Source of the DNA: Gammaproteobacteria bacterium
GTDB taxonomy: Bacteria > Pseudomonadota > Gammaproteobacteria > Pseudomonadales > JAUIET01
NCBI GenBank assembly: GCA_030429735.1
Contig: JAUIET010000001.1
Location: 682,001 to 746,000 of the forward strand
Length of the DNA stretch: 64,000 bases
Reading direction: 5' to 3'
Shown here: in pieces, positions 1-64,000 of the stretch
How positions within the stretch are numbered: the first letter of the stretch is position 1
Layout: each line of letters begins with the position of its first letter
Notes under the pieces: generated by a model
Seen by the model: only the letters and a program-made list of their open reading frames with translations
What the model was told of the DNA's origin: nothing
The model's database searches: none
Program-made: the position numbers and the translations under genes

Positions 1-2
1 TG

Positions 3-500
3 CTGGCCGATGTAGCCCGTTCCACACTGAACGTGACCTGCATGGTTTTCATGATTTTGATCGGCGCGGCAGTGTTCTCGCTGGTGTTTCGAGGCTTTGG
101 CGGCGAGGAGTTGATTCAGGGCTTTTTCGAAAGTATGCCCGGCGGCGTTGTGGGCGCCACTCTGGTGGTGATGATCGCCATATTCTTGCTGGGCTTTATT
201 TTGGACTTTATTGAAATCACTTTTGTGGTAGTGCCCATAGTTGCGCCCATTTTGCTGGTAATGGGCCTGGACCCGGTCTGGCTTGGCGTGATGATTGCCA
301 TTAATCTGCAAACCTCGTTTCTGACCCCGCCGTTTGGATTTGCGCTGTTCTACTTGCGCGGCGTGGCACCGGAAAGTGTAGAAACCAGCGCGATGTATCG
401 CGGTGTGATACCGTTTATTATTATTCAGGTTCTGATGCTGGTCGCACTGGCGTTTTGGCCACAATTGGCAACCTGGTTGCCACACACAATGTACCAGTAA
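3..500 (+). CDS. TRAP transporter large permease (DctM-like), C-terminal part
   Basis: The last 165 residues of a protein whose start lies before the window. It is very hydrophobic, with at least three membrane segments and the terminal TRAP DctM pattern: a helix around FLLGFILDFIEITFVVVPI, then an 'LQTSFLTPPFGFALFYLRG' stretch close to the C-terminus. DctM subunits form the sodium-coupled transport channel in the inner membrane and take substrate from a periplasmic binding protein. A TakP-like binding lipoprotein lies on the opposite strand 430 bases on and is a likely partner. The small DctQ subunit would be upstream, outside the window. Family call is firm; substrate is inferred from the binding protein only. 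Confidence 0.9.
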   Translation: MADVARSTLNVTCMVFMILIGAAVFSLVFRGFGGEELIQGFFESMPGGVVGATLVVMIAIFLLGFILDFIEITFVVVPIVAPILLVMGLDPVWLGVMIAINLQTSFLTPPFGFALFYLRGVAPESVETSAMYRGVIPFIIIQVLMLVALAFWPQLATWLPHTMYQ

Positions 501-517
501 ACTCTTTAGGGAAGACT

Positions 518-916
518 ATGGTCGATATTGCTGATGACGAAGTGCCAACGCCGCTGGGTGAGCTCACCTTGCAAGCGGTGGCCATGCCCAAAGACACCAA
601 TGCCAGCGGCGATATTTTTGGTGGCTGGCTGGTGTCGCAAATGGACCTGGCGGGCCTGGTGACTGCGGAAAGGATAGCGCATGGGCGCGTAGCAACCGTC
701 GCGATTGACGAAATGAGTTTCATGGTGCCAGTGAAAGTGGGGGCCGTAGTCAGTTGCTACACAACACTGATGCGAACCGGGCGAAGCTCAATCCATGTTC
801 AGGTTGAAGTCTGGGCCGTCAATCAGGGCAAAACTGAATTGCACAAAGTCACCGAAGGCGTGTTTGTGTTCGTAGCCATCGACGACAATGGCCGCACGCG
901 GGCCATTCCGAAATAG
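518..916 (+). CDS. Acyl-CoA thioesterase, YciA-like hotdog protein
   Basis: A 132-residue single hotdog domain. The GDIFGGWLVSQMDLAG stretch near residues 31-46 is the signature of the YciA/acyl-CoA hydrolase family, which cleaves acyl-CoA to free acid and CoA in the cytoplasm. The reading frame is open back to 455, but the ATG at 518 has an AGGGA ribosome site 5-9 bases upstream and gives the usual family length, so it is taken as the start. It follows the TRAP permease by 17 bases on the same strand and may be co-transcribed. Substrate chain length cannot be read from sequence. Confidence 0.88.
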   Translation: MVDIADDEVPTPLGELTLQAVAMPKDTNASGDIFGGWLVSQMDLAGLVTAERIAHGRVATVAIDEMSFMVPVKVGAVVSCYTTLMRTGRSSIHVQVEVWAVNQGKTELHKVTEGVFVFVAIDDNGRTRAIPK

Positions 917-931
917 CGCTCCCGGTATCGT

Positions 932-2026
932 TTACAGCTCCCGCGCTTCGATATACGCCTGTTCCGAAATTTTGTGCCAGGCGTTAACGTCGTCCTTAAA
1001 TGCTTTCCATGATGCATACACTTTTTTTGCAAACGGCGATGCGTTTGCAAATTCTTCGGTCACTTCCGCGGCGGCATCACGCAGCGCAATCAGCACTTCA
1101 TCGGGCAGGCGACGAACCTGTACGCCGTGTTCTTCTACCAGAGTTTTCAAGGCCGTATTGTTTTTTGCGGTGAATTCATCCAGCGTGTCCTGGTGCACAC
1201 TGCGGGCAGCAAACTCAACAATGGCTTGCAGGTCTTTGGGCAAGGTCTCCCATGCCGCTTTATTCACTGTGAATTCGAGGTTAGGGCCAGGTTCTTGCCA
1301 GCCGGGGTAGTAGTAATACTTGGCCGCTTTATGCAAGCCAAACGCCAAATCATTGTAAGGCCCCACCCACTCGGTAGCGTCAATTACACCGTTTTGCAAA
1401 GAGGTGAACAGGTCACCCCCGGGTAAGTTCATGGCCGCTCCGCCCAACTTGTTCAGCACTTCGCCGCCCAGGCCGGGTATGCGCATTTTCAGCCCTTTCA
1501 AATCTGCAACCGTGTTGATTTCCTTATTAAACCAACCGGCCATTTGCACGCCTGTATTGCCGCCCGCTAATGGCACCAGACCAAACGGTTCGTACGCTTC
1601 ACGCCATAGTTCCAGGCCACCGCCGTAGTGCAACCAGGCACTCATTTCCTGCGCGGTCATACCGAACGGGATGGCTGCAAAAAATGGCGACGTGGCAACC
1701 TTACCGCGCCAGTAATAGGCCCCTCCGTGACTCATCTCCGCGGTTCCTTGTTGCGCGGCGTCAAACGCCTGCATGGCGGGAACCAACTCTCCTGCGCCAA
1801 ATACTTTTATTGTTAGCCGACCATCGCTCATCAGTGCCACACGCTCAGCAAAGCGCTCAGGCGCCATACCCAGACCAGGGAAGTTTTTTGGCCAGGTTGT
1901 TACCAGTTTCCACTTGAACCGTTGTTGCTCTGCCGCCGCATGTCCATCGGATGCTGGTTGTTCAGCCCCACACGCCAGCAGCGTAAAAGTACATATAATC
2001 GACAGTAATACGCGCATTCTCTTCAT
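932..2026 (-). CDS. TRAP transporter substrate-binding lipoprotein (DctP/TakP-like)
   Basis: A 364-residue solute-binding protein. It begins MKRMRVLLSIICTFTLLAC, a lipoprotein signal with a LLAC lipobox, so it is probably tethered to a membrane. The mature part starts with WKLVTTWPKNFPGLG, typical of the TakP-like branch that binds 2-oxo acids or related carboxylates, and carries the family's NLPGGDLFTSLQNGVIDATEW region. The frame is open to 2104, but the upstream residues would spoil the signal peptide. It lies 38 bases downstream of uvrD on the same strand, and its likely permease partner is at the left edge on the other strand. Ligand is inferred, not shown. Confidence 0.88.
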   Translation of the reverse strand: MKRMRVLLSIICTFTLLACGAEQPASDGHAAAEQQRFKWKLVTTWPKNFPGLGMAPERFAERVALMSDGRLTIKVFGAGELVPAMQAFDAAQQGTAEMSHGGAYYWRGKVATSPFFAAIPFGMTAQEMSAWLHYGGGLELWREAYEPFGLVPLAGGNTGVQMAGWFNKEINTVADLKGLKMRIPGLGGEVLNKLGGAAMNLPGGDLFTSLQNGVIDATEWVGPYNDLAFGLHKAAKYYYYPGWQEPGPNLEFTVNKAAWETLPKDLQAIVEFAARSVHQDTLDEFTAKNNTALKTLVEEHGVQVRRLPDEVLIALRDAAAEVTEEFANASPFAKKVYASWKAFKDDVNAWHKISEQAYIEAREL

Positions 2027-2064
2027 GGTTTCAAGTGCCCTTATTGTTGCTCTATCTTGTTGCT

Positions 2065-4296
2065 CTATAACGCTTCCAGCTTCGCCAGCGCGGCCACTAG
2101 CCACTTACTGCCGGCGCCATCAAAATTAACCTCTACTCTGGCATTGCTGCCTTGCCCTTCATAATTCAATACCACGCCTTCACCAAACACCTTGTGCATG
2201 ACGCGTTGCCCTAACTGGAAGCCAACCGCGGCATTCGCTTCGGCCTGATTAGCTTGCGCAAGCTTGCCGTGGTAAGAATTTCCATTGCTATAGCCTGACT
2301 TCCCATAACCCGAGTGGCGGCTCTCGGTATAGCCATGGTGCACTGGCCGCTGAACTTCGGCCTTAAGCCTGACTTCCTGTACCAGGCTGGCAGGAATTTC
2401 CCGCACAAAACGCGATTGGCTGTTAAACGTGTCACTGCCGTGCATTCGACGCACTTCGGCATAGCTTAAAAAAAGCTTTTGCATCGCTCGGGTAATCCCC
2501 ACGTAACATAATCGGCGTTCTTCTTCGAGCCGGCCTGGCTGGTCCATAGACATACGGTGAGGAAACAGGTTTTCCTCCATGCCCGTCAGGAACACATAGG
2601 GGAATTCCAGCCCTTTTGCGGAATGCAAGGTCATCATCTGCACGCTGTCTTCAAACTCATCGGCCTGTGCATCACCGGAGTCCAGCGCAGCGGTATCAAG
2701 AAATTCCTGTAGGGGACTGAGGTCTTCATCGTCCGGTTCGAAACTTCGGCAAGCGCTAACAAGTTCTTCCAGGTTTTCAATTCTTGCCTGGCCTTTCTCA
2801 CCCTTTTCCTTACCGTGGTAATCCAGAAGCCCTGAGTGCTGCAGGACATGATCGGCCACCTCAGCAAGGTTCATATGGTCGGTGTCTTTATCAAGAGTGT
2901 CTACCAGGTTTAGAAAACCCAGCAATGCATTGCACGCGCGAGCATTAAGTCGTTGCCCTTCAATAATCTGTTTGCTGGCTTCCCAAAGCGAAATTTGCTG
3001 ATCTCGGGCCAACAAGCGGACTTCGTCCAATGTTTTACCGCCAATACCGCGGGTGGGAATATTGACCACCCGTTCAAACGCAGCGTCTGAGCCACGTGCT
3101 ACTATCAAGCGCATATAAGCCAGTGCGTTTTTGATTTCCAATCGGTCGTAAAAACGTTGGCCTCCGTAGACTCGGTACGGGATTGCCTGTCGTAACAAGC
3201 CCTCTTCAATAACTCGCGATTGCGCATTGGAGCGGTACAAAATGGCAATCTCATCCCGGCGATTGCCGTGCTGCAATAAGCTTTCGATACGCTCAACAAT
3301 GTAGCGTGCTTCATCCAGTTCATTAAATGCCGCGTACAAGCTGATCGCTTCGCCTTGCGCACCTTCTGTCCACAGATTCTTCCCCATGCGCCCGGAATTA
3401 TTGGCAATCAGCGCATTCGCAGCATTCAGTATGGTTGCTGTGGAGCGATAATTCTGCTCTAGTCTAACAACTTCTGTATGTTTGAAATCCTCAGTAAACT
3501 GCTGAATATTCTCAATTCGCGCGCCACGCCAGCCATAAATCGACTGGTCATCATCACCCACGGCGGTCACCGCAATAGTGTCACCGGCAAGCACTCTAAG
3601 CCAGGCGTATTGTATGGTGTTGGTATCTTGAAACTCGTCGACAAGTATCGCTTTAAAACGGCGCTGATAATGTTCAAGAACAGTTGGTTGCTTCAACCAC
3701 AGCTCATGAGCGCGCAATAACAATTCAGCAAAATCGACCAAACCGCCACGTTCGCAGGCTTCTTCATAGCCGCGATACACACGCAGCATGGTTTCGTGGA
3801 ATACGTCGCCGGAAGGATTGATGTGCGCCGCTCGGCGACCCTCATCTTTCTGTTCGTTGATAAACCATTGAGCCTGTTTTGGTGGCCACCGGCTTTCATC
3901 CAGATCCAGATTTTTGCAGGTTCGCTTAACTATGCGCAGCTGGTCGTCAGAATCCAGAATCTGGAAGTTTTGCGGTAAGCCGGCTTCCTGCCAATGCGCT
4001 TTTAGCAAGCGATGGGCCAGCCCGTGAAACGTACCCACCCACATTCCTCGAATCGGTGTCGCCAACAGGTCTTCAATTCGGTAGCGCATTTCCTTTGCGG
4101 CTTTGTTGGTAAAGGTAACCGCCAGTATGCTGTGCGGCGAAAAGTTAGCGGCCTGTATCAGATACGCAATGCGATGCACTAATACGCGTGTCTTGCCGCT
4201 ACCTGCGCCAGCTAATACCAGAACATTTTGGGAATCAGCGGTTACCGCCTGTTTCTGTTCCGTATTTAACTGCGCCGTTATTCTGTCTGGATTCAT
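2065..4296 (-). CDS. uvrD: DNA helicase II (UvrD)
   Basis: A 743-residue superfamily 1A 3'-5' helicase for nucleotide excision and mismatch repair. Motif I is LAGAGSGKTRVL near residues 28-39, motif II is VDEFQDTN, motif III is GDDDQSIYGWRGA, and the C-terminal part has MTLHSAKGLEFPYVF and the VGITRA motif. The tail after residue 690 (GQRVMHKVFGEGVVLNYEG) is the small UvrD-type C-terminal domain, which separates it from Rep, also encoded in this window. The gene is divergent from an EAL protein with only 37 bases between starts. No LexA box was seen in that gap. Confidence 0.96.
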   Translation of the reverse strand: MNPDRITAQLNTEQKQAVTADSQNVLVLAGAGSGKTRVLVHRIAYLIQAANFSPHSILAVTFTNKAAKEMRYRIEDLLATPIRGMWVGTFHGLAHRLLKAHWQEAGLPQNFQILDSDDQLRIVKRTCKNLDLDESRWPPKQAQWFINEQKDEGRRAAHINPSGDVFHETMLRVYRGYEEACERGGLVDFAELLLRAHELWLKQPTVLEHYQRRFKAILVDEFQDTNTIQYAWLRVLAGDTIAVTAVGDDDQSIYGWRGARIENIQQFTEDFKHTEVVRLEQNYRSTATILNAANALIANNSGRMGKNLWTEGAQGEAISLYAAFNELDEARYIVERIESLLQHGNRRDEIAILYRSNAQSRVIEEGLLRQAIPYRVYGGQRFYDRLEIKNALAYMRLIVARGSDAAFERVVNIPTRGIGGKTLDEVRLLARDQQISLWEASKQIIEGQRLNARACNALLGFLNLVDTLDKDTDHMNLAEVADHVLQHSGLLDYHGKEKGEKGQARIENLEELVSACRSFEPDDEDLSPLQEFLDTAALDSGDAQADEFEDSVQMMTLHSAKGLEFPYVFLTGMEENLFPHRMSMDQPGRLEEERRLCYVGITRAMQKLFLSYAEVRRMHGSDTFNSQSRFVREIPASLVQEVRLKAEVQRPVHHGYTESRHSGYGKSGYSNGNSYHGKLAQANQAEANAAVGFQLGQRVMHKVFGEGVVLNYEGQGSNARVEVNFDGAGSKWLVAALAKLEAL

Positions 4297-4333
4297 TCGG
4301 CTATGGTATCAAATAAAACCCTTGGGCATTAGA

Positions 4334-5647
4334 ATGACAGGCATGGAACAGACGGATAAATTGGTGAGCGGCACGCAGAGTAAACACCCGCTCTGTGATC
4401 GACAGGAGCTGCTGAATCGGGCAGGCAACGCCAGGACAGGCGGTGACAATGTTCACATGATTGTTCTCTACCTGGATCGCTACCGGAAAATAGTGTCAGC
4501 GCTCGGCCATGAGTTCGCACACCAGGTGCATAATGAAATAGGCGAACGCATTCTACGGGCTTATCCCGAAGCGATTGCCTTTAGTCATCTGGCCGACGAC
4601 GAGTTTGCAGTGTTGTTGGCAAGTACACCCAAGGCGCGGCTGCGGACCTTGTCTGAAGCGGCCTTGAAGACTACGCGCGAGCCCTTGTTGATTGATGGCC
4701 AAACCGTGGTGGTAACCGCCAGCGCCGGCATTGCCAGCAGTAACGTCAAGCTACCGCTCGATGGGGCCGAGCTGCTGCAGCAGGCCGGTCTGGTGGCCAG
4801 CGAAGGGCAACGCAAAGGTGGTAACTGCTTTACGTTCTATTCCGGGGCCGTGCAGCAAGAACCGCTCAGGCGCTTGGATCTGGAGCTGGATTTACGCCGC
4901 GCACTCGAAGCTGATGAGATCAGCGTGTTTTATCAGCCCATTTTTGATTTACGCTCCAACCGGGTAACTGGTCTGGAGGCTCTTGCCCGCTGGCGTCATG
5001 CTGACCTGGGCTGGATTGAGCCTACCGAGTTTATACCCCTGGCGGAAGAAAGTGGTCTAATCGCCGATATAGGCGTGCGAGTACTCAATCAGGCGTGCGC
5101 GGATACGCGTGCGTTTCTGGGTGACACGCAAGGTCTGGATTACGTTGCGGTCAATTTTGCCGCGCGGCAAATTGAGCACCGCGACCTGGTCAAGATTACC
5201 GAGGGTATTTTGGGTCGTTTGCGTTTTCCGGCAGACCGACTGGTATTGGAAATTACCGAAAGCGATTTTCTCGAATCAGAGCAACGCATCATCAAGAGCC
5301 TTGCTACGCTGCGCAGTTCTGGTGTTAGAGTAGCAATTGATGATTTTGGAACGGGTTATTCCTCACTTAGAGTCTTAAAGGAGTTTCCGGCAGACGTGCT
5401 AAAGATTGACCGGCAGTTCGTACAGAACGCACACTGCCGGCACGTGGATGCCACTATTACCAGGGCGGTGATCGACATTGCACACAGCCTTGATATGAAA
5501 GTGGTTGCCGAAGGCGTAGAAAACACCGAGCAATTGCATTATCTGCGCGCGGCCGGTTGCGACGCTATTCAGGGCTTCTATGTGGGTCGCGCAGTGGGCT
5601 CCGAGCAGCTGGCAGAGCTATTCAATGCAACGGGCATTGAACCATAG
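4334..5647 (+). CDS. Cyclic-di-GMP phosphodiesterase: degenerate GGDEF plus intact EAL
   Basis: A 437-residue cytoplasmic protein. The N-terminal half folds like GGDEF, but the signature is LADDEF instead of GGDEF and should not make c-di-GMP. The C-terminal EAL domain (about residues 185-430) keeps the residues needed for hydrolysis: E of EALAR, N of AVNFAARQ, E of LEITES, both Asp of IDDFGTGYSS, K of LKIDRQF, E of AEGVE and Q of IQGFYVG. The frame is open to 4103, but that would run through uvrD. ATG 4334 is preferred, ATG 4343 is possible. No transmembrane segment or sensor domain is visible, so the input signal is unknown. Confidence 0.87.
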   Translation: MTGMEQTDKLVSGTQSKHPLCDRQELLNRAGNARTGGDNVHMIVLYLDRYRKIVSALGHEFAHQVHNEIGERILRAYPEAIAFSHLADDEFAVLLASTPKARLRTLSEAALKTTREPLLIDGQTVVVTASAGIASSNVKLPLDGAELLQQAGLVASEGQRKGGNCFTFYSGAVQQEPLRRLDLELDLRRALEADEISVFYQPIFDLRSNRVTGLEALARWRHADLGWIEPTEFIPLAEESGLIADIGVRVLNQACADTRAFLGDTQGLDYVAVNFAARQIEHRDLVKITEGILGRLRFPADRLVLEITESDFLESEQRIIKSLATLRSSGVRVAIDDFGTGYSSLRVLKEFPADVLKIDRQFVQNAHCRHVDATITRAVIDIAHSLDMKVVAEGVENTEQLHYLRAAGCDAIQGFYVGRAVGSEQLAELFNATGIEP

Positions 5648-5652
5648 ACGGG

Positions 5653-5946
5653 CTAGTTTTGAACCTCGGCGAACAGGTTTTCAACTGAATCGATCACTAC
5701 ATCGCTGGCATGGTCCAGATAGTCATGGCCTTTCCAGGTCAGGCGGGTTGGCGCCAACATACCCTGATCATTGGAAATTGTTTTGATGAAACCGGCTTCT
5801 TGCAGTAACAGAAAATGATATTGCACCACCTTGGGCGGCACACCGGGCAAAATCACTGGTATTGGAATCGCCTCTTCGCTCGCGTCAAAGTCGCTGGACT
5901 CGACCTTCTCGAGGATGCGATAGATCACCATTAGGTCGCGCTTCAT
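5653..5946 (-). CDS. DUF2513 family protein
   Basis: A 97-residue protein that begins MKRDLMVIYRILEKVE and contains VVQYHFLLLQEAGFI followed by RLTWKGHDYLD. These are the start, the winged-helix-like middle and the conserved LTWxGHxFLD block of DUF2513. The family is small, often found near mobile or phage genes, and has no assigned function; the fold suggests DNA or protein binding. It is convergent with the EAL gene, with 5 bases between stops. Identification rests on these motifs. Confidence 0.72.
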   Translation of the reverse strand: MKRDLMVIYRILEKVESSDFDASEEAIPIPVILPGVPPKVVQYHFLLLQEAGFIKTISNDQGMLAPTRLTWKGHDYLDHASDVVIDSVENLFAEVQN

Positions 5947-6075
5947 GTCGTTGTTGTGGGTCGCCAGCTTTCTCGGGAACCGGGAATATCGACGAAATAA
6001 ACTTAAAGGTCAACAATGACTTAGGAGCAATAGTTCTCAAACCAGCTCAAGTTACTTGGCCGCTGTTGTTTGGCG

Positions 6076-6105
6076 CTCTAATTGGCACTCTAATTGGCAC
6101 TCTAA
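6076..6105. repeat. 12-base tandem repeat
   Basis: The unit CTCTAATTGGCA occurs twice in direct tandem (6076-6087 and 6088-6099) and begins a third time at 6100. It lies in the gap between the DUF2513 gene and the PEP-CTERM gene, just before a terminator-like hairpin. It is probably a replication-slippage product. Confidence 0.8.
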
Positions 6106-6131
6106 AAAGAAGCGCCCCGCACAAGCGGGGC
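6104..6131 (-). terminator. Rho-independent terminator for the PEP-CTERM gene
   Basis: A perfect 7-base-pair stem, GCCCCGC (6114-6120) with GCGGGGC (6125-6131), closes a 4-base loop. On the minus strand the stem is followed by TTCTTTTTAG. This is the layout of an intrinsic terminator, and it sits about 40 bases after the stop of the minus-strand gene 6173-6391. Confidence 0.72.
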
Positions 6132-6172
6132 AAAGTAGGAAGAAACTATGTAAACGTTCGACAGGACTCAGC

Positions 6173-6391
6173 TCAGGAGTAGTCGAGCGCGGCTTCCTGC
6201 CGAGCGTTCGCCTCACGGCGGCGAGTGCGCTGTCTGACCACACCCAGGCTAATCAGGCCCAAGCCCAGCAACGCGAGATTGCCTGGCTCCGGTGCGCTGG
6301 GCAAATGGGTAATGGCATACGCCAGGGTAGGCGTCATGGTCGAAAACAATCCGATCAGAATCCAATGGCGTAAGGTCAATGTAACTTTCAT
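6173..6391 (-). CDS. Very short PEP-CTERM sorting-signal protein
   Basis: A 72-residue protein made of a signal peptide (MKVTLTLRHWILIGLFSTMT..AYA, cleavage near residue 26), a linker of only about seven residues, and a classic PEP-CTERM tail: APEPGNLALLGLG, a hydrophobic stretch, then RQRTRRR. PEP-CTERM tails are recognised by an exosortase, usually in bacteria that make exopolysaccharide. Here almost nothing is left as a mature domain. A further 18 residues (EANARQEAALDYS at the end) follow the basic cluster, longer than usual. The frame is open to 6523; the ATG at 6391 was chosen because it opens the signal peptide. A terminator follows at 6104-6131. No exosortase gene is in the window. 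Confidence 0.68.
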   Translation of the reverse strand: MKVTLTLRHWILIGLFSTMTPTLAYAITHLPSAPEPGNLALLGLGLISLGVVRQRTRRREANARQEAALDYS

Positions 6392-6838
6392 GTACAACTT
6401 CGCGGGGTTTCCCGCCCTCTGAGTCTTTCTATCCATGGCCAGCGTGGCCTTTTCAACCACGCGAAACGCGGGTATCTGCGCTCGCGTGGGCATGATTTGG
6501 TCCAGTGCAGCCTGCATTTCCAAGTTTGCAATTATCGGACCAATTTAATAATCCCTTTTTATTCAACAACTTATCTCATTTGCTCGAATAGGTGGCGACA
6601 ATACTGTTAATTTTTCCGACAAATTCGGCCTTTTCACCGCTGTTTTCGAGCTTGTTGCCAAAAATGCCGTACGCGCTGCGCCCAGGCGCGGCGAATTATC
6701 AAGCAATTCGAGTAATAATCAATCGTTAATGTAAAAAAAGCCGACACGAATTGCTTTTGTTTACATTTGGCCGGCGACTGGAATTACGATCACGGTCTGG
6801 TATGCTGCGCGGTCCTTCGATTTACCTGGTTACGCTGA
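6392..6838. other. Gene-free region between the PEP-CTERM gene and gshA, with nested inverted repeats
   Basis: This 447-base gap separates divergent genes. It holds two overlapping inverted repeats. AAGCAATTCG (6701-6710) pairs with CGAATTGCTT (6747-6756). AATGTAAAAAAAGC (6728-6741) pairs with 6753-6767, with one bulged G. The two structures share bases 6753-6756 and cannot form together. No convincing coding frame was found here. Confidence 0.6.
6780..6806 (+). promoter_or_regulatory. Possible gshA promoter with extended -10
   Basis: TGGTATGCT at 6798-6806 is an extended -10 element 32 bases before the gshA start codon. The bases 17 upstream (CTGGAA) are only a partial -35 match. This is a reading by eye. 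Confidence 0.35.
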
Positions 6839-8413
6839 GTGTCGTCTGCATTTAATCAACGAATAAACAGCCTGCAGCAGTCCGATACCCATCGCTTGTT
6901 ACGCGATGTGAATCGGGGCATAGAGAAAGAGAGCCTGCGGGTGCAAAGCGACGGGAATATCGCACAGACCCCACACCCGAGCGCTTTCGGCAGCGCCTTG
7001 GCAAATCCCCACATTACTACTGATTTTTCCGAAGCTTTGCTGGAGTTTATTACACCCGTCTGCCAAAGCGTTGATGAAGCACTAACGTGGTTGAGTGAAA
7101 TCCATCAGTTCAGTTATGCGGGCCTGAACGCAAGTGATACAGCCAGCACGGAGACGCTGTGGGCTGCAAGTATGCCCTGCATACTGCCTAACGATGCGGG
7201 CATACCGGTAGCGCAGTACGGCTCATCGAATATAGGGCAGATGAAAACCGCGTACAGACTGGGCCTGGGCGAGCGCTATGGGCGCGCAATGCAAACCATT
7301 GCCGGCGTTCATTACAATTTTTCATTCAGCGATGAGTTTTGGGCCGCGTACCAAGAACAGTGCTCGACCGCAGGCCGTTTGCAGGATTTTAAGACGCAGC
7401 AGTACTTTCACCTGATTCGAAATTTCCGTCGTTATTCCTGGCTACTGGTGTATTTGTTCGGCGCCTCACCCGCTCTGTGCCAGACCTTTCTCGGGCACGA
7501 CCGGCATGCCTTGTCTCGGCGCGGCAAAGGCACTTTGTTTTCTCCGTACGGCACGTCGTTACGAATGGGCGATTTAGGCTACCAAAGCAGCGCGCAAGAG
7601 AGCTTGTATGTGTGCTACAACAGCCTGGATGAATACGCGACAACCTTAAGCGGTGCATTAACAAAACCCATTCCGGAGTACGAGCGCATCGGAACCCACA
7701 GAGATGGCCGGCGAATACAGCTCAGCACGGCCCTGCTGCAAATTGAAAACGAATTTTACAGCAGCGTCAGGCCAAAACGAGTTACTCACTCCGGTGAGCC
7801 ACCGCTTACCGCGTTGATGGAGCGCGGTGTTGAATACATTGAGGTGCGTTGCCTGGATGTAAACCCTTATTTACCAATGGGCATAGATGCCGAGCAAATA
7901 CGCTTTATCGACGCATTCTTACTGTATTGCCTGCTTGAAGACAGCCCGGCCATTCCACCGGAGGAATGCAAGGCGATTGGCGTAGACAACAAAACAGTGG
8001 TCAACAATGGTCGCAACAAAGACGCCCAGCTGCGCTATGGCGGCAAACTGACGGACGTGCCAGCCGCGGCCAGGGAGTTAATGAACAGTATCGAGGCGTG
8101 CGCCGGTGTGTTTGACCAGGCAAAGGACTCCAGTAATTTCAGCGCTGCGTGGCGAAGCCAGCTCAATAAAATGAATGACGATGAGGCCCTACCGTCGGCC
8201 CGGGTGCTGGCCGACCTGGCTGACTTTGGCGAGTCATACTTCAATTTTGCCATGCATAAATCGCGCGAGCATGCGCAGGGTTTTGCCGACAATCCACTCA
8301 GTGCTGAGCGCCAACAATATTTCAATGACTGCGCTCGACAATCAGTTGAAAAACAAGCAGCTATCGAAGCCGCTGACAAAACGGATTTTGAGACGTTTCT
8401 GGCCAACTACTAG
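6839..8413 (+). CDS. gshA: Glutamate-cysteine ligase
   Basis: A 524-residue type 1 (gammaproteobacterial) glutamate-cysteine ligase, the ATP-dependent first step of glutathione synthesis in the cytoplasm. Recognisable parts are the N-terminal RGIEKESLRV block, TDFSEALLEFITP, the HYNFSFSDEFW block, and the C-terminal GVEYIEVRCLDVNPY block. Length agrees with the family (about 520). The start is a GTG at 6839 with a weak ribosome site; no nearby ATG gives the conserved N-terminus. It is convergent with a FliL-like gene 17 bases on. Upstream lies a long gap with overlapping inverted repeats that might serve as regulatory DNA. Confidence 0.95.
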   Translation: MSSAFNQRINSLQQSDTHRLLRDVNRGIEKESLRVQSDGNIAQTPHPSAFGSALANPHITTDFSEALLEFITPVCQSVDEALTWLSEIHQFSYAGLNASDTASTETLWAASMPCILPNDAGIPVAQYGSSNIGQMKTAYRLGLGERYGRAMQTIAGVHYNFSFSDEFWAAYQEQCSTAGRLQDFKTQQYFHLIRNFRRYSWLLVYLFGASPALCQTFLGHDRHALSRRGKGTLFSPYGTSLRMGDLGYQSSAQESLYVCYNSLDEYATTLSGALTKPIPEYERIGTHRDGRRIQLSTALLQIENEFYSSVRPKRVTHSGEPPLTALMERGVEYIEVRCLDVNPYLPMGIDAEQIRFIDAFLLYCLLEDSPAIPPEECKAIGVDNKTVVNNGRNKDAQLRYGGKLTDVPAAARELMNSIEACAGVFDQAKDSSNFSAAWRSQLNKMNDDEALPSARVLADLADFGESYFNFAMHKSREHAQGFADNPLSAERQQYFNDCARQSVEKQAAIEAADKTDFETFLANY

Positions 8414-8430
8414 GCACAGTAAGACTCGAC

Positions 8431-8847
8431 CTAGCTCTGCACAACAAAGTTGTCGAACAGCAGGTCAGTCACTATTTTCTCGCCCTCTTCGGCTTCCAAT
8501 ACATCTTGAACCGCGCGCAGCGCGTCGGCCCGCAGTTTTTGCCTGCCTTCATGGGTATTCACGCCGTCACTGGTTTGTTGGCTGAGCAGCAAAATAATGT
8601 GATGCCGAATTTGCGGCGTGTGTGTTTCCACTTTGTGGGAATTTGGCAGTGATTCAACCCGCACGGAAATGTCCACTTTCAAATAGTGCAGGCGGCTGTC
8701 GTTGCCATAGTTGGTAACGAACGAAGGGGTCAATGCAACGTAAGTGGGCTTCTCTAACTGTGTCTGGGCAAGCGCAACGGATGCCGTCAGTGCCAGCAAG
8801 CACGCACTGACTGCGGAACAAAGCAGAGACGTATAATATTTGAACAT
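8431..8847 (-). CDS. FliL-like flagellar basal-body-associated protein
   Basis: A 138-residue protein with a signal peptide (MFKYYTSLLCSAVSACLLALTASVALAQ) and a FliL-type domain ending in the characteristic EGEKIVTDLLFDNFVVQ. FliL proteins sit in the membrane near the flagellar stator. This copy is an orphan: no other flagellar gene is in the window, and a cleavable signal rather than a single membrane anchor is predicted. The frame allows an ATG at 8865, but AAGGA is well placed before the ATG at 8847. A role outside motility is possible. Confidence 0.75.
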   Translation of the reverse strand: MFKYYTSLLCSAVSACLLALTASVALAQTQLEKPTYVALTPSFVTNYGNDSRLHYLKVDISVRVESLPNSHKVETHTPQIRHHIILLLSQQTSDGVNTHEGRQKLRADALRAVQDVLEAEEGEKIVTDLLFDNFVVQS

Positions 8848-9003
8848 GGTGATATCCTTATCCATCCAGTTCTATAAGCGTAGCAGACGCGAATAGAGGC
8901 TACCTAAAGTCAATAGTATTAGTTGGTCTTGCTGAGGTTTCTACGCTGGCCTATATTTAGAAGATAGGGCTAGAAAAACAGCCAAAGTACCAGCGAGACA
9001 ATT

Positions 9004-9462
9004 ATGACGGCCGATAACACGGATAAACTGAACCACGCCATCGAGGGTTGGCTACAAGAACGCCAGGAGCTGATTGTGTTGTATTGCTCTGTGTGCGGGG
9101 TACATCAACAGATTGTTGAGTCACCCACCAAAATCCAGCGCTTGAAAACGTTTTGCCAGATTCTGGTTGATTACTGCTCAGCTGGACATTTCGAAGTATT
9201 CCCCGAGCTCATTAAACACGCAGCCAACAGAGGTGAAGAGAGCTCTACAACCGCAAACTCTTTGCTGAGCAAGATTCAGGACACTACGGATATCTCGCTG
9301 GACTTTAATGATCGATACGAAACGGAAGAACTTCCACCCGAAGTGCTAGAGCCCTTATCGCGGCACCTGTCCAAGCTGGGCGAAGCGTTGGAACTGCGCT
9401 TTCATTATGAAGACCAGCTGGTTGAATACTTGCACGTGCCACCGTCATCAGCGGTTGCCTAA
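9004..9462 (+). CDS. rsd: Rsd/AlgQ family anti-sigma-70 regulator
   Basis: A 152-residue all-helical protein matching Rsd (E. coli) and AlgQ (Pseudomonas): IEGWLQERQELIVLY near the start, LKTFCQILVDYCSAGHFEVFPEL in the middle, LDFNDRYE, and LGEALELRFHYEDQLVEYLH at the end. The family binds region 4 of sigma-70 and lowers housekeeping transcription in stationary phase. In Pseudomonas algQ lies close to the hem genes, which are about 16 kb away here. Start is the ATG at 9004. The gene stands alone between the FliL-like gene and a WD40 lipoprotein. Confidence 0.88.
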   Translation: MTADNTDKLNHAIEGWLQERQELIVLYCSVCGVHQQIVESPTKIQRLKTFCQILVDYCSAGHFEVFPELIKHAANRGEESSTTANSLLSKIQDTTDISLDFNDRYETEELPPEVLEPLSRHLSKLGEALELRFHYEDQLVEYLHVPPSSAVA

Positions 9463-9538
9463 AGGTCGTTAACAGAGTCACTCCAGCACTTCTGAGGTCT
9501 GCTAGACTTAAGGCAATACACGACAAAGTGCCTTAGCA

Positions 9539-10543
9539 ATGCTGACTGACTCACGGAAGAGCTCACGGTCCTTACCTTTCTATCTACCCCTGTTTTTCCT
9601 GATCGCGCTTGCCGCGTGCGACAGTGGTAAGCCTCCTTCACGTTCACTCGAAGTCGCTGTGCAAGGCATTTACGGTGCCAGCATCAGTGCAGACGCCAGC
9701 CACGCCATTATCGCCTCTATGAATCATGGCGGCAGCCTGTGGCGCCTGGATGACAGTGAACGTCGGTACAATTGGAATCACAAAGCGGATGGGTACAGTG
9801 AACTCACGGCCGCCGCCTTTTCTCCTGACGGTCAGTATGCGGTGACCGCCGATTATCAGAACCTGGTTCTGTGGGAAGTACCTACGGGCAAGGGCACTCG
9901 ATTCTGGACCAGTCCGGATCAGATTCTGGATCTGGACTTGATGCCTGATGCCCGTTACGCCCTGCTCGGCATGGAGAATTACACTGCCGTTTTATTTGAT
10001 GTGCAGATTGGTGGTGTCAGGCGGGTGTTCCATCATGACAACCGCGTGCGCAGCGTCTCGCTTAGCGCTGACGGTCGGTACGCACTGACCGGTTCCGAAG
10101 ACCGTACAGCGAAACTGTGGGACACCGAAACAGGCGACCTGCTGCAGCACATGGAGCACGACGACGAAGTGCGGCTTGTTGAACTGTCACCCGATGGCAA
10201 TATTGCTTTCAGCGTCAGCAAATACGATACCGCCAAGTTGTGGCGCACAGAAGATGGTGAGTTGATCGGTGAACTACCGATGCGCTCTTTCGCCCTTCAG
10301 CGCGGTTTGACCTTTCAATCAGCGCGCTTTTCCAGCGATGGCAGCAAACTGCTAACCGGCACGTCCGATCGCGTAGTGCAGTTATGGAACACCAATAGTC
10401 TTCGGAGCCAACGCTCGTGGACTATCCCAAAACGCGACGCATGGAAACCAACCAGCGCCGCGGTCCTGGCGCTTGGGTTTGAGAAAAGCGGTGATGCTTA
10501 CTGGGCAGTATCCTCTAACGGGTTTCTGCACCGTTTAAAGTAA
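9539..10543 (+). CDS. WD40-repeat lipoprotein
   Basis: A 334-residue lipoprotein. The signal ends in a LAAC lipobox near residue 27. The rest is a beta-propeller with several WD40-like blades whose units carry 'SPDGQYAVTAD..NLVLWEV', 'SADGRYALTGSEDRTAKLWD' and 'SSDGSKLLTGTSDRVVQLWN'. Blades three and four are less regular. It is probably an envelope scaffold for protein contacts; no catalytic site is visible. It is convergent with the FKBP gene (25 bases between stops). No specific partner can be named. Confidence 0.8.
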   Translation: MLTDSRKSSRSLPFYLPLFFLIALAACDSGKPPSRSLEVAVQGIYGASISADASHAIIASMNHGGSLWRLDDSERRYNWNHKADGYSELTAAAFSPDGQYAVTADYQNLVLWEVPTGKGTRFWTSPDQILDLDLMPDARYALLGMENYTAVLFDVQIGGVRRVFHHDNRVRSVSLSADGRYALTGSEDRTAKLWDTETGDLLQHMEHDDEVRLVELSPDGNIAFSVSKYDTAKLWRTEDGELIGELPMRSFALQRGLTFQSARFSSDGSKLLTGTSDRVVQLWNTNSLRSQRSWTIPKRDAWKPTSAAVLALGFEKSGDAYWAVSSNGFLHRLK

Positions 10544-10568
10544 GCACCACCGTATTGTGGCCGTATCG

Positions 10569-11333
10569 CTATTCAGCGGTCTTGATGTCAAGCAATTCAA
10601 CTTCAAACATCAGCGTTTGGTTAGGCCCAATCTCACGGCCGGTACCGGCTGCACCATAGGCCATATCAGACGGAATATAGAGCTCCCACTTTGATCCTAC
10701 TGGCATTAGCTGCAATGCTTCGGTCCAACCGGCGATTACACGATTGACCGGAAACTCTGCAGGCTCGCCACGCGAGTAAGAGCTGTCAAATTCAGTACCA
10801 TCCAGCAAGGTTCCGCGGTAATGAACAGAAACCGTGTCAGTATCGCTTGGTTTTTTACCAGCACCTTGTGTCAATACCTTGTATTGCAGACCAGACTCCG
10901 TCACCACCACACCGTCTTTTTCGGCATTGTCAGCCAGCCACTGCTCACCAGCCTGGCGGTTTTCTTCAGCCACTTTTTCCATCTTCGCCTGCTGCTCATC
11001 ACGACGTTGCTGCGAGAAAGCTTGCAAGCGCTGCTGCACTTCAGTAGTTGTCATCAACGCTTCACCTTCGCCCATGCCATGGTTGAAGCCAATCGCGAAA
11101 TTATCCAGCGCGATGTCCATATTGTCTGCGCTCATTTGAGTCCCCAGGCTCAAGCCCAGTGCATAGCTGAGTTTGTCCTTGTCGGAATCAAGGCTTGGCC
11201 CTGCTGCGCTTGCAGCGCCTGCATCAGCGCTGCTTGTATCTGTATTTGCAGATTGTTGACAGGCTGAAAGGAAAACAGCGCCCAGCGCCACCAACAAAAT
11301 CTGGCGTTTAAAAGAGCCAAGAAGAAAGTTCAT
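10569..11333 (-). CDS. FKBP-type peptidyl-prolyl isomerase lipoprotein
   Basis: A 254-residue envelope foldase of the FkpA/Mip type. The signal peptide ends in LSAC (lipobox), followed by a Ser/Ala/Asp-rich linker. An N-terminal FKBP_N dimerisation region (DKLSYALGLSLGTQM through the Gln-rich helix) leads to a C-terminal FKBP domain: VSVHYRGTLLDGTEFDSSY, then GWTEALQLMPVGSKWELYIP and YG..GREIGPNQTLMFEVELL. The ATG at 11333 opens the signal peptide; the frame continues to 11375 without giving a better start. It catalyses cis-trans isomerisation of Xaa-Pro bonds in exported proteins. Confidence 0.92.
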   Translation of the reverse strand: MNFLLGSFKRQILLVALGAVFLSACQQSANTDTSSADAGAASAAGPSLDSDKDKLSYALGLSLGTQMSADNMDIALDNFAIGFNHGMGEGEALMTTTEVQQRLQAFSQQRRDEQQAKMEKVAEENRQAGEQWLADNAEKDGVVVTESGLQYKVLTQGAGKKPSDTDTVSVHYRGTLLDGTEFDSSYSRGEPAEFPVNRVIAGWTEALQLMPVGSKWELYIPSDMAYGAAGTGREIGPNQTLMFEVELLDIKTAE

Positions 11334-11442
11334 AGTGTTCTCTAAAATAAAAAAGTAAGCGCGCGAGTGTAACATGCAGTGCGGCTATCTTAGGCGTTAA
11401 AAAGGCGGATTATCGCCTTGATCGACGCCTTATGTTGCGCTT

Positions 11443-11955
11443 TTACAATTCTTTTAGCGAAGCAGTACGCTGGTCTGCAAGCGCTTGCAACTTCTTGGCG
11501 TCGTCAACCAGCTTGGGGATGTCTTTTACTGGAACTGTGGTTGGAAAGGCGAGCTTAAAGCCGTTACCCTGGCCACCATTGGCGGCACCAGAACCTGTTT
11601 GACTGCCACGCTCGCGCGGTTTAACTGCGACCATCAGATTAACGTCTTTTGGCAAGTCACGTACTTTTGCGTTCTGAATACTTTCGGGTGGCGGCTGCTC
11701 TGAAAAGTGCATGACACCGCGCTCATCCTTCCACGAGTACATTTTGCTGCTGCCTTTCAGGCTGGGCGTATCACTCAAATCCGGATTGCTGCTGGCCACT
11801 TCCCGCAGCTTATCAGCGGCATTGTCCAGCGCCTTGCTGTCGGGCAACCAGTCCTTCCAGCTCATCATCCGCTCGCCGTTCGGTTTTACCATGATCATCG
11901 GCAGGGCTAACATTGCCACCAATGCCAGCAACATAAGTTTGTGATAAAGCTTCAA
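11443..11955 (-). CDS. DUF4124 domain protein
   Basis: A 170-residue exported or membrane-anchored protein. It opens with a hydrophobic segment (LMLLALVAMLALPMIMV), and residues about 70-100 form a DUF4124 unit (KMYSWKDERGVMHFSEQPPPESI). DUF4124 is a short domain of unknown function common in proteobacterial envelope proteins. The C-terminal part is low complexity and charged. It lies about 110 bases upstream of the FKBP gene on the same strand. Confidence 0.75.
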   Translation of the reverse strand: MKLYHKLMLLALVAMLALPMIMVKPNGERMMSWKDWLPDSKALDNAADKLREVASSNPDLSDTPSLKGSSKMYSWKDERGVMHFSEQPPPESIQNAKVRDLPKDVNLMVAVKPRERGSQTGSGAANGGQGNGFKLAFPTTVPVKDIPKLVDDAKKLQALADQRTASLKEL

Positions 11956-12168
11956 CGTGATGCCCTCTTATTAATCCCGCAGGTAACCATACAGGCCTTT
12001 TGCCTGCCTTTGTTGTATTTCAGATTCATATTTTGTGAACCACTTAGTATTCAGGCTAGCTGTTTTTGACGTTTTCAGTGCCACTTAGGTAAGACTACAA
12101 TAAAAGAATGAGACCCTGGTCAACAATTAAGCGGCTTTGCATCATCAAGCCCACCCTGAACAGATGTG

Positions 12169-13365
12169 TTAACGCGGATTCCACCAGGCATCGTTGTCCG
12201 GAACAGGCGATGTCAATGTTTTCAAAAAGGCCACCAGCTCGGCTTTTTCCTGCTTACTCAGCCCCAGTGGCAAAATATCGAAATGCGGCCTGCTTGGATG
12301 CTGAGCCCGGTCATAAAAAGGGGGCTTGGGCGCATTGTAGTGGTCTACTACGTCGGCAAGCGAAGCGAGTTGCCCACCGTGCATATAGGGGCTGGTTTCA
12401 GCCACATTTCGCAGCGACGGCGTTTTAAATGCACCTACCAATTCCGGGCCTTGAGATTTCAAATACCTGAGCTCCTGACAAGCTGATTCAGGCGCGTCGC
12501 TCCACACAGACAAACAATTGAACTCATCGTTTCGAAGCTTCTCGATGCCCGCGTAGCGGCCAAGGTCAACCTTGGCTTCGTCGGTCTCTGGCGCGCCAAT
12601 ATTGTGGAATTCGAAATTGCTGAACAGCGGTCCGTTGTGACAACTTGCACAAGCCGCTTTACCCATGAACAAGCGCAAACCATTCAGTTCAGACCCAGTC
12701 AGCCTGGCCGACATTGCTGGCGCCAACTCTTGTCCGAGTGCAGCCACGAAGCGGTCGAATTTACTGGGTTGCAAAGCTAACCTGCGCTGATAGGCCATCA
12801 GGGCTTTGCCGACATTCACCATAACTCGAGTGGCGTCATGCGCTTCTTTGCTTAAAGAGCCGAACACGGCAGAGTATGGCTCAGCGTAATGGCGGAGGAT
12901 CAGTGCCTTTAATTGCGCCCGGCTGAAGCCATGCTCGTCAGGGTGCTCGAGGGGCTCGGTGGCCTGCGCCCATAAACTGTCTTTGCGACCGTCCCAATAT
13001 CGCCACGGTCCCCAGGCAGCTGTCAACAGCGACATTGTGTTGCGTTGCGTGTTGGCTAACCCCAGGCCCCGCTTGCGACCGTCAGTAAAATAGTGTTCCG
13101 GTTGATGGCAAGTGGCGCAGGATACCAGGCCATTGGCGCTGAGGCGCGCATCGAAAAATAAACTCTGACCTAACAATGCTGCTTGTTCATTATCCGCGTA
13201 GATATTGTCAGGCGCCTCGGGAAGCGCCGGCAGATTGTCTATCGAGAAGGTTTGTAAAAACGCAATGTCTCTGTCGGTAAGCCCGTGTTCGTATGGCGGC
13301 AGAGGTTTACCGCACGCACCAAGCAGGCATACCATCAACAGTGCTTTGATCTGCCAACGCATCAT
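12169..13365 (-). CDS. Di-heme cytochrome c peroxidase/MauG-family lipoprotein
   Basis: A 398-residue lipoprotein (lipobox LGAC near residue 18) with two c-type haem sites, CATCH near residue 83 and CASCH in the second half. The spacing and the LGQSLFFDARLSANGLVSCATCH and PSLRNVAETSPYMHGG blocks place it in the bacterial cytochrome c peroxidase/MauG superfamily. Members reduce peroxide or oxidise a partner protein in the periplasm. It is the last gene of a three-gene operon and overlaps the FixH-like gene by four bases (ATGA). The lipid anchor and operon partners suggest a dedicated protein or metal substrate rather than general peroxide removal; that is inference. Confidence 0.87.
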   Translation of the reverse strand: MMRWQIKALLMVCLLGACGKPLPPYEHGLTDRDIAFLQTFSIDNLPALPEAPDNIYADNEQAALLGQSLFFDARLSANGLVSCATCHQPEHYFTDGRKRGLGLANTQRNTMSLLTAAWGPWRYWDGRKDSLWAQATEPLEHPDEHGFSRAQLKALILRHYAEPYSAVFGSLSKEAHDATRVMVNVGKALMAYQRRLALQPSKFDRFVAALGQELAPAMSARLTGSELNGLRLFMGKAACASCHNGPLFSNFEFHNIGAPETDEAKVDLGRYAGIEKLRNDEFNCLSVWSDAPESACQELRYLKSQGPELVGAFKTPSLRNVAETSPYMHGGQLASLADVVDHYNAPKPPFYDRAQHPSRPHFDILPLGLSKQEKAELVAFLKTLTSPVPDNDAWWNPR

Positions 13366-14300
13366 AAGTGCAGATTGAATCGCAAACTGTCTTGTTGATC
13401 TGCCGCGTCACTGCTGGCCGACACCAATAGCTCTATCACCCACCAGCCCCGCATCTGAAACTTCAGGCCGGATATCCGGTAGATTCCAGGTGCCAATTCC
13501 TCCGTGACTTCAGGTTGTGTCGGTAAGCCATGCACATGGCCTGGCATATGGCCGGTAAATTCTATAGCGGCGTCGGAGACCGGCTCGCCATTCAGATCGC
13601 TGAGCACCAGAACCCATTGATGCAGCTCATTGATTTCAATGCGACCGTCATCACTTCGAACCGATTCGGGTAGAACTTCGATATGCCCAATGAAACGTCG
13701 ATCACGTGAAAAGGTGAAGCTGTCTGTGTTCAGCTGCGGCGGCAATTGTTGCGCTGATAATCTTGGCAGCGCTAGAGACATATCATTGCTTTGCTGAGTC
13801 TCAGGCGCACCCGCCAGATCTTTTTTGCTCGGGTGCACACTGCGCATTCTGACATTGTGTCCGCCCAGGGCGGGCACGTCACTGAAGCCGTCGCTGAGCT
13901 GAATGGATTGGCGTTTAGTCGCCCAGGCTGGCCATTGTTGCCGCAAACCATCTGCGAAGTGATCCAACGCCTGCTCTCTGAGAGCGGCTGCCTGCTTGCG
14001 CAGCTCAGCCCCGTCTCGCTGGGTGCCCAGGCTTTCCGCTATGGCCTGCTCAAGCCGTTGTTCCAGTGCTGTTTTTTCTGGACCGGGTGGTAACCGCAGA
14101 ACAGTCTGACGTTGTTGCTTGATGTCCTTGCGGCGTTTGCTGCCTTGTTGAATCAGCTTTCTGGCCTGATTTTCCAGTGTGTCGGCTTTGCGCAACAGTT
14201 CGCTACCTGCTTGTATCGCGTTGTTTGAACTGCCCTGTGCCTGCAGCGGCCCATACAGCAAAAGAAACAGTGACAGCAGCAGGAAGCGCGCGAGTATCAA
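13362..14300 (-). CDS. Exported coiled-coil protein with FixH/YtkA-like C-terminal domain
   Basis: A 312-residue secreted protein. After a signal peptide (to about residue 22) comes a long, highly charged helical stretch, roughly residues 30-125, probably a coiled coil. The last ~100 residues look like a FixH/YtkA-type Ig-like domain: LNGEPVSDAAIEFTGHMPGH, then HGLPTQPEV..LAPGIYRISGLKFQMRGWWVIEL. The His/Met cluster GHMPGHVHG resembles that of periplasmic copper-linked YtkA/FixH domains. It sits between the beta-propeller gene (22 bases upstream) and the di-heme enzyme, which it overlaps. Metal binding is plausible but not demonstrated. Confidence 0.7.
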   Translation of the reverse strand: MILARFLLLSLFLLLYGPLQAQGSSNNAIQAGSELLRKADTLENQARKLIQQGSKRRKDIKQQRQTVLRLPPGPEKTALEQRLEQAIAESLGTQRDGAELRKQAAALREQALDHFADGLRQQWPAWATKRQSIQLSDGFSDVPALGGHNVRMRSVHPSKKDLAGAPETQQSNDMSLALPRLSAQQLPPQLNTDSFTFSRDRRFIGHIEVLPESVRSDDGRIEINELHQWVLVLSDLNGEPVSDAAIEFTGHMPGHVHGLPTQPEVTEELAPGIYRISGLKFQMRGWWVIELLVSASSDAADQQDSLRFNLHL

Positions 14301-14322
14301 AATCTAATCTCGTATGTTGTTG

Positions 14323-15906
14323 TTACGTGAAAACACGCTTCCGCCAGGCCAACAGCGCCAGCAGTACCAACATATGGTGAACCGGCGTGCTGCCACCGCC
14401 ACCAGCGCCATTACTTGCTGTATTGCTGGTGTTACCTGAATTACCCGGGGTTGGCGCGGGTTCGGGTTCGGGTTCGGGTTCGGGTTCCGGTTCTGGCTCA
14501 GGTTCAGGTTCAGGTTCAGGTTCAGGTTCAGGTTCAGGTGTTGGTCCACCACATGCAGGGCTAACGGCCGGCGCGCCCGGATTGCTTCCTGCATTAATCG
14601 CTGCCATATCCGGGGTCAGGACGAACAGACCGGTTCCAATATCACTGACCACTACATTACCACTCGCAAAATAAGGGTAACTGCTCCAGGCACCGGAGAA
14701 TTGAGCGGAGTCAGAACAGGGAATGGTATCGAAATAGCCTACCTCACTGAGTGTACCGGCAGCGGCGTCTGATGTGTTCAGAATGCGAAGACCAGAGCGA
14801 TAATTTGCTTCATAGGCCAAATCGCCGCGAGTATACAAATTATGATCTATCGAGCCAGTGGCGTGTACGAAGCGACCGGTTTCGCGTGGCGCGGTCAATG
14901 CACTGACGTCCCAGATATGGGATGTGGTGTTGATACCAGTACGTTGCTCATCCAGCTCATCATTCATGATCAGCTGGCTGTGATTGTCGTCCACAAACCA
15001 GCCTTGGTGGGTGTACTGTGAACCACTGTACGGTGTTCGTGACAACAGCTGCGGATTATTTTTGTCTGACACGTTAACTATAGTGATGGTGTCTTCATTG
15101 TAAGCCACGCAGATCTCATTACCAAAATAAGGTGAATCTGGCCCCTGATAGTTCACACATTGAGCGTCATGAGTGTAACCATCCGCTGAATAGCAGCCAG
15201 CAAATTGCGGTGCTGTCGGGGTAGAGATATCCACCATATACAAGCCACCACTGCATTGATCGGCACCCACAACATAGGCAAAGCCGCTGTCTTCATTGAT
15301 TGCAATATTGTGCGCTGCACCAAAGCCAGCCAAATGCGCGGTTTCCGTTAAAGTACTACCGGCGGCTACCGTAGTCAGCGTTCGCAAATCAAATACCTGC
15401 AAGCCGTGCGTGTTGTTGCCGCGGCCATCAGCAACGATAAACGCGTGATCTTGATACACTTTGATATCCCGCCAGTCGTCGGCGCCATTGTTATGCGAGG
15501 GCAGAAACCCAAGCAATACGGGTGCCACCGGGTCTGTGATATTCACAAATGAAGTGCCGGTCTGCAAACCGACAATGGCAACTTCCATGCCAGTCGCCAG
15601 ATCAGTCCAGCCCCAGACATCGTTTAATTCCGCGCCGGCAGCACCTAATTGCGCAGCGGTGAAGACACTGCGTAAATCGATATTTCTGCAGGGGTAATCA
15701 CCGGCCAGGCCACCCGTACAGGTTTCCATTCGACGAAGGTTGGAGCGTGCTTTGTCAATGCCGGCATCATCGCTTGTGATGCGCAAACCTTCGTTGCTGT
15801 TGTCATAGCGAAACTGGTCAGGAAACATGGCGCTGTGCGCCGCGACCTGGCCGCAGAATAATACGGCGAGAAAAGTGCCATACAGGCAAAAGAGTATGTG
15901 CTTCAT
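14323..15906 (-). CDS. Choice-of-anchor B family beta-propeller with Pro-Glu linker and C-terminal anchor
   Basis: A 527-residue exported protein. A signal peptide (to about residue 23) is followed by LVIVD-type repeats forming a beta-propeller (EVAIVGLQTGTSFVNITDP; HNIAINEDSGFAYVVG; SHIWDVSALTAPRETGRFVHA). Many Cys residues suggest disulfides. After ACGGPTP comes a run of about 13 Pro-Glu pairs, then a Ser/Asn/Gly linker and a tail GGGGSTPVHHMLVLLALLAWRKR. This is a Gly-rich, hydrophobic, basic sorting signal resembling GlyGly-CTERM (rhombosortase) tails. It is the first gene of a three-gene operon with a FixH-like protein and a di-heme peroxidase. Ligand and enzymatic role are unknown. Confidence 0.83.
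   Translation of the reverse strand: MKHILFCLYGTFLAVLFCGQVAAHSAMFPDQFRYDNSNEGLRITSDDAGIDKARSNLRRMETCTGGLAGDYPCRNIDLRSVFTAAQLGAAGAELNDVWGWTDLATGMEVAIVGLQTGTSFVNITDPVAPVLLGFLPSHNNGADDWRDIKVYQDHAFIVADGRGNNTHGLQVFDLRTLTTVAAGSTLTETAHLAGFGAAHNIAINEDSGFAYVVGADQCSGGLYMVDISTPTAPQFAGCYSADGYTHDAQCVNYQGPDSPYFGNEICVAYNEDTITIVNVSDKNNPQLLSRTPYSGSQYTHQGWFVDDNHSQLIMNDELDEQRTGINTTSHIWDVSALTAPRETGRFVHATGSIDHNLYTRGDLAYEANYRSGLRILNTSDAAAGTLSEVGYFDTIPCSDSAQFSGAWSSYPYFASGNVVVSDIGTGLFVLTPDMAAINAGSNPGAPAVSPACGGPTPEPEPEPEPEPEPEPEPEPEPEPEPEPAPTPGNSGNTSNTASNGAGGGGSTPVHHMLVLLALLAWRKRVFT
14455..14541. repeat. Hexanucleotide microsatellite encoding the Pro-Glu linker
   Basis: Read on the plus strand this is a tandem array of GGTTCG units that changes, through a few variants, into GGTTCA units, about 13-14 copies in all. 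It lies inside the choice-of-anchor B gene. Because the unit is six bases, gain or loss of copies keeps the frame and only changes linker length. Confidence 0.85.
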
Positions 15907-16047
15907 GGAGTTACCCGATTCAGTGCTGCTCTCAGCTTAGCGCACTGCCCGTGGCGTCGCCAGACACATGGCCAGTAACTGCGATCAAGCTGGGCAAATT
16001 ACGGTAAAATTGTGGCCCAGCATTAATGTATTAAGCAAGAGGCAACC

Positions 16048-16650
16048 GTGGACACGCTAAAACAACTATTGAACAGAAACCAGGCTTGGGCAGAGTCTGT
16101 GCGCGAGGAGGACCCAGAGTTTTTTGCCCGTTTATCTGCACAACAAAACCCTAAGTACCTATGGGTTGGCTGCTCGGACAGCCGCGTGCCTGCCAACCAG
16201 ATCATGGGGCTGGCACCCGGCGAGGTCTTTGTACACCGCAATATCGCAAATATTGTGCCGCTGGATGATGACAATGCCTTGTCGGTGATTCAATTCGCGG
16301 TACAGGCCTTACAGGTTCAGCATATTATTGTGTGCGGCCATTATGGCTGCGGCGGAGTGCAGGCGGCATTGGACAATGTCGCCCTGGACCCACCCGTCGA
16401 CGATTGGCTGCAGCCGGTCAAGCAAATGGTGAAAGACCACCGTGATGATCTTGACGCTCTGGGCGAACAGGAGCGTGCGCGCAGTTTGTGCGAATGGAAT
16501 GTGCTTGCGCAGATGAAGCAGGTCTGCAAAACCAGCATCGTTCAATCGGCCTGGGCAGCGGGTCAATCCTTGCGTATTCACGGCTGGATCTACGATCTTA
16601 ATGATGGCATTTTGAAACCCCTGTGCCCGAGTGTGGCCAGCCCCAGTTAA
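16048..16650 (+). CDS. can: Beta-class carbonic anhydrase
   Basis: A 200-residue beta-carbonic anhydrase, interconverting CO2 and bicarbonate in the cytoplasm. The zinc ligands are at the same positions as in E. coli Can: Cys42 and Asp44 in GCSDSRVP, then His98 and Cys101 in CGHYGCGG. NIANIV and the WIYDLNDG C-terminal block also match. The start is a GTG at 16048 with AGAGG 7 bases upstream. The stop codon shares a base with the start of the MATE gene (TAATG), so the two are translationally coupled. Confidence 0.95.
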   Translation: MDTLKQLLNRNQAWAESVREEDPEFFARLSAQQNPKYLWVGCSDSRVPANQIMGLAPGEVFVHRNIANIVPLDDDNALSVIQFAVQALQVQHIIVCGHYGCGGVQAALDNVALDPPVDDWLQPVKQMVKDHRDDLDALGEQERARSLCEWNVLAQMKQVCKTSIVQSAWAAGQSLRIHGWIYDLNDGILKPLCPSVASPS

Positions 16651-17984
16651 TGTCAGAACACCATGACCCGCTGAGCGGCCCTCCGGGCCGGGTGTTTCTG
16701 CATTACGCGATACCTTCTGTGCTTGGCCTGGGTGCGCTGTCATCCGCCACGGTCGTTACCGCTATTTTTATGGGCAACTATGTTGGCGTGGCCGCTTTGG
16801 CCGCTGTCAATCTCAGCATGCCTGCCGTTTCATTGCTGTTTGCTGTGGCGTTTATGTTCGCGATGGGCGGCTCAGTAATCACCGGCAAGCTGCTTGGTGA
16901 GGGCAATCCCGACGCCGCCTGCGACGTGTTCAGCAAAATCATGATTCTCGCATTTGGCATTGCACTTGCGATCGCGCTTCCCAGCCTGTTGTTTATTGAC
17001 CATGTGGTCAGCTTGCTTGGCGCGAACAGTGAAACCGCCGGGCTGCTGGTCAGCTATCTGACCATACTGCTGTGCATTGCACCGCTGACAACAACAGCCT
17101 ACACCCTGTATTACTTTGTGATGGTTGATGGCCGCCCGATATTGGCCTGCAGTTCGCTGGTGGTGAGCTCATTGGTCAATGTGGCAATGAACTGGCTGTT
17201 TGTGGTCAAGATGGAGCTGGGCATTGTCGGTGCGGCATTTGCCATGGCCGGATCGTATTTGGCATTGCTGTCGGTGCTGATTCCACACTTCTTTGGGCCG
17301 TTGGCCAACCTTCGCCTACGTTGGCCAACCGGCAGTTGGAAACCGATTCTGCGTGCGGCTGTCAATGGCGTGTCCGAGTTTACCAATGAACTGTCAGTTG
17401 GTGTCGTAACCCTCTTATTCAACTGGACGTTGATTAAACGCTTTGGAACGGAGGGCGTAGCAGCCTTTACTGTTGTTGAGTACGTGATGTTTGTTGGCAT
17501 TATGTTGAGCTATGGTTTCGCTGACGCCGTTCAACCGTTGATCAGCAAGAACCTCGGGGCACGGAACATTCCCAGAATCTATCAGTTTTTTCGAATTGGC
17601 ATCATTACGACACTGGTCATCAGCTTTGCTATGTCGGCATTGTTGTTTTTCGTACCGGAAGTACTGATTGGCGTGTTCATGGAGGACAGCGCAGAAACAA
17701 CCATGCAGATTGCATTGGGCTTTGCGCATTACTTTTGGCCCGCACCACTGATGATTGGTGCCAATGTTATGTTAACGGTGTTTTTTACCGCAACCGATCA
17801 GCCGCTACCGTCGGCGATGATTGCGGCCTCCAGAAGCCTGATACTGCCGGCCACATTCCTGCTGGTATTGCCAATCTGGCTGGGCGATACCGGGGTATTT
17901 ATCACCTTGCCGGCCGCTGAGTTTGTTGCTCTGAGCCTGGCCTTGTTTCTGTTCTTTGGTCGGGCCGGGAAATTATCTCAATAA
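16650..17984 (+). CDS. MATE family efflux transporter
   Basis: A 444-residue inner-membrane protein with about 12 membrane segments in two pseudo-repeats, each carrying MATE features (AIPSVLGLGALSSATVV..GVAALAAVNLSMP; FGTEGVAAFTVVEYVMFVGIMLSYGFADAVQPLISKNLGA). MATE proteins export cationic compounds in exchange for Na+ or H+. The ATG at 16650 overlaps the carbonic anhydrase stop; an in-frame GTG at 16623 is less likely. Its 3' end overlaps the convergent threonine aldolase gene by seven bases. Substrate unknown. Confidence 0.9.
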   Translation: MSEHHDPLSGPPGRVFLHYAIPSVLGLGALSSATVVTAIFMGNYVGVAALAAVNLSMPAVSLLFAVAFMFAMGGSVITGKLLGEGNPDAACDVFSKIMILAFGIALAIALPSLLFIDHVVSLLGANSETAGLLVSYLTILLCIAPLTTTAYTLYYFVMVDGRPILACSSLVVSSLVNVAMNWLFVVKMELGIVGAAFAMAGSYLALLSVLIPHFFGPLANLRLRWPTGSWKPILRAAVNGVSEFTNELSVGVVTLLFNWTLIKRFGTEGVAAFTVVEYVMFVGIMLSYGFADAVQPLISKNLGARNIPRIYQFFRIGIITTLVISFAMSALLFFVPEVLIGVFMEDSAETTMQIALGFAHYFWPAPLMIGANVMLTVFFTATDQPLPSAMIAASRSLILPATFLLVLPIWLGDTGVFITLPAAEFVALSLALFLFFGRAGKLSQ

Positions 17985-19006
17985 GAACGCAACGCGTTGG
18001 CGAACGCGTCGATGTGATCGTTGCTGGTAGCCCAGTTGGTTACCAGCCTGAAACAAGCCTGATCTTCTACATGCCAGGGATAAATATCAAAACCGGCATC
18101 TTGCAAGTGCTGATGCAATGCGTCCGGCATGCGCACGAATATCTGGTTAGTGTCGCTTTCAATGGCTAATTCACAGTGTGGGTTAGCGTTTAAAAGACCG
18201 CTTAATTGCTTGGCAGCAGAATTCGCGGCACGCGCATTGTTCAGCCACAGCCCATCTTTAAAGTATGCGTGTAACTGAGCAGACAGGTAACGCATTTTGG
18301 ACGCCAGATGACCTGTCTGCTTGGCTTTCTGTCTCACCACGGGAAACAGTTCCGGCTCAAACAACACCAGCGCTTCTGCTCCGAATGTGCCATTCTTGAT
18401 AGCGCCCAGAGTCATTGCCGACGCGCCCGATGGCATCACCGCGGCAGACGGCGAGACGTTCTGCTGTATCAGTGCATTCGCAAAACGGGCGCCGTCGATA
18501 AATACTCGCATATCGTAATGACGCGCGATCGCTCCAAGCTCCTGCAAGTGTTCTGTTGAGTATATTCGGCCAAGCTCAGTTGCCTGGGTGATCGTCAATA
18601 CCCGCGGAACAGCACTGTGCACATCACGCCACGGCCGTTTGGCGCAAAAGCGGCTGAGTTCTTCAGGGCTGATGGTATCGGCACCACCACCAATTTGGTG
18701 CAGTGCCGCGCCTCCGGTAAAAAAATGCGGTGCAGTGTTTTCATCAACGCTTAGATGCGAATTACGATGCGTAATGACCGCCCCTGTGGATGGACACATG
18801 GCAGCAAGCGCAAGACAGTTACTTGCCGTGCCGGACAGCACGGGAAACACCATTACCTCGCGCTCGAAAATATTACTGACAATATCGTTTAGTTTACTGG
18901 TCAGTTGGTCACCACCATAAGGGTGATCAACACTGTTTTGTACATACTGTTGCAGGTAGTTCAGAACTTCCGGGCAAGCTGGCGCCGTATTGTCAGAAAG
19001 AAACAT
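17978..19006 (-). CDS. ltaE: Low-specificity L-threonine aldolase
   Basis: A 342-residue PLP enzyme of the beta-eliminating lyase/threonine aldolase family, which splits L-threonine (and allo-threonine) to glycine and acetaldehyde. The N-terminal FLSDNTAPACPEVL and YGGDQLTSKLN blocks are typical, and FIDGARFANAL holds the PLP-pairing Asp. The Lys of LGAIKNGTFGAEALVLF is the expected Schiff-base lysine. Length agrees with the Pseudomonas enzyme. It is followed on the minus strand only by the convergent MATE gene, and a DUF3224 gene lies 12 bases upstream, suggesting co-transcription. Confidence 0.9.
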   Translation of the reverse strand: MFLSDNTAPACPEVLNYLQQYVQNSVDHPYGGDQLTSKLNDIVSNIFEREVMVFPVLSGTASNCLALAAMCPSTGAVITHRNSHLSVDENTAPHFFTGGAALHQIGGGADTISPEELSRFCAKRPWRDVHSAVPRVLTITQATELGRIYSTEHLQELGAIARHYDMRVFIDGARFANALIQQNVSPSAAVMPSGASAMTLGAIKNGTFGAEALVLFEPELFPVVRQKAKQTGHLASKMRYLSAQLHAYFKDGLWLNNARAANSAAKQLSGLLNANPHCELAIESDTNQIFVRMPDALHQHLQDAGFDIYPWHVEDQACFRLVTNWATSNDHIDAFANALRSY

Positions 19007-19018
19007 GGTGTGGAACGC

Positions 19019-19444
19019 TTAGGCCGTGCCAACTTGATCTTCGCTTGAGTCCGCGTTGTACTCGAAGCGATACTTTGATGCCCCCTCCCCAGTGGAGGTG
19101 AAACTGCCCGACCCACTGATATTCATCAAGCCACCTCTGCCAGACCCCGACACCACAGTAAACTCACTACTGGCAATGCCTATGCTGAACTTCCCATCGT
19201 GTTGCAATACGAAACTGCCTTGCTTGCCCCCAATGGTAGCGCGCACTGTCTCAAAACCCAGAAACCGCGCTGATTTGTCCGCTGCATGCAGCATCAGAAA
19301 CTCTACCTGACTGCTGCCTTCTATACCGCCCGTGTACGTTTGCGTTACAGATGCCTTGCTTAAACGTAAGCCGTCGGCACGCTCATCAACCGTATCCTCT
19401 TCCCAGGAGCCAATTGTGAAACTACCTTGCGCCACTGTGCTCAT
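19019..19444 (-). CDS. DUF3224 family protein
   Basis: A 141-residue all-beta protein. ASVTQTYTGGIEGSSQVEFLMLHAADKSARFLGFE, then GGKQGSFVLQHDG and TVVSGSGRGGL, is the pattern of DUF3224, an allene-oxide-cyclase-like barrel with no fixed function. There is no signal peptide, so it is probably cytoplasmic. The frame reaches a TTG at 19450, but the ATG at 19444 is better. It is 12 bases upstream of ltaE on the same strand. Confidence 0.8.
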   Translation of the reverse strand: MSTVAQGSFTIGSWEEDTVDERADGLRLSKASVTQTYTGGIEGSSQVEFLMLHAADKSARFLGFETVRATIGGKQGSFVLQHDGKFSIGIASSEFTVVSGSGRGGLMNISGSGSFTSTGEGASKYRFEYNADSSEDQVGTA

Positions 19445-19568
19445 AGCCAATACCTGTGTTGTGACCCATTAATACTCTATGCGAAACAGTATCAGTCTTT
19501 GCTTTTGTGCGCCAGCGTGTGCGCGTGTTGCTCCCAATTCTGACCACAGAGCGGCACAAGGGTTTTCA

Positions 19569-20768
19569 TTACGTACCAAACCTGCGCACAACGCCCTGAC
19601 GGCGCTGACGAATCTGCTGCCTGCGCTGCTCGCCATCGATACGATCGAGTAGCTGCGGATATCGTGCCTTTAAGTCCAACACGCTCATCTGTTCGCAGCT
19701 TGGCTTTGGGTAACTTTCCGCGCCGATCCAGCGGTAGGTAATATAGCCTTCTTCATGCCCGCTCGGATCGAGCCAGTTATCTGCTCCCAAATCATCATGG
19801 CTAATCAGAACACACAGTTCGCCATTGTCTTCCAATACGGCAAAGTGACAGTTGGTGTTGCTAAGGTGATACCGGTAATCCATCGTTTCCCACCAGTAGT
19901 TACCAAACTCAACCGCCCAATAGTCCGCCTTGGGTGGGACAACACGCACTAAAATCACCTCGTCTTTGGGCAGTTGCCAATAGGCAATGATGGGCGCCCC
20001 GCCAGGCGTAAAGTCGATCTTGTTTTTTTCAAGTTCGCCATAGGACATAAAAGTATTGGGCTGCTGTTTCCAGTGGTCGATCATGTCTGCCCAATACGAT
20101 ACAGACCAATGAATCCAATGCGCTGACTGCTGAAGACCGTGCTGCAGATGTTCTGGTTCAAACACGGGATGAGTCGCGTTATGGCTAAGGCATTCGATCT
20201 CTGCCTGCATTGGCTGCTCGTTAGCCCAGTCTGCGAAGAATTGACGGAACGTAATTCGGTAGGTTTTGGCCGAAGACTGGATCCAGTTCTTACCGTCGCC
20301 TTTGAAGTCAGCCGGCTTTGGTTGCGGACTGATAAACAACTCAAAATTTCCCGCCTCATCGACTGCCAGGTCTTTTCCCAGCAACGTGGCAACCACTTGC
20401 CCGCCCCATGGGGTATCGCCGTTCTCCAGCACGGTGACCGCGAAAAAAGCGGCACTTCCTTTATTCCCGTGTAAGCGATAACTGTGCTGGCCATTGATCG
20501 GTGCGCCAACATACAGCGCGTCGGTATTGTCACCGCCCTGTTTTCTCAATGGGTCGAAATAATGCAGCAATTCCGGGAAATCCGGGTTCGCGTTTTCCAT
20601 TTCAAACTGCATTGCCAACGATACATTCCTGGCCAGCAAGCGCAAGCCGCTGGCTTTCGAATTGGGACTTTGTGGGCCAGTCTCACGAAAAATAATCTCG
20701 CCGCTGGCTTTCAGAGAATCACAGAATTGTGCCCAGCTGTTCCGCAACTGTTGATCGTGGTCTTGCAT
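19569..20768 (-). CDS. DUF1214 domain protein
   Basis: A 399-residue protein. The middle-to-C-terminal region (WGGQVVATLLGKDLAVDEAGNFELFIS, then PADFKGDGKNWI and the RITFRQFFADW block) matches DUF1214, a beta-rich domain often found with DUF1254 in envelope or xenobiotic-linked proteins. No signal peptide is visible. A strong ribosome site (AGGGGGG) sits before the ATG at 20768, which settles the start although the frame is open to 20921. Function unknown. Confidence 0.77.
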   Translation of the reverse strand: MQDHDQQLRNSWAQFCDSLKASGEIIFRETGPQSPNSKASGLRLLARNVSLAMQFEMENANPDFPELLHYFDPLRKQGGDNTDALYVGAPINGQHSYRLHGNKGSAAFFAVTVLENGDTPWGGQVVATLLGKDLAVDEAGNFELFISPQPKPADFKGDGKNWIQSSAKTYRITFRQFFADWANEQPMQAEIECLSHNATHPVFEPEHLQHGLQQSAHWIHWSVSYWADMIDHWKQQPNTFMSYGELEKNKIDFTPGGAPIIAYWQLPKDEVILVRVVPPKADYWAVEFGNYWWETMDYRYHLSNTNCHFAVLEDNGELCVLISHDDLGADNWLDPSGHEEGYITYRWIGAESYPKPSCEQMSVLDLKARYPQLLDRIDGEQRRQQIRQRRQGVVRRFGT

Positions 20769-20820
20769 AGTAACCCCCCTTTTTATTTCAGGGCAGTATA
20801 ACCGCAGGGCGCGGATTTGA

Positions 20821-22323
20821 TCAGGATCGACGCCAGCCGTGAAATCGCGACACCCAGTCAAGCAAGCCCTCGGGCTTGTGCTTCTTGCGCCATTCGCTGG
20901 CGGCAAACTTGTTCGCCTCATTCAGGGTTGGGTAGATATGTATCGTGCTCATCAGTTTTTTAAGGCCCAGGCCATGCTTCATGGCCAGCACGTATTCAGC
21001 GATCAACTCACTGGCGTGATAGCCGACAATTGTGACCCCTAAAATCTTGTCGCTAGTGGGAGCTGTCAGCACTTTCACAAAGCCATGCGCTTCGCCATCC
21101 GCTATTGCCCGATCAAGGTCGTCGATACCATAGCGGGTAACTTCAACGGCGATTTTTTTCTCGCTCGCGTCTTGCTCATTCAAACCCACCCGCGCGACCT
21201 GAGGATCGGTAAACGTGGCCCACGGAATGACCGAGTAATCCACCTTGAAGCGCTTAAACAGGCCAAACAGACAGTTCACGGTTGCAAACCAGGCCTCATG
21301 CGATGCGGTGTGAGTAAACTGGTATGGGCCGGCTACGTCACCACAGGCATACACCGTGGGTAAAGTGGTTTGCAGATAATCATTCACCACCAGGGTTGCG
21401 TTTTGATTGCGCTCTACTCCCAGTGCGTCAAGACCCATGTTGTCTGTGTTGGCCTTTCGGCCAACAGCAACCAACAGTTGCTCAAAAGGCAACTCGCGGG
21501 TTTGCCCATCCGTTTCCAGCAGCAATACATTATCACCTTCGCGTTTTTCTACCGCATTGGCTTTGCTGCCCGCCAACACCTCAACACCATCGGCTTGCAA
21601 AGACAATAATACGGCCTGCGCAGCGTCTTCATCTTCGCGCGGCAGCACCCTCGGTGCCATATCCACCAAAGTCACCTTGCTGCCCAGTCGGGCAAACGCC
21701 TGCGCCAGCTCACATCCAATAGGCCCGGCACCCATCACCGTTAAGGTACGCGGCAAGGCTTCAAGCTCCCACACCGTATCCGAGGTCAGGTAATTGATCT
21801 GATCCAACCCCGGAATGGGTGGCACAAAAGGCCGCGCACCGCTGGCGATAATAATATTGGCGGCGCTGAAACGCTTACGCTCACCGTTGGGCTGACTGAC
21901 CTCCACTTCCCACGGCGACACCAGAGTCGCCTCGCCTTGCTCGCATTGCACGCCAAGCCCCTCGTAGCGCTCAACTGAGTCATGCGGTTCTATCGCTTTG
22001 ATGACGTTTTGCACACGCCGCATCACCGCTGGGAAGTTGGTTTTCACTTCGGCCGGCCCATCCAGGCCATAGTCCGCTGCCCGCTCTATGTAATGTTTGA
22101 TTTTCGCCGAGCGCAGAATGGCCTTGCTGGGCACACAACCGGTATTCAGGCAATCACCACCCATTTTATGCCGTTCAATCAGTATCGCTTTGGCGTTAAC
22201 CGTCGCCGCGATCAAGGACGACACCAGCCCGGCACTGCCAGCGCCAATAACGATCACATTGGCGTCAAAACTGGCGGGTTTGGTATACGCCGCCAAGCGT
22301 TTACGATCGGCAAAATAACTCAT
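20821..22323 (-). CDS. Mercuric-reductase-like flavin disulfide oxidoreductase
   Basis: A 500-residue class I pyridine nucleotide-disulfide oxidoreductase. It shows the FAD Rossmann motif (VIVIGAGSAGLVSSL, near residues 23-37), the redox pair in GGDCLNTGCVPSK, the NAD(P)H motif (VMGAGPIGCELAQAFARLG), the second FAD contact (VYACGDVAG) and a dimerisation domain ending HIYPTLNEANK. It lacks an N-terminal heavy-metal domain and a C-terminal vicinal Cys pair, so it is not a true MerA. It overlaps the TVP38-family gene by four bases; that coupling recurs in other bacteria and suggests a membrane-linked thiol redox role. Substrate unknown. Confidence 0.88.
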   Translation of the reverse strand: MSYFADRKRLAAYTKPASFDANVIVIGAGSAGLVSSLIAATVNAKAILIERHKMGGDCLNTGCVPSKAILRSAKIKHYIERAADYGLDGPAEVKTNFPAVMRRVQNVIKAIEPHDSVERYEGLGVQCEQGEATLVSPWEVEVSQPNGERKRFSAANIIIASGARPFVPPIPGLDQINYLTSDTVWELEALPRTLTVMGAGPIGCELAQAFARLGSKVTLVDMAPRVLPREDEDAAQAVLLSLQADGVEVLAGSKANAVEKREGDNVLLLETDGQTRELPFEQLLVAVGRKANTDNMGLDALGVERNQNATLVVNDYLQTTLPTVYACGDVAGPYQFTHTASHEAWFATVNCLFGLFKRFKVDYSVIPWATFTDPQVARVGLNEQDASEKKIAVEVTRYGIDDLDRAIADGEAHGFVKVLTAPTSDKILGVTIVGYHASELIAEYVLAMKHGLGLKKLMSTIHIYPTLNEANKFAASEWRKKHKPEGLLDWVSRFHGWRRS

Positions 22324-23051
22324 TGCTCTGCTTCCGGAACCTTGGCAAAGCGGCCCATGATGGCTTTGACAATAAAAGGGAATGCCGCCAGCAACGCGAA
22401 GGACGCGATCAATGACGGCGAAAATACACTGCTGATGGAATCAATATTGGCCAACTGAACGCCGGCATTCACGTACACCATGGTGCCTGCCAGCATTCCC
22501 AGCTGGCTGACCACAAAAAATACACCTGTTTTAATCGGCGTAAGGCCCATTAGCATATTGACCAAAAAATACGGGAACGCAGGTATCAGGCGAATACTGA
22601 ACAGATAGAAAGCGCCGTCTTCCTCAACGCCTTTATTTATGGCTTCCAGATAGCCACCAAAACGGGCTTGCACCCAATCACGCAGCAGGGTTCTGGACAT
22701 CAGAAAAGCGATGGTGGCGCCTATAGTGCTGGCAAACGACACCAGTAGCGTGCCCAGCCAGAAACCAAATATGGCACCGCCGGCCAGGGTCAGCCCGGAT
22801 CCGGCACCGGGCAGGGAAAATCCAGCCGCCAAGATATAAATTGTCAGGTAAATCAAACAGGTACGTACCGGATTTGCCGCGTAATAATCGAACAATGCCT
22901 GTTTTTGCGCATTGAAATAGTCGAGATTGAAATACTGACCGAGATCAAACAGATAAAATGCGGCGAATACCGTTAGAATCAGACCAAGAATTATTATTTT
23001 TTTTGTTGTCACCGGTGAACTCACTCGCTTCAGGGCTCGGCAGAATACCAT
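22320..23051 (-). CDS. TVP38/TMEM64 (DedA-related) membrane protein
   Basis: A 243-residue inner-membrane protein with about six hydrophobic segments. FSLPGAGSGLTLAGGAIFGFWLG and IRLIPAFPYFLVNMLMGLTPI are the two conserved blocks of the TVP38/TMEM64 (SNARE-associated) family. Its 3' end overlaps the flavin disulfide reductase start (ATGA). Start is uncertain: ATG 23051 is used, while the frame is open to 23084 and a GTG nearer the first membrane segment is possible. Family members are thought to move lipids or solutes across membranes; the role here is not known. Confidence 0.84.
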   Translation of the reverse strand: MVFCRALKRVSSPVTTKKIIILGLILTVFAAFYLFDLGQYFNLDYFNAQKQALFDYYAANPVRTCLIYLTIYILAAGFSLPGAGSGLTLAGGAIFGFWLGTLLVSFASTIGATIAFLMSRTLLRDWVQARFGGYLEAINKGVEEDGAFYLFSIRLIPAFPYFLVNMLMGLTPIKTGVFFVVSQLGMLAGTMVYVNAGVQLANIDSISSVFSPSLIASFALLAAFPFIVKAIMGRFAKVPEAEQ

Positions 23052-23237
23052 CTTCGGACCGTGTTGCGGCGCGGTGGTTCCCAAACAAACAATGATTCAG
23101 AGCCCTTGAATAATGACAGGGCTGCCCATATCATCCTTCTTAATTTGACGATATTTCGCTCTGCATCAACCACCCCCCCGGTTTTTCTTGCGCGAATTTT
23201 CACCACTGGCTAGTCGCCAATTTATGGAGTAAACCCT

Positions 23238-23567
23238 ATGAGCGAACAGATTGTTCACGTTACAGACGCCACCTTTGAAGAAGAGGTCATAAATTCTGAT
23301 ATTCCGGTATTAGTCGATTATTGGGCAGAGTGGTGTGGTCCGTGCAAAATGATTGCTCCCGTTCTGGATGAGCTGGCTGCTGAATACGAGGGCAAGGTCA
23401 AGATCTGCAAAGTAGACGTAGATTCAAACCAGGAGACGGCCGCGCGCTTTGGTGTGCGAGGCATTCCAACGCTGATGATTTTTGACAAGGGCGATGCCCA
23501 GGGCCAGAAGGTAGGCGCATTGTCCAAGAACCAGTTGAGCGAATTCATTAATACGACGGTTGCCTGA
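23238..23567 (+). CDS. trxA: Thioredoxin 1
   Basis: A 109-residue thioredoxin with the redox motif WCGPC at residues 32-36, the buried Asp in VLVDYWAEWC and the cis-Pro loop GIPTLMIF. It reduces cytoplasmic disulfides with electrons from thioredoxin reductase. Start ATG 23238 follows GGAGTAAACC. As in Pseudomonas and enterobacteria it lies just upstream of rho on the same strand, separated by a 320-base leader. Confidence 0.97.
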   Translation: MSEQIVHVTDATFEEEVINSDIPVLVDYWAEWCGPCKMIAPVLDELAAEYEGKVKICKVDVDSNQETAARFGVRGIPTLMIFDKGDAQGQKVGALSKNQLSEFINTTVA

Positions 23568-23887
23568 ACGAAGAACGTGCAGGTTTTTTGTCTGGCCTGC
23601 CTTGCAATGCACGAAGCCAACCGTGCAAAGCACTATGCCAGCAAATGACCTGTGCAGTTTTTACTGGACTTGTGAGCAAGTTCACACTATATTTATCGTA
23701 TAACGTCTGTCGCTAACCCTCTTCTTTTACAAACCAAAACATAAACTAATCGCTTACGTCCAACGCAGAGGCGCTTGTAGCAATGTGCTATAGCAATGCC
23801 CTTTAACTGCTGTCAGTTCACACTCGCACACTCTCCACCTGCCCGCGTAAGCCCACAACCTGTCAACACTCTGGAAACTCTGAGTCC
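23568..23887 (+). promoter_or_regulatory. trxA-rho intergenic region and rho leader
   Basis: This 320-base gap contains no convincing gene. It includes a perfect TGTGA-N6-TCACA site (23671-23686), AT-rich promoter-like DNA after it (TATAAC at 23699-23704), and a C-rich, G-poor stretch right before rho. A hand count for 23821-23870 gives 24 C and 6 G in 50 bases. Such C-over-G bubbles are what Rho binds, and rho leaders are autoregulated in E. coli, so attenuation by Rho itself is a fair hypothesis. Confidence 0.5.
23671..23686. promoter_or_regulatory. CRP/Vfr-type binding site
   Basis: TGTGA GCAAGT TCACA: two perfect CRP half-sites with the standard six-base spacer, about 200 bases upstream of the rho start. 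A -10-like TATAAC follows, with its presumed start site about 32 bases from the centre of the site. That spacing is not a classic activating one, so repression is possible. Confidence 0.5.
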
Positions 23888-25147
23888 ATGAATCTTACTG
23901 ATCTCAAAACCAAACCCATTAATGAACTGATCGACATCGCCAAAGAAGTTGGTCTGGACAATATTGCCCGCTCTCGCAAGCAGGACATTATTTTTTCCAT
24001 CCTTAAGCGCCATGCGAAAAGTGGCGAGGACATTTATGGCGACGGGGTGTTGGAGATTTTACAGGACGGCTTCGGCTTTCTGCGCTCGGCCGATTGCAGT
24101 TACCTGGCCGGGCCTGATGACATTTATGTGTCACCCAGCCAGATTCGCCGTTTTAATTTGCGCACCGGTGACACCATATCGGGCAAGATTCGACCACCAA
24201 AAGACAGCGAACGTTATTTTGCGCTGCTTAAAGTCAGCGAGATCAATTTCACCAAACCAGACAACTCGCGTCAGAAAATACTGTTTGAAAACCTGACCCC
24301 CTTGTTTCCGACCGAGCGTCTGGAACTGCAAATTGGCAACGGCAGCAGCGAGGACCTCTCGTCGCGAATCATTGACCTGGTTGCGCCCATTGGTAAAGGC
24401 CAGCGCGGTCTGATTGTATCGCCACCTAAAGCCGGTAAAACCTTGATGATGCAAGGCATCGCCCAGGCCATTATTCGAAACAATCCGGAGTGTTACATAA
24501 TCGTTCTATTGATTGATGAGCGTCCGGAAGAGGTCACTGAAATGCAGCGCTCAGTACGTGCAGAGGTTGTTGCAAGCACGTTTGATGAGCCGCCATCACG
24601 TCACGTACAAGTTGCGGAGATGGTGATTGAAAAAGCCAAGCGCCTGGTAGAACATAAAAAAGATGTTGTTATTCTGTTAGATTCGATTACCCGTCTGGCC
24701 AGAGCGTATAACACAATTGTGCCCTCTTCAGGCAAGGTACTCACCGGTGGTGTTGACGCCCATGCGCTGGAGCGCCCAAAACGATTTTTTGGTGCGGCCA
24801 GAAACATTGAAGAAGGCGGTAGCTTAACGATTATCGCGACCGCATTGATTGATACCGGCTCAAAAATGGATGAGGTGATCTACGAAGAATTTAAAGGTAC
24901 GGGTAACATGGAACTGCACCTCGACCGCAAAGCGGCTGAAAAGCGCATTTATCCGGCCATCAATATTCGCCGTTCCGGCACACGCCGCGAAGAATTACTA
25001 ACGACTGAAGACGAGCTGCAGAAAATGTGGATCTTGCGCAAATTGCTGCACTCTATGGAAGACTTGCCAGCTGTCGAGTTTTTGCTTGATAAACTCAAAG
25101 ACGTGAAGACCAACGAAGAGTTCTTCCTGTCGATGAAGCGCAAGTAG
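23888..25147 (+). CDS. rho: Transcription termination factor Rho
   Basis: A 419-residue hexameric RNA-dependent ATPase that ends transcription. The N-terminal helical domain ([18 protein letters not shown]) leads into the RNA-binding OSB fold ([33 protein letters not shown]). The P-loop is [11 protein letters not shown], the Walker B region is [17 protein letters not shown], and the Q/R-loop region ([14 protein letters not shown]) is intact. Length equals E. coli Rho. A HIT-protein gene follows after 15 bases. Confidence 0.97.
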
Positions 25148-25162
25148 CAAGCCCGTTACACA

Positions 25163-25594
25163 ATGCCCGACTTCGTTCTGCACGAACGTCTGGCCGCCGA
25201 CTGCAAACACGTTGGCGACTTACCGCTTTGTCGTTTACTGCTGATGAATGACCAGCATTATCCCTGGTTTATTCTGGTTCCTCGCATTGCCGGCGTTCGA
25301 GAGGCATTTCAGCTGTCGCCGGAACAGCAGCTACAACTGAGCAAAGAATCGAATTCACTTTCTGAAGCCATGGCATTGGCGTTACGAGCCGATAAAATGA
25401 ATGTGGCAGCACTCGGTAATATGGTGCCGCAACTTCATGTCCATCACATTGCGCGATTCACCAATGACGCAGCATGGCCTAAGCCTGTATGGGGTGTTGT
25501 TGATGCTGTTGCCTATTCCGAAGAATCGCTACAATCACTGCTATTAAGTTTGCGTGGGCAGACTTCCGATTGGGAAATTGATTGGGTTTATTGA
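25163..25594 (+). CDS. HIT-domain nucleotide-binding protein
   Basis: A 143-residue HIT-superfamily protein. The histidine motif appears as QLHVHHIAR, close to the canonical HxHxH; one His is shifted, as is usual in this proteobacterial subgroup. The YPWFILVPRIAGVREAFQL segment is also typical. HIT proteins hydrolyse nucleotide phosphoramidates or dinucleotides; the substrate is unknown here. It follows rho by 15 bases and overlaps the convergent hemY stop by seven bases. Confidence 0.87.
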   Translation: MPDFVLHERLAADCKHVGDLPLCRLLLMNDQHYPWFILVPRIAGVREAFQLSPEQQLQLSKESNSLSEAMALALRADKMNVAALGNMVPQLHVHHIARFTNDAAWPKPVWGVVDAVAYSEESLQSLLLSLRGQTSDWEIDWVY

Positions 25595-26793
25595 GCAGGC
25601 CCAGGCAAAGCATTCTCAACCGGGCTTTCATCCATGCCTAGCGCTTTCTGATACTGCAGATTACTCTGCTGATTATCACCAAGCCTGGCATATACTTGCC
25701 CCAATTCGGCGTAAGTGTCAGCGTCTGGTTTGATTGCCAGGCTTGCAGAAAAATACTCCTGAGCTTTTTCAAGCGCGCCGTCCGCAGCACATATTCGTCC
25801 CAGTGCCTGCAACAAGTGCGCATCGTCAGGCCGAGACTTCAACCATCCTTCTGCCACCGAGCGTTGTTTGCCCAGGTCGCCACGAACCTTGCCATACATA
25901 CCAAGTAGCTTTGTCGACCAGTCTTTTTTCAAGGCAGCTCGCAGCAAAGTTTCAGCCTCGCTGCCCTGATCAAAGCGAATCAGTGCATTCGCGTATTCAG
26001 CAAGTAACTGCTCATCTTTTTTTAGATGCTTGGGTAACTCGCCCCAGCTGGTTTGCAACTGTGCTGACGACTCGGCATTGGCCAGGCGCGCTTCGAAGGT
26101 TTTATGTTCAAGGTCTAGCAAGGTGTCTTCCGGGAGTAATTTTTTTCTGCGCAATACCGGCAATAGCTGCTGTAAGCCAGACCAGTCTCTTAACGCCTCG
26201 TACACCTTGGCCGACAAACGCAGAGCCAGATCATTCTCAGCTTGCTCGCTACGTATACGGTTCAAGTTTGCCAAACAGTTTTCGTACTCACCCTTGTTCA
26301 ATTGCAATTCAGCCTGGGTCAGTCCAATAGCAACATGCGCATCGGGCGTGCTGGTTTCTGCCAGCTTCAAAAACTCTTCGCATTGCGCAGTGTCACCCGC
26401 CGCGTCACTGGCCCGTGCCGCCATCAAATAACTCAGTAACGGTGTCGGCGAACGCTCTGCACCCCGCGAAAAAGTTTTTGCCGAGGCCTTCCAGTCGCCT
26501 TCCATGTACTGAATCAGGCCCTGGGTAACCTGAGCTTCGTTGCGCCGCGCCTGGCGGCCCTCTCGCCAATAGCGCAGGCTACGGCCTGAATAACGTATCT
26601 TCATGATCAGGCGGACTAGCCAGTAAAGCAGAAACAGAATCAACGCGAGCGCCAGTAGTCCAGCCCACAGGCTTGCTTCAATGCTGGTGTTATCGTACGC
26701 AATCAGGATGTAGCCGGCGTCGCGCTCCACCAGCATAGCCAGACCAATGACCAATCCGGTTATGATCAGAGCAAGAATAAAGAACTTTATCAT
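25588..26793 (-). CDS. hemY: HemY-type TPR membrane protein
   Basis: A 401-residue protein with two N-terminal membrane segments (FFILALIITGLVIGLAML and LWAGLLALALILFLLYWLV), the HemY_N motif RYSGRSLRYWREGRQARRNEAQVTQGL, and TPR-like helices to the end (LLQALGRICAADGALEKAQEYFSASLAIKPDADTYAELGQVYARLG). This is the proteobacterial HemY, not the protoporphyrinogen oxidase of Gram-positives; its exact role in haem synthesis is unsettled. It is the last gene of hemC-hemD-hemX-hemY and starts 11 bases after hemX. Confidence 0.92.
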   Translation of the reverse strand: MIKFFILALIITGLVIGLAMLVERDAGYILIAYDNTSIEASLWAGLLALALILFLLYWLVRLIMKIRYSGRSLRYWREGRQARRNEAQVTQGLIQYMEGDWKASAKTFSRGAERSPTPLLSYLMAARASDAAGDTAQCEEFLKLAETSTPDAHVAIGLTQAELQLNKGEYENCLANLNRIRSEQAENDLALRLSAKVYEALRDWSGLQQLLPVLRRKKLLPEDTLLDLEHKTFEARLANAESSAQLQTSWGELPKHLKKDEQLLAEYANALIRFDQGSEAETLLRAALKKDWSTKLLGMYGKVRGDLGKQRSVAEGWLKSRPDDAHLLQALGRICAADGALEKAQEYFSASLAIKPDADTYAELGQVYARLGDNQQSNLQYQKALGMDESPVENALPGPAQ

Positions 26794-26804
26794 CTGATCA
26801 ACCC

Positions 26805-28136
26805 TCAGCCTTCCGCTGCAGCGGCTGGTGGTACATCATCGGCTGCACCGGCCTCTGCACCTTCGACTGTGCTCTCGATGGCTTGTTCCACTTGATCGCC
26901 AGCACTGTCTATCGCTTCATTCGATGTAGCAGCGGCATCAGCAGGATTGGTGCTGCTTTGTGGCGCGCGTTCTGCAACCGGCGCCTGCGGCTGGTAGTCC
27001 AAGCCTGGTCTTGTGTTTTGCTGGTCTTGCTGATATTTCTTCAACGCACGGAAAGAACCGGAAATATCCGGTAACGGCGGGTCTACGTTCAAGGTGGCCA
27101 GGTCAGACAGCGCTTGTAAGGCGGCCTGGGTAGCGTTGTCTTCAATCAGAAAATACTGCGCTATCCAACGCTGCGCTTTCTCAAGACTGGTTTGATACAC
27201 GCCTTGCTGTTGCGACAATAAGGCCAGTTGCGCTTGCTCCAGCATTAGACGCAGATTTTGACGCAGGTATAGTTCGTCCTGCGGCTCAAGCATCGCTTCC
27301 ACTTGTTCGTTGTCCCGGCGAATAATAAACGCTTTGCTAAACGCCGAACCAATTGCACTGAGCGCGCTCTTCAGCCGTTCCGTCCAGGCCTGCTGCTCAT
27401 CAGGGGTGAGCAACTCGGTGTCAACTTCCGGTAAATCGAACTCAGGCAACTCATACAGCTCCAGCGTTTCAAGCTGCGTCGCCAGCGCCGCCAGTTTGAG
27501 GTAAGTGCCATTGACATCAAGTTCGTCAGCGCTGCGCAGGCTTGCCAGGTCGTCAGCAATGGCTTTTCTGACGTTGTGCAGTGACACGTCGTCTATGCCC
27601 TGCAATACACCGTCAGCGGAATCCAGCATGGCTAATGCACCGCTGGCATCCTTGCTCATCAGAATGCGCTGGTTTGCCAGGCGCAACAGGTATTCCACTT
27701 CGGCCAGCAGCCATTGATCGCGATTGGACGCGCTGAGCTCTTTAATATGACGCTGCTGTTTTTCCAGCGATTTGGCCAGTAAGCTCATTTCGTCTTGTGC
27801 CGCTTGCAGGCTGGACTCACGCTGGTTGGACTCGCTTTCGATGGCCGATTCCAGGCTACCCAGGTCATCACGCAGGTCAATAATTGCGGTTTGGCTCTGC
27901 TCGAGCAGGTCGGTTTGGCTCAGTGCCGTTTGATCAGTTTGTTGCCACAACCAATACACACCGTAGCCGGCCGCACCGCTGACGATCAATGTGATCAATA
28001 CAAACAGCCACAACAAGCCCACCTTGGGCTTTCCGTCTTTGGGCTTGGCCGTTTTCGCTTTACTTGCCGTGCTTTTGGCGCTTTGCTGCTCTGTTGGTGT
28101 CAGCTCGCTGTCGCTGCTGTGTTCCGTTTCAGTCAT
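26805..28136 (-). CDS. hemX: HemX, putative uroporphyrinogen-III C-methyltransferase-like protein
   Basis: A 443-residue membrane protein: an acidic cytoplasmic head, one membrane span (VGLLWLFVLITLIVSGAAGYGVYWLW), a coiled coil, then the conserved HemX region (WLLAEVEYLLRLANQRILMSKD..ALAMLDSADGVL). The C-terminus is Ala/Glu-rich and low complexity. Despite the common annotation there is no SAM-binding methyltransferase domain. The ATG at 28136 overlaps the hemD stop by four bases (ATGA) and is preferred to the more upstream start at 28154. Confidence 0.9.
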   Translation of the reverse strand: MTETEHSSDSELTPTEQQSAKSTASKAKTAKPKDGKPKVGLLWLFVLITLIVSGAAGYGVYWLWQQTDQTALSQTDLLEQSQTAIIDLRDDLGSLESAIESESNQRESSLQAAQDEMSLLAKSLEKQQRHIKELSASNRDQWLLAEVEYLLRLANQRILMSKDASGALAMLDSADGVLQGIDDVSLHNVRKAIADDLASLRSADELDVNGTYLKLAALATQLETLELYELPEFDLPEVDTELLTPDEQQAWTERLKSALSAIGSAFSKAFIIRRDNEQVEAMLEPQDELYLRQNLRLMLEQAQLALLSQQQGVYQTSLEKAQRWIAQYFLIEDNATQAALQALSDLATLNVDPPLPDISGSFRALKKYQQDQQNTRPGLDYQPQAPVAERAPQSSTNPADAAATSNEAIDSAGDQVEQAIESTVEGAEAGAADDVPPAAAAEG

Positions 28137-28912
28137 TGTTGCTTTGCCCACCATCGTTCTAATTCAGCCACTATGTCCACCAGTTGGATGCTGCCGGCAC
28201 ACAAAACATGCCGGGCACCCAGCTGCAATGCGGCGTCTGCCACGCGCTTGCCTGGTACCAGTATGGTCGCTTGCTCCACATTTGCCCGCATTTCACGCTT
28301 TTCTGCAAGTAAAAAGGTGTAATTTAGTGAATCAACACTGCTTGCGATAATGACATGGGGTGCGCTCGCCTTACCGGCTAAATATGATGCCAGAAGCTCA
28401 GCGTTCTGCCACGCGCCGTCTCGGCGGTACAATTCACAATAGTCAACGTGTGCACCGCGTTTGGCCAATGTATCGCCGAGAACGGTACGGCCACCCTGGC
28501 CTCGCACGATGACACAATGCTTGCCATTCACATCACGCAACAGCGGGTTTTGCAACAGCGTTTCGCTGTCAACGGCACAGCTCGCAGTCACGGCAAAGCC
28601 GAGCTCTGCGGCCAGCGTTTCCGTGGCTTTGCCAACGCAATACCAGACAGTATCGACAGAGAACCCACGTGCCACCTGAACCTTCATCAGTGCGCGTACA
28701 GCATTGCCGCTGACAAATACGCCGAAATCCGCGCGTTTCAGCAGGTTTTCTGTCTCATCAGGCGCCGCTAAGGGTTGAATCGCCAGTGTTGGAATATGCG
28801 CCACGTGCGCACCAAGTGACTGCAGCTGTTGGCTCCAGTCCTGCGCTTGCCCTTGCGGTCGAGTCAGCAACACCGGCAGGCCATTAAGCACTTTATTGGT
28901 GGCCTTATTCAT
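28133..28912 (-). CDS. hemD: Uroporphyrinogen-III synthase
   Basis: A 259-residue HemD, which closes hydroxymethylbilane to uroporphyrinogen III with inversion of ring D. The sequence is divergent, as usual for HemD. LPVLLTRPQGQAQDWSQQLQSLG at the start, FVSGNAVRAL and VWYCVGKATETLAAELG, and the late VIIASSVDSLNYTF block fit the two-domain fold. Position between hemC (17 bases upstream) and hemX (four-base overlap) confirms it. Confidence 0.93.
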   Translation of the reverse strand: MNKATNKVLNGLPVLLTRPQGQAQDWSQQLQSLGAHVAHIPTLAIQPLAAPDETENLLKRADFGVFVSGNAVRALMKVQVARGFSVDTVWYCVGKATETLAAELGFAVTASCAVDSETLLQNPLLRDVNGKHCVIVRGQGGRTVLGDTLAKRGAHVDYCELYRRDGAWQNAELLASYLAGKASAPHVIIASSVDSLNYTFLLAEKREMRANVEQATILVPGKRVADAALQLGARHVLCAGSIQLVDIVAELERWWAKQQ

Positions 28913-28929
28913 GCTGGCTCAGTATTCGC

Positions 28930-29856
28930 TCACGCGCCGTACACGGCTTGCAGAATATCGCCCGCCCCCTGAGCCAATAATTGTTCAGCAAGCTGTTGCC
29001 CCAGCGCTTGCACACCGTCAGCCTCCGCCGAGCCGTCGGCAAGCAGCAAGGTCTGGCCATCGGGGCTGGCAACTCGGGCTCGCAAGTGCACCATGCCTGC
29101 ATCAAACGTGGCATACGCCGCAATCGGTACCTGGCAACCGCCCTGTAAAGCACTGTTCAACGCACGTTCCGCGCCAACACAGGCGATTGTATCGTCATGA
29201 TTGAGTGGGCTGATCAGCGCCTGCGTGCGCTCATCATCAGCGCGTAACTCAATGCCGACGGCGCCCTGCCCCGGTGCGGGCAGGCACAAATCAGAATCCA
29301 GCTGTTGGCTAATGCGATCGATCATTGCCAGACGCTTCAAGCCAGCAACGGCAAGGATAATGGCGTCGTATTCCCCGTTATCCAATTTGGCCAGGCGTGT
29401 GTTCACATTGCCACGGCAATTTAAAATACGCAGGTCAGGCCGGTAGTTTTGCAACTGACTCGCTCGACGCAAGCTTGATGTGCCCAGCCTGGCGCCCTCG
29501 GGTAAATCATCCACGCTGATAAAGGTATTGGAGACAAGAGCGTCGAACGGGTTTTCCCTTTCACAGATCACACCCAGGCAAAGCCCCTCAGGAAACTCCA
29601 TGGGCACGTCTTTCATGGAGTGCACCGCAATATCGGCCTGGTCATTCAGCAGGGCGTGCTCCAGCTCCTTAATAAATAATCCTTTACCCCCTATTTTGGA
29701 CAATGCCGTGTCCAGAATTTTATCGCCACGCGTTGTCATCGGCACTAGCTCAACGCTGAGCGTGGGGTGTAAGGCTTGCAGCGCCTGTTTTACGTATTCT
29801 GCCTGCCAAAGGGCAAGCGGGCTTTTGCGTGTTGCGACGCGCAATATGTCGGTCAT
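28930..29856 (-). CDS. hemC: Porphobilinogen deaminase (hydroxymethylbilane synthase)
   Basis: A 308-residue enzyme joining four porphobilinogens into hydroxymethylbilane. [39 protein letters not shown] and the Cys of ALQGGCQVP (Cys241, equivalent to E. coli Cys242), which carries the dipyrromethane cofactor, are all present. Two in-frame ATGs lie close together; AGGA is well spaced for the second (29856). The frame is open to 29907. It is the first hem gene of the operon, downstream of algR. Confidence 0.96.
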
Positions 29857-29950
29857 GGTCATTTTCCTGGCTGCGACTATGATACGAGCCGTCAGGGAAA
29901 TGAACAAACAAAGAGTGATGAATACGCCAACGAGGGGTGTTAAACGAACA

Positions 29951-29970
29951 AGACCACCCTGAGGTGGCCT
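29951..29970 (-). terminator. Weak hairpin after algR
   Basis: CCACC and GGTGG (five pairs, four-base loop, two more pairs beyond a mismatch) followed on the minus strand by TCTTGTTCG. It lies between algR and hemC and could partly terminate algZR transcripts. The stem is short. Confidence 0.35.
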
Positions 29971-30015
29971 TTAACAGCAGGCGTTTTCCAACGCCGGCAA
30001 ATAAATTAAATCAAG

Positions 30016-30759
30016 TTACAAGGTTTGCATCAATTTTCGCACACGCGGCAAGTGCCGGCGGCTAACTTGTGGTCGCAACTCGATGCCATCCAATACCAGG
30101 CATTGCACGCCTTCCTGATTGCGCTCCATACCCAGAATATATTTGATTGCCACCAGCGAATTGCGGTGCACGCGAATCAATTTGTCTGGAAATTCGGCTT
30201 CCAGCTCTTTCAAAGTGTCGTCAATGAGCAGATCACCTTCGTTGTGATATGCCGTTACGTATTTGTGGTCGGCGCGAAATACACGAACGTCTGAAAACGG
30301 TACCATTTGAATACCACGACGCGAACGTGACGTAATATGTTCACGTTGCTTCAATATGCATTCAGCGTCATTCGCTGCATTGATGGCATTCAATTGCAAT
30401 CGGTTCAGTCGCTGCGCTTTCAGTAGCGCAGATTCCAGGTTTTCCTGGCGGACCGGTTTCAGCAGATACCCTACCGCTTCTGCTTCAAACGCTTCCACAC
30501 CGTATTCATCGTACGCTGTGCAAAATATAATTGCCGGGGCATTCTCTTCATCTGAAATACGTCTGGCGGCCGACAGGCCATCCATTTCCGGCATTCGGAT
30601 GTCCATCAGAATAACGTCAGGGCGGGTTTGTCGGCACTGCTCGATTGCTTCTGCGCCATTGCTGGCTTCAGCGATCACGCGCCAATCTCGGGTTTCATTA
30701 ACCATGCGCTTGAGCCGATCTCGCGCCAGAGGTTCATCATCAACGATCAGAACATTCAT
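30016..30759 (-). CDS. algR: AlgR-type LytTR response regulator
   Basis: A 247-residue regulator. The N-terminal receiver carries the acidic pair in IVDDEPLARDRL, the phospho-acceptor Asp in DVILMDIRMPEMDG and the switch Lys in YLLKPVR. The C-terminal LytTR DNA-binding domain includes DDTLKELEAEFPDKLIRVHRNSLVAIKYI. It lies 33 bases downstream of the LytS-type kinase gene and upstream of hemC, exactly as in Pseudomonas, where AlgR controls alginate and type IV pili. Confidence 0.94.
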   Translation of the reverse strand: MNVLIVDDEPLARDRLKRMVNETRDWRVIAEASNGAEAIEQCRQTRPDVILMDIRMPEMDGLSAARRISDEENAPAIIFCTAYDEYGVEAFEAEAVGYLLKPVRQENLESALLKAQRLNRLQLNAINAANDAECILKQREHITSRSRRGIQMVPFSDVRVFRADHKYVTAYHNEGDLLIDDTLKELEAEFPDKLIRVHRNSLVAIKYILGMERNQEGVQCLVLDGIELRPQVSRRHLPRVRKLMQTL

Positions 30760-30792
30760 TGTTGGTGGCTGCCTGTCTAAGGTTTTATAATG

Positions 30793-31884
30793 TTACTTTT
30801 TAACAGAATAGCTGATTTCCGCAGAAAATCGATGTCCGTCATTAAATGTTTTCACATTCGCTTCCTGGCCAAAATGTGCACGCAATCTGGCAATGGTATT
30901 GGCCAGCGCAATCCGGTTTCCGCGCGGTAATTCTTTTTCATCAAACTCGGTCTGGTCTGGTAACGGGTTGCTCACTACCAGACTAACATTTTCGCCGCTT
31001 TTTTTGCCTATTATTTGCACAGTTCCGCCACTAATCAAGGGCTGTATTCCGTGATACACGGCGTTCTCAATAATCGGTTGCAGTGTTAGCGAGGGCAATC
31101 TGACGTCCATTAATGCGTCATCAAGCTGCCAATCCACTTGCAGTCGGTCACCCAGACGAAGCTGCTCGATACTTATGTATTGCTTGCACAGCTCAACCTC
31201 CTCACGCAGGCTGACCAGATCATCGCCGGCACGCAAGCTCGCTCGAAACAGTTCTGATATGTCTTCCACCACACGTTCGGCGCGCTTTGGATCGGTGCTG
31301 ATCAAGCTGGCCACAATATTCATGCTGTTAAACAGAAAGTGTGGTCGAATCCGCGACTGCAACGCATGTATCTGTGCTTGCAACCTTGCCTGCCCCTGAA
31401 TAAGCACCTGCTGTTGAAGATACATGTAACGCAGCGCTATCCCGCCAATGACCGCAACCACGGCCAATTGCGACATAGTTGCCTGCCAGTCCCAGCGCCA
31501 CGGGCCGGGAATGCGCGATAAATACGTATGCACCAGCCATTGTGCGATAACGCTCAACAAAAAAGACACTAACAGAATCAGCCCATAGGCCACCAGCGCA
31601 CCCGGCGTTATCGGCATGCGTTGAATACGTTCTCGATACTTGCACAACACAGCAGCGCACAACAGAACGTTCCATTGCACATAAAACGAAGCGGTTGCGA
31701 AGTAGGCCCAGTCGAAACTGTACACCGGACCCAACAGCAGGGTTTGTACTAGTACCAAGAGCTGCGCCGTGATGATCAGCACGAACAGCGGTTGCACTTT
31801 GCACAAATCAGGCAACACGAAATACCCAGCGCGAGCCTGGTCGCGGCGTTCTACGGGAGGAGGGTTTGGTTTCGACAATGCCAT
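30793..31884 (-). CDS. algZ: AlgZ/FimS-type LytS sensor histidine kinase
   Basis: A 363-residue inner-membrane kinase. The N-terminal half has about four membrane segments, then a short helical linker. [17 protein letters not shown] holds the phospho-accepting His of the His_kinase (LytS) family, and [17 protein letters not shown] is its N-box. The glycine-rich ATP-lid is reduced, as is usual in AlgZ/FimS. A GTG at 31890 is in frame; ATG 31884 is preferred. It is divergent from argH (65 bases). Confidence 0.93.
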
Positions 31885-31910
31885 TGCCACAGTCTAGCAG
31901 TGCTTTCTAC

Positions 31911-31919
31911 TGGTATACT
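31911..31919 (+). promoter_or_regulatory. Extended -10 promoter for argH
   Basis: TGGTATACT (TG plus a TATACT hexamer at 31914-31919) lies 31 bases before the argH GTG, in the 65-base gap with algZ. No good -35 is at the standard spacing, which extended -10 promoters tolerate. Confidence 0.42.
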
Positions 31920-31949
31920 GCCCAGTTTTCAAACGTAAAGAGACATCCA

Positions 31950-33341
31950 GTGAGCGATCAAACCAACAGCAGCTGGGGTGGCCGGTTTTCCGAACCCACC
32001 GACAAGTTCGTGCAGCGCTTTACCGCCTCGGAGCAATTCGACAGGCGTTTGTATCGAGAAGACATCCAGGGCTCTCTCGCGCATGCCGCCATGCTGTGCC
32101 AACAAGGCATTTTAACCGCTGACGAACTTGCCGCAATTGAACAAGGCCTGCGCGATATCCAGCTTGATATTGAACAGGGCCGATTTGAGTGGTCTGTGGC
32201 ACTCGAAGACGTGCACATGAATATCGAAGCCGCGCTGACCGCCAGGATAGGCGATGCCGGCAAAAAGCTGCACACCGGGCGTTCCCGCAATGACCAGGTG
32301 GCCACCGATATTCGCTTGTACATGCGCGAATCGATAGACCGGATCAGCGCTGAGCTAAGCCGCCTGCAACACGGCCTGTTGGAGCTGGCCGAGCGCGAAG
32401 CGGCCACGGTGATGCCCGGCTTCACCCATCTGCAAACCGCTCAACCGATCAGCTTCGGCCATCACATGCTGGCCTGGTTTGAAATGCTGGAACGCGATTT
32501 TGAGCGCTTGCAGGACTGCCGGCGGCGGGTAAATGTCAGCCCCCTGGGTGCGGCCGCGCTGGCAGGCACAACCTACAATATTGATCGTCAGTTCACTGCA
32601 GCGCAATTGGGGTTTGACCGGGCCAGCCGTAATTCTCTGGACTCTGTCAGCGACCGCGATTTCGCAATTGAGTTTTGCGCGGCGGCCAGTCTGATCATGA
32701 CGCACTTGTCGCGTTGCTCCGAGGAGCTGGTGCTTTGGACCTCGGCACAATTTGACTTCATAGAACTGCCAGACCGCTTTTGCACCGGCTCATCAATCAT
32801 GCCGCAAAAGAAAAACCCTGACGTGCCCGAATTGGTGCGCGGTAAAACCGGCCGGGTCAATGGTCACCTGATGGGCTTACTGACCCTGATGAAGGGGCAA
32901 CCGTTGGCTTACAACAAAGACAATCAGGAAGATAAAGAGCCGCTGTTTGATACCGTAGATACCGTGCATGACTGCCTGCGGGCGTTTGCGGACATGGTCC
33001 CGGCTATTGTGTGCAAAGCCGAGGCCATGCGCGCTGCCACAATGAAAGGTTTTGCCACAGCCACTGATTTAGCGGATTACCTGGTGAGAAAAGGCATGCC
33101 ATTCAGAGATGCCCATGAAGTGGTTGGCAGTGCGGTTGCCTACGGCGTGGAACATTCGCTCGACCTGGCCGATATCGACTTGCCAACCCTGCAGGGTTTT
33201 TCCGCCTTGATCGGTGACGATGTGTACGAGTTTCTTACCCTGGAAGGCGCCCTGGCGGCCCGCGATCATTTGGGGGGCACGGCACCAAAACAAGTGTTAT
33301 TGCGAGTAGCTGAAGGCAAGCAAGCGCTTACTACCCGCTAA
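31950..33341 (+). CDS. argH: Argininosuccinate lyase
   Basis: A 463-residue fumarase-superfamily enzyme that cleaves argininosuccinate to arginine and fumarate. [23 protein letters not shown] at the start, [30 protein letters not shown] and the signature [16 protein letters not shown] are all intact. The frame is open to 31866, but a GTG at 31950 gives the family N-terminus and the usual length. The neighbours match Pseudomonas. Confidence 0.96.
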
Positions 33342-33436
33342 CAGCCCCAATTTCTGCACGGTAAGCGCACAGGCTTTTCCGCCGTGGCTACCGTATAATT
33401 GCGCAATATTATTGTTTTCCACCGGTCACTTTGTTT

Positions 33437-33610
33437 ATGCGACGCCTTATTTTCACCACCTGCTGCGCGATCAGTCTTGCCGTATTGGCGTCTTGCGGAC
33501 AAAAAGGGCCGCTGTACCTGCCCAATAATCCTCAGGCTGCGCCCCCTGCACCTGAAACCGCGGAGGTGCGCGCAGACTCAGAGCTTGGCCAGGACGAGTC
33601 AGAGCAATGA
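33437..33610 (+). CDS. lptM: LptM/YifL-type small lipoprotein
   Basis: A 57-residue lipoprotein: MRRLIFTTCCAISLAVLASC with lipobox LASC, then GQKGPLYLPN, the signature of the LptM (YifL/LppL) family. In E. coli LptM assists maturation of the LPS translocon LptD/E. The remaining residues are Pro/Ala/Glu-rich. Its stop overlaps the lysA start (ATGA), and lppL-lysA-dapF is the usual Pseudomonas order. Confidence 0.93.
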   Translation: MRRLIFTTCCAISLAVLASCGQKGPLYLPNNPQAAPPAPETAEVRADSELGQDESEQ

Positions 33611-34863
33611 CCTTTCTGAACTATCAATCGGGGGTATTGCACGCCGAATCATTACCCCTGCCCGAGCTTGCCGCGCAATTTGGTACGCCGTGCTACGTGT
33701 ATTCGCGCCACGCGATAGAGCAGGCATACCAGGCCTATGAGCAGGCGTTGGCTGGCTGTGATCACCTGGTCTGTTATGCGGTAAAAGCCAACTCCAATCT
33801 GGCGGTTCTGAACGTGCTGGCCAGACTGGGAGCTGGGTTTGACGTGGTGTCCAGCGGCGAACTTGAGCGGGTACTTGCGGCTGGTGGTTCGGCCGACAAG
33901 GTTGTTTTTTCTGGCGTTGGCAAAACCAGAGCCGAGATGCAGCATGCTCTGACGGCGGGCATCTTCTGCTTTAACGTCGAGTCGGAAGCTGAACTGCAGC
34001 TGTTGCAACAGGTGGCCAGCAGCATGGACCAAACCGCCAGAGTATCGCTGCGGGTAAATCCGGACGTAGACGCCAATACGCACCCCTACATCTCAACAGG
34101 GCTGAGCGAAAACAAGTTTGGCATCGCCTGCGATACCGCCAAAGCCGTGTACCGAACCGCCGCTGGAATGTCGCACATCGACGTCTGCGGAATCGACTGT
34201 CACATCGGTTCCCAACTGACCGACACCGCGCCGTTTCTGGACGCACTGGACCGCTTACTGTTACTAGTCGACGAACTCGCCAGCGATGGGATTGCGATTG
34301 CACATATTGATATTGGTGGCGGCCTGGGAGTGCGCTACCAGGATGAGCAGCCCCCTACCCCACAGCAATATCTTGAGCAAGTGCGCGAACGGCTGGCCAG
34401 CCGCAACGTGCAGCTGCTGGTAGAACCGGGCCGCTCAATTGTGGCCAATGCCGGTGCGTTGATTACCACGGTGCTGTATCTGAAAAGTAATGAAGATCGG
34501 CGTTTCGCGATTGTCGATGCAGCGATGAACGATATGATCCGCCCAGCCTTGTATCAGGCCTGGCTGGGTATAGACACGGTGCTGGAAAACCCTGAGCGAC
34601 CAACACAGCGCTACGATGTGGTGGGGCCAATCTGTGAAACGGCTGATTTTCTGGCCAAAGACCGCTCGCTGGCTGTTCAGGCAGACGACTTGCTGGCAAT
34701 CCGGTCCTGCGGTGCCTATGGTTTTGTGATGAGCTCTAACTACAACAGCCGGGGGCGAGCAGCCGAAATCATGGTCGATCGCGACAATGCGTATCTGGTT
34801 CGCGCCAGAGAAGATTTTGCGCATCAGATTGCCGGCGAAGCCCTGCTGCCCAGCGCCGACTGA
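33607..34863 (+). CDS. lysA: Diaminopimelate decarboxylase
   Basis: A 418-residue fold-III PLP enzyme for the last step of lysine synthesis. The PLP lysine is in CYAVKANSNLAVL, HIGSQL binds the phosphate side, and the C-terminal substrate block includes SCGAYGFVMSSNYNSRGRAAE. It starts within the lptM stop and is two bases from dapF, so lptM-lysA-dapF-DUF484-xerC-yigB reads as one operon. Confidence 0.96.
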   Translation: MTFLNYQSGVLHAESLPLPELAAQFGTPCYVYSRHAIEQAYQAYEQALAGCDHLVCYAVKANSNLAVLNVLARLGAGFDVVSSGELERVLAAGGSADKVVFSGVGKTRAEMQHALTAGIFCFNVESEAELQLLQQVASSMDQTARVSLRVNPDVDANTHPYISTGLSENKFGIACDTAKAVYRTAAGMSHIDVCGIDCHIGSQLTDTAPFLDALDRLLLLVDELASDGIAIAHIDIGGGLGVRYQDEQPPTPQQYLEQVRERLASRNVQLLVEPGRSIVANAGALITTVLYLKSNEDRRFAIVDAAMNDMIRPALYQAWLGIDTVLENPERPTQRYDVVGPICETADFLAKDRSLAVQADDLLAIRSCGAYGFVMSSNYNSRGRAAEIMVDRDNAYLVRAREDFAHQIAGEALLPSAD

Positions 34864-34865
34864 CA

Positions 34866-35696
34866 ATGGTCATCAAGTTCACCAAAATGCATGGTCTGGG
34901 CAATGATTTTGTTGTACTGGACTTGTTGGCGCAAAACATCAGGTTGAACAAAACCCTGATCCGGCGCCTGGCCGATCGGCATTTTGGCATTGGCTGCGAC
35001 CAGGTATTGCTGGTTGAGCACCCACAAAGCCCCGATGCTGATTTTCGCTACCGGATATTCAATCAGGATGGCAACGAAGTAGAGCACTGCGGCAACGGCG
35101 TGCGCTGCTTTGCCAAATACGTTTACGACCGAAAATTGACGGGTAAACGCGAAATGGTGGTGGAAACAAGCAATAATCGCGCGGTTCTGGAGCTTCAGGA
35201 CGACGGCCAGATCAGAGTCAACATGGGTGTACCCCGCCTCAACCCTGACGATATACCGTTCATAGCCGACGCTCAGAATGTCAGCTACGCACTTGAGCAC
35301 AAAGGCAAGCAGTACGACATAAGTGCGGTGTCTATAGGTAACCCGCATATGGTGATGTTTGTCGATGATATGCGCTCGCTTCGCATCAACAAGCTGGGCC
35401 GCAGCTTAAGCCGTCATGAGCGTTTTCCAGAGCAGGTGAATGTGGGCTTTGCCAGAATACGCGACGAGCAAAACTTCGATTTGCGCGTGGTGGAACGCGG
35501 CGTGGGCGAAACTCTCGCCTGTGGCACTGGCGCCTGCGCAGCCTTTGTCAGCGCCCGATTACGTAACTTACTCACGGATTCGGCCAATGCCCATTTGAAA
35601 GGCGGCGTTTTGAAACTAGAATGGCGCGGCGAAGGCGAACCGGTGTTTATGACAGGACCGGCAATGACCGTTTTTGAGGGCCAGATTCGATTATGA
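34866..35696 (+). CDS. dapF: Diaminopimelate epimerase
   Basis: A 276-residue cofactor-independent racemase turning LL- into meso-diaminopimelate for lysine and peptidoglycan. FTKMHGLGNDFVVLD starts the protein. The two catalytic Cys are in EHCGNGVRCFAKYV and in ACGTGACAAFV. Length is standard. It overlaps the DUF484 gene by four bases. Confidence 0.96.
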   Translation: MVIKFTKMHGLGNDFVVLDLLAQNIRLNKTLIRRLADRHFGIGCDQVLLVEHPQSPDADFRYRIFNQDGNEVEHCGNGVRCFAKYVYDRKLTGKREMVVETSNNRAVLELQDDGQIRVNMGVPRLNPDDIPFIADAQNVSYALEHKGKQYDISAVSIGNPHMVMFVDDMRSLRINKLGRSLSRHERFPEQVNVGFARIRDEQNFDLRVVERGVGETLACGTGACAAFVSARLRNLLTDSANAHLKGGVLKLEWRGEGEPVFMTGPAMTVFEGQIRL

Positions 35697-36379
35697 GCGC
35701 GATTAGACCGGCTCAACACATTACAGAGCTAGATGACGAGCAGGTGGCGGCGTTTTTGAGCGAAAACCCCGACTTCTTCGATCGCCAGCCTGCTGTGCTT
35801 GCCGATCTGGAACTGCCGCACGAACGCGGTGCCGCCGTATCTCTGGTAGAACGCCAGCTGTCGGTGCTTCGCGAGCGTAATCAGCAACTTCAGTCCAGGC
35901 TGGGCAAGCTGGTTGACAATGCACGCGACAACGATCGCTTGTTTGAGTTAACACGCAGACTGGTGCTGGACTTGTTACTGGCAGACACACTGGCAGCAGC
36001 GGTCAGCTCGCTGGATAAAAGCCTGAAGAATGACTTTAAAACCGATTTCAACAGCTTGTGTTTGTTTGGCTCCGACGAACGCATTGACAGCCACTATCGC
36101 TGCGTCACGCCGGCAACCGCACGTGAATCCGTGGGCAACCTGATGGATGCCCGCCAGGTGATCTGTGGTACGTTGCGAAAAGAAGAAAACGCCTTCCTGT
36201 TCTCTGCCGATGCTGGGCATGTTAAATCAGCAGCGGTTGTGCCGATTGGCAAGGCCACTAACATTGGCCTGTTAGCGGTTGGCAGCCGCAACCCTCAGCA
36301 CTACAAAAGTGGCATGGGAACTCTGTTTCTGAGTTATATCGGTGAAATTCTGGCGCATGCCTTACCGCGATACCTCTAG
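35693..36379 (+). CDS. DUF484 family protein
   Basis: A 228-residue cytoplasmic protein. VAAFLSENPDFFDRQPAVLADLELPHERGAAVSLVERQLSVLRERN is the DUF484 N-terminus. It leads into a coiled coil and a GAF-like domain (AAVVPIGKATNIGLLAVGSRNPQHYKSGMGTLFLSYIGE). DUF484 sits between dapF and xerC in most gammaproteobacteria; function unknown. Its end overlaps the predicted xerC start. Confidence 0.9.
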   Translation: MSAIRPAQHITELDDEQVAAFLSENPDFFDRQPAVLADLELPHERGAAVSLVERQLSVLRERNQQLQSRLGKLVDNARDNDRLFELTRRLVLDLLLADTLAAAVSSLDKSLKNDFKTDFNSLCLFGSDERIDSHYRCVTPATARESVGNLMDARQVICGTLRKEENAFLFSADAGHVKSAAVVPIGKATNIGLLAVGSRNPQHYKSGMGTLFLSYIGEILAHALPRYL

Positions 36380-37331
36380 TCACTCTGCAATCAGCGATTC
36401 TACAATTTCAATCGATACTTCCTTGCGCGCACTGGACAGTTTAATCAGTGAATTTTTGCGCTATGGGCGCTCTGTGCGGCGCCTGTCTCCAAACACCTTG
36501 AGCGCCTATCAGCGAGATTTAAAACTGTTCAGTGATTATTGCCAGCATCAGAATTTACACAGCCCTGAGCAGGTGTCAGAAGCGGATGTTCGCTCACTGG
36601 TTGGCAAGCAACACCGGCGCGGGCTGTCTGGCCGCAGTATTCAGCGCTTGCTGTCTTCTGTCCGCGCTTTGTATGGGTTCTACAATCGCAACGCGGTGAA
36701 TAAGCACAACCCCGCCTTATCCGTGCGCGCCCCTAAAACCAATAAAGCGTTACCTAAAGCCGCCGAGGTAGACCAACTACAGAATTTCCTGCGCATCAGC
36801 GCAGACGACGCACTGGCGGCCAGAGACGCGGCGATGTTCGAGCTGATGTACTCATCGGGCGTACGATTAGGCGAATTGGTAAGCGTGAACATAGGCGATC
36901 TGGATTGCAATGCTAAACTGTTAAGCGTGGTTGGCAAAGGCAATAAGACGCGCAGTTTGCCGGTTGGCTCAAAAGCGCTGTCAGCGATAACGGAATGGCT
37001 AAAGTGGCGAGCAGATTTTTCTCCGGACGCTAACGAACCGGCACTGTTTTTAAGTAATCGCGGCTCGCGTATCAAACCGCGCAGTGTGCAAGCCCGTCTT
37101 GAATACTGGTGTAAACAGCAGGCTATGGGCCACAAACTGCACCCGCACATGCTCAGGCATTCGTTTGCCAGCCATCTGCTGCAATCCAGTGGCGACCTGC
37201 GTGCCCTGCAGGAATTGCTGGGCCACGCAAACATCAGCACCACCCAGGTGTACACTCACCTTGACTATCAGCATCTGGCCGAGGTGTATGACAAAGCACA
37301 TCCTCGCGCCGTGAAAGCGAGCGATGACTGA
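36357..37331 (+). CDS. xerC: Tyrosine recombinase XerC
   Basis: A 324-residue tyrosine recombinase that resolves chromosome dimers at dif with XerD. It has the SAM-like N-terminal domain (SPNTLSAYQRDLKLF) and the full catalytic set: Arg of SSGVRLGELV, Lys of VGKGNKTR, His-x-x-Arg of HMLRHSFASHL, His of LLGHANIS and the nucleophile Tyr of TQVYTHLDY. With ATG 36357 the N-terminus is about 20 residues longer than usual; a TTG before RALDSLISEF is a possible start. Gene order identifies it as XerC rather than XerD. Confidence 0.94.
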   Translation: MPYRDTSSHSAISDSTISIDTSLRALDSLISEFLRYGRSVRRLSPNTLSAYQRDLKLFSDYCQHQNLHSPEQVSEADVRSLVGKQHRRGLSGRSIQRLLSSVRALYGFYNRNAVNKHNPALSVRAPKTNKALPKAAEVDQLQNFLRISADDALAARDAAMFELMYSSGVRLGELVSVNIGDLDCNAKLLSVVGKGNKTRSLPVGSKALSAITEWLKWRADFSPDANEPALFLSNRGSRIKPRSVQARLEYWCKQQAMGHKLHPHMLRHSFASHLLQSSGDLRALQELLGHANISTTQVYTHLDYQHLAEVYDKAHPRAVKASDD

Positions 37332-38032
37332 TGCCGCACACCTTCAAAGTATTATCGTTTGATTTAGACGACACTTTGTGGCCAGTTCGACCGGTGCTTA
37401 TTGCGGCTGAGAAAACCGTAAACCAGTTCTTGCAACATCACTGCCCGCAGCTGTTTCAACGCTTCGACCAGGAAGCAATTATTCAGCGGCGTATTGATCT
37501 GCACAAGCAGCGGCCGGATCTGCACCACCAGATCAGCCAGCTTCGAAAAGAGTCAATTTTTTCTCTGATCCGCGATTGCGGTTATTCAGAGGCTGAAGCG
37601 CACCGTCTTGCCGAGCAGGCGTTCGAGTTGTTTATTGATGCACGACACAAAGTAAGGCTTTACGAAGGTGTGGAAGAAACCCTGGCGATACTGAAAGAAC
37701 GGTTCCAGTTAGTGGCGCTGACCAATGGTAATGCCGATGTCATGCGGCTGGATATCTCGCATTTGTTTGATTTCAGCATCAAGGCCGAAGACATCAACTC
37801 CAGTAAACCTGCAGCACCGCACTTTGAATTAACTCTGCGGGAATTTGATATCGCAGCGCATGAAATGCTGCACGTTGGTGACAATCCTGAGCACGATGTA
37901 CTTGGGGCCCAACAACTTGGTATACCCTGCGCTTGGATTAATGCCAACGGCGACCCCTGGCCGCATGACCAGGCGCCCGATTTAGTGTTGGATTCAGTAA
38001 CCGAGTTACCCGACGCGATCAACGCACTATAA
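37331..38032 (+). CDS. yigB: YigB-type HAD phosphatase
   Basis: A 233-residue HAD-IA phosphatase. Motif I is FDLDDTLW, motif II is ALTNGN, the Lys is in SSKPAAPHFELTL, and motif IV is HVGDNPEHDVLGAQ. YigB in E. coli dephosphorylates the riboflavin intermediate 5-amino-6-(5-phosphoribitylamino)uracil and FMN. It starts in the xerC stop (TGATG) and is the last gene of the lptM-lysA operon. Confidence 0.88.
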   Translation: MPHTFKVLSFDLDDTLWPVRPVLIAAEKTVNQFLQHHCPQLFQRFDQEAIIQRRIDLHKQRPDLHHQISQLRKESIFSLIRDCGYSEAEAHRLAEQAFELFIDARHKVRLYEGVEETLAILKERFQLVALTNGNADVMRLDISHLFDFSIKAEDINSSKPAAPHFELTLREFDIAAHEMLHVGDNPEHDVLGAQQLGIPCAWINANGDPWPHDQAPDLVLDSVTELPDAINAL

Positions 38033-38068
38033 GCCCACCCGCTTGACGAGCAGGCTTATGGGTGTTTT

Positions 38069-38293
38069 CTAAATGGGCTGGCTACCGTAGTCACTGGTAG
38101 GCTTACGGGGCGGATCAGCCATCACATTGGAATCAATCTCGGCGATTTTTCCGCCGCTTTGTAGAAACGCCTCGATTTCTGATTGCATTTTGCTTCGCAG
38201 GCGCACCCGTGTTGCTACGGTACGCGTTTCAGCGTTATCGTCCTTGCTGCCCAGATAGTCTTTGAGCTGGTGCTCAACAGCGGCCGTTTTCAT
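38069..38293 (-). CDS. sutA: SutA-like RNA polymerase-associated regulator
   Basis: A 74-residue acidic-basic protein. The C-terminal part, MQSEIEAFLQSGGKIAEID followed by ANPPRKP-like 'VMADPPRKPTSDYGSQPI', closely follows SutA of Pseudomonas, which binds RNA polymerase and favours ribosomal gene expression in slow growth. The long acidic N-terminal tail of Pseudomonas SutA is mostly missing; the N-terminus here is short (about 27 residues). Location next to glnK agrees with Pseudomonas. Confidence 0.8.
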   Translation of the reverse strand: MKTAAVEHQLKDYLGSKDDNAETRTVATRVRLRSKMQSEIEAFLQSGGKIAEIDSNVMADPPRKPTSDYGSQPI

Positions 38294-38434
38294 GCTCTGT
38301 TATCCCCACTTGATGGTCAATTGATCTATTTTTGTACTAACGCGTTGTGCTTGCTGGCACGTTGCAACAGCGCGTTTATACCGCCTTAAAAAAAGGCAGA
38401 CTCTATGTATAGACCAGGTGGAGAGAAATGCAAA

Positions 38435-38463
38435 AAAAACCGGCGATAAGTGCGCCGGTTTTT
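38435..38463. terminator. Bidirectional intrinsic terminator next to glnK
   Basis: AACCGGCG (38438-38445) and CGCCGGTT (38453-38460) form a perfect eight-pair stem, extended by A-T pairs, with a seven-base loop. It has A-runs before and T-runs after, so it can stop transcription on either strand. It lies 22 bases beyond the glnK stop. Confidence 0.85.
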
Positions 38464-38484
38464 CAGTCCTTTTGAGGTGTAAAG

Positions 38485-39574
<1,090 letters not shown>

Positions 39575-39832
39575 GTTGATCTCCAAAGAGTCGGGCAACT
39601 GGCCCGTTTAAGTTAATGATGGGTAGCAATTAGCAGGTACTGTGCCAGTTAACGTTTATATCGCTAATTCAATGGCTTACGAGACTTACTCTGCGATTAT
39701 TCAGCGTATTTCGCGCCAAAATATGCCCGTGCACTGGAATGGCGCACCAAAATCTATCATTACTGGTCATGCTGACGCCCACTGCGCTGCGCAGTTGGGT
39801 AGAATAGGCAATCTTCCAAGATTGCTTCACCC

Positions 39833-40102
39833 ATGATTAGAGAACGCATTATTCAGCAACTCAGCGACCAGCTGGGCCAATTGTTTACCAGCATAAGCGG
39901 CGGCGACAGCCCAACCGCCACTGACGCTCGCAACGAATTGCAAAAAAGCGTACAGTCCGTTGTACAAAATGTATTCAGCAAGCTGGACCTTGTTACTCGC
40001 GAGGAGTTTGACGCACAACAGGATGTGTTGCGTAAAACGCGTGGTCGAGTTGAAGAACTGGAGCAGGAGCTTGAGCAGATCAGTCGTTCGCTGAATTCAT
40101 AA
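39833..40102 (+). CDS. ubiK: Ubiquinone biosynthesis accessory factor UbiK
   Basis: An 89-residue helical protein of the BMFP family. LTREEFDAQQDVLRKTRGRVEELEQELEQI is the conserved C-terminal coiled coil that trimerises; LVTREEFDAQ is its signature. UbiK helps the soluble ubiquinone-synthesis complex for aerobic growth. It lies upstream of comM, as in many gammaproteobacteria. Confidence 0.93.
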   Translation: MIRERIIQQLSDQLGQLFTSISGGDSPTATDARNELQKSVQSVVQNVFSKLDLVTREEFDAQQDVLRKTRGRVEELEQELEQISRSLNS

Positions 40103-40155
40103 ACACCGGCCGGGGGCCGGCGTATTCCAAGACGTGTATCCATGGAGGGATCAAT

Positions 40156-41658
40156 ATGTCTATCGCTGTTGTACACACGCGCGCGCAAATAGGAATAGAT
40201 GCACCACGCGTTGCCGTAGAAACGCATTTATCCAACGGGCTGCCCGCGTTCAATATTGTCGGTCTGGCGCAAACAGCCGTTAAAGAAAGCAAAGACCGGG
40301 TACGCAGCGCATTACTTAATGCGCATTTCGAATTCCCCGACACTCGGATCACAGTGAACCTGGCCCCCGCTGACATCCCAAAGCACGGTGGTCGCTATGA
40401 TCTGGCCATCGCACTTGGTGTGCTGGTAGCCTCCGGCCAGTTGCCTGAGCAGGCACTGAGTGACAGCGAGTTTTACGCTGAGCTGGGCCTGAATGGCGAG
40501 TTGCGTCATGTAAAAGGCCTGTTGCCGGCCTTGATAGCAGGCGCGCACGCCGGCAAGACGCTGTTTGTGCCATCAGGCAATGCCAGTGAAGCCGGCATTC
40601 TGAACCACAGCGACACGTTTGCCGCCGCGCATTTGCTGGAGCTATGCGCGCACCTTAACGGGAATAACCGTTTATCTCCGGTGCCAACCACAAGCCTGCA
40701 ATCCAGCGCACGCGCACATGGCGACTTTGCTGACGTAAAAGGCCAGTTTATGGCGAAACGCGCCATAGAGATTGCCGCTGCCGGGCGCCACAACCTGCTG
40801 TTTACCGGTCCACCAGGCACGGGCAAAACCATGCTTGCCAGTCGCATGCCGGGTATTTTGCCTGAGCTAGGCAGTGACCAAGCCCTGCAGGTGGCCTCTA
40901 TTCATTCCCTCACAGTCAGCAGCAACTTCATACCGTTCAGCTGCTCGCCGCCGTTTCGCGCACCGCACCACAGCGCCTCCGCTACCGCCATGGTGGGCGG
41001 AGGCAGCCATCCCCGCCCCGGCGAGATTTCCATGGCCCACAATGGCGTGCTGTTTCTCGATGAGTTTCCCGAATTCCCTCGCAGTGTGGTTGAAGTGCTG
41101 CGCGAGCCGATGGAAAGTGGGGAAATCTGTATATCGCGTGCCCGTGAGCAAGTCACCTACCCATGCCGTTTTCAGCTTATTGCTGCAAGAAACCCTTGCC
41201 CATGCGGCTACGACGGCGATCAGCGCGTGCAATGCCGCTGCACACCGGAACAGATTGCCCGCTACAATCGCAAACTGTCCGGACCACTGCTGGATCGAAT
41301 AGACCTGCATGTATCTGTTAGTCGGGTATCGCCCAGAGAATTTGACGGCAGCGACTGCCAGGAAGAAAGCAGTGCTACCGTGCTCAAGCGCGTGAAAGCC
41401 GCTCGCGCCATTCAATTGCTGCGCCAGGGCTGCCTGAACAACGACCTGAGCAGCCCGCAAATTCGCGATCTATGCACCCTAGCTGACGCAGAGCAAGAAT
41501 TGCTGTACACCGCCAGCGAACAACTCAATTTGTCAGCACGGGCGTATTACAAGGTGCTGAAAGTGGCACGAACCATTGCGGATATGAAAGGGGAGGGGGG
41601 GATCAGCAAAGCAGCGTTATTGGAGGCGATGGGGTATAGGGCGGTGGTGGAGTTGTAG
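40156..41658 (+). CDS. comM: ComM/YifB Mg-chelatase-like AAA+ helicase
   Basis: A 500-residue AAA+ protein. It has an N-terminal Lon-S5-like domain (LPAFNIVGLAQTAVKESKDRVRSALLN), the P-loop FTGPPGTGKTMLA, Walker B NGVLFLDEFPEFPR and a C-terminal Mg_chelatase_C helical domain. ComM is a branch-migration helicase that extends recombination during natural transformation. The last 50 bases of the gene differ from the conserved part in base usage. The preceding 95 bases recur at 45,995, so the tail appears to have been supplied by an inserted element (see findings). Confidence 0.95.
   Translation: MSIAVVHTRAQIGIDAPRVAVETHLSNGLPAFNIVGLAQTAVKESKDRVRSALLNAHFEFPDTRITVNLAPADIPKHGGRYDLAIALGVLVASGQLPEQALSDSEFYAELGLNGELRHVKGLLPALIAGAHAGKTLFVPSGNASEAGILNHSDTFAAAHLLELCAHLNGNNRLSPVPTTSLQSSARAHGDFADVKGQFMAKRAIEIAAAGRHNLLFTGPPGTGKTMLASRMPGILPELGSDQALQVASIHSLTVSSNFIPFSCSPPFRAPHHSASATAMVGGGSHPRPGEISMAHNGVLFLDEFPEFPRSVVEVLREPMESGEICISRAREQVTYPCRFQLIAARNPCPCGYDGDQRVQCRCTPEQIARYNRKLSGPLLDRIDLHVSVSRVSPREFDGSDCQEESSATVLKRVKAARAIQLLRQGCLNNDLSSPQIRDLCTLADAEQELLYTASEQLNLSARAYYKVLKVARTIADMKGEGGISKAALLEAMGYRAVVEL
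41515..41609 (+). repeat. comM-tail direct repeat, copy A (in the intact gene)
   Basis: Ninety-five bases of comM, starting AGCGAACAACTCAATTTGTC and ending at ATCAGCAA, are repeated at 45,995-46,090 with two substitutions and one inserted T. Part of the same sequence recurs at about 46,882. This copy is joined to a tail that keeps the comM frame open to 41,658. Confidence 0.92.
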
Positions 41659-41797
41659 TATTGCTGGTTGTAGTCTCCGATCAAAGGGAGGGTTAGAGCC
41701 CTAAAAAAGCTCCCCGTAGAATTATTGTGGATATTGTTCGCAGCTAACCTTTTGTAACATCTGTAACAGAAGGGCAAATATTGGCGTCAATCCAAAT

Positions 41798-41812
41798 TCA
41801 AAGACTTGACCC
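41798..41812. repeat. REP-like inverted repeat, left arm
   Basis: TCAAAGACTTGACCC. Its reverse complement GGGTCAAGTCTTTGA matches 42594-42608 at 14 of 15 bases. The two arms bracket the RelE/HTH toxin-antitoxin pair. A second partial copy (TTGACCCCAAAAAT tandemly repeated at 41806-41833) follows directly. Confidence 0.7.
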
Positions 41813-41862
41813 CAAAAATTTGACCCCAAAAATTTCACTTGATACCGGAGTCTGTCATGGTG

Positions 41863-42234
41863 CTAGAGCAACCTTCGATAATCGCAGTTCAGGATAGCCG
41901 CTAGCTTCTTTGCGTTCGCTTTACCCAACACGCGCTTGTTGTTCTCCATCTCCGACAGATGATGTTGTCGAAGGCCTGCCCGTTCAGCCAATGTCGACTG
42001 TGTCAGATCAGCGCGTAGGCGGTACAAACGCAGATAGTATCCGGGTGTACGGTACTGATCACCGTGGCGGCGCTTAGCCTCTGCATGCACGTGCTTGGCC
42101 GGTATCCGGTCTTCCTGTTGGTATTGATCCAGCGTTGTGCGAATCATCTTCTTCAGACGCGCTTTATTCACTTTACCGCTGGGTGTCACCACCACATCGC
42201 CCAGGTCGTGATGGATTGTCAGTGCTTGATTCAT
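41863..42234 (-). CDS. XRE-family antitoxin
   Basis: A 123-residue protein whose C-terminal half is a helix-turn-helix of the XRE class (YLRLYRLRADLTQSTLAERAGLRQHHLSEMENNKRVLGKANAKKLAAIL). The N-terminal half (MNQALTIHHDLGDVVVTPSGKVNKARLKKMIR) probably binds the toxin. It overlaps the RelE/ParE toxin by four bases and follows it, a HigBA-like order. It would neutralise the toxin and repress the operator at 42509-42525. Confidence 0.82.
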   Translation of the reverse strand: MNQALTIHHDLGDVVVTPSGKVNKARLKKMIRTTLDQYQQEDRIPAKHVHAEAKRRHGDQYRTPGYYLRLYRLRADLTQSTLAERAGLRQHHLSEMENNKRVLGKANAKKLAAILNCDYRRLL

Positions 42235-42497
42235 CGATACGCCTCCCGTCGGTGCCCGATATAAAAAACTTCTATTTCCAGAACCTGTTCATCCGTTACG
42301 CGATACCGCAACCGGTAGCGATAATTCAGACGCAAGCGATATTCGTCTTCATCCGTTTTCAGGGTATCCCACCCAGTCGGATTGATGCCTTCCGCTTCCA
42401 GATCCTCCACAGCGAGGTCCGTCAGATCCTGAACAGACTGCGGTAACTTTTTCAGTTGTTTGTGCGCTTTGCGTGTCAGGTAAACGGTCCAGCTCAT
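42231..42497 (-). CDS. RelE/ParE family toxin
   Basis: An 88-residue toxin-like protein. MSWTVYLTRKAHKQLKKLPQ at the start and YRLRLNYRYRLRYRVTDEQVLEIEVFYIGHRREAY at the end are the RelE/ParE layout; the final HRREAYR resembles the catalytic/binding end of the family. The ATG at 42497 is preferred to an in-frame TTG at 42515. It precedes its antitoxin gene. mRNA cleavage versus gyrase inhibition cannot be decided from sequence. Confidence 0.85.
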   Translation of the reverse strand: MSWTVYLTRKAHKQLKKLPQSVQDLTDLAVEDLEAEGINPTGWDTLKTDEDEYRLRLNYRYRLRYRVTDEQVLEIEVFYIGHRREAYR

Positions 42498-42508
42498 GGG
42501 TTTAGTAT

Positions 42509-42525
42509 ATACCAATTATTGGTAT
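42509..42525. promoter_or_regulatory. Operator of the RelE/HTH pair
   Basis: ATACCAAT T ATTGGTAT: a perfect inverted repeat with eight-base arms and a one-base centre, starting 12 bases before the toxin ATG. This is the expected place for autorepression by the XRE antitoxin. Confidence 0.7.
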
Positions 42526-42593
42526 GTCGCATTATCAAGTTCAACAGCCCGCCAACCTCTGTTGTTCACCTAAAGAGCGATAACAAGATAATA

Positions 42594-42608
42594 GGGTCAG
42601 GTCTTTGA
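42594..42608. repeat. REP-like inverted repeat, right arm
   Basis: GGGTCAGGTCTTTGA, in inverted orientation to 41798-41812 (14 of 15 bases). It lies 57 bases before the collapsed REP-associated transposase, consistent with it being a target of that enzyme family. Confidence 0.7.
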
Positions 42609-42664
42609 TTTATGGCCGCAATTATATAGAATGTGCAGAAAGTAAACAAAGAAGTTAACACACA

Positions 42665-42851
42665 ATGGCACGCCCCCGGCGCCTGGAATTCGCTGGCGCG
42701 GTATATTGTGCTCAACCCTGTTCGCGCTGGCATGGTGCGGGCAGCGAAGGACTGGCCGTGGAGCAGCTATCGCGCTACGGCAGGCAGCGCCGCTGCCCGT
42801 ATTTGTTTACACTGTGATTGGATACTGGCGGCCTTTGGCAAGCGCAAATAG
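42665..42851 (+). pseudogene. REP-associated tyrosine transposase (RAYT), internally deleted
   Basis: The first 14 codons from ATG 42665 read MARPRRLEFAGAVY, the usual start of RAYT (Y1 transposase-related) proteins. Right at that point the reading frame switches to one that encodes RYIVLNPVRAGMVRAAKDWP and WSSYRATAG, ending DWILAAFGKRK, the usual RAYT C-terminus. The catalytic HUH/Tyr core between them is gone. CTGGCGCGGTATAT lies at the junction and may be the microhomology used for the deletion. These enzymes move REP sequences; REP-like arms flank the neighbouring toxin-antitoxin pair. The remnant cannot be functional. Confidence 0.78.
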
Positions 42852-42870
42852 CGATAAGGAGCTCAGAAAC

Positions 42871-43878
42871 GTGTCGGAGAAAGTCCGGGTCGGCGGCCTG
42901 CGCGGTTACAAAGAACTGGTCAAACGACTCGGTGGCGACCCGCAGCACTTTACCCGCGACTGCGGTATTCCCGACGGTCTGCTGGATGACGAGGACGCGA
43001 CGATGCCCTACCGCCAGCTCATCCAGTTGATGGAGATGACTGCGGCGGAACTGGAGATGCCGGATTTCGGACTGCGACTGTCGTCCGAACAGGACATCGG
43101 TATCCTCGGCCCACTGGCAGTGGCCATGCAGAATTCCGCGACCGTGGAGCAGGCAGTGCGCTGTGCCGCAACTTATCTGTTCGTGCAGAGCCCCGCGCTG
43201 TCGTTGGAGATCGAAGAGCTGACCAACAGCACGCGACTGCGGCTGAATATCAACTTGAGCCAGATGCCTCACCAGGCGATGTGCCAGGCGGAGGACCTGG
43301 GCATAGGCGTGGTCCATGGCGTGCTGGCCCGGCTTGCGCAGGACGCCTACAGACCATTGCGGGTGGAGTTGCCTCACCCACCGCTCAGCCCGGCATCCCG
43401 GTATGAGCAGCACTTCGGCGCGCCGGTGAGCTTCAACTGCACTGCCAACGCCCTCTATGTCTCCCGCGAAACGCTGCGCACCAGCCTGTTGCATCGCAGC
43501 GAGCAGTTGCACCAGATGGCGGAGGACTACCTCAACGTGCAATCGCCCTCGCCAGACGGCCTGGTGGCCGCCCGGGTGGAGACTGCCATCCGTAAGACCC
43601 TGGGTACCGAAAGCTGCAATCGCGAATCGGTCTCCCGGGCCATGGCAATGCACCCTCGCACTTTGCAGCGGCGCCTGAAGCAGGAGAATACCAGCTTCGA
43701 AGACATCCGTGACCGGATCCGACGGGAGACCGTGGAGCACTGCCTGCGCCACACCAACATGCCCCTGTCTCAAGTGGCTGGCCTGGTCGGCTACGCCGAG
43801 CAGGCCATTCTCAGTCGCAGCTGCAGGCGTTGGTTCGGGCAATCACCCAGGCGAATTCGCAATGCGGCATTACAATAA
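42871..43878 (+). CDS. AraC family transcriptional regulator
   Basis: A 335-residue regulator with the large N-terminal effector-binding domain of the OruR/ArgR-like AraC group (about residues 20-200) and a C-terminal double helix-turn-helix (SVSRAMAMHPRTLQRRLKQE; PLSQVAGLVGYAEQAILSRS, RRWFGQSPRRIR). The start is a GTG at 42871 with an AAGGAG ribosome site, although the frame is open to 42706 through the transposase remnant. It lies upstream of two dehydrogenase genes on the same strand and probably controls them. In helix 6, AILSRSCRRW departs from the usual SAFSRAFRRW but the frame is intact. Confidence 0.87.
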   Translation: MSEKVRVGGLRGYKELVKRLGGDPQHFTRDCGIPDGLLDDEDATMPYRQLIQLMEMTAAELEMPDFGLRLSSEQDIGILGPLAVAMQNSATVEQAVRCAATYLFVQSPALSLEIEELTNSTRLRLNINLSQMPHQAMCQAEDLGIGVVHGVLARLAQDAYRPLRVELPHPPLSPASRYEQHFGAPVSFNCTANALYVSRETLRTSLLHRSEQLHQMAEDYLNVQSPSPDGLVAARVETAIRKTLGTESCNRESVSRAMAMHPRTLQRRLKQENTSFEDIRDRIRRETVEHCLRHTNMPLSQVAGLVGYAEQAILSRSCRRWFGQSPRRIRNAALQ

Positions 43879-44040
43879 ATCTCCGACCTTTCCCCGGGCG
43901 CAATTATCGCAGCGCCGATTGTCTCGAAAAATCAAAATAATGTCTCCAAAGGTCGCGAAGCTGCTGCTGAACCCGGCTAGGGTAGGTCCAACATCACCAC
44001 AACAAGGCACCAGCGCCAACTCGAAGAGAGGTTTAAACCC

Positions 44041-44154
44041 ATGCCATTACCCGAAATCCGTAATCGCAGGGCGTCAAGCCCCGCTAAGTCAAACCGGGCG
44101 GAGGCGACCGGTACAGCGTCGACAGCTCAGGGAGCAGATACATGGAAACAATGA
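44041..44154 (+). CDS. Possible 37-residue leader ORF before the dehydrogenase
   Basis: MPLPEIRNRRASSPAKSNRA begins an open frame of 37 codons with a GAGAGG ribosome site about ten bases upstream. Its stop overlaps the start of the next gene by 13 bases. It matches nothing I recognise. It may be a coupling leader, the remnant of a lost gene, or chance. The rest of the 43,879-44,141 gap shows no other gene. Confidence 0.25.
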   Translation: MPLPEIRNRRASSPAKSNRAEATGTASTAQGADTWKQ

Positions 44155-45158
44155 AAGCCGCCGTACTCCATGGTGACCGCGATCTGCGGATTGCCGACAT
44201 TCCAAAGCCGCAGGTACCCGACAACGGCGTGCTGGTTAAAGTGATGAGCGTTGGTGTTTGCGGAACAGACCTCCACACTTACAAGCTGGGTATGTTCCGG
44301 GAAATGGCACTGCCTCAGGACGATGGCAGCATCCTTTTCGGCCACGAGTTTGCTGGCGACGTGGTGGCAGTTGGCGAGAACGCCAGGGCTGGGGACGTCC
44401 GGGTCGGTGAACGGGTGGTGGGCGTAGCCCTGGGCGCTTACGCGGAATACTGCCAGGTAACGCCGATGGTTGGCGATACGCCATTGCTCGCCAAACTGCC
44501 AGACAACGTCTCCTATGAGGAGGCGGCCACCCTCGAGCCGCTGACCGTGTCGATGAGTGCCGTGCTCAAGGGCGGTCTGCAGGGCGGCGAGAAAGTACTG
44601 ATCACCGGTGCCGGCATGATCGGCCTCGGTTGTGTGCAGGTCATCAAGGCGCTGCATCCTGACTGTGAGGTGATCATATCCGATGTGGCGGAAAAACGCC
44701 TGGCCATGGCGAAAGAATTCGGCGCGGACCGCACCATCAATGTCGCGGATGAAGATCTGGTGGCCACAATGAAGACGCTCACAGGTGAAGAGCACGTGCT
44801 TTACAACAGCACTACTTCGGCCAATATTGATGTCGCTATCGAGGCCTCCGGGCTGGCCGGCCCGCTCAACCAGTGTCTTGAGGTTCTCAAACCCAATTCC
44901 GGCAAACTGGTAATAGTTGCTCTATACGAGAATCGCCCGGAGGCGGATTTGAACCAGGTCGTCAGTAAAAACCTCTCTGTCACGGGGGTTCTGGGCTATA
45001 CCCAGGAACTGGTTGATGAGTGTCTGGCACTGATCGCGCAAGGCAAGGTTGATCGCAAGGCACTGATCACCCACAAATACGCTCTGACAGAAGCTGCGGA
45101 CGCTTTCGAGGCACAGCTCAAAACCGGAGAGACCCTGAAGGCCATTATCAAACCCTAA
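44142..45158 (+). CDS. Zinc-type alcohol dehydrogenase, 2,3-butanediol dehydrogenase-like
   Basis: A 338-residue medium-chain dehydrogenase. VGVCGTDLHTY and FGHEFAGDVVAVGENA give the catalytic-zinc Cys and His/Glu; ITGAGMIGLGCVQVIKAL is the NAD(P)-binding Rossmann motif. The four-Cys structural zinc loop is absent. It is closest in appearance to the (R,R)-butanediol/threonine dehydrogenase group. The next gene encodes a short-chain acetoin/diacetyl reductase-like enzyme and an AraC regulator lies upstream, so the set may handle a diol or alpha-hydroxyketone. GGAG before ATG 44142 supports the start. Substrate is inferred. Confidence 0.85.
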   Translation: METMKAAVLHGDRDLRIADIPKPQVPDNGVLVKVMSVGVCGTDLHTYKLGMFREMALPQDDGSILFGHEFAGDVVAVGENARAGDVRVGERVVGVALGAYAEYCQVTPMVGDTPLLAKLPDNVSYEEAATLEPLTVSMSAVLKGGLQGGEKVLITGAGMIGLGCVQVIKALHPDCEVIISDVAEKRLAMAKEFGADRTINVADEDLVATMKTLTGEEHVLYNSTTSANIDVAIEASGLAGPLNQCLEVLKPNSGKLVIVALYENRPEADLNQVVSKNLSVTGVLGYTQELVDECLALIAQGKVDRKALITHKYALTEAADAFEAQLKTGETLKAIIKP

Positions 45159-45183
45159 CCTGCATACAACAAAGTAGCACAGC

Positions 45184-45960
45184 ATGACAAAGGGCAAAGT
45201 AGCACTGGTCACCGGGGCCGGACTCGGTATCGGCAAGGCAATCGCGGAGCGACTGGCGCGAGACGGTTTTGCAGTAGCCATTAACGATGTGAGTGTCGAC
45301 AGCGCCGAAGCCTGCGTCGAGGCCTTGCGTGCAAGCGGCGCCACCGCGACCGCTGTACCGGCGGATGTCAGCAACCGGGACCAGGTTTTCGACATGGTGG
45401 TCAACACCGTTGCGGATCTGGGTCGCCTGGACGTTATGGTTTCCAACGCTGGCATTGTGCAGGTGGACCCTATCCTGGCGATCACCGAAAACGATTTCGA
45501 CAAATTGTACGCCATCAATGTAAAGGGGGTACTGTGGTGCGCTCAGGCTGCGGCCCAGCAGATGATCGCGCAGGGCCGTGGTGGCAAAATCATAAATGCC
45601 GCCAGCGCCGCTGCTCACACCAGCCACGCCGTGCTGGGCACCTACGGTTCCTCGAAGTTCTGCGTGCGTGCTCTCACTCACGTGATGGCGCAGGAATTCG
45701 CAGCCCACGGCATCACCGTCAACGCCTACTGCCCGGGCATCGTAGATACCGGTATGTGGGACACCATCGACAGCCGCGCGGCAGAAGTGCTGGGCATTCC
45801 CGAGGGCGCGATGAAGCAGAAGGCGCTGGACGGTATTGTTCTGGGTCGCATGCAGACCCCGGAAGACGTGGCGAATCTCGTTTCGTTTCTGGCAGGCTCT
45901 GACAGCGATTATGTGACGGGTCAGAATATACTGACCGATGGTGGCATGGTGATGATCTGA
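45184..45960 (+). CDS. Short-chain dehydrogenase, acetoin/diacetyl reductase-like
   Basis: A 258-residue SDR. TGAGLGIGKAIA binds NAD(P), VSNAGIV is the NAG motif, and the catalytic Ser-Tyr-Lys are in INAASAAAHTSHAVLGTYGSSK. PGIVDTGMWDTID and NILTDGGMVM match the acetoin reductase (BudC-like) group. It is 25 bases after the zinc dehydrogenase and probably co-transcribed. Downstream, within 15 bases of the stop, begins the scar and the second comM-tail copy, which is the right edge of the inserted block. Confidence 0.87.
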   Translation: MTKGKVALVTGAGLGIGKAIAERLARDGFAVAINDVSVDSAEACVEALRASGATATAVPADVSNRDQVFDMVVNTVADLGRLDVMVSNAGIVQVDPILAITENDFDKLYAINVKGVLWCAQAAAQQMIAQGRGGKIINAASAAAHTSHAVLGTYGSSKFCVRALTHVMAQEFAAHGITVNAYCPGIVDTGMWDTIDSRAAEVLGIPEGAMKQKALDGIVLGRMQTPEDVANLVSFLAGSDSDYVTGQNILTDGGMVMI

Positions 45961-45974
45961 CACCCACTCCAACC

Positions 45975-45994
45975 GTTAATCCGTTTGTAACTTA
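45975..45994 (+). repeat. vapC 3' scar preceding comM-tail copy B
   Basis: GTTAATCCGTTTGTAACTTA here is identical to the last codons of the vapC gene at 46,861-46,880 (V-N-P-F-V-T-stop). Together with the comM-tail bases that follow, 35 consecutive bases match (45975-46009 and 46861-46895). No other vapC sequence is present at this place. Confidence 0.85.
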
Positions 45995-46139
45995 AGCGAA
46001 CAACTCAATTTGTCAGCACGGGTGTATTACAAGGTGCTGAAAGTGGCACGAACCATTGCCGATATGAAAGGGGAGTGGGGGGATCAGCAACGCATCTCTT
46101 TTAGAAGCCATGGGCTATCGAGCTGCTGTGGAATTTTAG
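45995..46139 (+). pseudogene. Second comM 3' end (copy B)
   Basis: The first 96 bases match 41,515-41,609 almost perfectly, with two substitutions and one inserted T that breaks the frame. After that, corrected for the T, it encodes ISNASLLEAMGYRAAVEF-stop, against ISKAALLEAMGYRAVVEL in intact comM. The codons differ widely, so the two tails come from different comM alleles. It is what is expected where an element inserted into the 3' end of comM and brought its own gene end. Confidence 0.85.
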
Positions 46140-46191
46140 CAGTATTGGCTCAGACGGGACCTGATCCCAACTCTCCTCTTACAGGCTATGA

Positions 46192-46221
46192 ACACGAAGA
46201 TAGTGTACACTATCTTCGTGT
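46192..46221. promoter_or_regulatory. 30-base perfect palindrome upstream of vapBC
   Basis: Arms of 15 bases (ACACGAAGATAGTGT and its exact reverse complement) meet with no spacer, 26 bases before the vapB start. This is a strong candidate operator for the VapBC complex. A TTGACA hexamer begins two bases after it. Confidence 0.75.
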
Positions 46222-46247
46222 GTTGACATACAAATGTTAAAAGCCTT

Positions 46248-46475
46248 ATGAAGAACATTACTTTAAGCGCAGATGAGAGTTTGATCGAAGCAGCCCGCCA
46301 TCGAGCGGCAAGCGAACACACCACCTTAAACGCGAAATTTCGGCAGTGGTTGGAAGAATATGTGCACCGGCAGCAAGCGGCCGAGGAAGCAATGCACACA
46401 ATCAGGGAATTACGCACGAAGTACTCCACGGAAGGTAGACGATTTAGCAGGGACGAAATGAATGAGCGACGTTAG
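46248..46475 (+). CDS. vapB: VapB-type antitoxin
   Basis: A 75-residue protein: MKNITLSADESLIEAARHRA, then TLNAKFRQWLEEYV, looks like a ribbon-helix-helix DNA-binding start, followed by a charged C-terminal toxin-wrapping tail. It overlaps the PIN-domain toxin by 14 bases and is preceded by a 30-base palindrome, the usual autoregulated antitoxin-toxin layout. It sits between comM-tail copies B and C. Confidence 0.78.
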   Translation: MKNITLSADESLIEAARHRAASEHTTLNAKFRQWLEEYVHRQQAAEEAMHTIRELRTKYSTEGRRFSRDEMNERR

Positions 46476-46881
46476 CATGCTGGATACCAATGTCGTTATT
46501 TATCTATTTGATTCCAGGAATACAGAAAAGCAGGCCATAGCGGAGCGCCTGGTGAGCACAGGGCTTAAAGAAGGGACTCACATAATAAGCCCACAGGTCG
46601 TGCAAGAGGCGCTAAATGTAGCGCTGTCAAAGCTTGGTTTTACTCCCGATGATGCACACGCCCTGCTGAAAAGAACGCTGATGCCACTTTGCAAGTTGGT
46701 TTCTCCGGCGTTGTTGTATGAACGCGCTTTGTCAGTCCGCTCTCGCTATCAATACAGCTTTTATGATTCGCTGATCATCGCTGCTGCGTTGGAGTTAGGT
46801 TGCAAGATGCTGTATAGCGAAGACTTGCAGCATCAACAAAAAATAGACCGCCTACGCATAGTTAATCCGTTTGTAACTTAA
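46462..46881 (+). CDS. vapC: VapC-type PIN-domain toxin ribonuclease
   Basis: A 139-residue PIN-domain protein. The acidic metal-binding residues are Asp8 (MLDTNVV), Glu49 (VVQEAL), Asp102 (FYDSLII) and Asp121 (YSEDLQH). VapC toxins cut tRNA or rRNA when freed from VapB. The final codons are repeated at 45,975, and comM-tail copy C starts at its stop codon. The pair is therefore the cargo of a compact cassette of about 0.8 kb. Confidence 0.88.
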   Translation: MSDVSMLDTNVVIYLFDSRNTEKQAIAERLVSTGLKEGTHIISPQVVQEALNVALSKLGFTPDDAHALLKRTLMPLCKLVSPALLYERALSVRSRYQYSFYDSLIIAAALELGCKMLYSEDLQHQQKIDRLRIVNPFVT

Positions 46882-46918
46882 GCGAACAACTCAATCAGTC
46901 AGCACGGGCGTATTTAAG
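46881..46918 (+). repeat. comM-tail direct repeat, copy C (partial)
   Basis: Starting at the vapC stop, AGCGAACAACTCAAT is identical to copies A and B. GTCAGCACGGG and GTATT follow with two mismatches, and after a small gap AAGG; then the match ends. It marks the right edge of the vapBC cassette. Confidence 0.75.
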
Positions 46919-47167
46919 GTCACGCAGTCTATTGTTCCTTGCAATCCGCGTTGTAATCTCTATTAGCACCATATCACTGCAGTACCAGATGCAAGCCATT
47001 TGAATTTCGCGTTTGATTACGGTTTTGACGTATGGTTGATTTTAACAAAGCGACCGTTCATCGCATTCAGCCAACACGGGTCAACCGATTACGCCTGCGC
47101 GGGTTAGATCTTACAAGCACGCCGTAAACGCGCGGCAGGGCAAGAACCAGCTTGAGAGGGTGTTTTG

Positions 47168-48895
47168 ATGGTGTTGGCACAACTTTTCCGGGTTTTGTTA
47201 TTGAGTTTGGTAGTAGCAGCGTTTAGCGGCTGCTCCGGCGGCGGCGGTGGTGATGCCTCAGCCTCGTCCGGATCCCCGCCCGGCACTGTTCCACCTCCCG
47301 AACCAGAACCAGAACCAGAGCCAGAGCCTGCCGCACAAACTGTATCGGAGGCCGTGCGTTTTCTAACACGTTCCAGCTTCGGCGCAAAGTCTGATTCGAT
47401 CGATTCGCTGCTGCAGCAAAGCTACAACGACTGGATTGACGAGCAGATGCAGTTGCCGGCCAGCAGCCACTTACAGCAACTCGATGCATTGCTGGAGGCC
47501 AACGGTCTTGACGGTATTCTTAATGCAGAATCAGCGGAAGCACGACGGCGCCTTCGTATGGACGCCTGGTGGAACATCATCGTCAATGGCAACGACCAGC
47601 TCAGGCAGCGTGTCGCGTTTGCGCTTAGTCAGATACTGGTGATTTCAGATCTGGACTCTCAACTTCAGTTTCGTATTCGCGGCGTTGCGCATTACTACGA
47701 CCTGTTGGCACAGCACGCGTTTGGCAATTACCGCGACTTGCTGCAAGACATGACGCTGAACCCAATGATGGGTGCATTCCTCAGTATGCGCCGTAATGAA
47801 AAAGCCGATCCAGACGCGGGTATTCAGCCTGATGAAAATTTTGCGCGCGAGCTAATGCAACTGTTCACCATCGGTCTGGTGGAGCTTAACCAGGACGCTA
47901 GTCCTGTGCTCACCAGCGATGGCGAGACGATACCAAGTTACGGTCAGGACGAGGTGTTAACTCTTGCGCGAGTTTTCACTGGCTGGAATTTCGGTGACGC
48001 GCCGAATATGCAGTCCAATCGCATTACCGCTGCCAGCGAAATCATTCCGATGAAAGCGTTCCAGTCATTTCATGACCAGCAGGCGAAAACATTGTTCGGT
48101 GAGCCCATGGCCGCCGGACAGAGCGCGGAGGATGATCTGAGCCAGGCGCTGGACATAGTGTTTGCCCACCCCAATGTAGCGCCGTTTGTAGGCTACCGAT
48201 TGATTCAGCGCCTGGTGACCAGTAATCCGAGCCCGGCCTACATCGAACGTGTTGCCGCGGTGTTTAACGACAATGGTAATGGCGTAAGAGGGGATCTGGC
48301 CGCAACCATTAAAGCAATTCTGCTGGACCCCGAAGCCCTGGCGGAAACGCCGGCAGCGGGTTTTGGCAAACTAAAAGAGCCCTTGTTAAAAGTCAGTAGT
48401 TTATGGCGCGCTTTCTCAGCCACCGGTAAGGAAGGATACCTGCGCTACAGCACATCGTTTGCCGATTTGGGTCAAAAGCCGCTGGGGGCGCCTTCGGTGT
48501 TCAACTTCTACTTACCCAGCTATAGCCCACCCGGAGCGCTCAGTGATTCGGGTCTGGTAGCGCCGGAAACGCAGATTCTAAATGAGCCTGTTTCAATCTC
48601 CACCAGCAATCGCCTACTACAGTTTGTTGCCTCAGTGCCTATCGGTTCCGGCCCAAATGCAGCTGTTCACGGCGTGGATCTTGATCTGAGTGGCTATATT
48701 GAGCTGGCCGATTCTCCGCAACAACTGGTGCAACAGCTGGATGAGTTACTGCTGGCTGGCAGCATGTCTGATCAGATGCGCGACATTATTGTTGAACATG
48801 TGAATTCGACACCCAAAAACGACAACGGCGAGGGGCGAGTACGTGAAGCCTTGTTCCTGATTGTCACTTCACCCGAGTTTGCCTACCAGGGCTGA
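47168..48895 (+). CDS. DUF1800 lipoprotein
   Basis: A 575-residue exported protein. The signal ends in a FSGC lipobox near residue 21, followed by a Gly/Ser linker and a short Pro-Glu repeat. The rest is DUF1800: RFLTRSSFGAKSDSIDSL, QRVAFALSQILVISD, PDENFARELMQLFTIGL, VFTGWNFGD, GYRLIQRLV and LGAPSVFNFYLPSY. The domain is widespread in marine and soil bacteria and of unknown function. It is 26 bases upstream of a DUF1501 gene, its constant partner. The gap before it (46,919-47,167) shows nothing recognisable. Confidence 0.88.
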   Translation: MVLAQLFRVLLLSLVVAAFSGCSGGGGGDASASSGSPPGTVPPPEPEPEPEPEPAAQTVSEAVRFLTRSSFGAKSDSIDSLLQQSYNDWIDEQMQLPASSHLQQLDALLEANGLDGILNAESAEARRRLRMDAWWNIIVNGNDQLRQRVAFALSQILVISDLDSQLQFRIRGVAHYYDLLAQHAFGNYRDLLQDMTLNPMMGAFLSMRRNEKADPDAGIQPDENFARELMQLFTIGLVELNQDASPVLTSDGETIPSYGQDEVLTLARVFTGWNFGDAPNMQSNRITAASEIIPMKAFQSFHDQQAKTLFGEPMAAGQSAEDDLSQALDIVFAHPNVAPFVGYRLIQRLVTSNPSPAYIERVAAVFNDNGNGVRGDLAATIKAILLDPEALAETPAAGFGKLKEPLLKVSSLWRAFSATGKEGYLRYSTSFADLGQKPLGAPSVFNFYLPSYSPPGALSDSGLVAPETQILNEPVSISTSNRLLQFVASVPIGSGPNAAVHGVDLDLSGYIELADSPQQLVQQLDELLLAGSMSDQMRDIIVEHVNSTPKNDNGEGRVREALFLIVTSPEFAYQG

Positions 48896-48921
48896 GCATT
48901 ACCGGAATTCGAGGAGTTACC

Positions 48922-50313
48922 ATGAACAGATCACCCAAGCAATTAATCGGTATCCAAAGCCGCCGCCGTTTTCTTCGCAATAGCCTGGCATCCGGAGTAT
49001 GCAGTTTTGCTGGCGCCAGTGCTTTAAGCAGCCTGGGCATACCTAAAGCCTTCGCACAGAGCTCGGGCGACTACAAAGCCCTGGTGTGCATTTTTCTGTA
49101 TGGCGGCAATGATTCCTTCAATATGATTGTGCCGCGCAGCAATGGAGCCTATCAGCAATACGCTCAGACCAGACAAACCCTGGCGGTCGAGCAGAGTGCC
49201 CTGCTGCCCATCACAGCTCTGTCACCGGACGGCGCTGAATACGGATTTCATCCCGGCATGGAAGCGGCACAGGCTTTGTTCCAAAACGGCAATCTGGCCA
49301 TTCAGGCGAATATTGGAGCGCTGGTAGAACCAACCACGCGGGACAGTTACCTGAGTGGCACTGTGGCGCTGCCACCACGGCTGTTTTCGCACAATGATCA
49401 ACAAGACTTCTGGCAGAGCCTGGCTCCGGAAGCACCCATTCCGGTTGGCTGGGCTGGTCGCATGGCTGATTTGTTAGGCACTCAGAACACCAATCAACAG
49501 CTCTCGATGAATATTTCCTTGAGCGGCGCCAACCTGATGCAGTTCAGTAGTTCGGGGTTGCCATATAACGTATCGCCTTCAGGCGTTACCCCGCTGCTGG
49601 GCGTGAACCCTGACGCTAGCAGTCAACAGGAACAGCGACGCGCGCAGGCGTACCAGGCCTTGCTGGAAAAGAGCAACGGTTCTTTATTCAGTAACGAATT
49701 CGCCAATACCCGTCTACAAGCGCAAGCTTTGTCAGGCGACGTCGGTGAAGCGCTGGCTGGCGTTGCTCCCTTTAGCACGCCTTTTCCACAAGGCCAGCTG
49801 GGCGCGTCGCTCAACATGGTGGCGCAATTGATTGGGGCCAGTGCTGCTCTGGACATGTCGCGGCAGATTTTCTTCGTCGGTTTCGGTGGTTGGGATACCC
49901 ACAGCGATCAGGCTGTTCGCCATCCATTGTTGCTCACGGAATTGAGCAACGCGATGGCCTCTTTTTACGCCGCCACCGAAGAGTTGGGCATGCAGAATTC
50001 TGTGACTGCGTTTACAGCTGCGGATTTTGGTCGCACGCTGACCAGCAATGGCGATGGCAGCGACCATGGCTGGGGTGGGCATCAACTGATGATGGGGGGT
50101 GCGGTGCGCGGTCAGGACATTTACGGAGTGATGCCAGAGATAGAAATCAATGGCGCGCAGGATTCTGGTCAAGGCCGCATAATTCCTACCACATCTGTCG
50201 ATCAGTACGGCGCTACCCTGGCAAGATGGTTTGGCGTTGAGGAAAGCCAATTACACGGCGTGTTTCCAAATTTGGCAAATTTTTCCAGCACAGATATCGG
50301 GTTCATGCTGTAG
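48922..50313 (+). CDS. DUF1501 protein with Tat signal
   Basis: A 463-residue protein exported folded by the Tat system (SRRRFLRNSLASG near residues 13-25). LVCIFLYGGNDSFNMIVP, FHPGMEAAQALFQNGNLAIQANIG and GWDTHSDQ are DUF1501 blocks; the fold resembles the alkaline phosphatase/sulfatase superfamily. TAADFGRTLTSNGDGSDHGWGGHQ near the end is the signature metal-site-like region. It pairs with the DUF1800 gene upstream. Its biochemical role is not established. Confidence 0.88.
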   Translation: MNRSPKQLIGIQSRRRFLRNSLASGVCSFAGASALSSLGIPKAFAQSSGDYKALVCIFLYGGNDSFNMIVPRSNGAYQQYAQTRQTLAVEQSALLPITALSPDGAEYGFHPGMEAAQALFQNGNLAIQANIGALVEPTTRDSYLSGTVALPPRLFSHNDQQDFWQSLAPEAPIPVGWAGRMADLLGTQNTNQQLSMNISLSGANLMQFSSSGLPYNVSPSGVTPLLGVNPDASSQQEQRRAQAYQALLEKSNGSLFSNEFANTRLQAQALSGDVGEALAGVAPFSTPFPQGQLGASLNMVAQLIGASAALDMSRQIFFVGFGGWDTHSDQAVRHPLLLTELSNAMASFYAATEELGMQNSVTAFTAADFGRTLTSNGDGSDHGWGGHQLMMGGAVRGQDIYGVMPEIEINGAQDSGQGRIIPTTSVDQYGATLARWFGVEESQLHGVFPNLANFSSTDIGFML

Positions 50314-50324
50314 GGCAGTAACCC

Positions 50325-50948
50325 CTACTGGGCCGGCCTCCACATAAACCACACTTTAGGTCCGTCACTGCCCAGGGTTTGTTCACTGCTGATCTTGAAG
50401 CCAAAGCGCTCATATAACGGCAGATTATTTTCGTTAGAGCTTTCGAGGTAGGCCGGCATACCTTGCTTATCTACGACCTGCAGGCCTTCGCGTAACAAGG
50501 CGCTGCCCACACCTTTACCTTGCTGGTCGTGCCGGGCGCCTAGCATGTGTAAGTAGTAATGGGCTTTTTTGGGTCGGTGCTCAGCGAATACCCGTTCTAA
50601 CAAACCACCGCGTTTGGCGCATTGAAAACCGTGCTTGACAATAATCGGCAGGAATACGCCCAGCAGCGGCAATACAGGAGCACCGCTCACCTTGGCATCC
50701 GGTGGCAACCAGCAAGCGACTCCTTCAGCATCATCCAGAATCCAGCAATGCCTGTGCGGCAGATAGGCATGGCGCAAATCAACAGAAAAGAATTTTTGAT
50801 CGTATTTTGAGTCTGGGATAATCCAGCGTACTACCGGGTCAGCCTGGAACGCATCGGCTAATATTGTGGCCAATAGCTCACATTCAGCAGCCTCGGCAAT
50901 TCGCGCGGTGTATTTTGGTGCAGCATGTGGCGAGGCAGATTCCGTCAC
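50325..50948 (-). CDS. GNAT family acetyltransferase
   Basis: A 207-residue N-acetyltransferase. The acetyl-CoA loop is in YYLHMLGARHDQQGKGVGSALL (Q-x-x-G-x-G), followed by PAYLESSNENNLPLYERFGF. The N-terminal half (ILADAFQADPVVRWIIPD) matches the broad GNAT group that acts on small molecules or antibiotics. It overlaps the receiver-GGDEF-EAL gene by four bases (ATGA) and is co-transcribed after it. Substrate unknown. Confidence 0.87.
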   Translation of the reverse strand: MTESASPHAAPKYTARIAEAAECELLATILADAFQADPVVRWIIPDSKYDQKFFSVDLRHAYLPHRHCWILDDAEGVACWLPPDAKVSGAPVLPLLGVFLPIIVKHGFQCAKRGGLLERVFAEHRPKKAHYYLHMLGARHDQQGKGVGSALLREGLQVVDKQGMPAYLESSNENNLPLYERFGFKISSEQTLGSDGPKVWFMWRPAQ

Positions 50949-52750
50949 ACTGCGAGCAATACTTTAGCGTTTAGCAGCTGGCACAGCGCGTCGAAGGCAA
51001 CGGCGTCGCTGAAGTAATGCCCCTGCATTGCATCACACTGATGCTGCTTGAGAAACCGCACCTGTTCGATGGTTTCCGCGCCTTCGGCAACGAACTTCAA
51101 GTCCAGGCTTTTTGCCAGGTTGATCATGGCTTTTACCACTTTGGCGTCAGATTCACTGCTCAGCACGTTTTGCACAACGCTGCGGTCAACTTTCACGGCC
51201 TGAATAGGCAAGCGCTGTAATTGCGGAAACGACGAGAACCCGGTACCAAAGCTGTCCAGCGTGAAGGTCGGACCGAGTGCATGCACAGCCTCCATCACAC
51301 GCAGCTTGTCGTCCACGTTGTGCATCAACGCGGGCTCGGCAATTTCAAGCTCCAGGCGCCGTGCATCGATACCACTTTGTTCAATGATCTGAGTCACCGT
51401 AGCCACAAACGCCGGGTCTTGAACTTGTTGAACAGACAAATTAACTGCTACGTTCAAGGCCGGGTAACCCAGGTCATCAAGCTTACTCAGCACCTGGCAG
51501 GCTTCGTGAATCACCCAATAGCCAATTTGCACAATTTGACCGGTCTCTTCGGCTGTTTGCAGGAAGTCTTCGGGGGTGAGTAAGCCATTCGTTGGATGCT
51601 GCCAGCGCAACAGGCATTCAATACCATCGATCTTGCGGCTGGCCAGATCCACTCTGGGCTGAAAATGCAACTGCCACTCATTATTTTGCGAGGCCTGCTT
51701 CAGCTCCTTGTCGAGCCGATTGTGATCCAGCGCGTCTGCGCTCATCTGGTCACTGTAAAATTTGTAGGCGCTGCCCTGAATTTCCTTGGCCTGATACATC
51801 GCCGTGTCTGCGTGCTTGAGCAAGGTATCGAAATCTGTGCCGGCATCAGGGTAGGGCGCAATCCCTATACTGCAACCCGCAACTATCTGGTTGCCCATAA
51901 TTGGGAAAGGTTTGGCAACAGTACGGATAATTTTTCGGGCTACGTTGATAATGTCAGCACGGGAATTAACGTCTTCCAGAACCACCGTGAACTCATCACC
52001 CCCCAGTCGTGCCACGCTGTCTGTTTTTCGCATGCACGCTGAAAGCCGCTCGGCGATCAACTCGATCAGCCGATCACCCGCATCGTGCCCATAGGTGTCA
52101 TTCACCGCTTTAAAGCCATCAAAATCGAGGAACAACAGGGCGACACCCTGGTGGCCGCGCTCGGCACGTTGTATGGCGCGCTCAAGGCGGTCTTTAAACA
52201 ATACGCGATTCGGCACTCCGCTCAGCGCATCATAATGTGCCAGCCGAGACAGCTTAAGCTCAGCCTGCTTACGATCCAGAGCATACCGTATCGCGCGTTC
52301 AAGTACGCGCGTGGTCAGTTGGGTTTTGGTCAAATAATCAGAGGCACCGGCCTTGATCACCTCCTGATCCAGCTGTTGGTCTAGAGTATCAGTCAGGACA
52401 ATGATCGGCTCGGTGCATCCATGTTGGTTGGCTGCGTGCAATAATCGCCGACCTTCATCGGGCGCAAACTCCGGATTGTAATCCAGTAATATCACATCAT
52501 GGATTTGACCGAGCATTGCTTCCAGAGCATGCTCAAGATCAGCACACCAGGTCAGCTCGAAGCGCCGCGAGTCGATAGCAGCCAATACATGAGACACGCG
52601 CAAATAATCGCTCTTGCGCTCGCTGACGAGCAGCACGCGCGTACTGTTATGCAGCGCTTTTTCAACCCCGCTGTCGGGCACCAGAGACAATTCCATGCAG
52701 TTACGACTGTGCAGTAATTCAGCGATGTTTGCAACGATTAGACCTGCCAT
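50945..52750 (-). CDS. Response regulator with active GGDEF and degenerate EAL
   Basis: A 601-residue cytoplasmic protein. The receiver (about residues 35-155) has the phospho-acceptor Asp in VILLDYNPEF. The GGDEF domain is intact: RLGGDEFTVVLED with an RKTD inhibitory site five residues before. The EAL domain reads ECLLRW and keeps N of VNLSVQQ, E of LEIAEP, K of VKVDRS, E of AEGAET and Q of MQGHYF, but the DDFGTG pair is DSFGTG. Loss of that metal Asp should weaken or abolish hydrolysis. It is divergent from rep. Confidence 0.9.
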   Translation of the reverse strand: MAGLIVANIAELLHSRNCMELSLVPDSGVEKALHNSTRVLLVSERKSDYLRVSHVLAAIDSRRFELTWCADLEHALEAMLGQIHDVILLDYNPEFAPDEGRRLLHAANQHGCTEPIIVLTDTLDQQLDQEVIKAGASDYLTKTQLTTRVLERAIRYALDRKQAELKLSRLAHYDALSGVPNRVLFKDRLERAIQRAERGHQGVALLFLDFDGFKAVNDTYGHDAGDRLIELIAERLSACMRKTDSVARLGGDEFTVVLEDVNSRADIINVARKIIRTVAKPFPIMGNQIVAGCSIGIAPYPDAGTDFDTLLKHADTAMYQAKEIQGSAYKFYSDQMSADALDHNRLDKELKQASQNNEWQLHFQPRVDLASRKIDGIECLLRWQHPTNGLLTPEDFLQTAEETGQIVQIGYWVIHEACQVLSKLDDLGYPALNVAVNLSVQQVQDPAFVATVTQIIEQSGIDARRLELEIAEPALMHNVDDKLRVMEAVHALGPTFTLDSFGTGFSSFPQLQRLPIQAVKVDRSVVQNVLSSESDAKVVKAMINLAKSLDLKFVAEGAETIEQVRFLKQHQCDAMQGHYFSDAVAFDALCQLLNAKVLLAV

Positions 52751-52804
52751 TTGTCGCTCACTGGTGGAGAACGTCTGTTACTATACGCGCCCGCTGAATT
52801 CCCA

Positions 52805-54832
52805 ATGCAGTACACCTCGTTGAACTCTCTGAATCCACCGCAACAACGTGCGGTTAAATACATTGACGGCCCTATGCTGGTGTTGGCCGGCGCTGGCAGT
52901 GGCAAAACGCGCGTAATCACCGAGAAAATCGCGTATCTGGTCGGCCAGTGCGGGTATGCGCCCAACAAGATTGTGGCGGTGACCTTCACCAATAAAGCGG
53001 CGCAAGAAATGCGCCACCGCCTCAGCAACGCCCTGGGCAAACAGGCTCGCGGTGTTGGTATCTCTACTTTTCACACCCTTGGTCTGCAAATTTTACGGCG
53101 CGACCTGGCGATGTTCGACTTAAACAGCGGCTTCTCTATCTTCGATGCAGAAGACTCCCTGGGGCTGCTTAAAGAACTGGCGATGCATGAGCGCGGCGAT
53201 GAGGTAGACATCGTCAAAACCTGTCAGTATCTTATTTCCGACTGGAAAAATGAATTGCTGCGCCCAACCGATGTGCACAAGCTGGCCAGCAACCCAATAG
53301 AAGTTCAGGCAGCGGCTTTGTTCGAACGGTATCAGCGAAGCCTGGCCGCATACAATGCAGTGGACTTTGATGACCTGATTTACCGCCCTGTGCTGGCTTT
53401 GCGTGACAATCCTGAGCTGCTGGAAAAGTGGCAATCACGAGTGCACTACTTGTTAGTCGACGAGTATCAAGACACGAACACCAGCCAGTATGAATTGGTG
53501 CAACTGCTCACAGCAAGCCGACAAATGCTCACTGTTGTTGGCGACGATGACCAGTCAATCTATGCCTGGCGCGGCGCGCGTCCGGAAAACCTGGGCAAGC
53601 TGCAGGAAGACTACCGCAAGCTTGAGCTGGTAAAGCTGGAGCAAAACTACCGCTCTACACCCACCATTTTAAATGCCGCCAACCAGCTGATTGCCAATAA
53701 TCCGCACGTGTTTGAAAAGCAATTATGGAGCAGCCTGGCTCCCGGTGAGCCTATTCGTATTGAGTGCCGAACGGATGACCAGGACGAAGTGGACTATATT
53801 GTCGATTCGATACTGGATCGCCGATTGCGTTCGCGTGCGGATTTGTCCGATTTTGCGGTACTGTACCGCGGCAATTTCCAGGCCAGACTGCTGGAGATGC
53901 GTCTGCAGGCGGATCAGCTACCGTATCGTATCAGTGGTGGCACCTCATTCTTCGCGCGCAACGAAATCAAAGACGTGATGGCGTATTTGCGGCTGCTGGT
54001 CAACCCGGACGATGACAGTGCTTTTTTGCGAGTAGTCAACGTGCCGCGGCGCGGCATTGGTGCGCAAACTCTGGAGACCGTGGCGGCCTATGCAAAAAAT
54101 CGCGATTGCGGCTTGTTAAGCGCCTGTTCAGAGATGGGCTTATACACTCAGTTAAGCGGTAAAGCGGCGCAATCGGTGCGTGGCTTTAGCGACTGGTTGC
54201 TTGCCAAGCAGCGCTACCTTGCCGAGAGCCCCATGGCAGCCGTTCGGGAACTGCTTGCTGATATAGGCTACGAAGACTGGTTGCTGCAAAACAGCAGCAC
54301 GCCAGCTGCCGCTGAGAAACGCTGGGCAAATGTGCAGTTTTTATTGGGCAATATTGAAAAAGATTTGAAAGATCGAGACGATGAAGTAGAAGACACCGAT
54401 CAGGCGATTGAGGCCGTTATTGGAAAACTAGTGTTGCGTGACATGCTTGAACGGCAGGAAAATGACGAAGAAATGGACCAGATTCAATTACTTACTTTGC
54501 ACGCGGCAAAGGGCCTGGAGTTTCGTCACGTGTATATGATGGGCGTGGAAGAGCGAATATTGCCACACCACAACAGTATTGATGAAGGCAATATTGACGA
54601 AGAACGCCGCCTTGCCTATGTGGGTATTACTCGCGCGCAAGAGACCTTAACCATGGTCTACACGCGTAAACGCAAACAACACGGCCACGTCATTAATTGC
54701 GAGCCATCGCGTTTTCTGGACGAGTTACCCGCTGATTGTATTCATTGGCCACAACGGAATGCGGCCTCACCGGAGGCGAATCAACAGCGCGGCGAGCAAA
54801 CGCTGTCGGGCTTGAAGGCCTTGTTCGACTGA
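52805..54832 (+). CDS. rep: ATP-dependent DNA helicase Rep
   Basis: A 675-residue superfamily 1A helicase that clears obstacles ahead of replication forks. LNPPQQRAVKYIDGPMLVLAGAGSGKTRVI, VDEYQDTN, GDDDQSIYAWRGA, VKLEQNYRS and LLTLHAAKGLEFRHVY are all present. Length and the short C-terminal tail match Rep, not UvrD. The frame is open to a TTG at 52751, but the ATG at 52805 gives the family N-terminus. Confidence 0.95.
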   Translation: MQYTSLNSLNPPQQRAVKYIDGPMLVLAGAGSGKTRVITEKIAYLVGQCGYAPNKIVAVTFTNKAAQEMRHRLSNALGKQARGVGISTFHTLGLQILRRDLAMFDLNSGFSIFDAEDSLGLLKELAMHERGDEVDIVKTCQYLISDWKNELLRPTDVHKLASNPIEVQAAALFERYQRSLAAYNAVDFDDLIYRPVLALRDNPELLEKWQSRVHYLLVDEYQDTNTSQYELVQLLTASRQMLTVVGDDDQSIYAWRGARPENLGKLQEDYRKLELVKLEQNYRSTPTILNAANQLIANNPHVFEKQLWSSLAPGEPIRIECRTDDQDEVDYIVDSILDRRLRSRADLSDFAVLYRGNFQARLLEMRLQADQLPYRISGGTSFFARNEIKDVMAYLRLLVNPDDDSAFLRVVNVPRRGIGAQTLETVAAYAKNRDCGLLSACSEMGLYTQLSGKAAQSVRGFSDWLLAKQRYLAESPMAAVRELLADIGYEDWLLQNSSTPAAAEKRWANVQFLLGNIEKDLKDRDDEVEDTDQAIEAVIGKLVLRDMLERQENDEEMDQIQLLTLHAAKGLEFRHVYMMGVEERILPHHNSIDEGNIDEERRLAYVGITRAQETLTMVYTRKRKQHGHVINCEPSRFLDELPADCIHWPQRNAASPEANQQRGEQTLSGLKALFD

Positions 54833-54836
54833 GTCT

Positions 54837-55322
54837 ATGCGCACATCGGCCGTCACCCTGGTTTTATTCGTCAGTCTACTGACGGCGTGCAGCGGGCCAG
54901 GCACTGTGATCACGCAAGATGGTGAGATGAGCGCCAGCACCCGGGCGACGAAAACCGCCCTGCATGCCCAGCTCGCTGAGTGGCGTGGCACACCTTATCT
55001 TCTCGGCGGTAACACCAAACGAGGCATCGATTGCTCAAGCTTTGTTCAAAACACCTTTCGCCAGCGTTTTTCGACCGAGTTACCGCGAACAACCGAGCTG
55101 CAGGTACGAGCAGGCAGGAAGATTTCGAAAAATCAGCTAAGAACCGGTGACCTGGTGTTTTTCCGCATAGGCCGCGGGGTTCGTCATGTTGGTATTTATC
55201 TGAACGACGGCCAGTTTATTCACGCTTCCAAGAGTGCCGGCGTGACAGAGTCTGATATCAATAGCAGCTACTGGGCGCCAAGGTTCTGGCAGGCTCGGCG
55301 CCTATCGACCGTACCCCGCTAG
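54837..55322 (+). CDS. NlpC/P60 lipoprotein peptidase
   Basis: A 161-residue lipoprotein (lipobox LTAC) with an NlpC/P60 domain. The catalytic Cys is in GIDCSSFVQ, the His in VRHVGIYL and the third polar residue in FIHASKS. Such enzymes cut peptidoglycan stem peptides in the periplasm; E. coli MepS/Spr is the closest known type. It follows rep by four bases. Its stop is six bases from the convergent cytochrome gene. Confidence 0.9.
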   Translation: MRTSAVTLVLFVSLLTACSGPGTVITQDGEMSASTRATKTALHAQLAEWRGTPYLLGGNTKRGIDCSSFVQNTFRQRFSTELPRTTELQVRAGRKISKNQLRTGDLVFFRIGRGVRHVGIYLNDGQFIHASKSAGVTESDINSSYWAPRFWQARRLSTVPR

Positions 55323-55328
55323 CTGCCG

Positions 55329-55823
55329 CTATCTGGCAGCATCCAACATGTAGTCAACGGTGGCCTGAATTTCTTCATCTGAGCAGTCCATGCACAAACC
55401 TTTTGGCGGCATGGCATTGATGCCGTTGATTGAATTGGCGTACAGGGTCTCAACGCCCTTGGCAATTCTTGGTGCCCACTGAGCCACATCACCAAATATC
55501 GGCGCACCGGCCACCCCAGCCGCGTGGCAACTGGTACAAGACGCTGAGTAGATGGCTTCACCACTTCGTGGGCCACTGGGTTTTGCAGCACTGGCGGCTT
55601 GAGCGGCACACGGCTCGCCCTCAATACACACCGCACCCACCGGCTTGGTTCGTTCTGCAATTTCCTGGGCCATTTTCTCAGAGGCCTGTAAATTCAGCGA
55701 TAACAGCATACCCACTGCGAGAGCCAGGCAGGAAAGTGACGAGGTTAGAGATGTGCGAATATTCAAAATAGCGGTCTCACAAAGCAACAAAAGTAGAAGA
55801 AGCCAGTTACAAGCGGCGCGCAT
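55329..55823 (-). CDS. Cytochrome c5-like monohaem protein
   Basis: A 164-residue exported cytochrome. The haem site is SCTSCH, Met of GINAMPPKG is the likely second ligand, and CMDCSDEEIQATVDYML is the family's C-terminal block with an extra Cys pair. Start is uncertain: ATG 55823 precedes two hydrophobic stretches. An alternative TTG at 55766 leaves one normal signal peptide (SLSCLALAVGMLLSLNLQA). Pseudomonas also has a cytochrome c5 gene near rep. Confidence 0.87.
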   Translation of the reverse strand: MRAACNWLLLLLLLCETAILNIRTSLTSSLSCLALAVGMLLSLNLQASEKMAQEIAERTKPVGAVCIEGEPCAAQAASAAKPSGPRSGEAIYSASCTSCHAAGVAGAPIFGDVAQWAPRIAKGVETLYANSINGINAMPPKGLCMDCSDEEIQATVDYMLDAAR

Positions 55824-55861
55824 TATAGCCTTTGCAGGCGCCCAGCCCAATACGCATGTGC

Positions 55862-55891
55862 ATAGTTGGTGCGATAGTTGGTGCGATAGTT
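55862..55891. repeat. 12-base tandem repeat
   Basis: ATAGTTGGTGCG occurs twice in tandem (55862-55873, 55874-55885) and begins a third time. It lies in the intergenic DNA upstream of the cytochrome c5 gene. Confidence 0.8.
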
Positions 55892-56201
55892 AAGGCACAC
55901 GGGTTGCTGAGGTTACTACGTGGTGGTCATACACACCAGATCATACCTTACCCACTCAGTCACGATTTTTGGCGCAAATCGCAATAATAATGCTTATTTC
56001 GCCAAATTGGCCAGATCCAACCGCTTGATTTTCATGCCACCCGGCTAAGGCTACCGTTCATCGCCGCCGCAGATCGCTAACTGGTTGTTTTTTAACATAT
56101 AAACTATTGTTTACTGAGGCTTGTCGATTTCTCGGGCTGGGTGCTGGTGCGCGCAGACAAGCCGCTCAACGCTGCTGTTTGGGCGTACTCAACAACAATG
56201 A
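55892..56201. other. Gene-free stretch between cytochrome c5 and the cyclase
   Basis: No coding frame, RNA gene or clear terminator is visible. The middle (about 56085-56115) is AT-rich and may hold the promoter of the cyclase gene. Confidence 0.5.
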
Positions 56202-57656
56202 TTGATTAGCGGGACAAAACCCCTGGTGCCAAGAATACCTATCGCTCTAAAGCTGGCCCTGAGTATCAGCGCACTGGTAATGTTAGGTATAGCATTACTA
56301 ACGGCTGTATTGCTGAACAACCAATCTCGCCTGGTCAGTGCCCACAGCTACGATTACAGCACACTCATCACTGAGCAGTTGGCTAACAATGCCGTGGAGC
56401 CGCTGTTTACCGACGAAACGTATCAATTGCAGACGCTGACCAAGAAAATTGCGGCCAATGAGCGCATTCTTGGCGCCGGCATTTTTGATCTGGACGGGCT
56501 ACTGGTCGCCAATGACGGGATTCTTCCCGACAAAGACGAGCTTCTGTTCGACAAGCCATACCAGGAATTGCAGATGTCGCTGCCCGATGAGCTGCAACGT
56601 CCTCGTCTGGAAACGCTGTCGATTCACATTGAACCAATCCGTTTTAAAGGGGTTACCGCCGGTTATGCGGTGGCCAGCTATTCACAGGCCGCTCTGCTGC
56701 GGTCCAGCCAGAAATCACTGGTGTGGGTGATCGGTATCAGTGGCAGCCTGCTGTTGGCCATATGCGCATTGATTTACTTGCTCAGCCGCCGCCTGACCGG
56801 GCCTTTGCATGAGTTAGTAATTGCCAGCGATAACATTCGAAAGGGCAAGTTCTCACCCATAACCACCCAGCGACAAGATGAGTTCGGCCAATTGATCAAT
56901 GCGATCAATGACATGGGCTTTGGCCTGAACAAGAAAACCCAGCTTGAAGACCTGATGGAACAAATGCTGACGAAAGGGGTGGCCACGGAGGTCATTGATC
57001 AGCTGGACACCATCCGTGACGGTGGCCAGCAGGTAAACGCCACCGTGCTGTTTGCTGATATCGTAGGCTTCACCCATATTAGCGAGCAGCTCTCTCCGCG
57101 CGAAGTCAGTGAACTGCTCAACGAGTACTTCAATCATCTGGAGGCCTGCGCCAAAGCGTATTTTGGCACGATTGATAAGTTCATTGGTGATTGTGCGATG
57201 GTGGTGTTTGGCGCGCCCAAGGAAGACCCACAACACGAATTTCATGCAGTCGCGTGCGCAGTATTGATGCAAAAACTGATCACCCGCCTGAACGAAAAGC
57301 GGCTTGCACAAGGCGAATTTGCTGTTGAGCTGCGAATAGGGGTGAACAGTGGGCAGATGTTGGCCGGGTTATTGGGCTCCAACAACCGACTTGAATATAC
57401 AGTGGTCGGTGATTCAGTTAATCTGGCGTCGCGCCTGTCCAACGAAGCACGCAGCGGCCAGATCATCATTGAAGAGGGTTTGTATGAACGCGTATCCGAG
57501 CACAAAACCTTGCAAGTGGAAGCGCAGCGCCAAATACGGGTGCGTGGCAAGTCGGAGCCCGTCACTATTTACAATGTACTCGATCTCGACCAGATCAACC
57601 CTTTCGTGATGGAAAATCTGATTCAGGACGTGCTTAGTACGCAGCGGGCTGCTTAA
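56202..57656 (+). CDS. Membrane class III nucleotidyl cyclase, predicted adenylate cyclase
   Basis: A 484-residue protein: membrane segment, periplasmic sensor of about 130 residues, second membrane segment (VWVIGISGSLLLAICALIYLL), HAMP linker, cyclase domain. In the catalytic part the two metal Asp are in LFADIVGFTHIS and FIGDCAMVVFG, and the transition-state Asn and Arg are in VNLASRLS. The purine-specifying Lys of TIDKFIGD and Asp of YTVVGDSVN predict ATP as substrate, hence cAMP. Start is a TTG at 56202; a GTG at 56226 is an alternative. A TPR lipoprotein follows after six bases. Confidence 0.88.
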   Translation: MISGTKPLVPRIPIALKLALSISALVMLGIALLTAVLLNNQSRLVSAHSYDYSTLITEQLANNAVEPLFTDETYQLQTLTKKIAANERILGAGIFDLDGLLVANDGILPDKDELLFDKPYQELQMSLPDELQRPRLETLSIHIEPIRFKGVTAGYAVASYSQAALLRSSQKSLVWVIGISGSLLLAICALIYLLSRRLTGPLHELVIASDNIRKGKFSPITTQRQDEFGQLINAINDMGFGLNKKTQLEDLMEQMLTKGVATEVIDQLDTIRDGGQQVNATVLFADIVGFTHISEQLSPREVSELLNEYFNHLEACAKAYFGTIDKFIGDCAMVVFGAPKEDPQHEFHAVACAVLMQKLITRLNEKRLAQGEFAVELRIGVNSGQMLAGLLGSNNRLEYTVVGDSVNLASRLSNEARSGQIIIEEGLYERVSEHKTLQVEAQRQIRVRGKSEPVTIYNVLDLDQINPFVMENLIQDVLSTQRAA

Positions 57657-57662
57657 TTGCAC

Positions 57663-58742
57663 ATGAGCTCACTGGCCCAACATTCCAGACTTGTATTGAT
57701 GGCGATGCTGTTTGCACTGCTGAGTGCCTGCGCAAGTCAGCCGGTAGAAGACACTCCGCTTGATCAGAAAGTGGCGCAACTGCAGAAGGAGTTTAAATTT
57801 GGCGCGGCCCAGCGTGCCATTGAAAACGCAGCGGGCGATGAGCAGTGGACAGAACAAGCGCGCCAAAGCCTGCTGGCCGGTAACCGCAAGGCGTCGGCTG
57901 CTTATGAGCAAGCGGTTATATCCGAAGCCAGTAACCTGCAAGAAGAACAGTCGTGGGCGGCCGCCAATGAATTGTATCAGGGCGCACTGAGAGCTTATCC
58001 CGAAAGCCAGGCTTTGCGCGATGCGCTCAACGCCTTTTATATCTCCCGGGATGATTTTCACCGCAAGCAATTGCTGTCTTATAGAGTACTTCGCGCAAAG
58101 CGCTTGCCGGAAGAACTGAAACGATTGAAGCTGCTCAGCGAGTCGGGCGACCCCGACAAATACCAGCAAGGCTTAGATGAAGCATCGGCTATTGCGGAAG
58201 CGCTGCTGGCCGAGGGTCAGCGTTTAATGGCACGGCAAAAGTGGCGCAGCGCTAAAAATATGTTGCAGCTGTCAAAAGCCCTGCGTGAGGATGAGCGCAC
58301 AGATACCGCCTTACGTGTGGCCAACACGCGTGTGAAACCCGCGCGAGCCGCGAAAAAGCTCAAGCCTGAATTAAAAGAGGTTGTTCCAGAGGCACAGCGT
58401 CGCGTTGACGAAGCGGCAATTGCCGCCTCTCTGGACCGCTATCGATACTCTGTAGCGCAGAAAAATCTGGTGGATGCCCAACAGCATCTAAATACTGCCC
58501 TGGCACTCAATCCAGACGATAGCTCACTGAAAAGAGAGCAAGCTAGACTGGAGGCTCTTATTACAAGCGACGTTAACCAGCGTATCGAGCAGGGTAAATA
58601 TCAATACAGCCTGGGTGATATTGACAAAGCTATTGATCATTGGGAGTACGCGTATGCCTTGTCGCCAGATGACGAGGCTTTGCGCGAGCGCCTGGAAAAA
58701 GCGCATCGCTTTAGAAGTCGTTACGAACAGCTGAAACGCTGA
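57663..58742 (+). CDS. TPR-like lipoprotein
   Basis: A 359-residue lipoprotein (LLSAC lipobox near residue 23). The rest is alpha-helical with TPR-like units: ANELYQGALRAYPESQALRDALNAFY, AQQHLNTALALNPDDSSLKREQARLE and GDIDKAIDHWEYAYALSPDDEALRERLEKA. It begins six bases after the cyclase gene, so it is probably co-expressed and could contact the cyclase's periplasmic sensor. No enzymatic motif is visible. Confidence 0.8.
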   Translation: MSSLAQHSRLVLMAMLFALLSACASQPVEDTPLDQKVAQLQKEFKFGAAQRAIENAAGDEQWTEQARQSLLAGNRKASAAYEQAVISEASNLQEEQSWAAANELYQGALRAYPESQALRDALNAFYISRDDFHRKQLLSYRVLRAKRLPEELKRLKLLSESGDPDKYQQGLDEASAIAEALLAEGQRLMARQKWRSAKNMLQLSKALREDERTDTALRVANTRVKPARAAKKLKPELKEVVPEAQRRVDEAAIAASLDRYRYSVAQKNLVDAQQHLNTALALNPDDSSLKREQARLEALITSDVNQRIEQGKYQYSLGDIDKAIDHWEYAYALSPDDEALRERLEKAHRFRSRYEQLKR

Positions 58743-58759
58743 GGTCAAAAAAAGTTGGC

Positions 58760-58921
58760 TTAATCCTGGGCTTCTTCGCGTCGATCACCGCGGTGTTCTC
58801 TGCGATCAAAATCAGTCGGGAAGTTTTCGCTGCTTTTTCGACGTTCGCGATTCTGCTTGCGTTCTTCCAGCGCATCTTCAATTTTTCGTACTTGCTCTGG
58901 GGTAATCTGGTGTTTGCTCAT
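58760..58921 (-). CDS. Small highly charged protein
   Basis: A 53-residue protein. MSKHQITPEQVRKIEDALEE leads into a run of Arg, Lys and Glu (KQNRERRKSSENFPTDFDRR) and ends EEAQD. GGAG lies eight bases before the ATG, and the frame is closed cleanly on both sides, so it is likely real. No family recognised. It is convergent with the TPR gene and downstream of the GGEEF gene on the same strand. Confidence 0.6.
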   Translation of the reverse strand: MSKHQITPEQVRKIEDALEERKQNRERRKSSENFPTDFDRREHRGDRREEAQD

Positions 58922-59077
58922 GGCGTGCTCCGCAGTAAGCAGTTGGCAGCGGCAATGCTGATCAACTGAGCATTTTTTGTCCTTTTAAAAACTATAGTTC
59001 AGCCTAGCCCAGTTTCAACTGGCATTATTTCATAGTGAGGCGTGTTGACTGCAATGCCCGTGCATTGGTAGGCATGC

Positions 59078-60556
59078 TTACTGGTTGGCAATAACGCAGC
59101 GATTCCTGCCTTGTTGTTTCGCGGCATACAATGCCTGATCGGCACGTGCAAACACCATATTGATATTGTCGTCTTCGCGGTAGGCCGACAATCCAAATGA
59201 CATGGTCACCTCTATTTCCTGCTCTTCGTACTTAAGTGTGTGCTGCTCTATCGACACCCGCAGTTTTTCCAGCGCAATCATTGCCTGTTGTTCGTTCGTT
59301 TCTGGCAGCAGCAGCACAAATTCCTCACCGCCATAACGCGCTGCGAAATCCGTTTTGCGAAGTGATTCTTTGATATGCGCCGCAACCTCAACCAGCACGG
59401 CATCACCGGCCAGATGCCCAAAACCGTCATTGATTTTCTTAAAGAAGTCGATGTCGGCAACCACAAGCGTCAGAGGTCGTTGATAGCGAATCCAGCGCTG
59501 ATATTCCAGCTTCAAACGGTTGTCATACGCGGTGCGGTTCGGCAATTTGGTCAGCGGGTCGGTCGTTGCCTGGCGTTTGTGCTGATCAATTTGCTTTTGT
59601 GCCTGTGCTACCTCTTGCTGCAACTGCAACACCTGCGTGGTGAGTGCATGAACATTTTCTTGCAGCTCCAGGGCGCTGCGCTCCTGAGCGCTGTTAAATT
59701 CCTGCATATTGTCAGCGATCTCATTAAGACCTTGTTGCACGGCGGATTTCATTTGTTCAATATCAGTTTCCTGCAACGACTCACCAAGGCCTTTCAGCAC
59801 ACCGGTAATACTCTTTTCCAGCGCTTTGCCTTGCAAGCTTTGACTGTATTCGCTCTGCTGACAGGCGATGACCAGTTCCTGCAAGGCCGCCAATTCGCCT
59901 ATGGTTTGCTGAAGAAAGCCCGCGTAGTCTTTTTCACCTTCGTACAGAGTACCGGCAATGATCAGGCTGAGCTCTTCCAGAGTCGCGATCAACTCATACC
60001 AATTCAGGCCGTGCTGCAGCGTTTTCTCTATGCGCTGTTTGCTCTCGGCAACCGACTCGGGCACGTTCAGACCAGAGACCATGTCAATTAAAACGCTTTC
60101 TACACGCTCACTTATGGAGGTAAATGCCGGTTCTGCTGCTTTCGGTCGTTCTTCGACTTTCTGCGCGGCCAATTCTCTTGCTAACTCATTGTCCTCATCG
60201 CTTGGCCCGTTGAGTGATACTGGAGGGGCTGTCGTTGGTGCGGCTTGCTCGGCCACAGCGACCGGTTGAACGTCGTCATTAGCGCTTACCAAGGGGCTAT
60301 CAGGCAGCTGAGCACAGACACTGTCTATTTGTGCTATCAAGGCCTGCAATTCTTCAGTAGAACCGCCAAATCGTACTTTGTGGCGCAACTCGTGCAGCAG
60401 ATCGTCCAGCTCTTCGCTGGCACCATCTACAATATGGCTCAGCCGTATTACGGCCTGGCGTAACTGGTCGGCATGCTCGTCATTAGCGGCTTGTTCATCC
60501 AGCAGGGTGCGGTATTTTGCTTTCCAGCGCTGGTCGTCTGCGTGTTCGGTAGCCAT
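59078..60556 (-). CDS. Diguanylate cyclase (GGEEF)
   Basis: A 492-residue cytoplasmic protein. The first ~320 residues are helical with long Gln/Glu-rich coiled coils and a variable acidic linker; no known sensor domain is evident. The GGDEF domain starts DPLTKLPNRTAYDNRLKLEY and has AARYGGEEFVLLLPET, with an RKTD product-inhibition site five residues earlier. All features for c-di-GMP synthesis are present. ATG 60556 is preferred to a GTG one codon earlier. Confidence 0.92.
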   Translation of the reverse strand: MATEHADDQRWKAKYRTLLDEQAANDEHADQLRQAVIRLSHIVDGASEELDDLLHELRHKVRFGGSTEELQALIAQIDSVCAQLPDSPLVSANDDVQPVAVAEQAAPTTAPPVSLNGPSDEDNELARELAAQKVEERPKAAEPAFTSISERVESVLIDMVSGLNVPESVAESKQRIEKTLQHGLNWYELIATLEELSLIIAGTLYEGEKDYAGFLQQTIGELAALQELVIACQQSEYSQSLQGKALEKSITGVLKGLGESLQETDIEQMKSAVQQGLNEIADNMQEFNSAQERSALELQENVHALTTQVLQLQQEVAQAQKQIDQHKRQATTDPLTKLPNRTAYDNRLKLEYQRWIRYQRPLTLVVADIDFFKKINDGFGHLAGDAVLVEVAAHIKESLRKTDFAARYGGEEFVLLLPETNEQQAMIALEKLRVSIEQHTLKYEEQEIEVTMSFGLSAYREDDNINMVFARADQALYAAKQQGRNRCVIANQ

Positions 60557-60640
60557 CACAATCCATGTTTGGCAAAGGGAACTTTAAGTATAGATGGAAT
60601 GACGGCGCTTGCCGCGCCGCCAGGCTATGCGATAAGCAAG

Positions 60641-61297
60641 CTAGTTTGCCAGCGCGGCGCGCTCTTTATTGACCAGAAAATCAACAACATCCAGCATGCC
60701 TTGTTGGCTGCCAGCCATGCGTGCCGACACGCGATATTTGCCGTTAACAATCAGCTCCGGCGTGCCGCTTACCTTATAGTTTCGGGTTCTGGCATCGGCC
60801 AGACGCACGCCACTGGTTGCAGCAAATGAGTTATAGGCTTTGCCGAACTCTTCGGCGTCCACACCGTGCTTCGCAAACAGTTCGGCAACGGCCGCTTCGT
60901 CTATCAACGGATTCCGGTCAACGTTCATGGCGTCAAAAATCGCCTGATGCAGGCCAGGATGCTTCTTTTTCAGCTGTTGGGCTGCGTAAAAGGCCCGAGC
61001 GTGAACCACCATGTGGTCGCGCCAAATGGCCGGTGATTGCCAAAAATCCACATCATCCGCCTGTTGCTCGTGCCAGCGTTGCAGCACCGGTTCAAAACTG
61101 TAGCAATGCGAGCAGCCATACCAGAACACTTCAACCACTTCGACTTTTTTGGAGTTGCGGGTTTTTACCGGCGTGGCCAACACACTGTAGTGCTGACCTT
61201 GCTTATACTTGTCTTCCGTGACTGCCTCGGCGCAGGCTAGCAGTGGAAAAAACAGCAGTGCTACCGCAGCCAGCCGTGGAATGATTTGTAAACTCAT
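60641..61297 (-). CDS. dsbA: Thiol:disulfide interchange protein DsbA
   Basis: A 218-residue periplasmic oxidase with a signal peptide (to about residue 23). The active site is Cys62-Ser-His-Cys65 in WYGCSHCYSFEP, where E. coli has CPHC; a Pro-to-Ser change should alter redox potential. The cis-Pro loop is SGTPELIVNG. It starts 12 bases after cytochrome c4, an arrangement also seen in Pseudomonas. Confidence 0.95.
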   Translation of the reverse strand: MSLQIIPRLAAVALLFFPLLACAEAVTEDKYKQGQHYSVLATPVKTRNSKKVEVVEVFWYGCSHCYSFEPVLQRWHEQQADDVDFWQSPAIWRDHMVVHARAFYAAQQLKKKHPGLHQAIFDAMNVDRNPLIDEAAVAELFAKHGVDAEEFGKAYNSFAATSGVRLADARTRNYKVSGTPELIVNGKYRVSARMAGSQQGMLDVVDFLVNKERAALAN

Positions 61298-61309
61298 GAA
61301 AATACCCCG

Positions 61310-61951
61310 TTATCGCAGGCCAGACGCATAGCTGGATACTGCTTTAATTTCGGCAGCGGTCATCCGCTTGGCGATTTCGCGCATCACACCTTCAGCATCA
61401 TTGTTGCGTTCGGTTGATTGAAACTTCAGGAGTTGCGCCTCGATATACGTCGCATGCTGCCCGCTCAGTCGTGGAAAGCCCGCCAGAACATTGCCTTTAC
61501 CTGTCGGTGAATGGCACGCTGTGCAGGCGCTAATGCCTGACTCTTTGACACCACCTCGGTAAATTGTTTCCCCTTCGGCGACCAATTCCGCTTTCGCCAC
61601 ACCACCACTCATGGTCTGCGCTGCATAAAAGGCCGCCAGGTTTTCCAGATCGCTGTCGCTCATCGCATCAAGCTGGCCGGTCATTTCAGGAATGCTTCGC
61701 GCACCACTTTTGATGTCTTTCAGTTGTTTGAGCAGATAACGCTCGCCCATACCAGCCAGTTTTGGCCAGTTCGGCGCAACGCTGTTGCCATCCGGGCCGT
61801 GACATGCGGCGCAGGGTACTGCCAGATCTTTGCCTGCGTCGGCGTCCCCGGCCAAAGCGGGCAGGCTTGCAGCGGATAACAGCGCCGCCAGTGCGGCCGA
61901 AGCAATTCGGTTGCGCTTAACTGTTGAGGAGAGTACTTGTACAATGTTCAT
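61310..61951 (-). CDS. Di-haem cytochrome c4
   Basis: A 213-residue periplasmic electron carrier. After a signal peptide (ALAALLSAASLPALA) come two similar halves with CAACHGPDGNS and CTACHSPTGKG haem sites; the Met ligands are in ARSIPEMTGQL and REIAKRMTAAEI. Cytochrome c4 donates electrons to terminal oxidases. ATG 61951 is used, since residues before it would spoil the signal peptide. It probably forms an operon with dsbA. Confidence 0.94.
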   Translation of the reverse strand: MNIVQVLSSTVKRNRIASAALAALLSAASLPALAGDADAGKDLAVPCAACHGPDGNSVAPNWPKLAGMGERYLLKQLKDIKSGARSIPEMTGQLDAMSDSDLENLAAFYAAQTMSGGVAKAELVAEGETIYRGGVKESGISACTACHSPTGKGNVLAGFPRLSGQHATYIEAQLLKFQSTERNNDAEGVMREIAKRMTAAEIKAVSSYASGLR

Positions 61952-62135
61952 TCGATAATATGTCCGTAGATCACGTCTGCAGGTCCCGCCAACGATTGGA
62001 ACCACCCTAAAAAAGCCGCGGAATTATAGCGGAACAGGGTGCCTGTGGCCATCCGCTGGCAAAGTCGCTGTAATGTCCGCAATAAAGCGTGTGGTGTATA
62101 ACTGCTAAATAGTAGCAGCAAAGCGAGGAAGACCA

Positions 62136-62744
62136 TTGTCCAATATTGCCTTTCAGCAGGCTCAATTTTTACTGAGTGCGCAAACGTTTGCCCAGTGTCC
62201 ACCGGACGTTGGCTCAGAAGTAGCCTTTGCCGGGCGATCCAACGCGGGCAAATCCAGCGCGCTGAATACCATCACGGCGCAGAAAAAACTGGCGCGCACC
62301 AGTAAAACACCCGGGCGCACCCAGCTGCTCAACTTTTTCTCGGTGAGCGACACACAACGTCTGGTGGACCTGCCCGGCTATGGCTATGCCAAAGTATCCA
62401 AAGCCAGGCGCGATGAGTGGCAACGACATCTTGATCGCTATTTACGTGAGCGACAATCCTTGTGCGGCGTAGTGTTGCTGTCTGATATTCGCCACCCACT
62501 GCAGGAATTCGACCGCGCATTGCTTAACTGGTGCAGCCAAAGTGAACTCGCTATCCACGTGCTGCTCACCAAAGCTGATAAATTAAAAAAAGGACCTGCC
62601 AACAACACGTTGTTGAAAGTTCGCAATGAGCTAAAAAGTCACCCCTGCGCCACAGTGCAGTTGTTCTCATCGCTAAAGAAGAGCGGCCTGGAAGAGGCCA
62701 AACAAGTCATCTCTGACTGGTTAAACAATACTACTGCGGCATAA
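62136..62744 (+). CDS. engB: Ribosome biogenesis GTPase EngB (YihA/YsxC)
   Basis: A 202-residue GTPase for 50S subunit assembly. G1 is [13 protein letters not shown]3 is [11 protein letters not shown], and G4 is LTKADKL. The start is a TTG at 62136 with a strong GAGGAAG ribosome site; no in-frame ATG gives the conserved N-terminus. It is convergent with polA across a 152-base gap that holds a candidate sRNA. Confidence 0.94.
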
Positions 62745-62830
62745 ACAAGCCCCGACCCGGTGGGGGAACCGGGGCCGGGGAAAAGTAGTGCTTATGGGGC
62801 TAGCACTAAGTTGGCGCAAATCGCGCCAAC
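62742..62830 (-). ncRNA. Candidate ErsA/Spot 42-position small RNA
   Basis: On the minus strand, in the polA-engB gap, the sequence folds into three successive hairpins. One is a perfect nine-pair stem (62809-62817 with 62823-62831). One is TAGTGCT/AGCACTA (about 62785-62808). The last is a long GC-rich stem (62750-62780), followed by CTTGTTTATG as terminator. Spot 42 in enterobacteria and ErsA in Pseudomonas sit at this locus in the same orientation. A promoter-like pair lies upstream. Sequence similarity to either RNA was not tested. Confidence 0.5.
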
Positions 62831-62835
62831 TCCCA

Positions 62836-62863
62836 TTATGACCCCTTGGCGCTGGAGGAGTTC
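62836..62863 (-). promoter_or_regulatory. AlgU/RpoE-like promoter for the candidate sRNA
   Basis: On the minus strand GAACTC (62858-62863) and TCATAA (62836-62841) are separated by 16 bases. The envelope-stress sigma factor consensus in Pseudomonas is close to GAACTT-N16/17-TCTGA, and ErsA is transcribed from such a promoter. Confidence 0.45.
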
Positions 62864-62896
62864 CATTTAATCCCGCACTGGCCGGATGATTCGTTA

Positions 62897-64000
62897 TCAG
62901 TGGGCCTCGTCCCAGTTTTTTCCGGACCCTGCTTCAACTAACAATGGCACGCTCAATTCTGCCGAGTTTTGCATAATGTTGACAATTCGCTCCGAGAACT
63001 CATCAACTTCGTTAGCAGGCACTTCAAACACCAGTTCGTCATGCACTTGCATAATCATCCGCGCGTCGCTGTTGTCGGCAGTCAACATTGCATCAACCTG
63101 AATCATGGCGCGCTTGATGATGTCGGCCGCACTGCCTTGCATGGGTGCGTTAATCGCGGTTCGCTCAGCCGCCTGGCGCCGCATACCGTTGGCCGCATTT
63201 ATCTCCGGCAGGTATAAACGCCGACCAAAACAGGTTTCCACAAACCCACGCTCCTTGGCGCTGCTGCGAATGTCATCCATATAGCGTGCTACACCAGGGT
63301 AGCGGACAAAATACTGGTCTATGTATTCCTGGGCTTCGCGCCGCCCCACCTTGAGCTGCCGTCCCAGGCCGAAGGCGGACATCCCGTAGATCAGCCCAAA
63401 ATTGATGGCTTTGGCGCTGCGCCTCTGATCATCGCTGACATCAGCAAGATCAACACCAAACACTTCCGCCGCCGTCGCTCGATGTACGTCATGGCCGCGG
63501 CCAAAGGCCTCCAGCAATCCCTCGTCTTGTGATAAATGCGCCATGATGCGCAATTCAATTTGCGAGTAATCCGCCGCGACGATGCACATGCCGGGTGGCG
63601 CGATGAATGCCTGGCGAATTCGACGGCCTTCAGCCGTTCGTATTGGAATATTCTGCAAATTTGGATCGGTTGATGATAGACGGCCGGTGGCGGTAACCGC
63701 CTGATGGTAAGACGTGTGAATTCGGCCCGTGTTGCTGTCTATCTCCAGTGGCAACTTGTCGGTGTACGTGGACTTCAGTTTGCTTAAACCGCGGTACTCC
63801 ATAATCAAGGCCGGCAATGGGTAATCCAAAGCCAGTTCCTGCAATACCGGCTCCGCGGTAGACGGTTGGCCTTTTGGGGTTTTTTTGATCACCGGCAACT
63901 GCAACTTTTCAAAAAATATGGTTTGCAATTGCTTGGGCGAACCGAGATTGAACTCTTCGCCAGCCATGTCATAGGCTTGCTGTTCAAGTTCGTGCAAGCG
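62897..64000 (-). CDS. polA: DNA polymerase I, C-terminal part
   Basis: The last 367 residues of PolA; the start lies beyond the window. The polymerase motifs are A ([20 protein letters not shown]), B ([20 protein letters not shown]) and C ([13 protein letters not shown]). The [20 protein letters not shown] block and the [15 protein letters not shown] helix are also standard. It repairs DNA and removes RNA primers. It is convergent with engB. Confidence 0.96.

Follow-up and report, generated by a model that had tools for sequence, protein, structure and literature searches.

A conserved operon encoding a secreted beta-propeller, a YtkA-domain protein and a MauG-type di-heme enzyme: A candidate copper-site maturation cassette

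The methanethiol oxidase operon, mtoX-SCO1/senC-mauG, encodes a propeller, a copper chaperone and MauG, and the available part of its description proposes a cofactor made by MauG (PMC5739008). Its layout resembles that of the locus analysed here, a trio of propeller, YtkA-domain protein and di-heme enzyme: one operon joins a beta-propeller with conserved His to a copper chaperone and to a di-heme enzyme of MauG type. In our data, mtoX-SCO1-MauG appeared both as a three-gene locus and as an SCO1–MauG fusion; such a chaperone–MauG fusion, together with a Tyr at the ligand position in two aligned examples, recalls the YtkA–di-heme pair contained in the trio. This operon (SBP56, SCO1, MauG) is the nearest architectural precedent, at least as much as MbnP/MbnH. 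Its components, however, are different. SBP56 shows no relation by profile to our propeller (hhalign probability 6%), and an SBP56-type assignment was rejected, PF05694 being absent from the Pfam matches at E ≤ 0.1. The chaperone is SCO1 rather than YtkA, and SCO1 is absent from the Pfam matches of our middle protein at E ≤ 0.1. The di-heme enzymes of methanethiol oxidase loci occupy a branch separate from those of trios and pairs in a quick tree from which P_L014, P_L018, O_own2 and 15 of the 23 trio rows were left out.

In MbnP/MbnH, MopE/SACCP and CorA/CorB, as far as the available excerpts describe them, a copper or partner protein likewise accompanies a MauG-like di-heme protein, in some cases at the cell surface. 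The trio departs from MbnP/MbnH in both components: its YtkA protein scores above the cut-off of no NCBIfam model, has no match to the MbnP family TIGR04052 at E ≤ 0.5 and is modelled with a CrdA/CopC-like fold, and its di-heme protein was rejected as an MbnH orthologue at 161 bits against a cut-off of 362.85 (a true MbnH in locus L089 scores 458.7). MauG of methylamine dehydrogenase is closer in its key residues, as equivalents of Trp93, Gln103, Pro107, Glu113 and Tyr294 are all present in our enzyme, but orthology was again rejected (163 bits against the TIGR03791 equivalog cut-off of 443.85), and no methylamine dehydrogenase family was found among the ten proteins scanned around the di-heme gene. 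The YtkA domain shares with CrdA, CopC and CtaK its fold and an MPG-type loop, which in CrdA reads MMXEMPGMXXMXEM in the accessible part of the report (PMC9182242). It differs in the replacement of loop Met by His-x-His, in the long helical part in front, and in the adjacent di-heme partner gene. The B. subtilis YtkA-domain proteins CtaK and YcnJ are implicated in Cu-A assembly, according to the portion of the source at hand (PMC13344008). No paper on the choice-of-anchor B family, and no description of the pair or the trio, was found among openly licensed PMC papers.

The locus and its three products

The three genes lie on the minus strand of the window, the whole 64,000-nucleotide stretch that was analysed (Table 1), and open reading frames and profile matches confirm the linkage and positions given in an earlier note on this DNA. 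Separated by 22 bp (genes 1 and 2) and overlapping by 4 bp (genes 2 and 3), they form an operon; a promoter and terminator scan gave signal no higher than shuffled background.

Table 1. Features of the operon, with positions in the window
Feature	Position	Strand	Basis
Gene 1: choice-of-anchor-B (TIGR04312) beta-propeller with signal peptide, 527 aa	14323..15906	-	ORFs, Pfam/NCBIfam profiles, AlphaFold model, fold searches
Codon of His24, probable first mature residue (VAA|HSAMF)	15835..15837	-	alignment
Propeller domain: His199, His246, His300, His355 and trio-specific Tyr223, Tyr269, Arg370	14614..15723	-	profile, alignment
Pro-Glu repeat linker and GlyGly-CTERM-like tail	14326..14580	-	sequence; rhombosortase elsewhere in genome
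Gene 2: helical part and C-terminal YtkA domain, 312 aa, TTG start	13362..14300	-	profiles, AlphaFold model
Long helical region, residues 24-122	13935..14231	-	AlphaFold model
YtkA domain (Pfam match)	13431..13616	-	PF13115; AlphaFold model matches CrdA-Ag 9ll4
HMPGHVHG loop, residues 251-258, proposed copper loop: Met252, His255, His257	13527..13550	-	motif conservation
Gene 3: di-heme CCP_MauG protein, 398 aa, lipobox by eye	12169..13365	-	profiles, alignment
First heme site CATCH, residues 83-87	13105..13119	-	CXXCH in 62/62 YtkA-linked proteins
Second heme site CASCH, residues 239-243	12637..12651	-	CXXCH in 62/62 YtkA-linked proteins
Codon of Tyr343, equivalent of MauG axial ligand Tyr294	12337..12339	-	ungapped alignment, query 306-345 / MauG 257-296

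The propeller, previously read as an LVIVD protein, indeed matches LVIVD in Pfam (PF08309, 36.6 bits, cut-off 20.2) and TIGR04312 in NCBIfam (491.6 bits over residues 62–431, cut-off 100). His199, His246, His300 and His355 are kept in every compared TIGR04312 protein that covers those positions. A second set of residues, H24, M27, D30, Y223, Y269 and R370, is found in at least 20 of 21 trio propellers and in the paralogue, and in none of seven other TIGR04312 proteins, some of which have gaps there (L001 to L006 were left out of this comparison, in which L087 is a fragment; the TIGR04312 match of G323 in L085, to which no ORF corresponded, was not included either). His24 itself is present in all 21 and in the paralogue and in 0/7 of the others, three of which have no aligned residue at this position, and it is preceded by A, G or S in 22/22. 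The alignment suggests that His24 is probably the mature N-terminus (H-x-x-M) of trio propellers; a crude cleavage rule places the site there in 7 of 15 scorable trio propellers and 2–6 residues earlier in the other eight. Because the AlphaFold model has low confidence at the N-terminus (pLDDT below 50 at residues 20–56), it does not place His24 near the other histidines. At the opposite end, the tail GGGGSTPVHHMLVLLALLAWRKRVFT was judged GlyGly-CTERM-like by eye; it matches no dedicated tail model at E ≤ 0.5, and the same genome carries a rhombosortase gene scoring 129.2 bits, above cut-off.

Fold searches with the propeller lead to a hydrolase. The nearest solved structure by Foldseek is the Sphingobium sp. 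TCM1 phosphotriesterase (5hrm, E 1.6e-12; also solved as 5ioj), a likeness of fold at 13% identity, or 18% by VIA-align, whose rows for the propeller are mainly WD40-type proteins (Z about 30) and inform fold, not function. A PDB profile search with propeller alignment A3 gave no match at E ≤ 10; with the trimmed domain and other TIGR04312 proteins (A6), two matches appeared at that threshold, both haloalkylphosphorus hydrolases and both non-significant (E 0.07 and 0.14). In this non-significant alignment, His199 falls on the His at chain position 258 of 5ioj, which we take to be a metal ligand.

The middle protein had been described as FixH/YtkA-like with a GHMPGHVHG cluster. The cluster occupies residues 250–258, with Met283 further along, and the assignment can be refined to YtkA by Pfam (PF13115, 43.2 bits, gathering score 25.9) and to CrdA/CopC-like by fold: Foldseek matches the model best with silver-bound H. 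pylori CrdA (9ll4, E 5.6e-5, target TM 0.70), followed by lower, weak matches to CopC (rank 8, E 0.027) and PcoC (rank 29, E 0.10). AlphaFold folds the N-terminal part into two long helices (mean pLDDT 87–97 per ten-residue block, residues 31–130), and a PDB profile search with the protein gave matches confined to that part, at E 0.3 and above. His255 and His257 are kept in 44/44 di-heme-linked YtkA domains; in this and the di-heme counts, the duplicates L001, L003 and L006 (equal to the window, L029 and L028) were dropped.

The gene 3 product belongs, as claimed earlier, to the MauG/peroxidase family: it carries CATCH and CASCH as its two CXXCH motifs and scores 131.1 bits against PF03150 CCP_MauG (gathering score 25.6). 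A lipobox, LLGAC, was read by eye in the window protein. Across 62 YtkA-linked di-heme proteins, a set without L034 (its di-heme gene truncated where the contig stops), L149, L131, L140, L168 and L169, the equivalent of the MauG axial ligand Tyr294 is a Tyr in 62/62, and the Trp93 equivalent (Trp124 in the window protein) is present in 59/62. In the sequence alignment, Tyr343 stands where the N. europaea peroxidase 1iqc has Met258. A classical cytochrome c peroxidase, with a Met ligand on its six-coordinate heme, was therefore rejected, and on the sequence side the same Tyr argues against the ordinary peroxidase that the earlier note had set against its own proposal.

Conservation of the trio and of the YtkA–di-heme pair

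Rare co-occurrence of the three genes had been named as a result that would refute the earlier proposal, and the outcome favours it. All 24 distinct proteins whose similarity to the middle protein extends past its YtkA domain lie between a TIGR04312 propeller and a di-heme gene, with the order kept, in Gammaproteobacteria and two Oligoflexales-type MAGs. Hosts of the trio include Hahella ganghwensis and Microbulbifer rhizosphaerae, both recorded with strain names. At most 3 of 21 loci, a set that includes short ones, share any fourth gene beside the trio. On the strength of gene linkage, however, the YtkA–di-heme pair is the core, lying beneath the trio and reaching wider. In a class sample of 369 gammaproteobacterial genomes, an unselected test of motif linkage, a di-heme gene adjoins the YtkA domain at 22/23 loci where that domain bears MxxHxHG, versus 0/27 where it has another motif (Fisher p 1.0e-9 for the first 38 loci). 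At one of these 22 loci, L160, the two are fused into one natural protein. The earlier trio reading stands as to a conserved unit and an enzyme of MauG type by sequence, and falls short in having missed both the pair at its core and the methanethiol oxidase precedent.

Pairs without a propeller outnumber trios and branch all around them in the tree, where the trio di-heme enzymes form one clade among the pair enzymes (support 99/98; the outgroup rows, P_L014 and P_L018 sit on long branches). The propeller apparently joined the pair once. Beyond the pair itself, no gene family recurs in more than five of the 20 pair-only loci, the next largest cluster (cl2, ABC-transporter-like ORFs by eye) reaching 5/20; therefore, the propeller cannot be the original client. 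In two genomes of the class sample, G309 and G507, the pair is accompanied by a TIGR04312 propeller on another contig that lacks the trio residues.

A copper-site maturation cassette and its alternatives

The reading that we prefer, at a probability of roughly 45%, is that the operon is a copper-site maturation cassette, which in its three-gene version would have the secreted propeller as client. The DNA itself shows the genes with their conservation and linkage, the split by motif, the MauG-type residue at the ligand position and the single trio clade; from these we infer the copper, an H2O2-dependent chemistry, the identity of the client and a protein-derived cofactor, if there is one. Outside the cytoplasm, the Met-x-x-His-x-His loop of the YtkA domain would carry copper, probably as Cu(I). 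Like MauG, the Tyr-type di-heme enzyme would use H2O2, here to perform one oxidative step of maturation. In the propeller, the presumed client, the N-terminal His (H-x-x-M), the ring of four conserved His and the trio-specific Tyr residues would make up or lie next to a metal site, and the helical extension of the trio YtkA protein may keep this client bound.

For the cassette we counted the 24/24 trio linkage, the MxxHxHG motif split, the L160 fusion, the CrdA-like YtkA domain, the MauG-type Tyr, the trio-specific propeller residues, the layout parallel with mtoX-SCO1-MauG, the single trio di-heme clade and the CtaK/YcnJ precedent. Against it were counted the pair-only loci that have no propeller, the possibility that the YtkA protein is itself the substrate, the low-confidence propeller N-terminus, the cleavage rule that misses His24 in 8/15, a nearest solved propeller that is a phosphotriesterase and not a copper oxidase, and the G309/G507 combination of pair and non-trio propeller.

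The substrate could instead be the YtkA protein, as in MbnP: the di-heme enzyme would oxidise one of its residues, the best candidate being Trp229, and so complete a copper site that the propeller uses later. Since the propeller-less pair is commoner and surrounds the trio clade, YtkA is the sole constant neighbour of the di-heme gene. Trp229, two residues past His227, is found in 41/44 di-heme-linked YtkA domains and 0/7 CusB-type domains, a set that was chosen by its Met motif, so that the lack of His there is a selection effect, and that leaves the second YtkA domains without the Met motif (L093, L096) uncounted. In CorA and MopE, the copper site comprises two His and a Trp-derived kynurenine, and the genes are co-transcribed with those of di-heme proteins, as the available part of that work has it (PMC3912023). 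Three of the 44 linked domains, however, have no Trp229. The methanethiol oxidase chaperone likewise adjoins or fuses with MauG, yet in the accessible text it is the propeller that the authors consider to be modified (PMC5739008). Moreover, the key-residue differences of trio propellers from other TIGR04312 proteins would be left unexplained. On balance, modification of YtkA itself appears somewhat unlikely.

An extended form of the cassette reading, speculative and distinctly unlikely, would make the trio propeller a new secreted copper enzyme. Its active site would consist of the mature N-terminal His, channel His and a cofactor derived from Tyr223/Tyr269 or a Trp and installed by the di-heme enzyme. 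This would be an independent invention of the methanethiol oxidase plan, with the YtkA–di-heme pair a general maturation module that may also serve other envelope proteins with an N-terminal His; the N-terminal-His neighbour test was conceived after examples had been seen and uses the crude, self-made cleavage rule.

Less probable still is a di-heme protein that acts as a peroxidase, shielding a copper-carrying envelope system from H2O2 with no modification of a partner. CCP_MauG membership and the retained distal Gln, Pro and Glu suit such a role, and BthA shows, in the available account (PMC6405878), that Tyr ligation is compatible with peroxidase function in a di-heme protein. Nonetheless, Tyr rather than Met occupies the ligand position in 62/62, linkage is limited to one YtkA motif class, and a YtkA–di-heme fusion exists, all of which make this role improbable. 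Finally, the propeller could resemble the Sphingobium phosphotriesterase in function, as a hydrolase or binding protein that depends on a metal, and receive that metal from the pair with no oxidative chemistry on the propeller. This is very doubtful: the 5hrm fold match and the two hydrolase profile matches, the sole ones at E ≤ 10, point that way, but the sequence match is non-significant and the MauG-type enzyme would go unexplained.

To our knowledge, MauG-type enzymes act on very few partners, and the sharply defined YtkA–di-heme pair offers a new, testable partner set for them. One motif, MxxHxHG, predicts the di-heme link, and the fused version could be produced as a single polypeptide. 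The parallel layout would let this system and methanethiol oxidase serve as tests of one another. Should the propeller be the client, the choice-of-anchor B family would gain its first biochemical hypothesis: a metal, an N-terminal His and perhaps a protein-made cofactor.

A conserved three-gene operon

The earlier note had placed three linked genes at 12169-15906 of the window, and they are indeed found there on the minus strand, each matching its family over cut-off (see table). The propeller and YtkA genes are separated by a 22-bp gap, the YtkA and di-heme genes overlap by 4 bp, and the seven flanking genes scanned belong to other families (FKBP, DUF4124, WD40, carbonic anhydrase, MATE, Rsd and FliL-like). 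The trio is genuine and conserved. A search of 145 same-order genomes with the middle, helical/YtkA protein matched 18, once each. In six of these, the window's own genome included, the match covers most of the protein's length and always has a TIGR04312 propeller gene on one side and a di-heme gene on the other. In the other 12 it is confined to the YtkA domain; a di-heme gene adjoins each of them, and the examined stretches contain no propeller match. Scanned once, a GTDB-based collection contributed 27 loci, of which 19 are long and 8 YtkA-only; the taxa include Aliikangiella, Microbulbifer, Hahella, Saccharospirillum, Zooshikella, Pleionea, Marinibactrum, a Pseudobacteriovorax and an Oligoflexales bacterium. 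All 19 long loci have the order propeller, YtkA, di-heme (in one, L034, a contig end truncates the di-heme gene), and all eight YtkA-only loci adjoin a di-heme gene; a class sample of gammaproteobacterial genomes adds one trio (L086). Against the full middle-protein profile, 58 ORF rows of the collected loci match through the YtkA part alone and 29 match beyond it. The latter reduce to 24 distinct proteins once duplicates are removed, every one in a trio, which answers in the affirmative the earlier note's question of whether the three genes are conserved as a unit. No fourth gene is common to more than three of the 21 trio loci examined.

Coordinates of the operon, of pair-associated genes and of related propellers (L numbers denote loci)
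Feature	Location	Strand	Match or setting
Propeller, 527 residues	window 14323-15906	minus	TIGR04312 (NCBIfam) and LVIVD (Pfam), both over cut-off
Helical/YtkA protein, 312 residues	window 13362-14300	minus	YtkA (Pfam), over cut-off
Di-heme protein, 398 residues	window 12169-13365	minus	CCP_MauG (Pfam), over cut-off
WD40-type propeller	window 9539-10543	opposite to operon	N-terminus lipobox-like (by eye)
YtkA–di-heme natural fusion	L160:3671-5548		MxxHxHG YtkA + di-heme in one 625-residue lipoprotein-like frame
Very large frames	L117 (about 3-8711), L118:2859-8336		weak di-heme match; adjoin pair
HVRWFV membrane proteins	L120:6370-7416, L123:6243-7238, L188:5480-6493		directly after YtkA–di-heme pair
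HGSVVD family	L119:8033-8683, L122:7571-8335		directly before YtkA gene
Larger LVIVD-type protein	L119:3638-6121	minus	
Second choice-of-anchor-B propeller	L074:6189-8012 (own genome, G000:C22 about 666-668 kb)	minus	
TIGR04312 propeller	L089:5900-8641	minus	divergent, 81 bp from MbnP–MbnH pair
MbnP–MbnH pair	L089:8722-9531 and 9513-10625	plus	TIGR04052 163.6 bits, TIGR04039 458.7 bits, over cut-off

The YtkA–di-heme pair as core

The core of the system is the pair of YtkA and di-heme genes. To avoid selection by similarity to the window, the class sample was searched with a YtkA-domain profile, which matched 55 places in 46 of 369 genomes; five are second domains of ORFs already counted, and the remaining 50 loci were all examined, 38 in a first batch and 12 in a second. 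YtkA motif and di-heme linkage are associated (Fisher p 1.0e-9 for the first 38 loci). At 22 of the 23 loci with an MxxHxHG motif, the window included, the examined stretch holds a di-heme gene, either on the same strand (20), divergent (L149) or fused to YtkA (L160); at the last one, L147, a transposase-like gene, judged by eye, occupies that position. Di-heme matches are absent from all 27 loci with other YtkA motifs, of which 14 carry Met-rich loops within long, CusB-like-looking ORFs, 10 are of the QYMP-/QFMP-type and three are neither. Among the 145 relatives, Pfam YtkA matches 24 places in 21 genomes. Seventeen are the di-heme-linked places of the middle-protein search; the other seven, at six loci, show no di-heme match. 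At five of these loci CusB-like proteins are neighbours of genes that look by eye to be of efflux type, and the sixth is a fragment (L112). Plasmid pPNAP03 of Polaromonas naphthalenivorans carries the pair as PNAP_RS28045 and PNAP_RS23155. The very large frame of L117 overlaps its pair in the ORF list and is of unsure extent.

At non-trio loci, five of 14 signal-bearing direct neighbours of the pair have a likely mature N-terminal His. They fall into two families, HGSVVD (L119, L122), which has no Pfam or NCBIfam match, and HVRWFV (L120, L123, L188), whose similarity to DoxX lies below cut-off and one member of which resembles HvfX (18.9 of 80 bits). Over all loci, the feature is seen in 12/31 pair neighbours versus 5/198 elsewhere (Fisher p 1.8e-8). 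Because this test was post hoc, after the pattern had been noticed, and used a crude cleavage rule on related rows, the predicted N-terminal His beyond the trio propellers is a lead only.

Trio propellers and their relatives

Twenty-one trio propellers were compared with seven TIGR04312 proteins lacking an adjoining YtkA–di-heme pair (residues numbered as in the window proteins). H24, M27, D30, Y223, Y269 and R370 occur in at least 20 of the 21 and in none of the seven, three of which have no aligned residue over positions 24-30; H199, H246, H300 and H355, together with W98, W145, W303 and W407, are shared by the trio propellers and, wherever the position is covered, by all of the seven as well. 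Since a small residue precedes H24 at the signal-peptide end in 22 of 22, H24 is probably the first residue of the mature propeller, although a crude home-made cleavage rule puts the site exactly there in only 7 of 15 scorable trio propellers. Such an N-terminal His is reminiscent of histidine-brace copper proteins. The best fold match is a Sphingobium phosphotriesterase (E 1.6e-12). Because the N-terminus of the propeller model has low confidence, a joint metal site is something we infer.

The L074 propeller, which lies some 14 kb away from the window, carries the trio-specific residues, an N-terminal HSAMFPD, Pro-Glu-rich repeats and a GlyGly-like tail, with no YtkA or di-heme match in the 16 kb examined at that locus; it could be served by the trio's YtkA–di-heme pair. 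Two genomes, G309 and G507, have the pair together with a propeller that is encoded on a different contig and lacks the trio-specific residues; therefore the pair in a genome does not itself imply a trio-type propeller. Larger LVIVD-type proteins, in open frames of about 810-850 residues, occur in several pair-bearing genomes without the trio (weak TIGR04312 matches in G044, G080, G109 and G136), that of G109 about 4 kb from the pair. The L089 propeller, one of the seven non-trio proteins compared, stands beside a second kind of di-heme/copper-protein pair, at one locus.

Copper handling and di-heme chemistry

The AlphaFold model of the YtkA protein (mean pLDDT 80.5) finds its best fold match in H. 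pylori CrdA with silver bound (E 5.6e-5, target TM 0.70); CopC ranks eighth and PcoC 29th, both with weak E-values. CrdA is reported to bind copper, and a Met-rich MPGM loop is its proposed site (PMC9182242). M252, H255, H257, M283 and W287 are invariant in 44 of 44 di-heme-linked YtkA domains (24 trio, 20 pair), and W229 is found in 41; seven CusB-type domains, picked by their Met motif and thus bearing a loop Met at the H255 position by selection, are without W229. B. subtilis YtkA-domain proteins are described as supporting Cu-A assembly, in a model that includes Sco (PMC13344008). The middle protein points to copper, and copper handling would be its best-supported role, given the CrdA fold match, the conserved loop residues and the B. 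subtilis proteins.

In layout the trio equals the methanethiol-oxidase operon (SBP56 propeller, SCO1, MauG), for whose oxidase copper and a TTQ cofactor were proposed by its authors (PMC5739008), but all three parts belong to other families or branches. Two SBP56-SCO1-di-heme loci were found in the window's order: L186, from its own genus, has three successive genes in a genome where the middle-protein search matched nothing, and L185 has SBP56 followed by a SCO1–MauG fusion. In a quick tree of fewer rows, rooted on the L089 MbnH, the two MauG proteins of the methanethiol-oxidase type are placed outside the clade of YtkA-linked enzymes (96% SH-aLRT). Another precedent is offered by MbnP/MbnH and CorA/CorB; the window's di-heme protein reaches neither the MauG nor the MbnH model cut-off.

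When this enzyme is aligned to MauG, gap-free over the C-terminal stretch, Tyr343 coincides with Tyr294; the equivalents of Trp93, Gln103, Pro107 and Glu113 are Trp124, Gln134, Pro138 and Glu144. In the N. europaea peroxidase, Met takes the place of Tyr343. Of 62 YtkA-linked enzymes (23 trio, 38 pair, one fusion), none lacks Tyr343 or either CXXCH site, and 59 have Trp124. The L160 fusion has His at the Trp93 equivalent, like the SCO1–MauG fusion of L185. In the main tree the 23 trio enzymes group together in a single clade (99/98) surrounded by pair enzymes, consistent with a single origin, and the own genome has one further CCP_MauG match only. Tyr-His ligation in MauG versus Met-His in peroxidases is described in PMC6405878, and by its predicted ligand residue the enzyme is MauG-like. 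With this Tyr the enzyme may carry out MauG-like chemistry, but BthA, likewise Tyr-ligated, has peroxidase activity according to the same source. It is plausible that the di-heme enzyme modifies a partner, the propeller or the YtkA protein being the candidate substrates.
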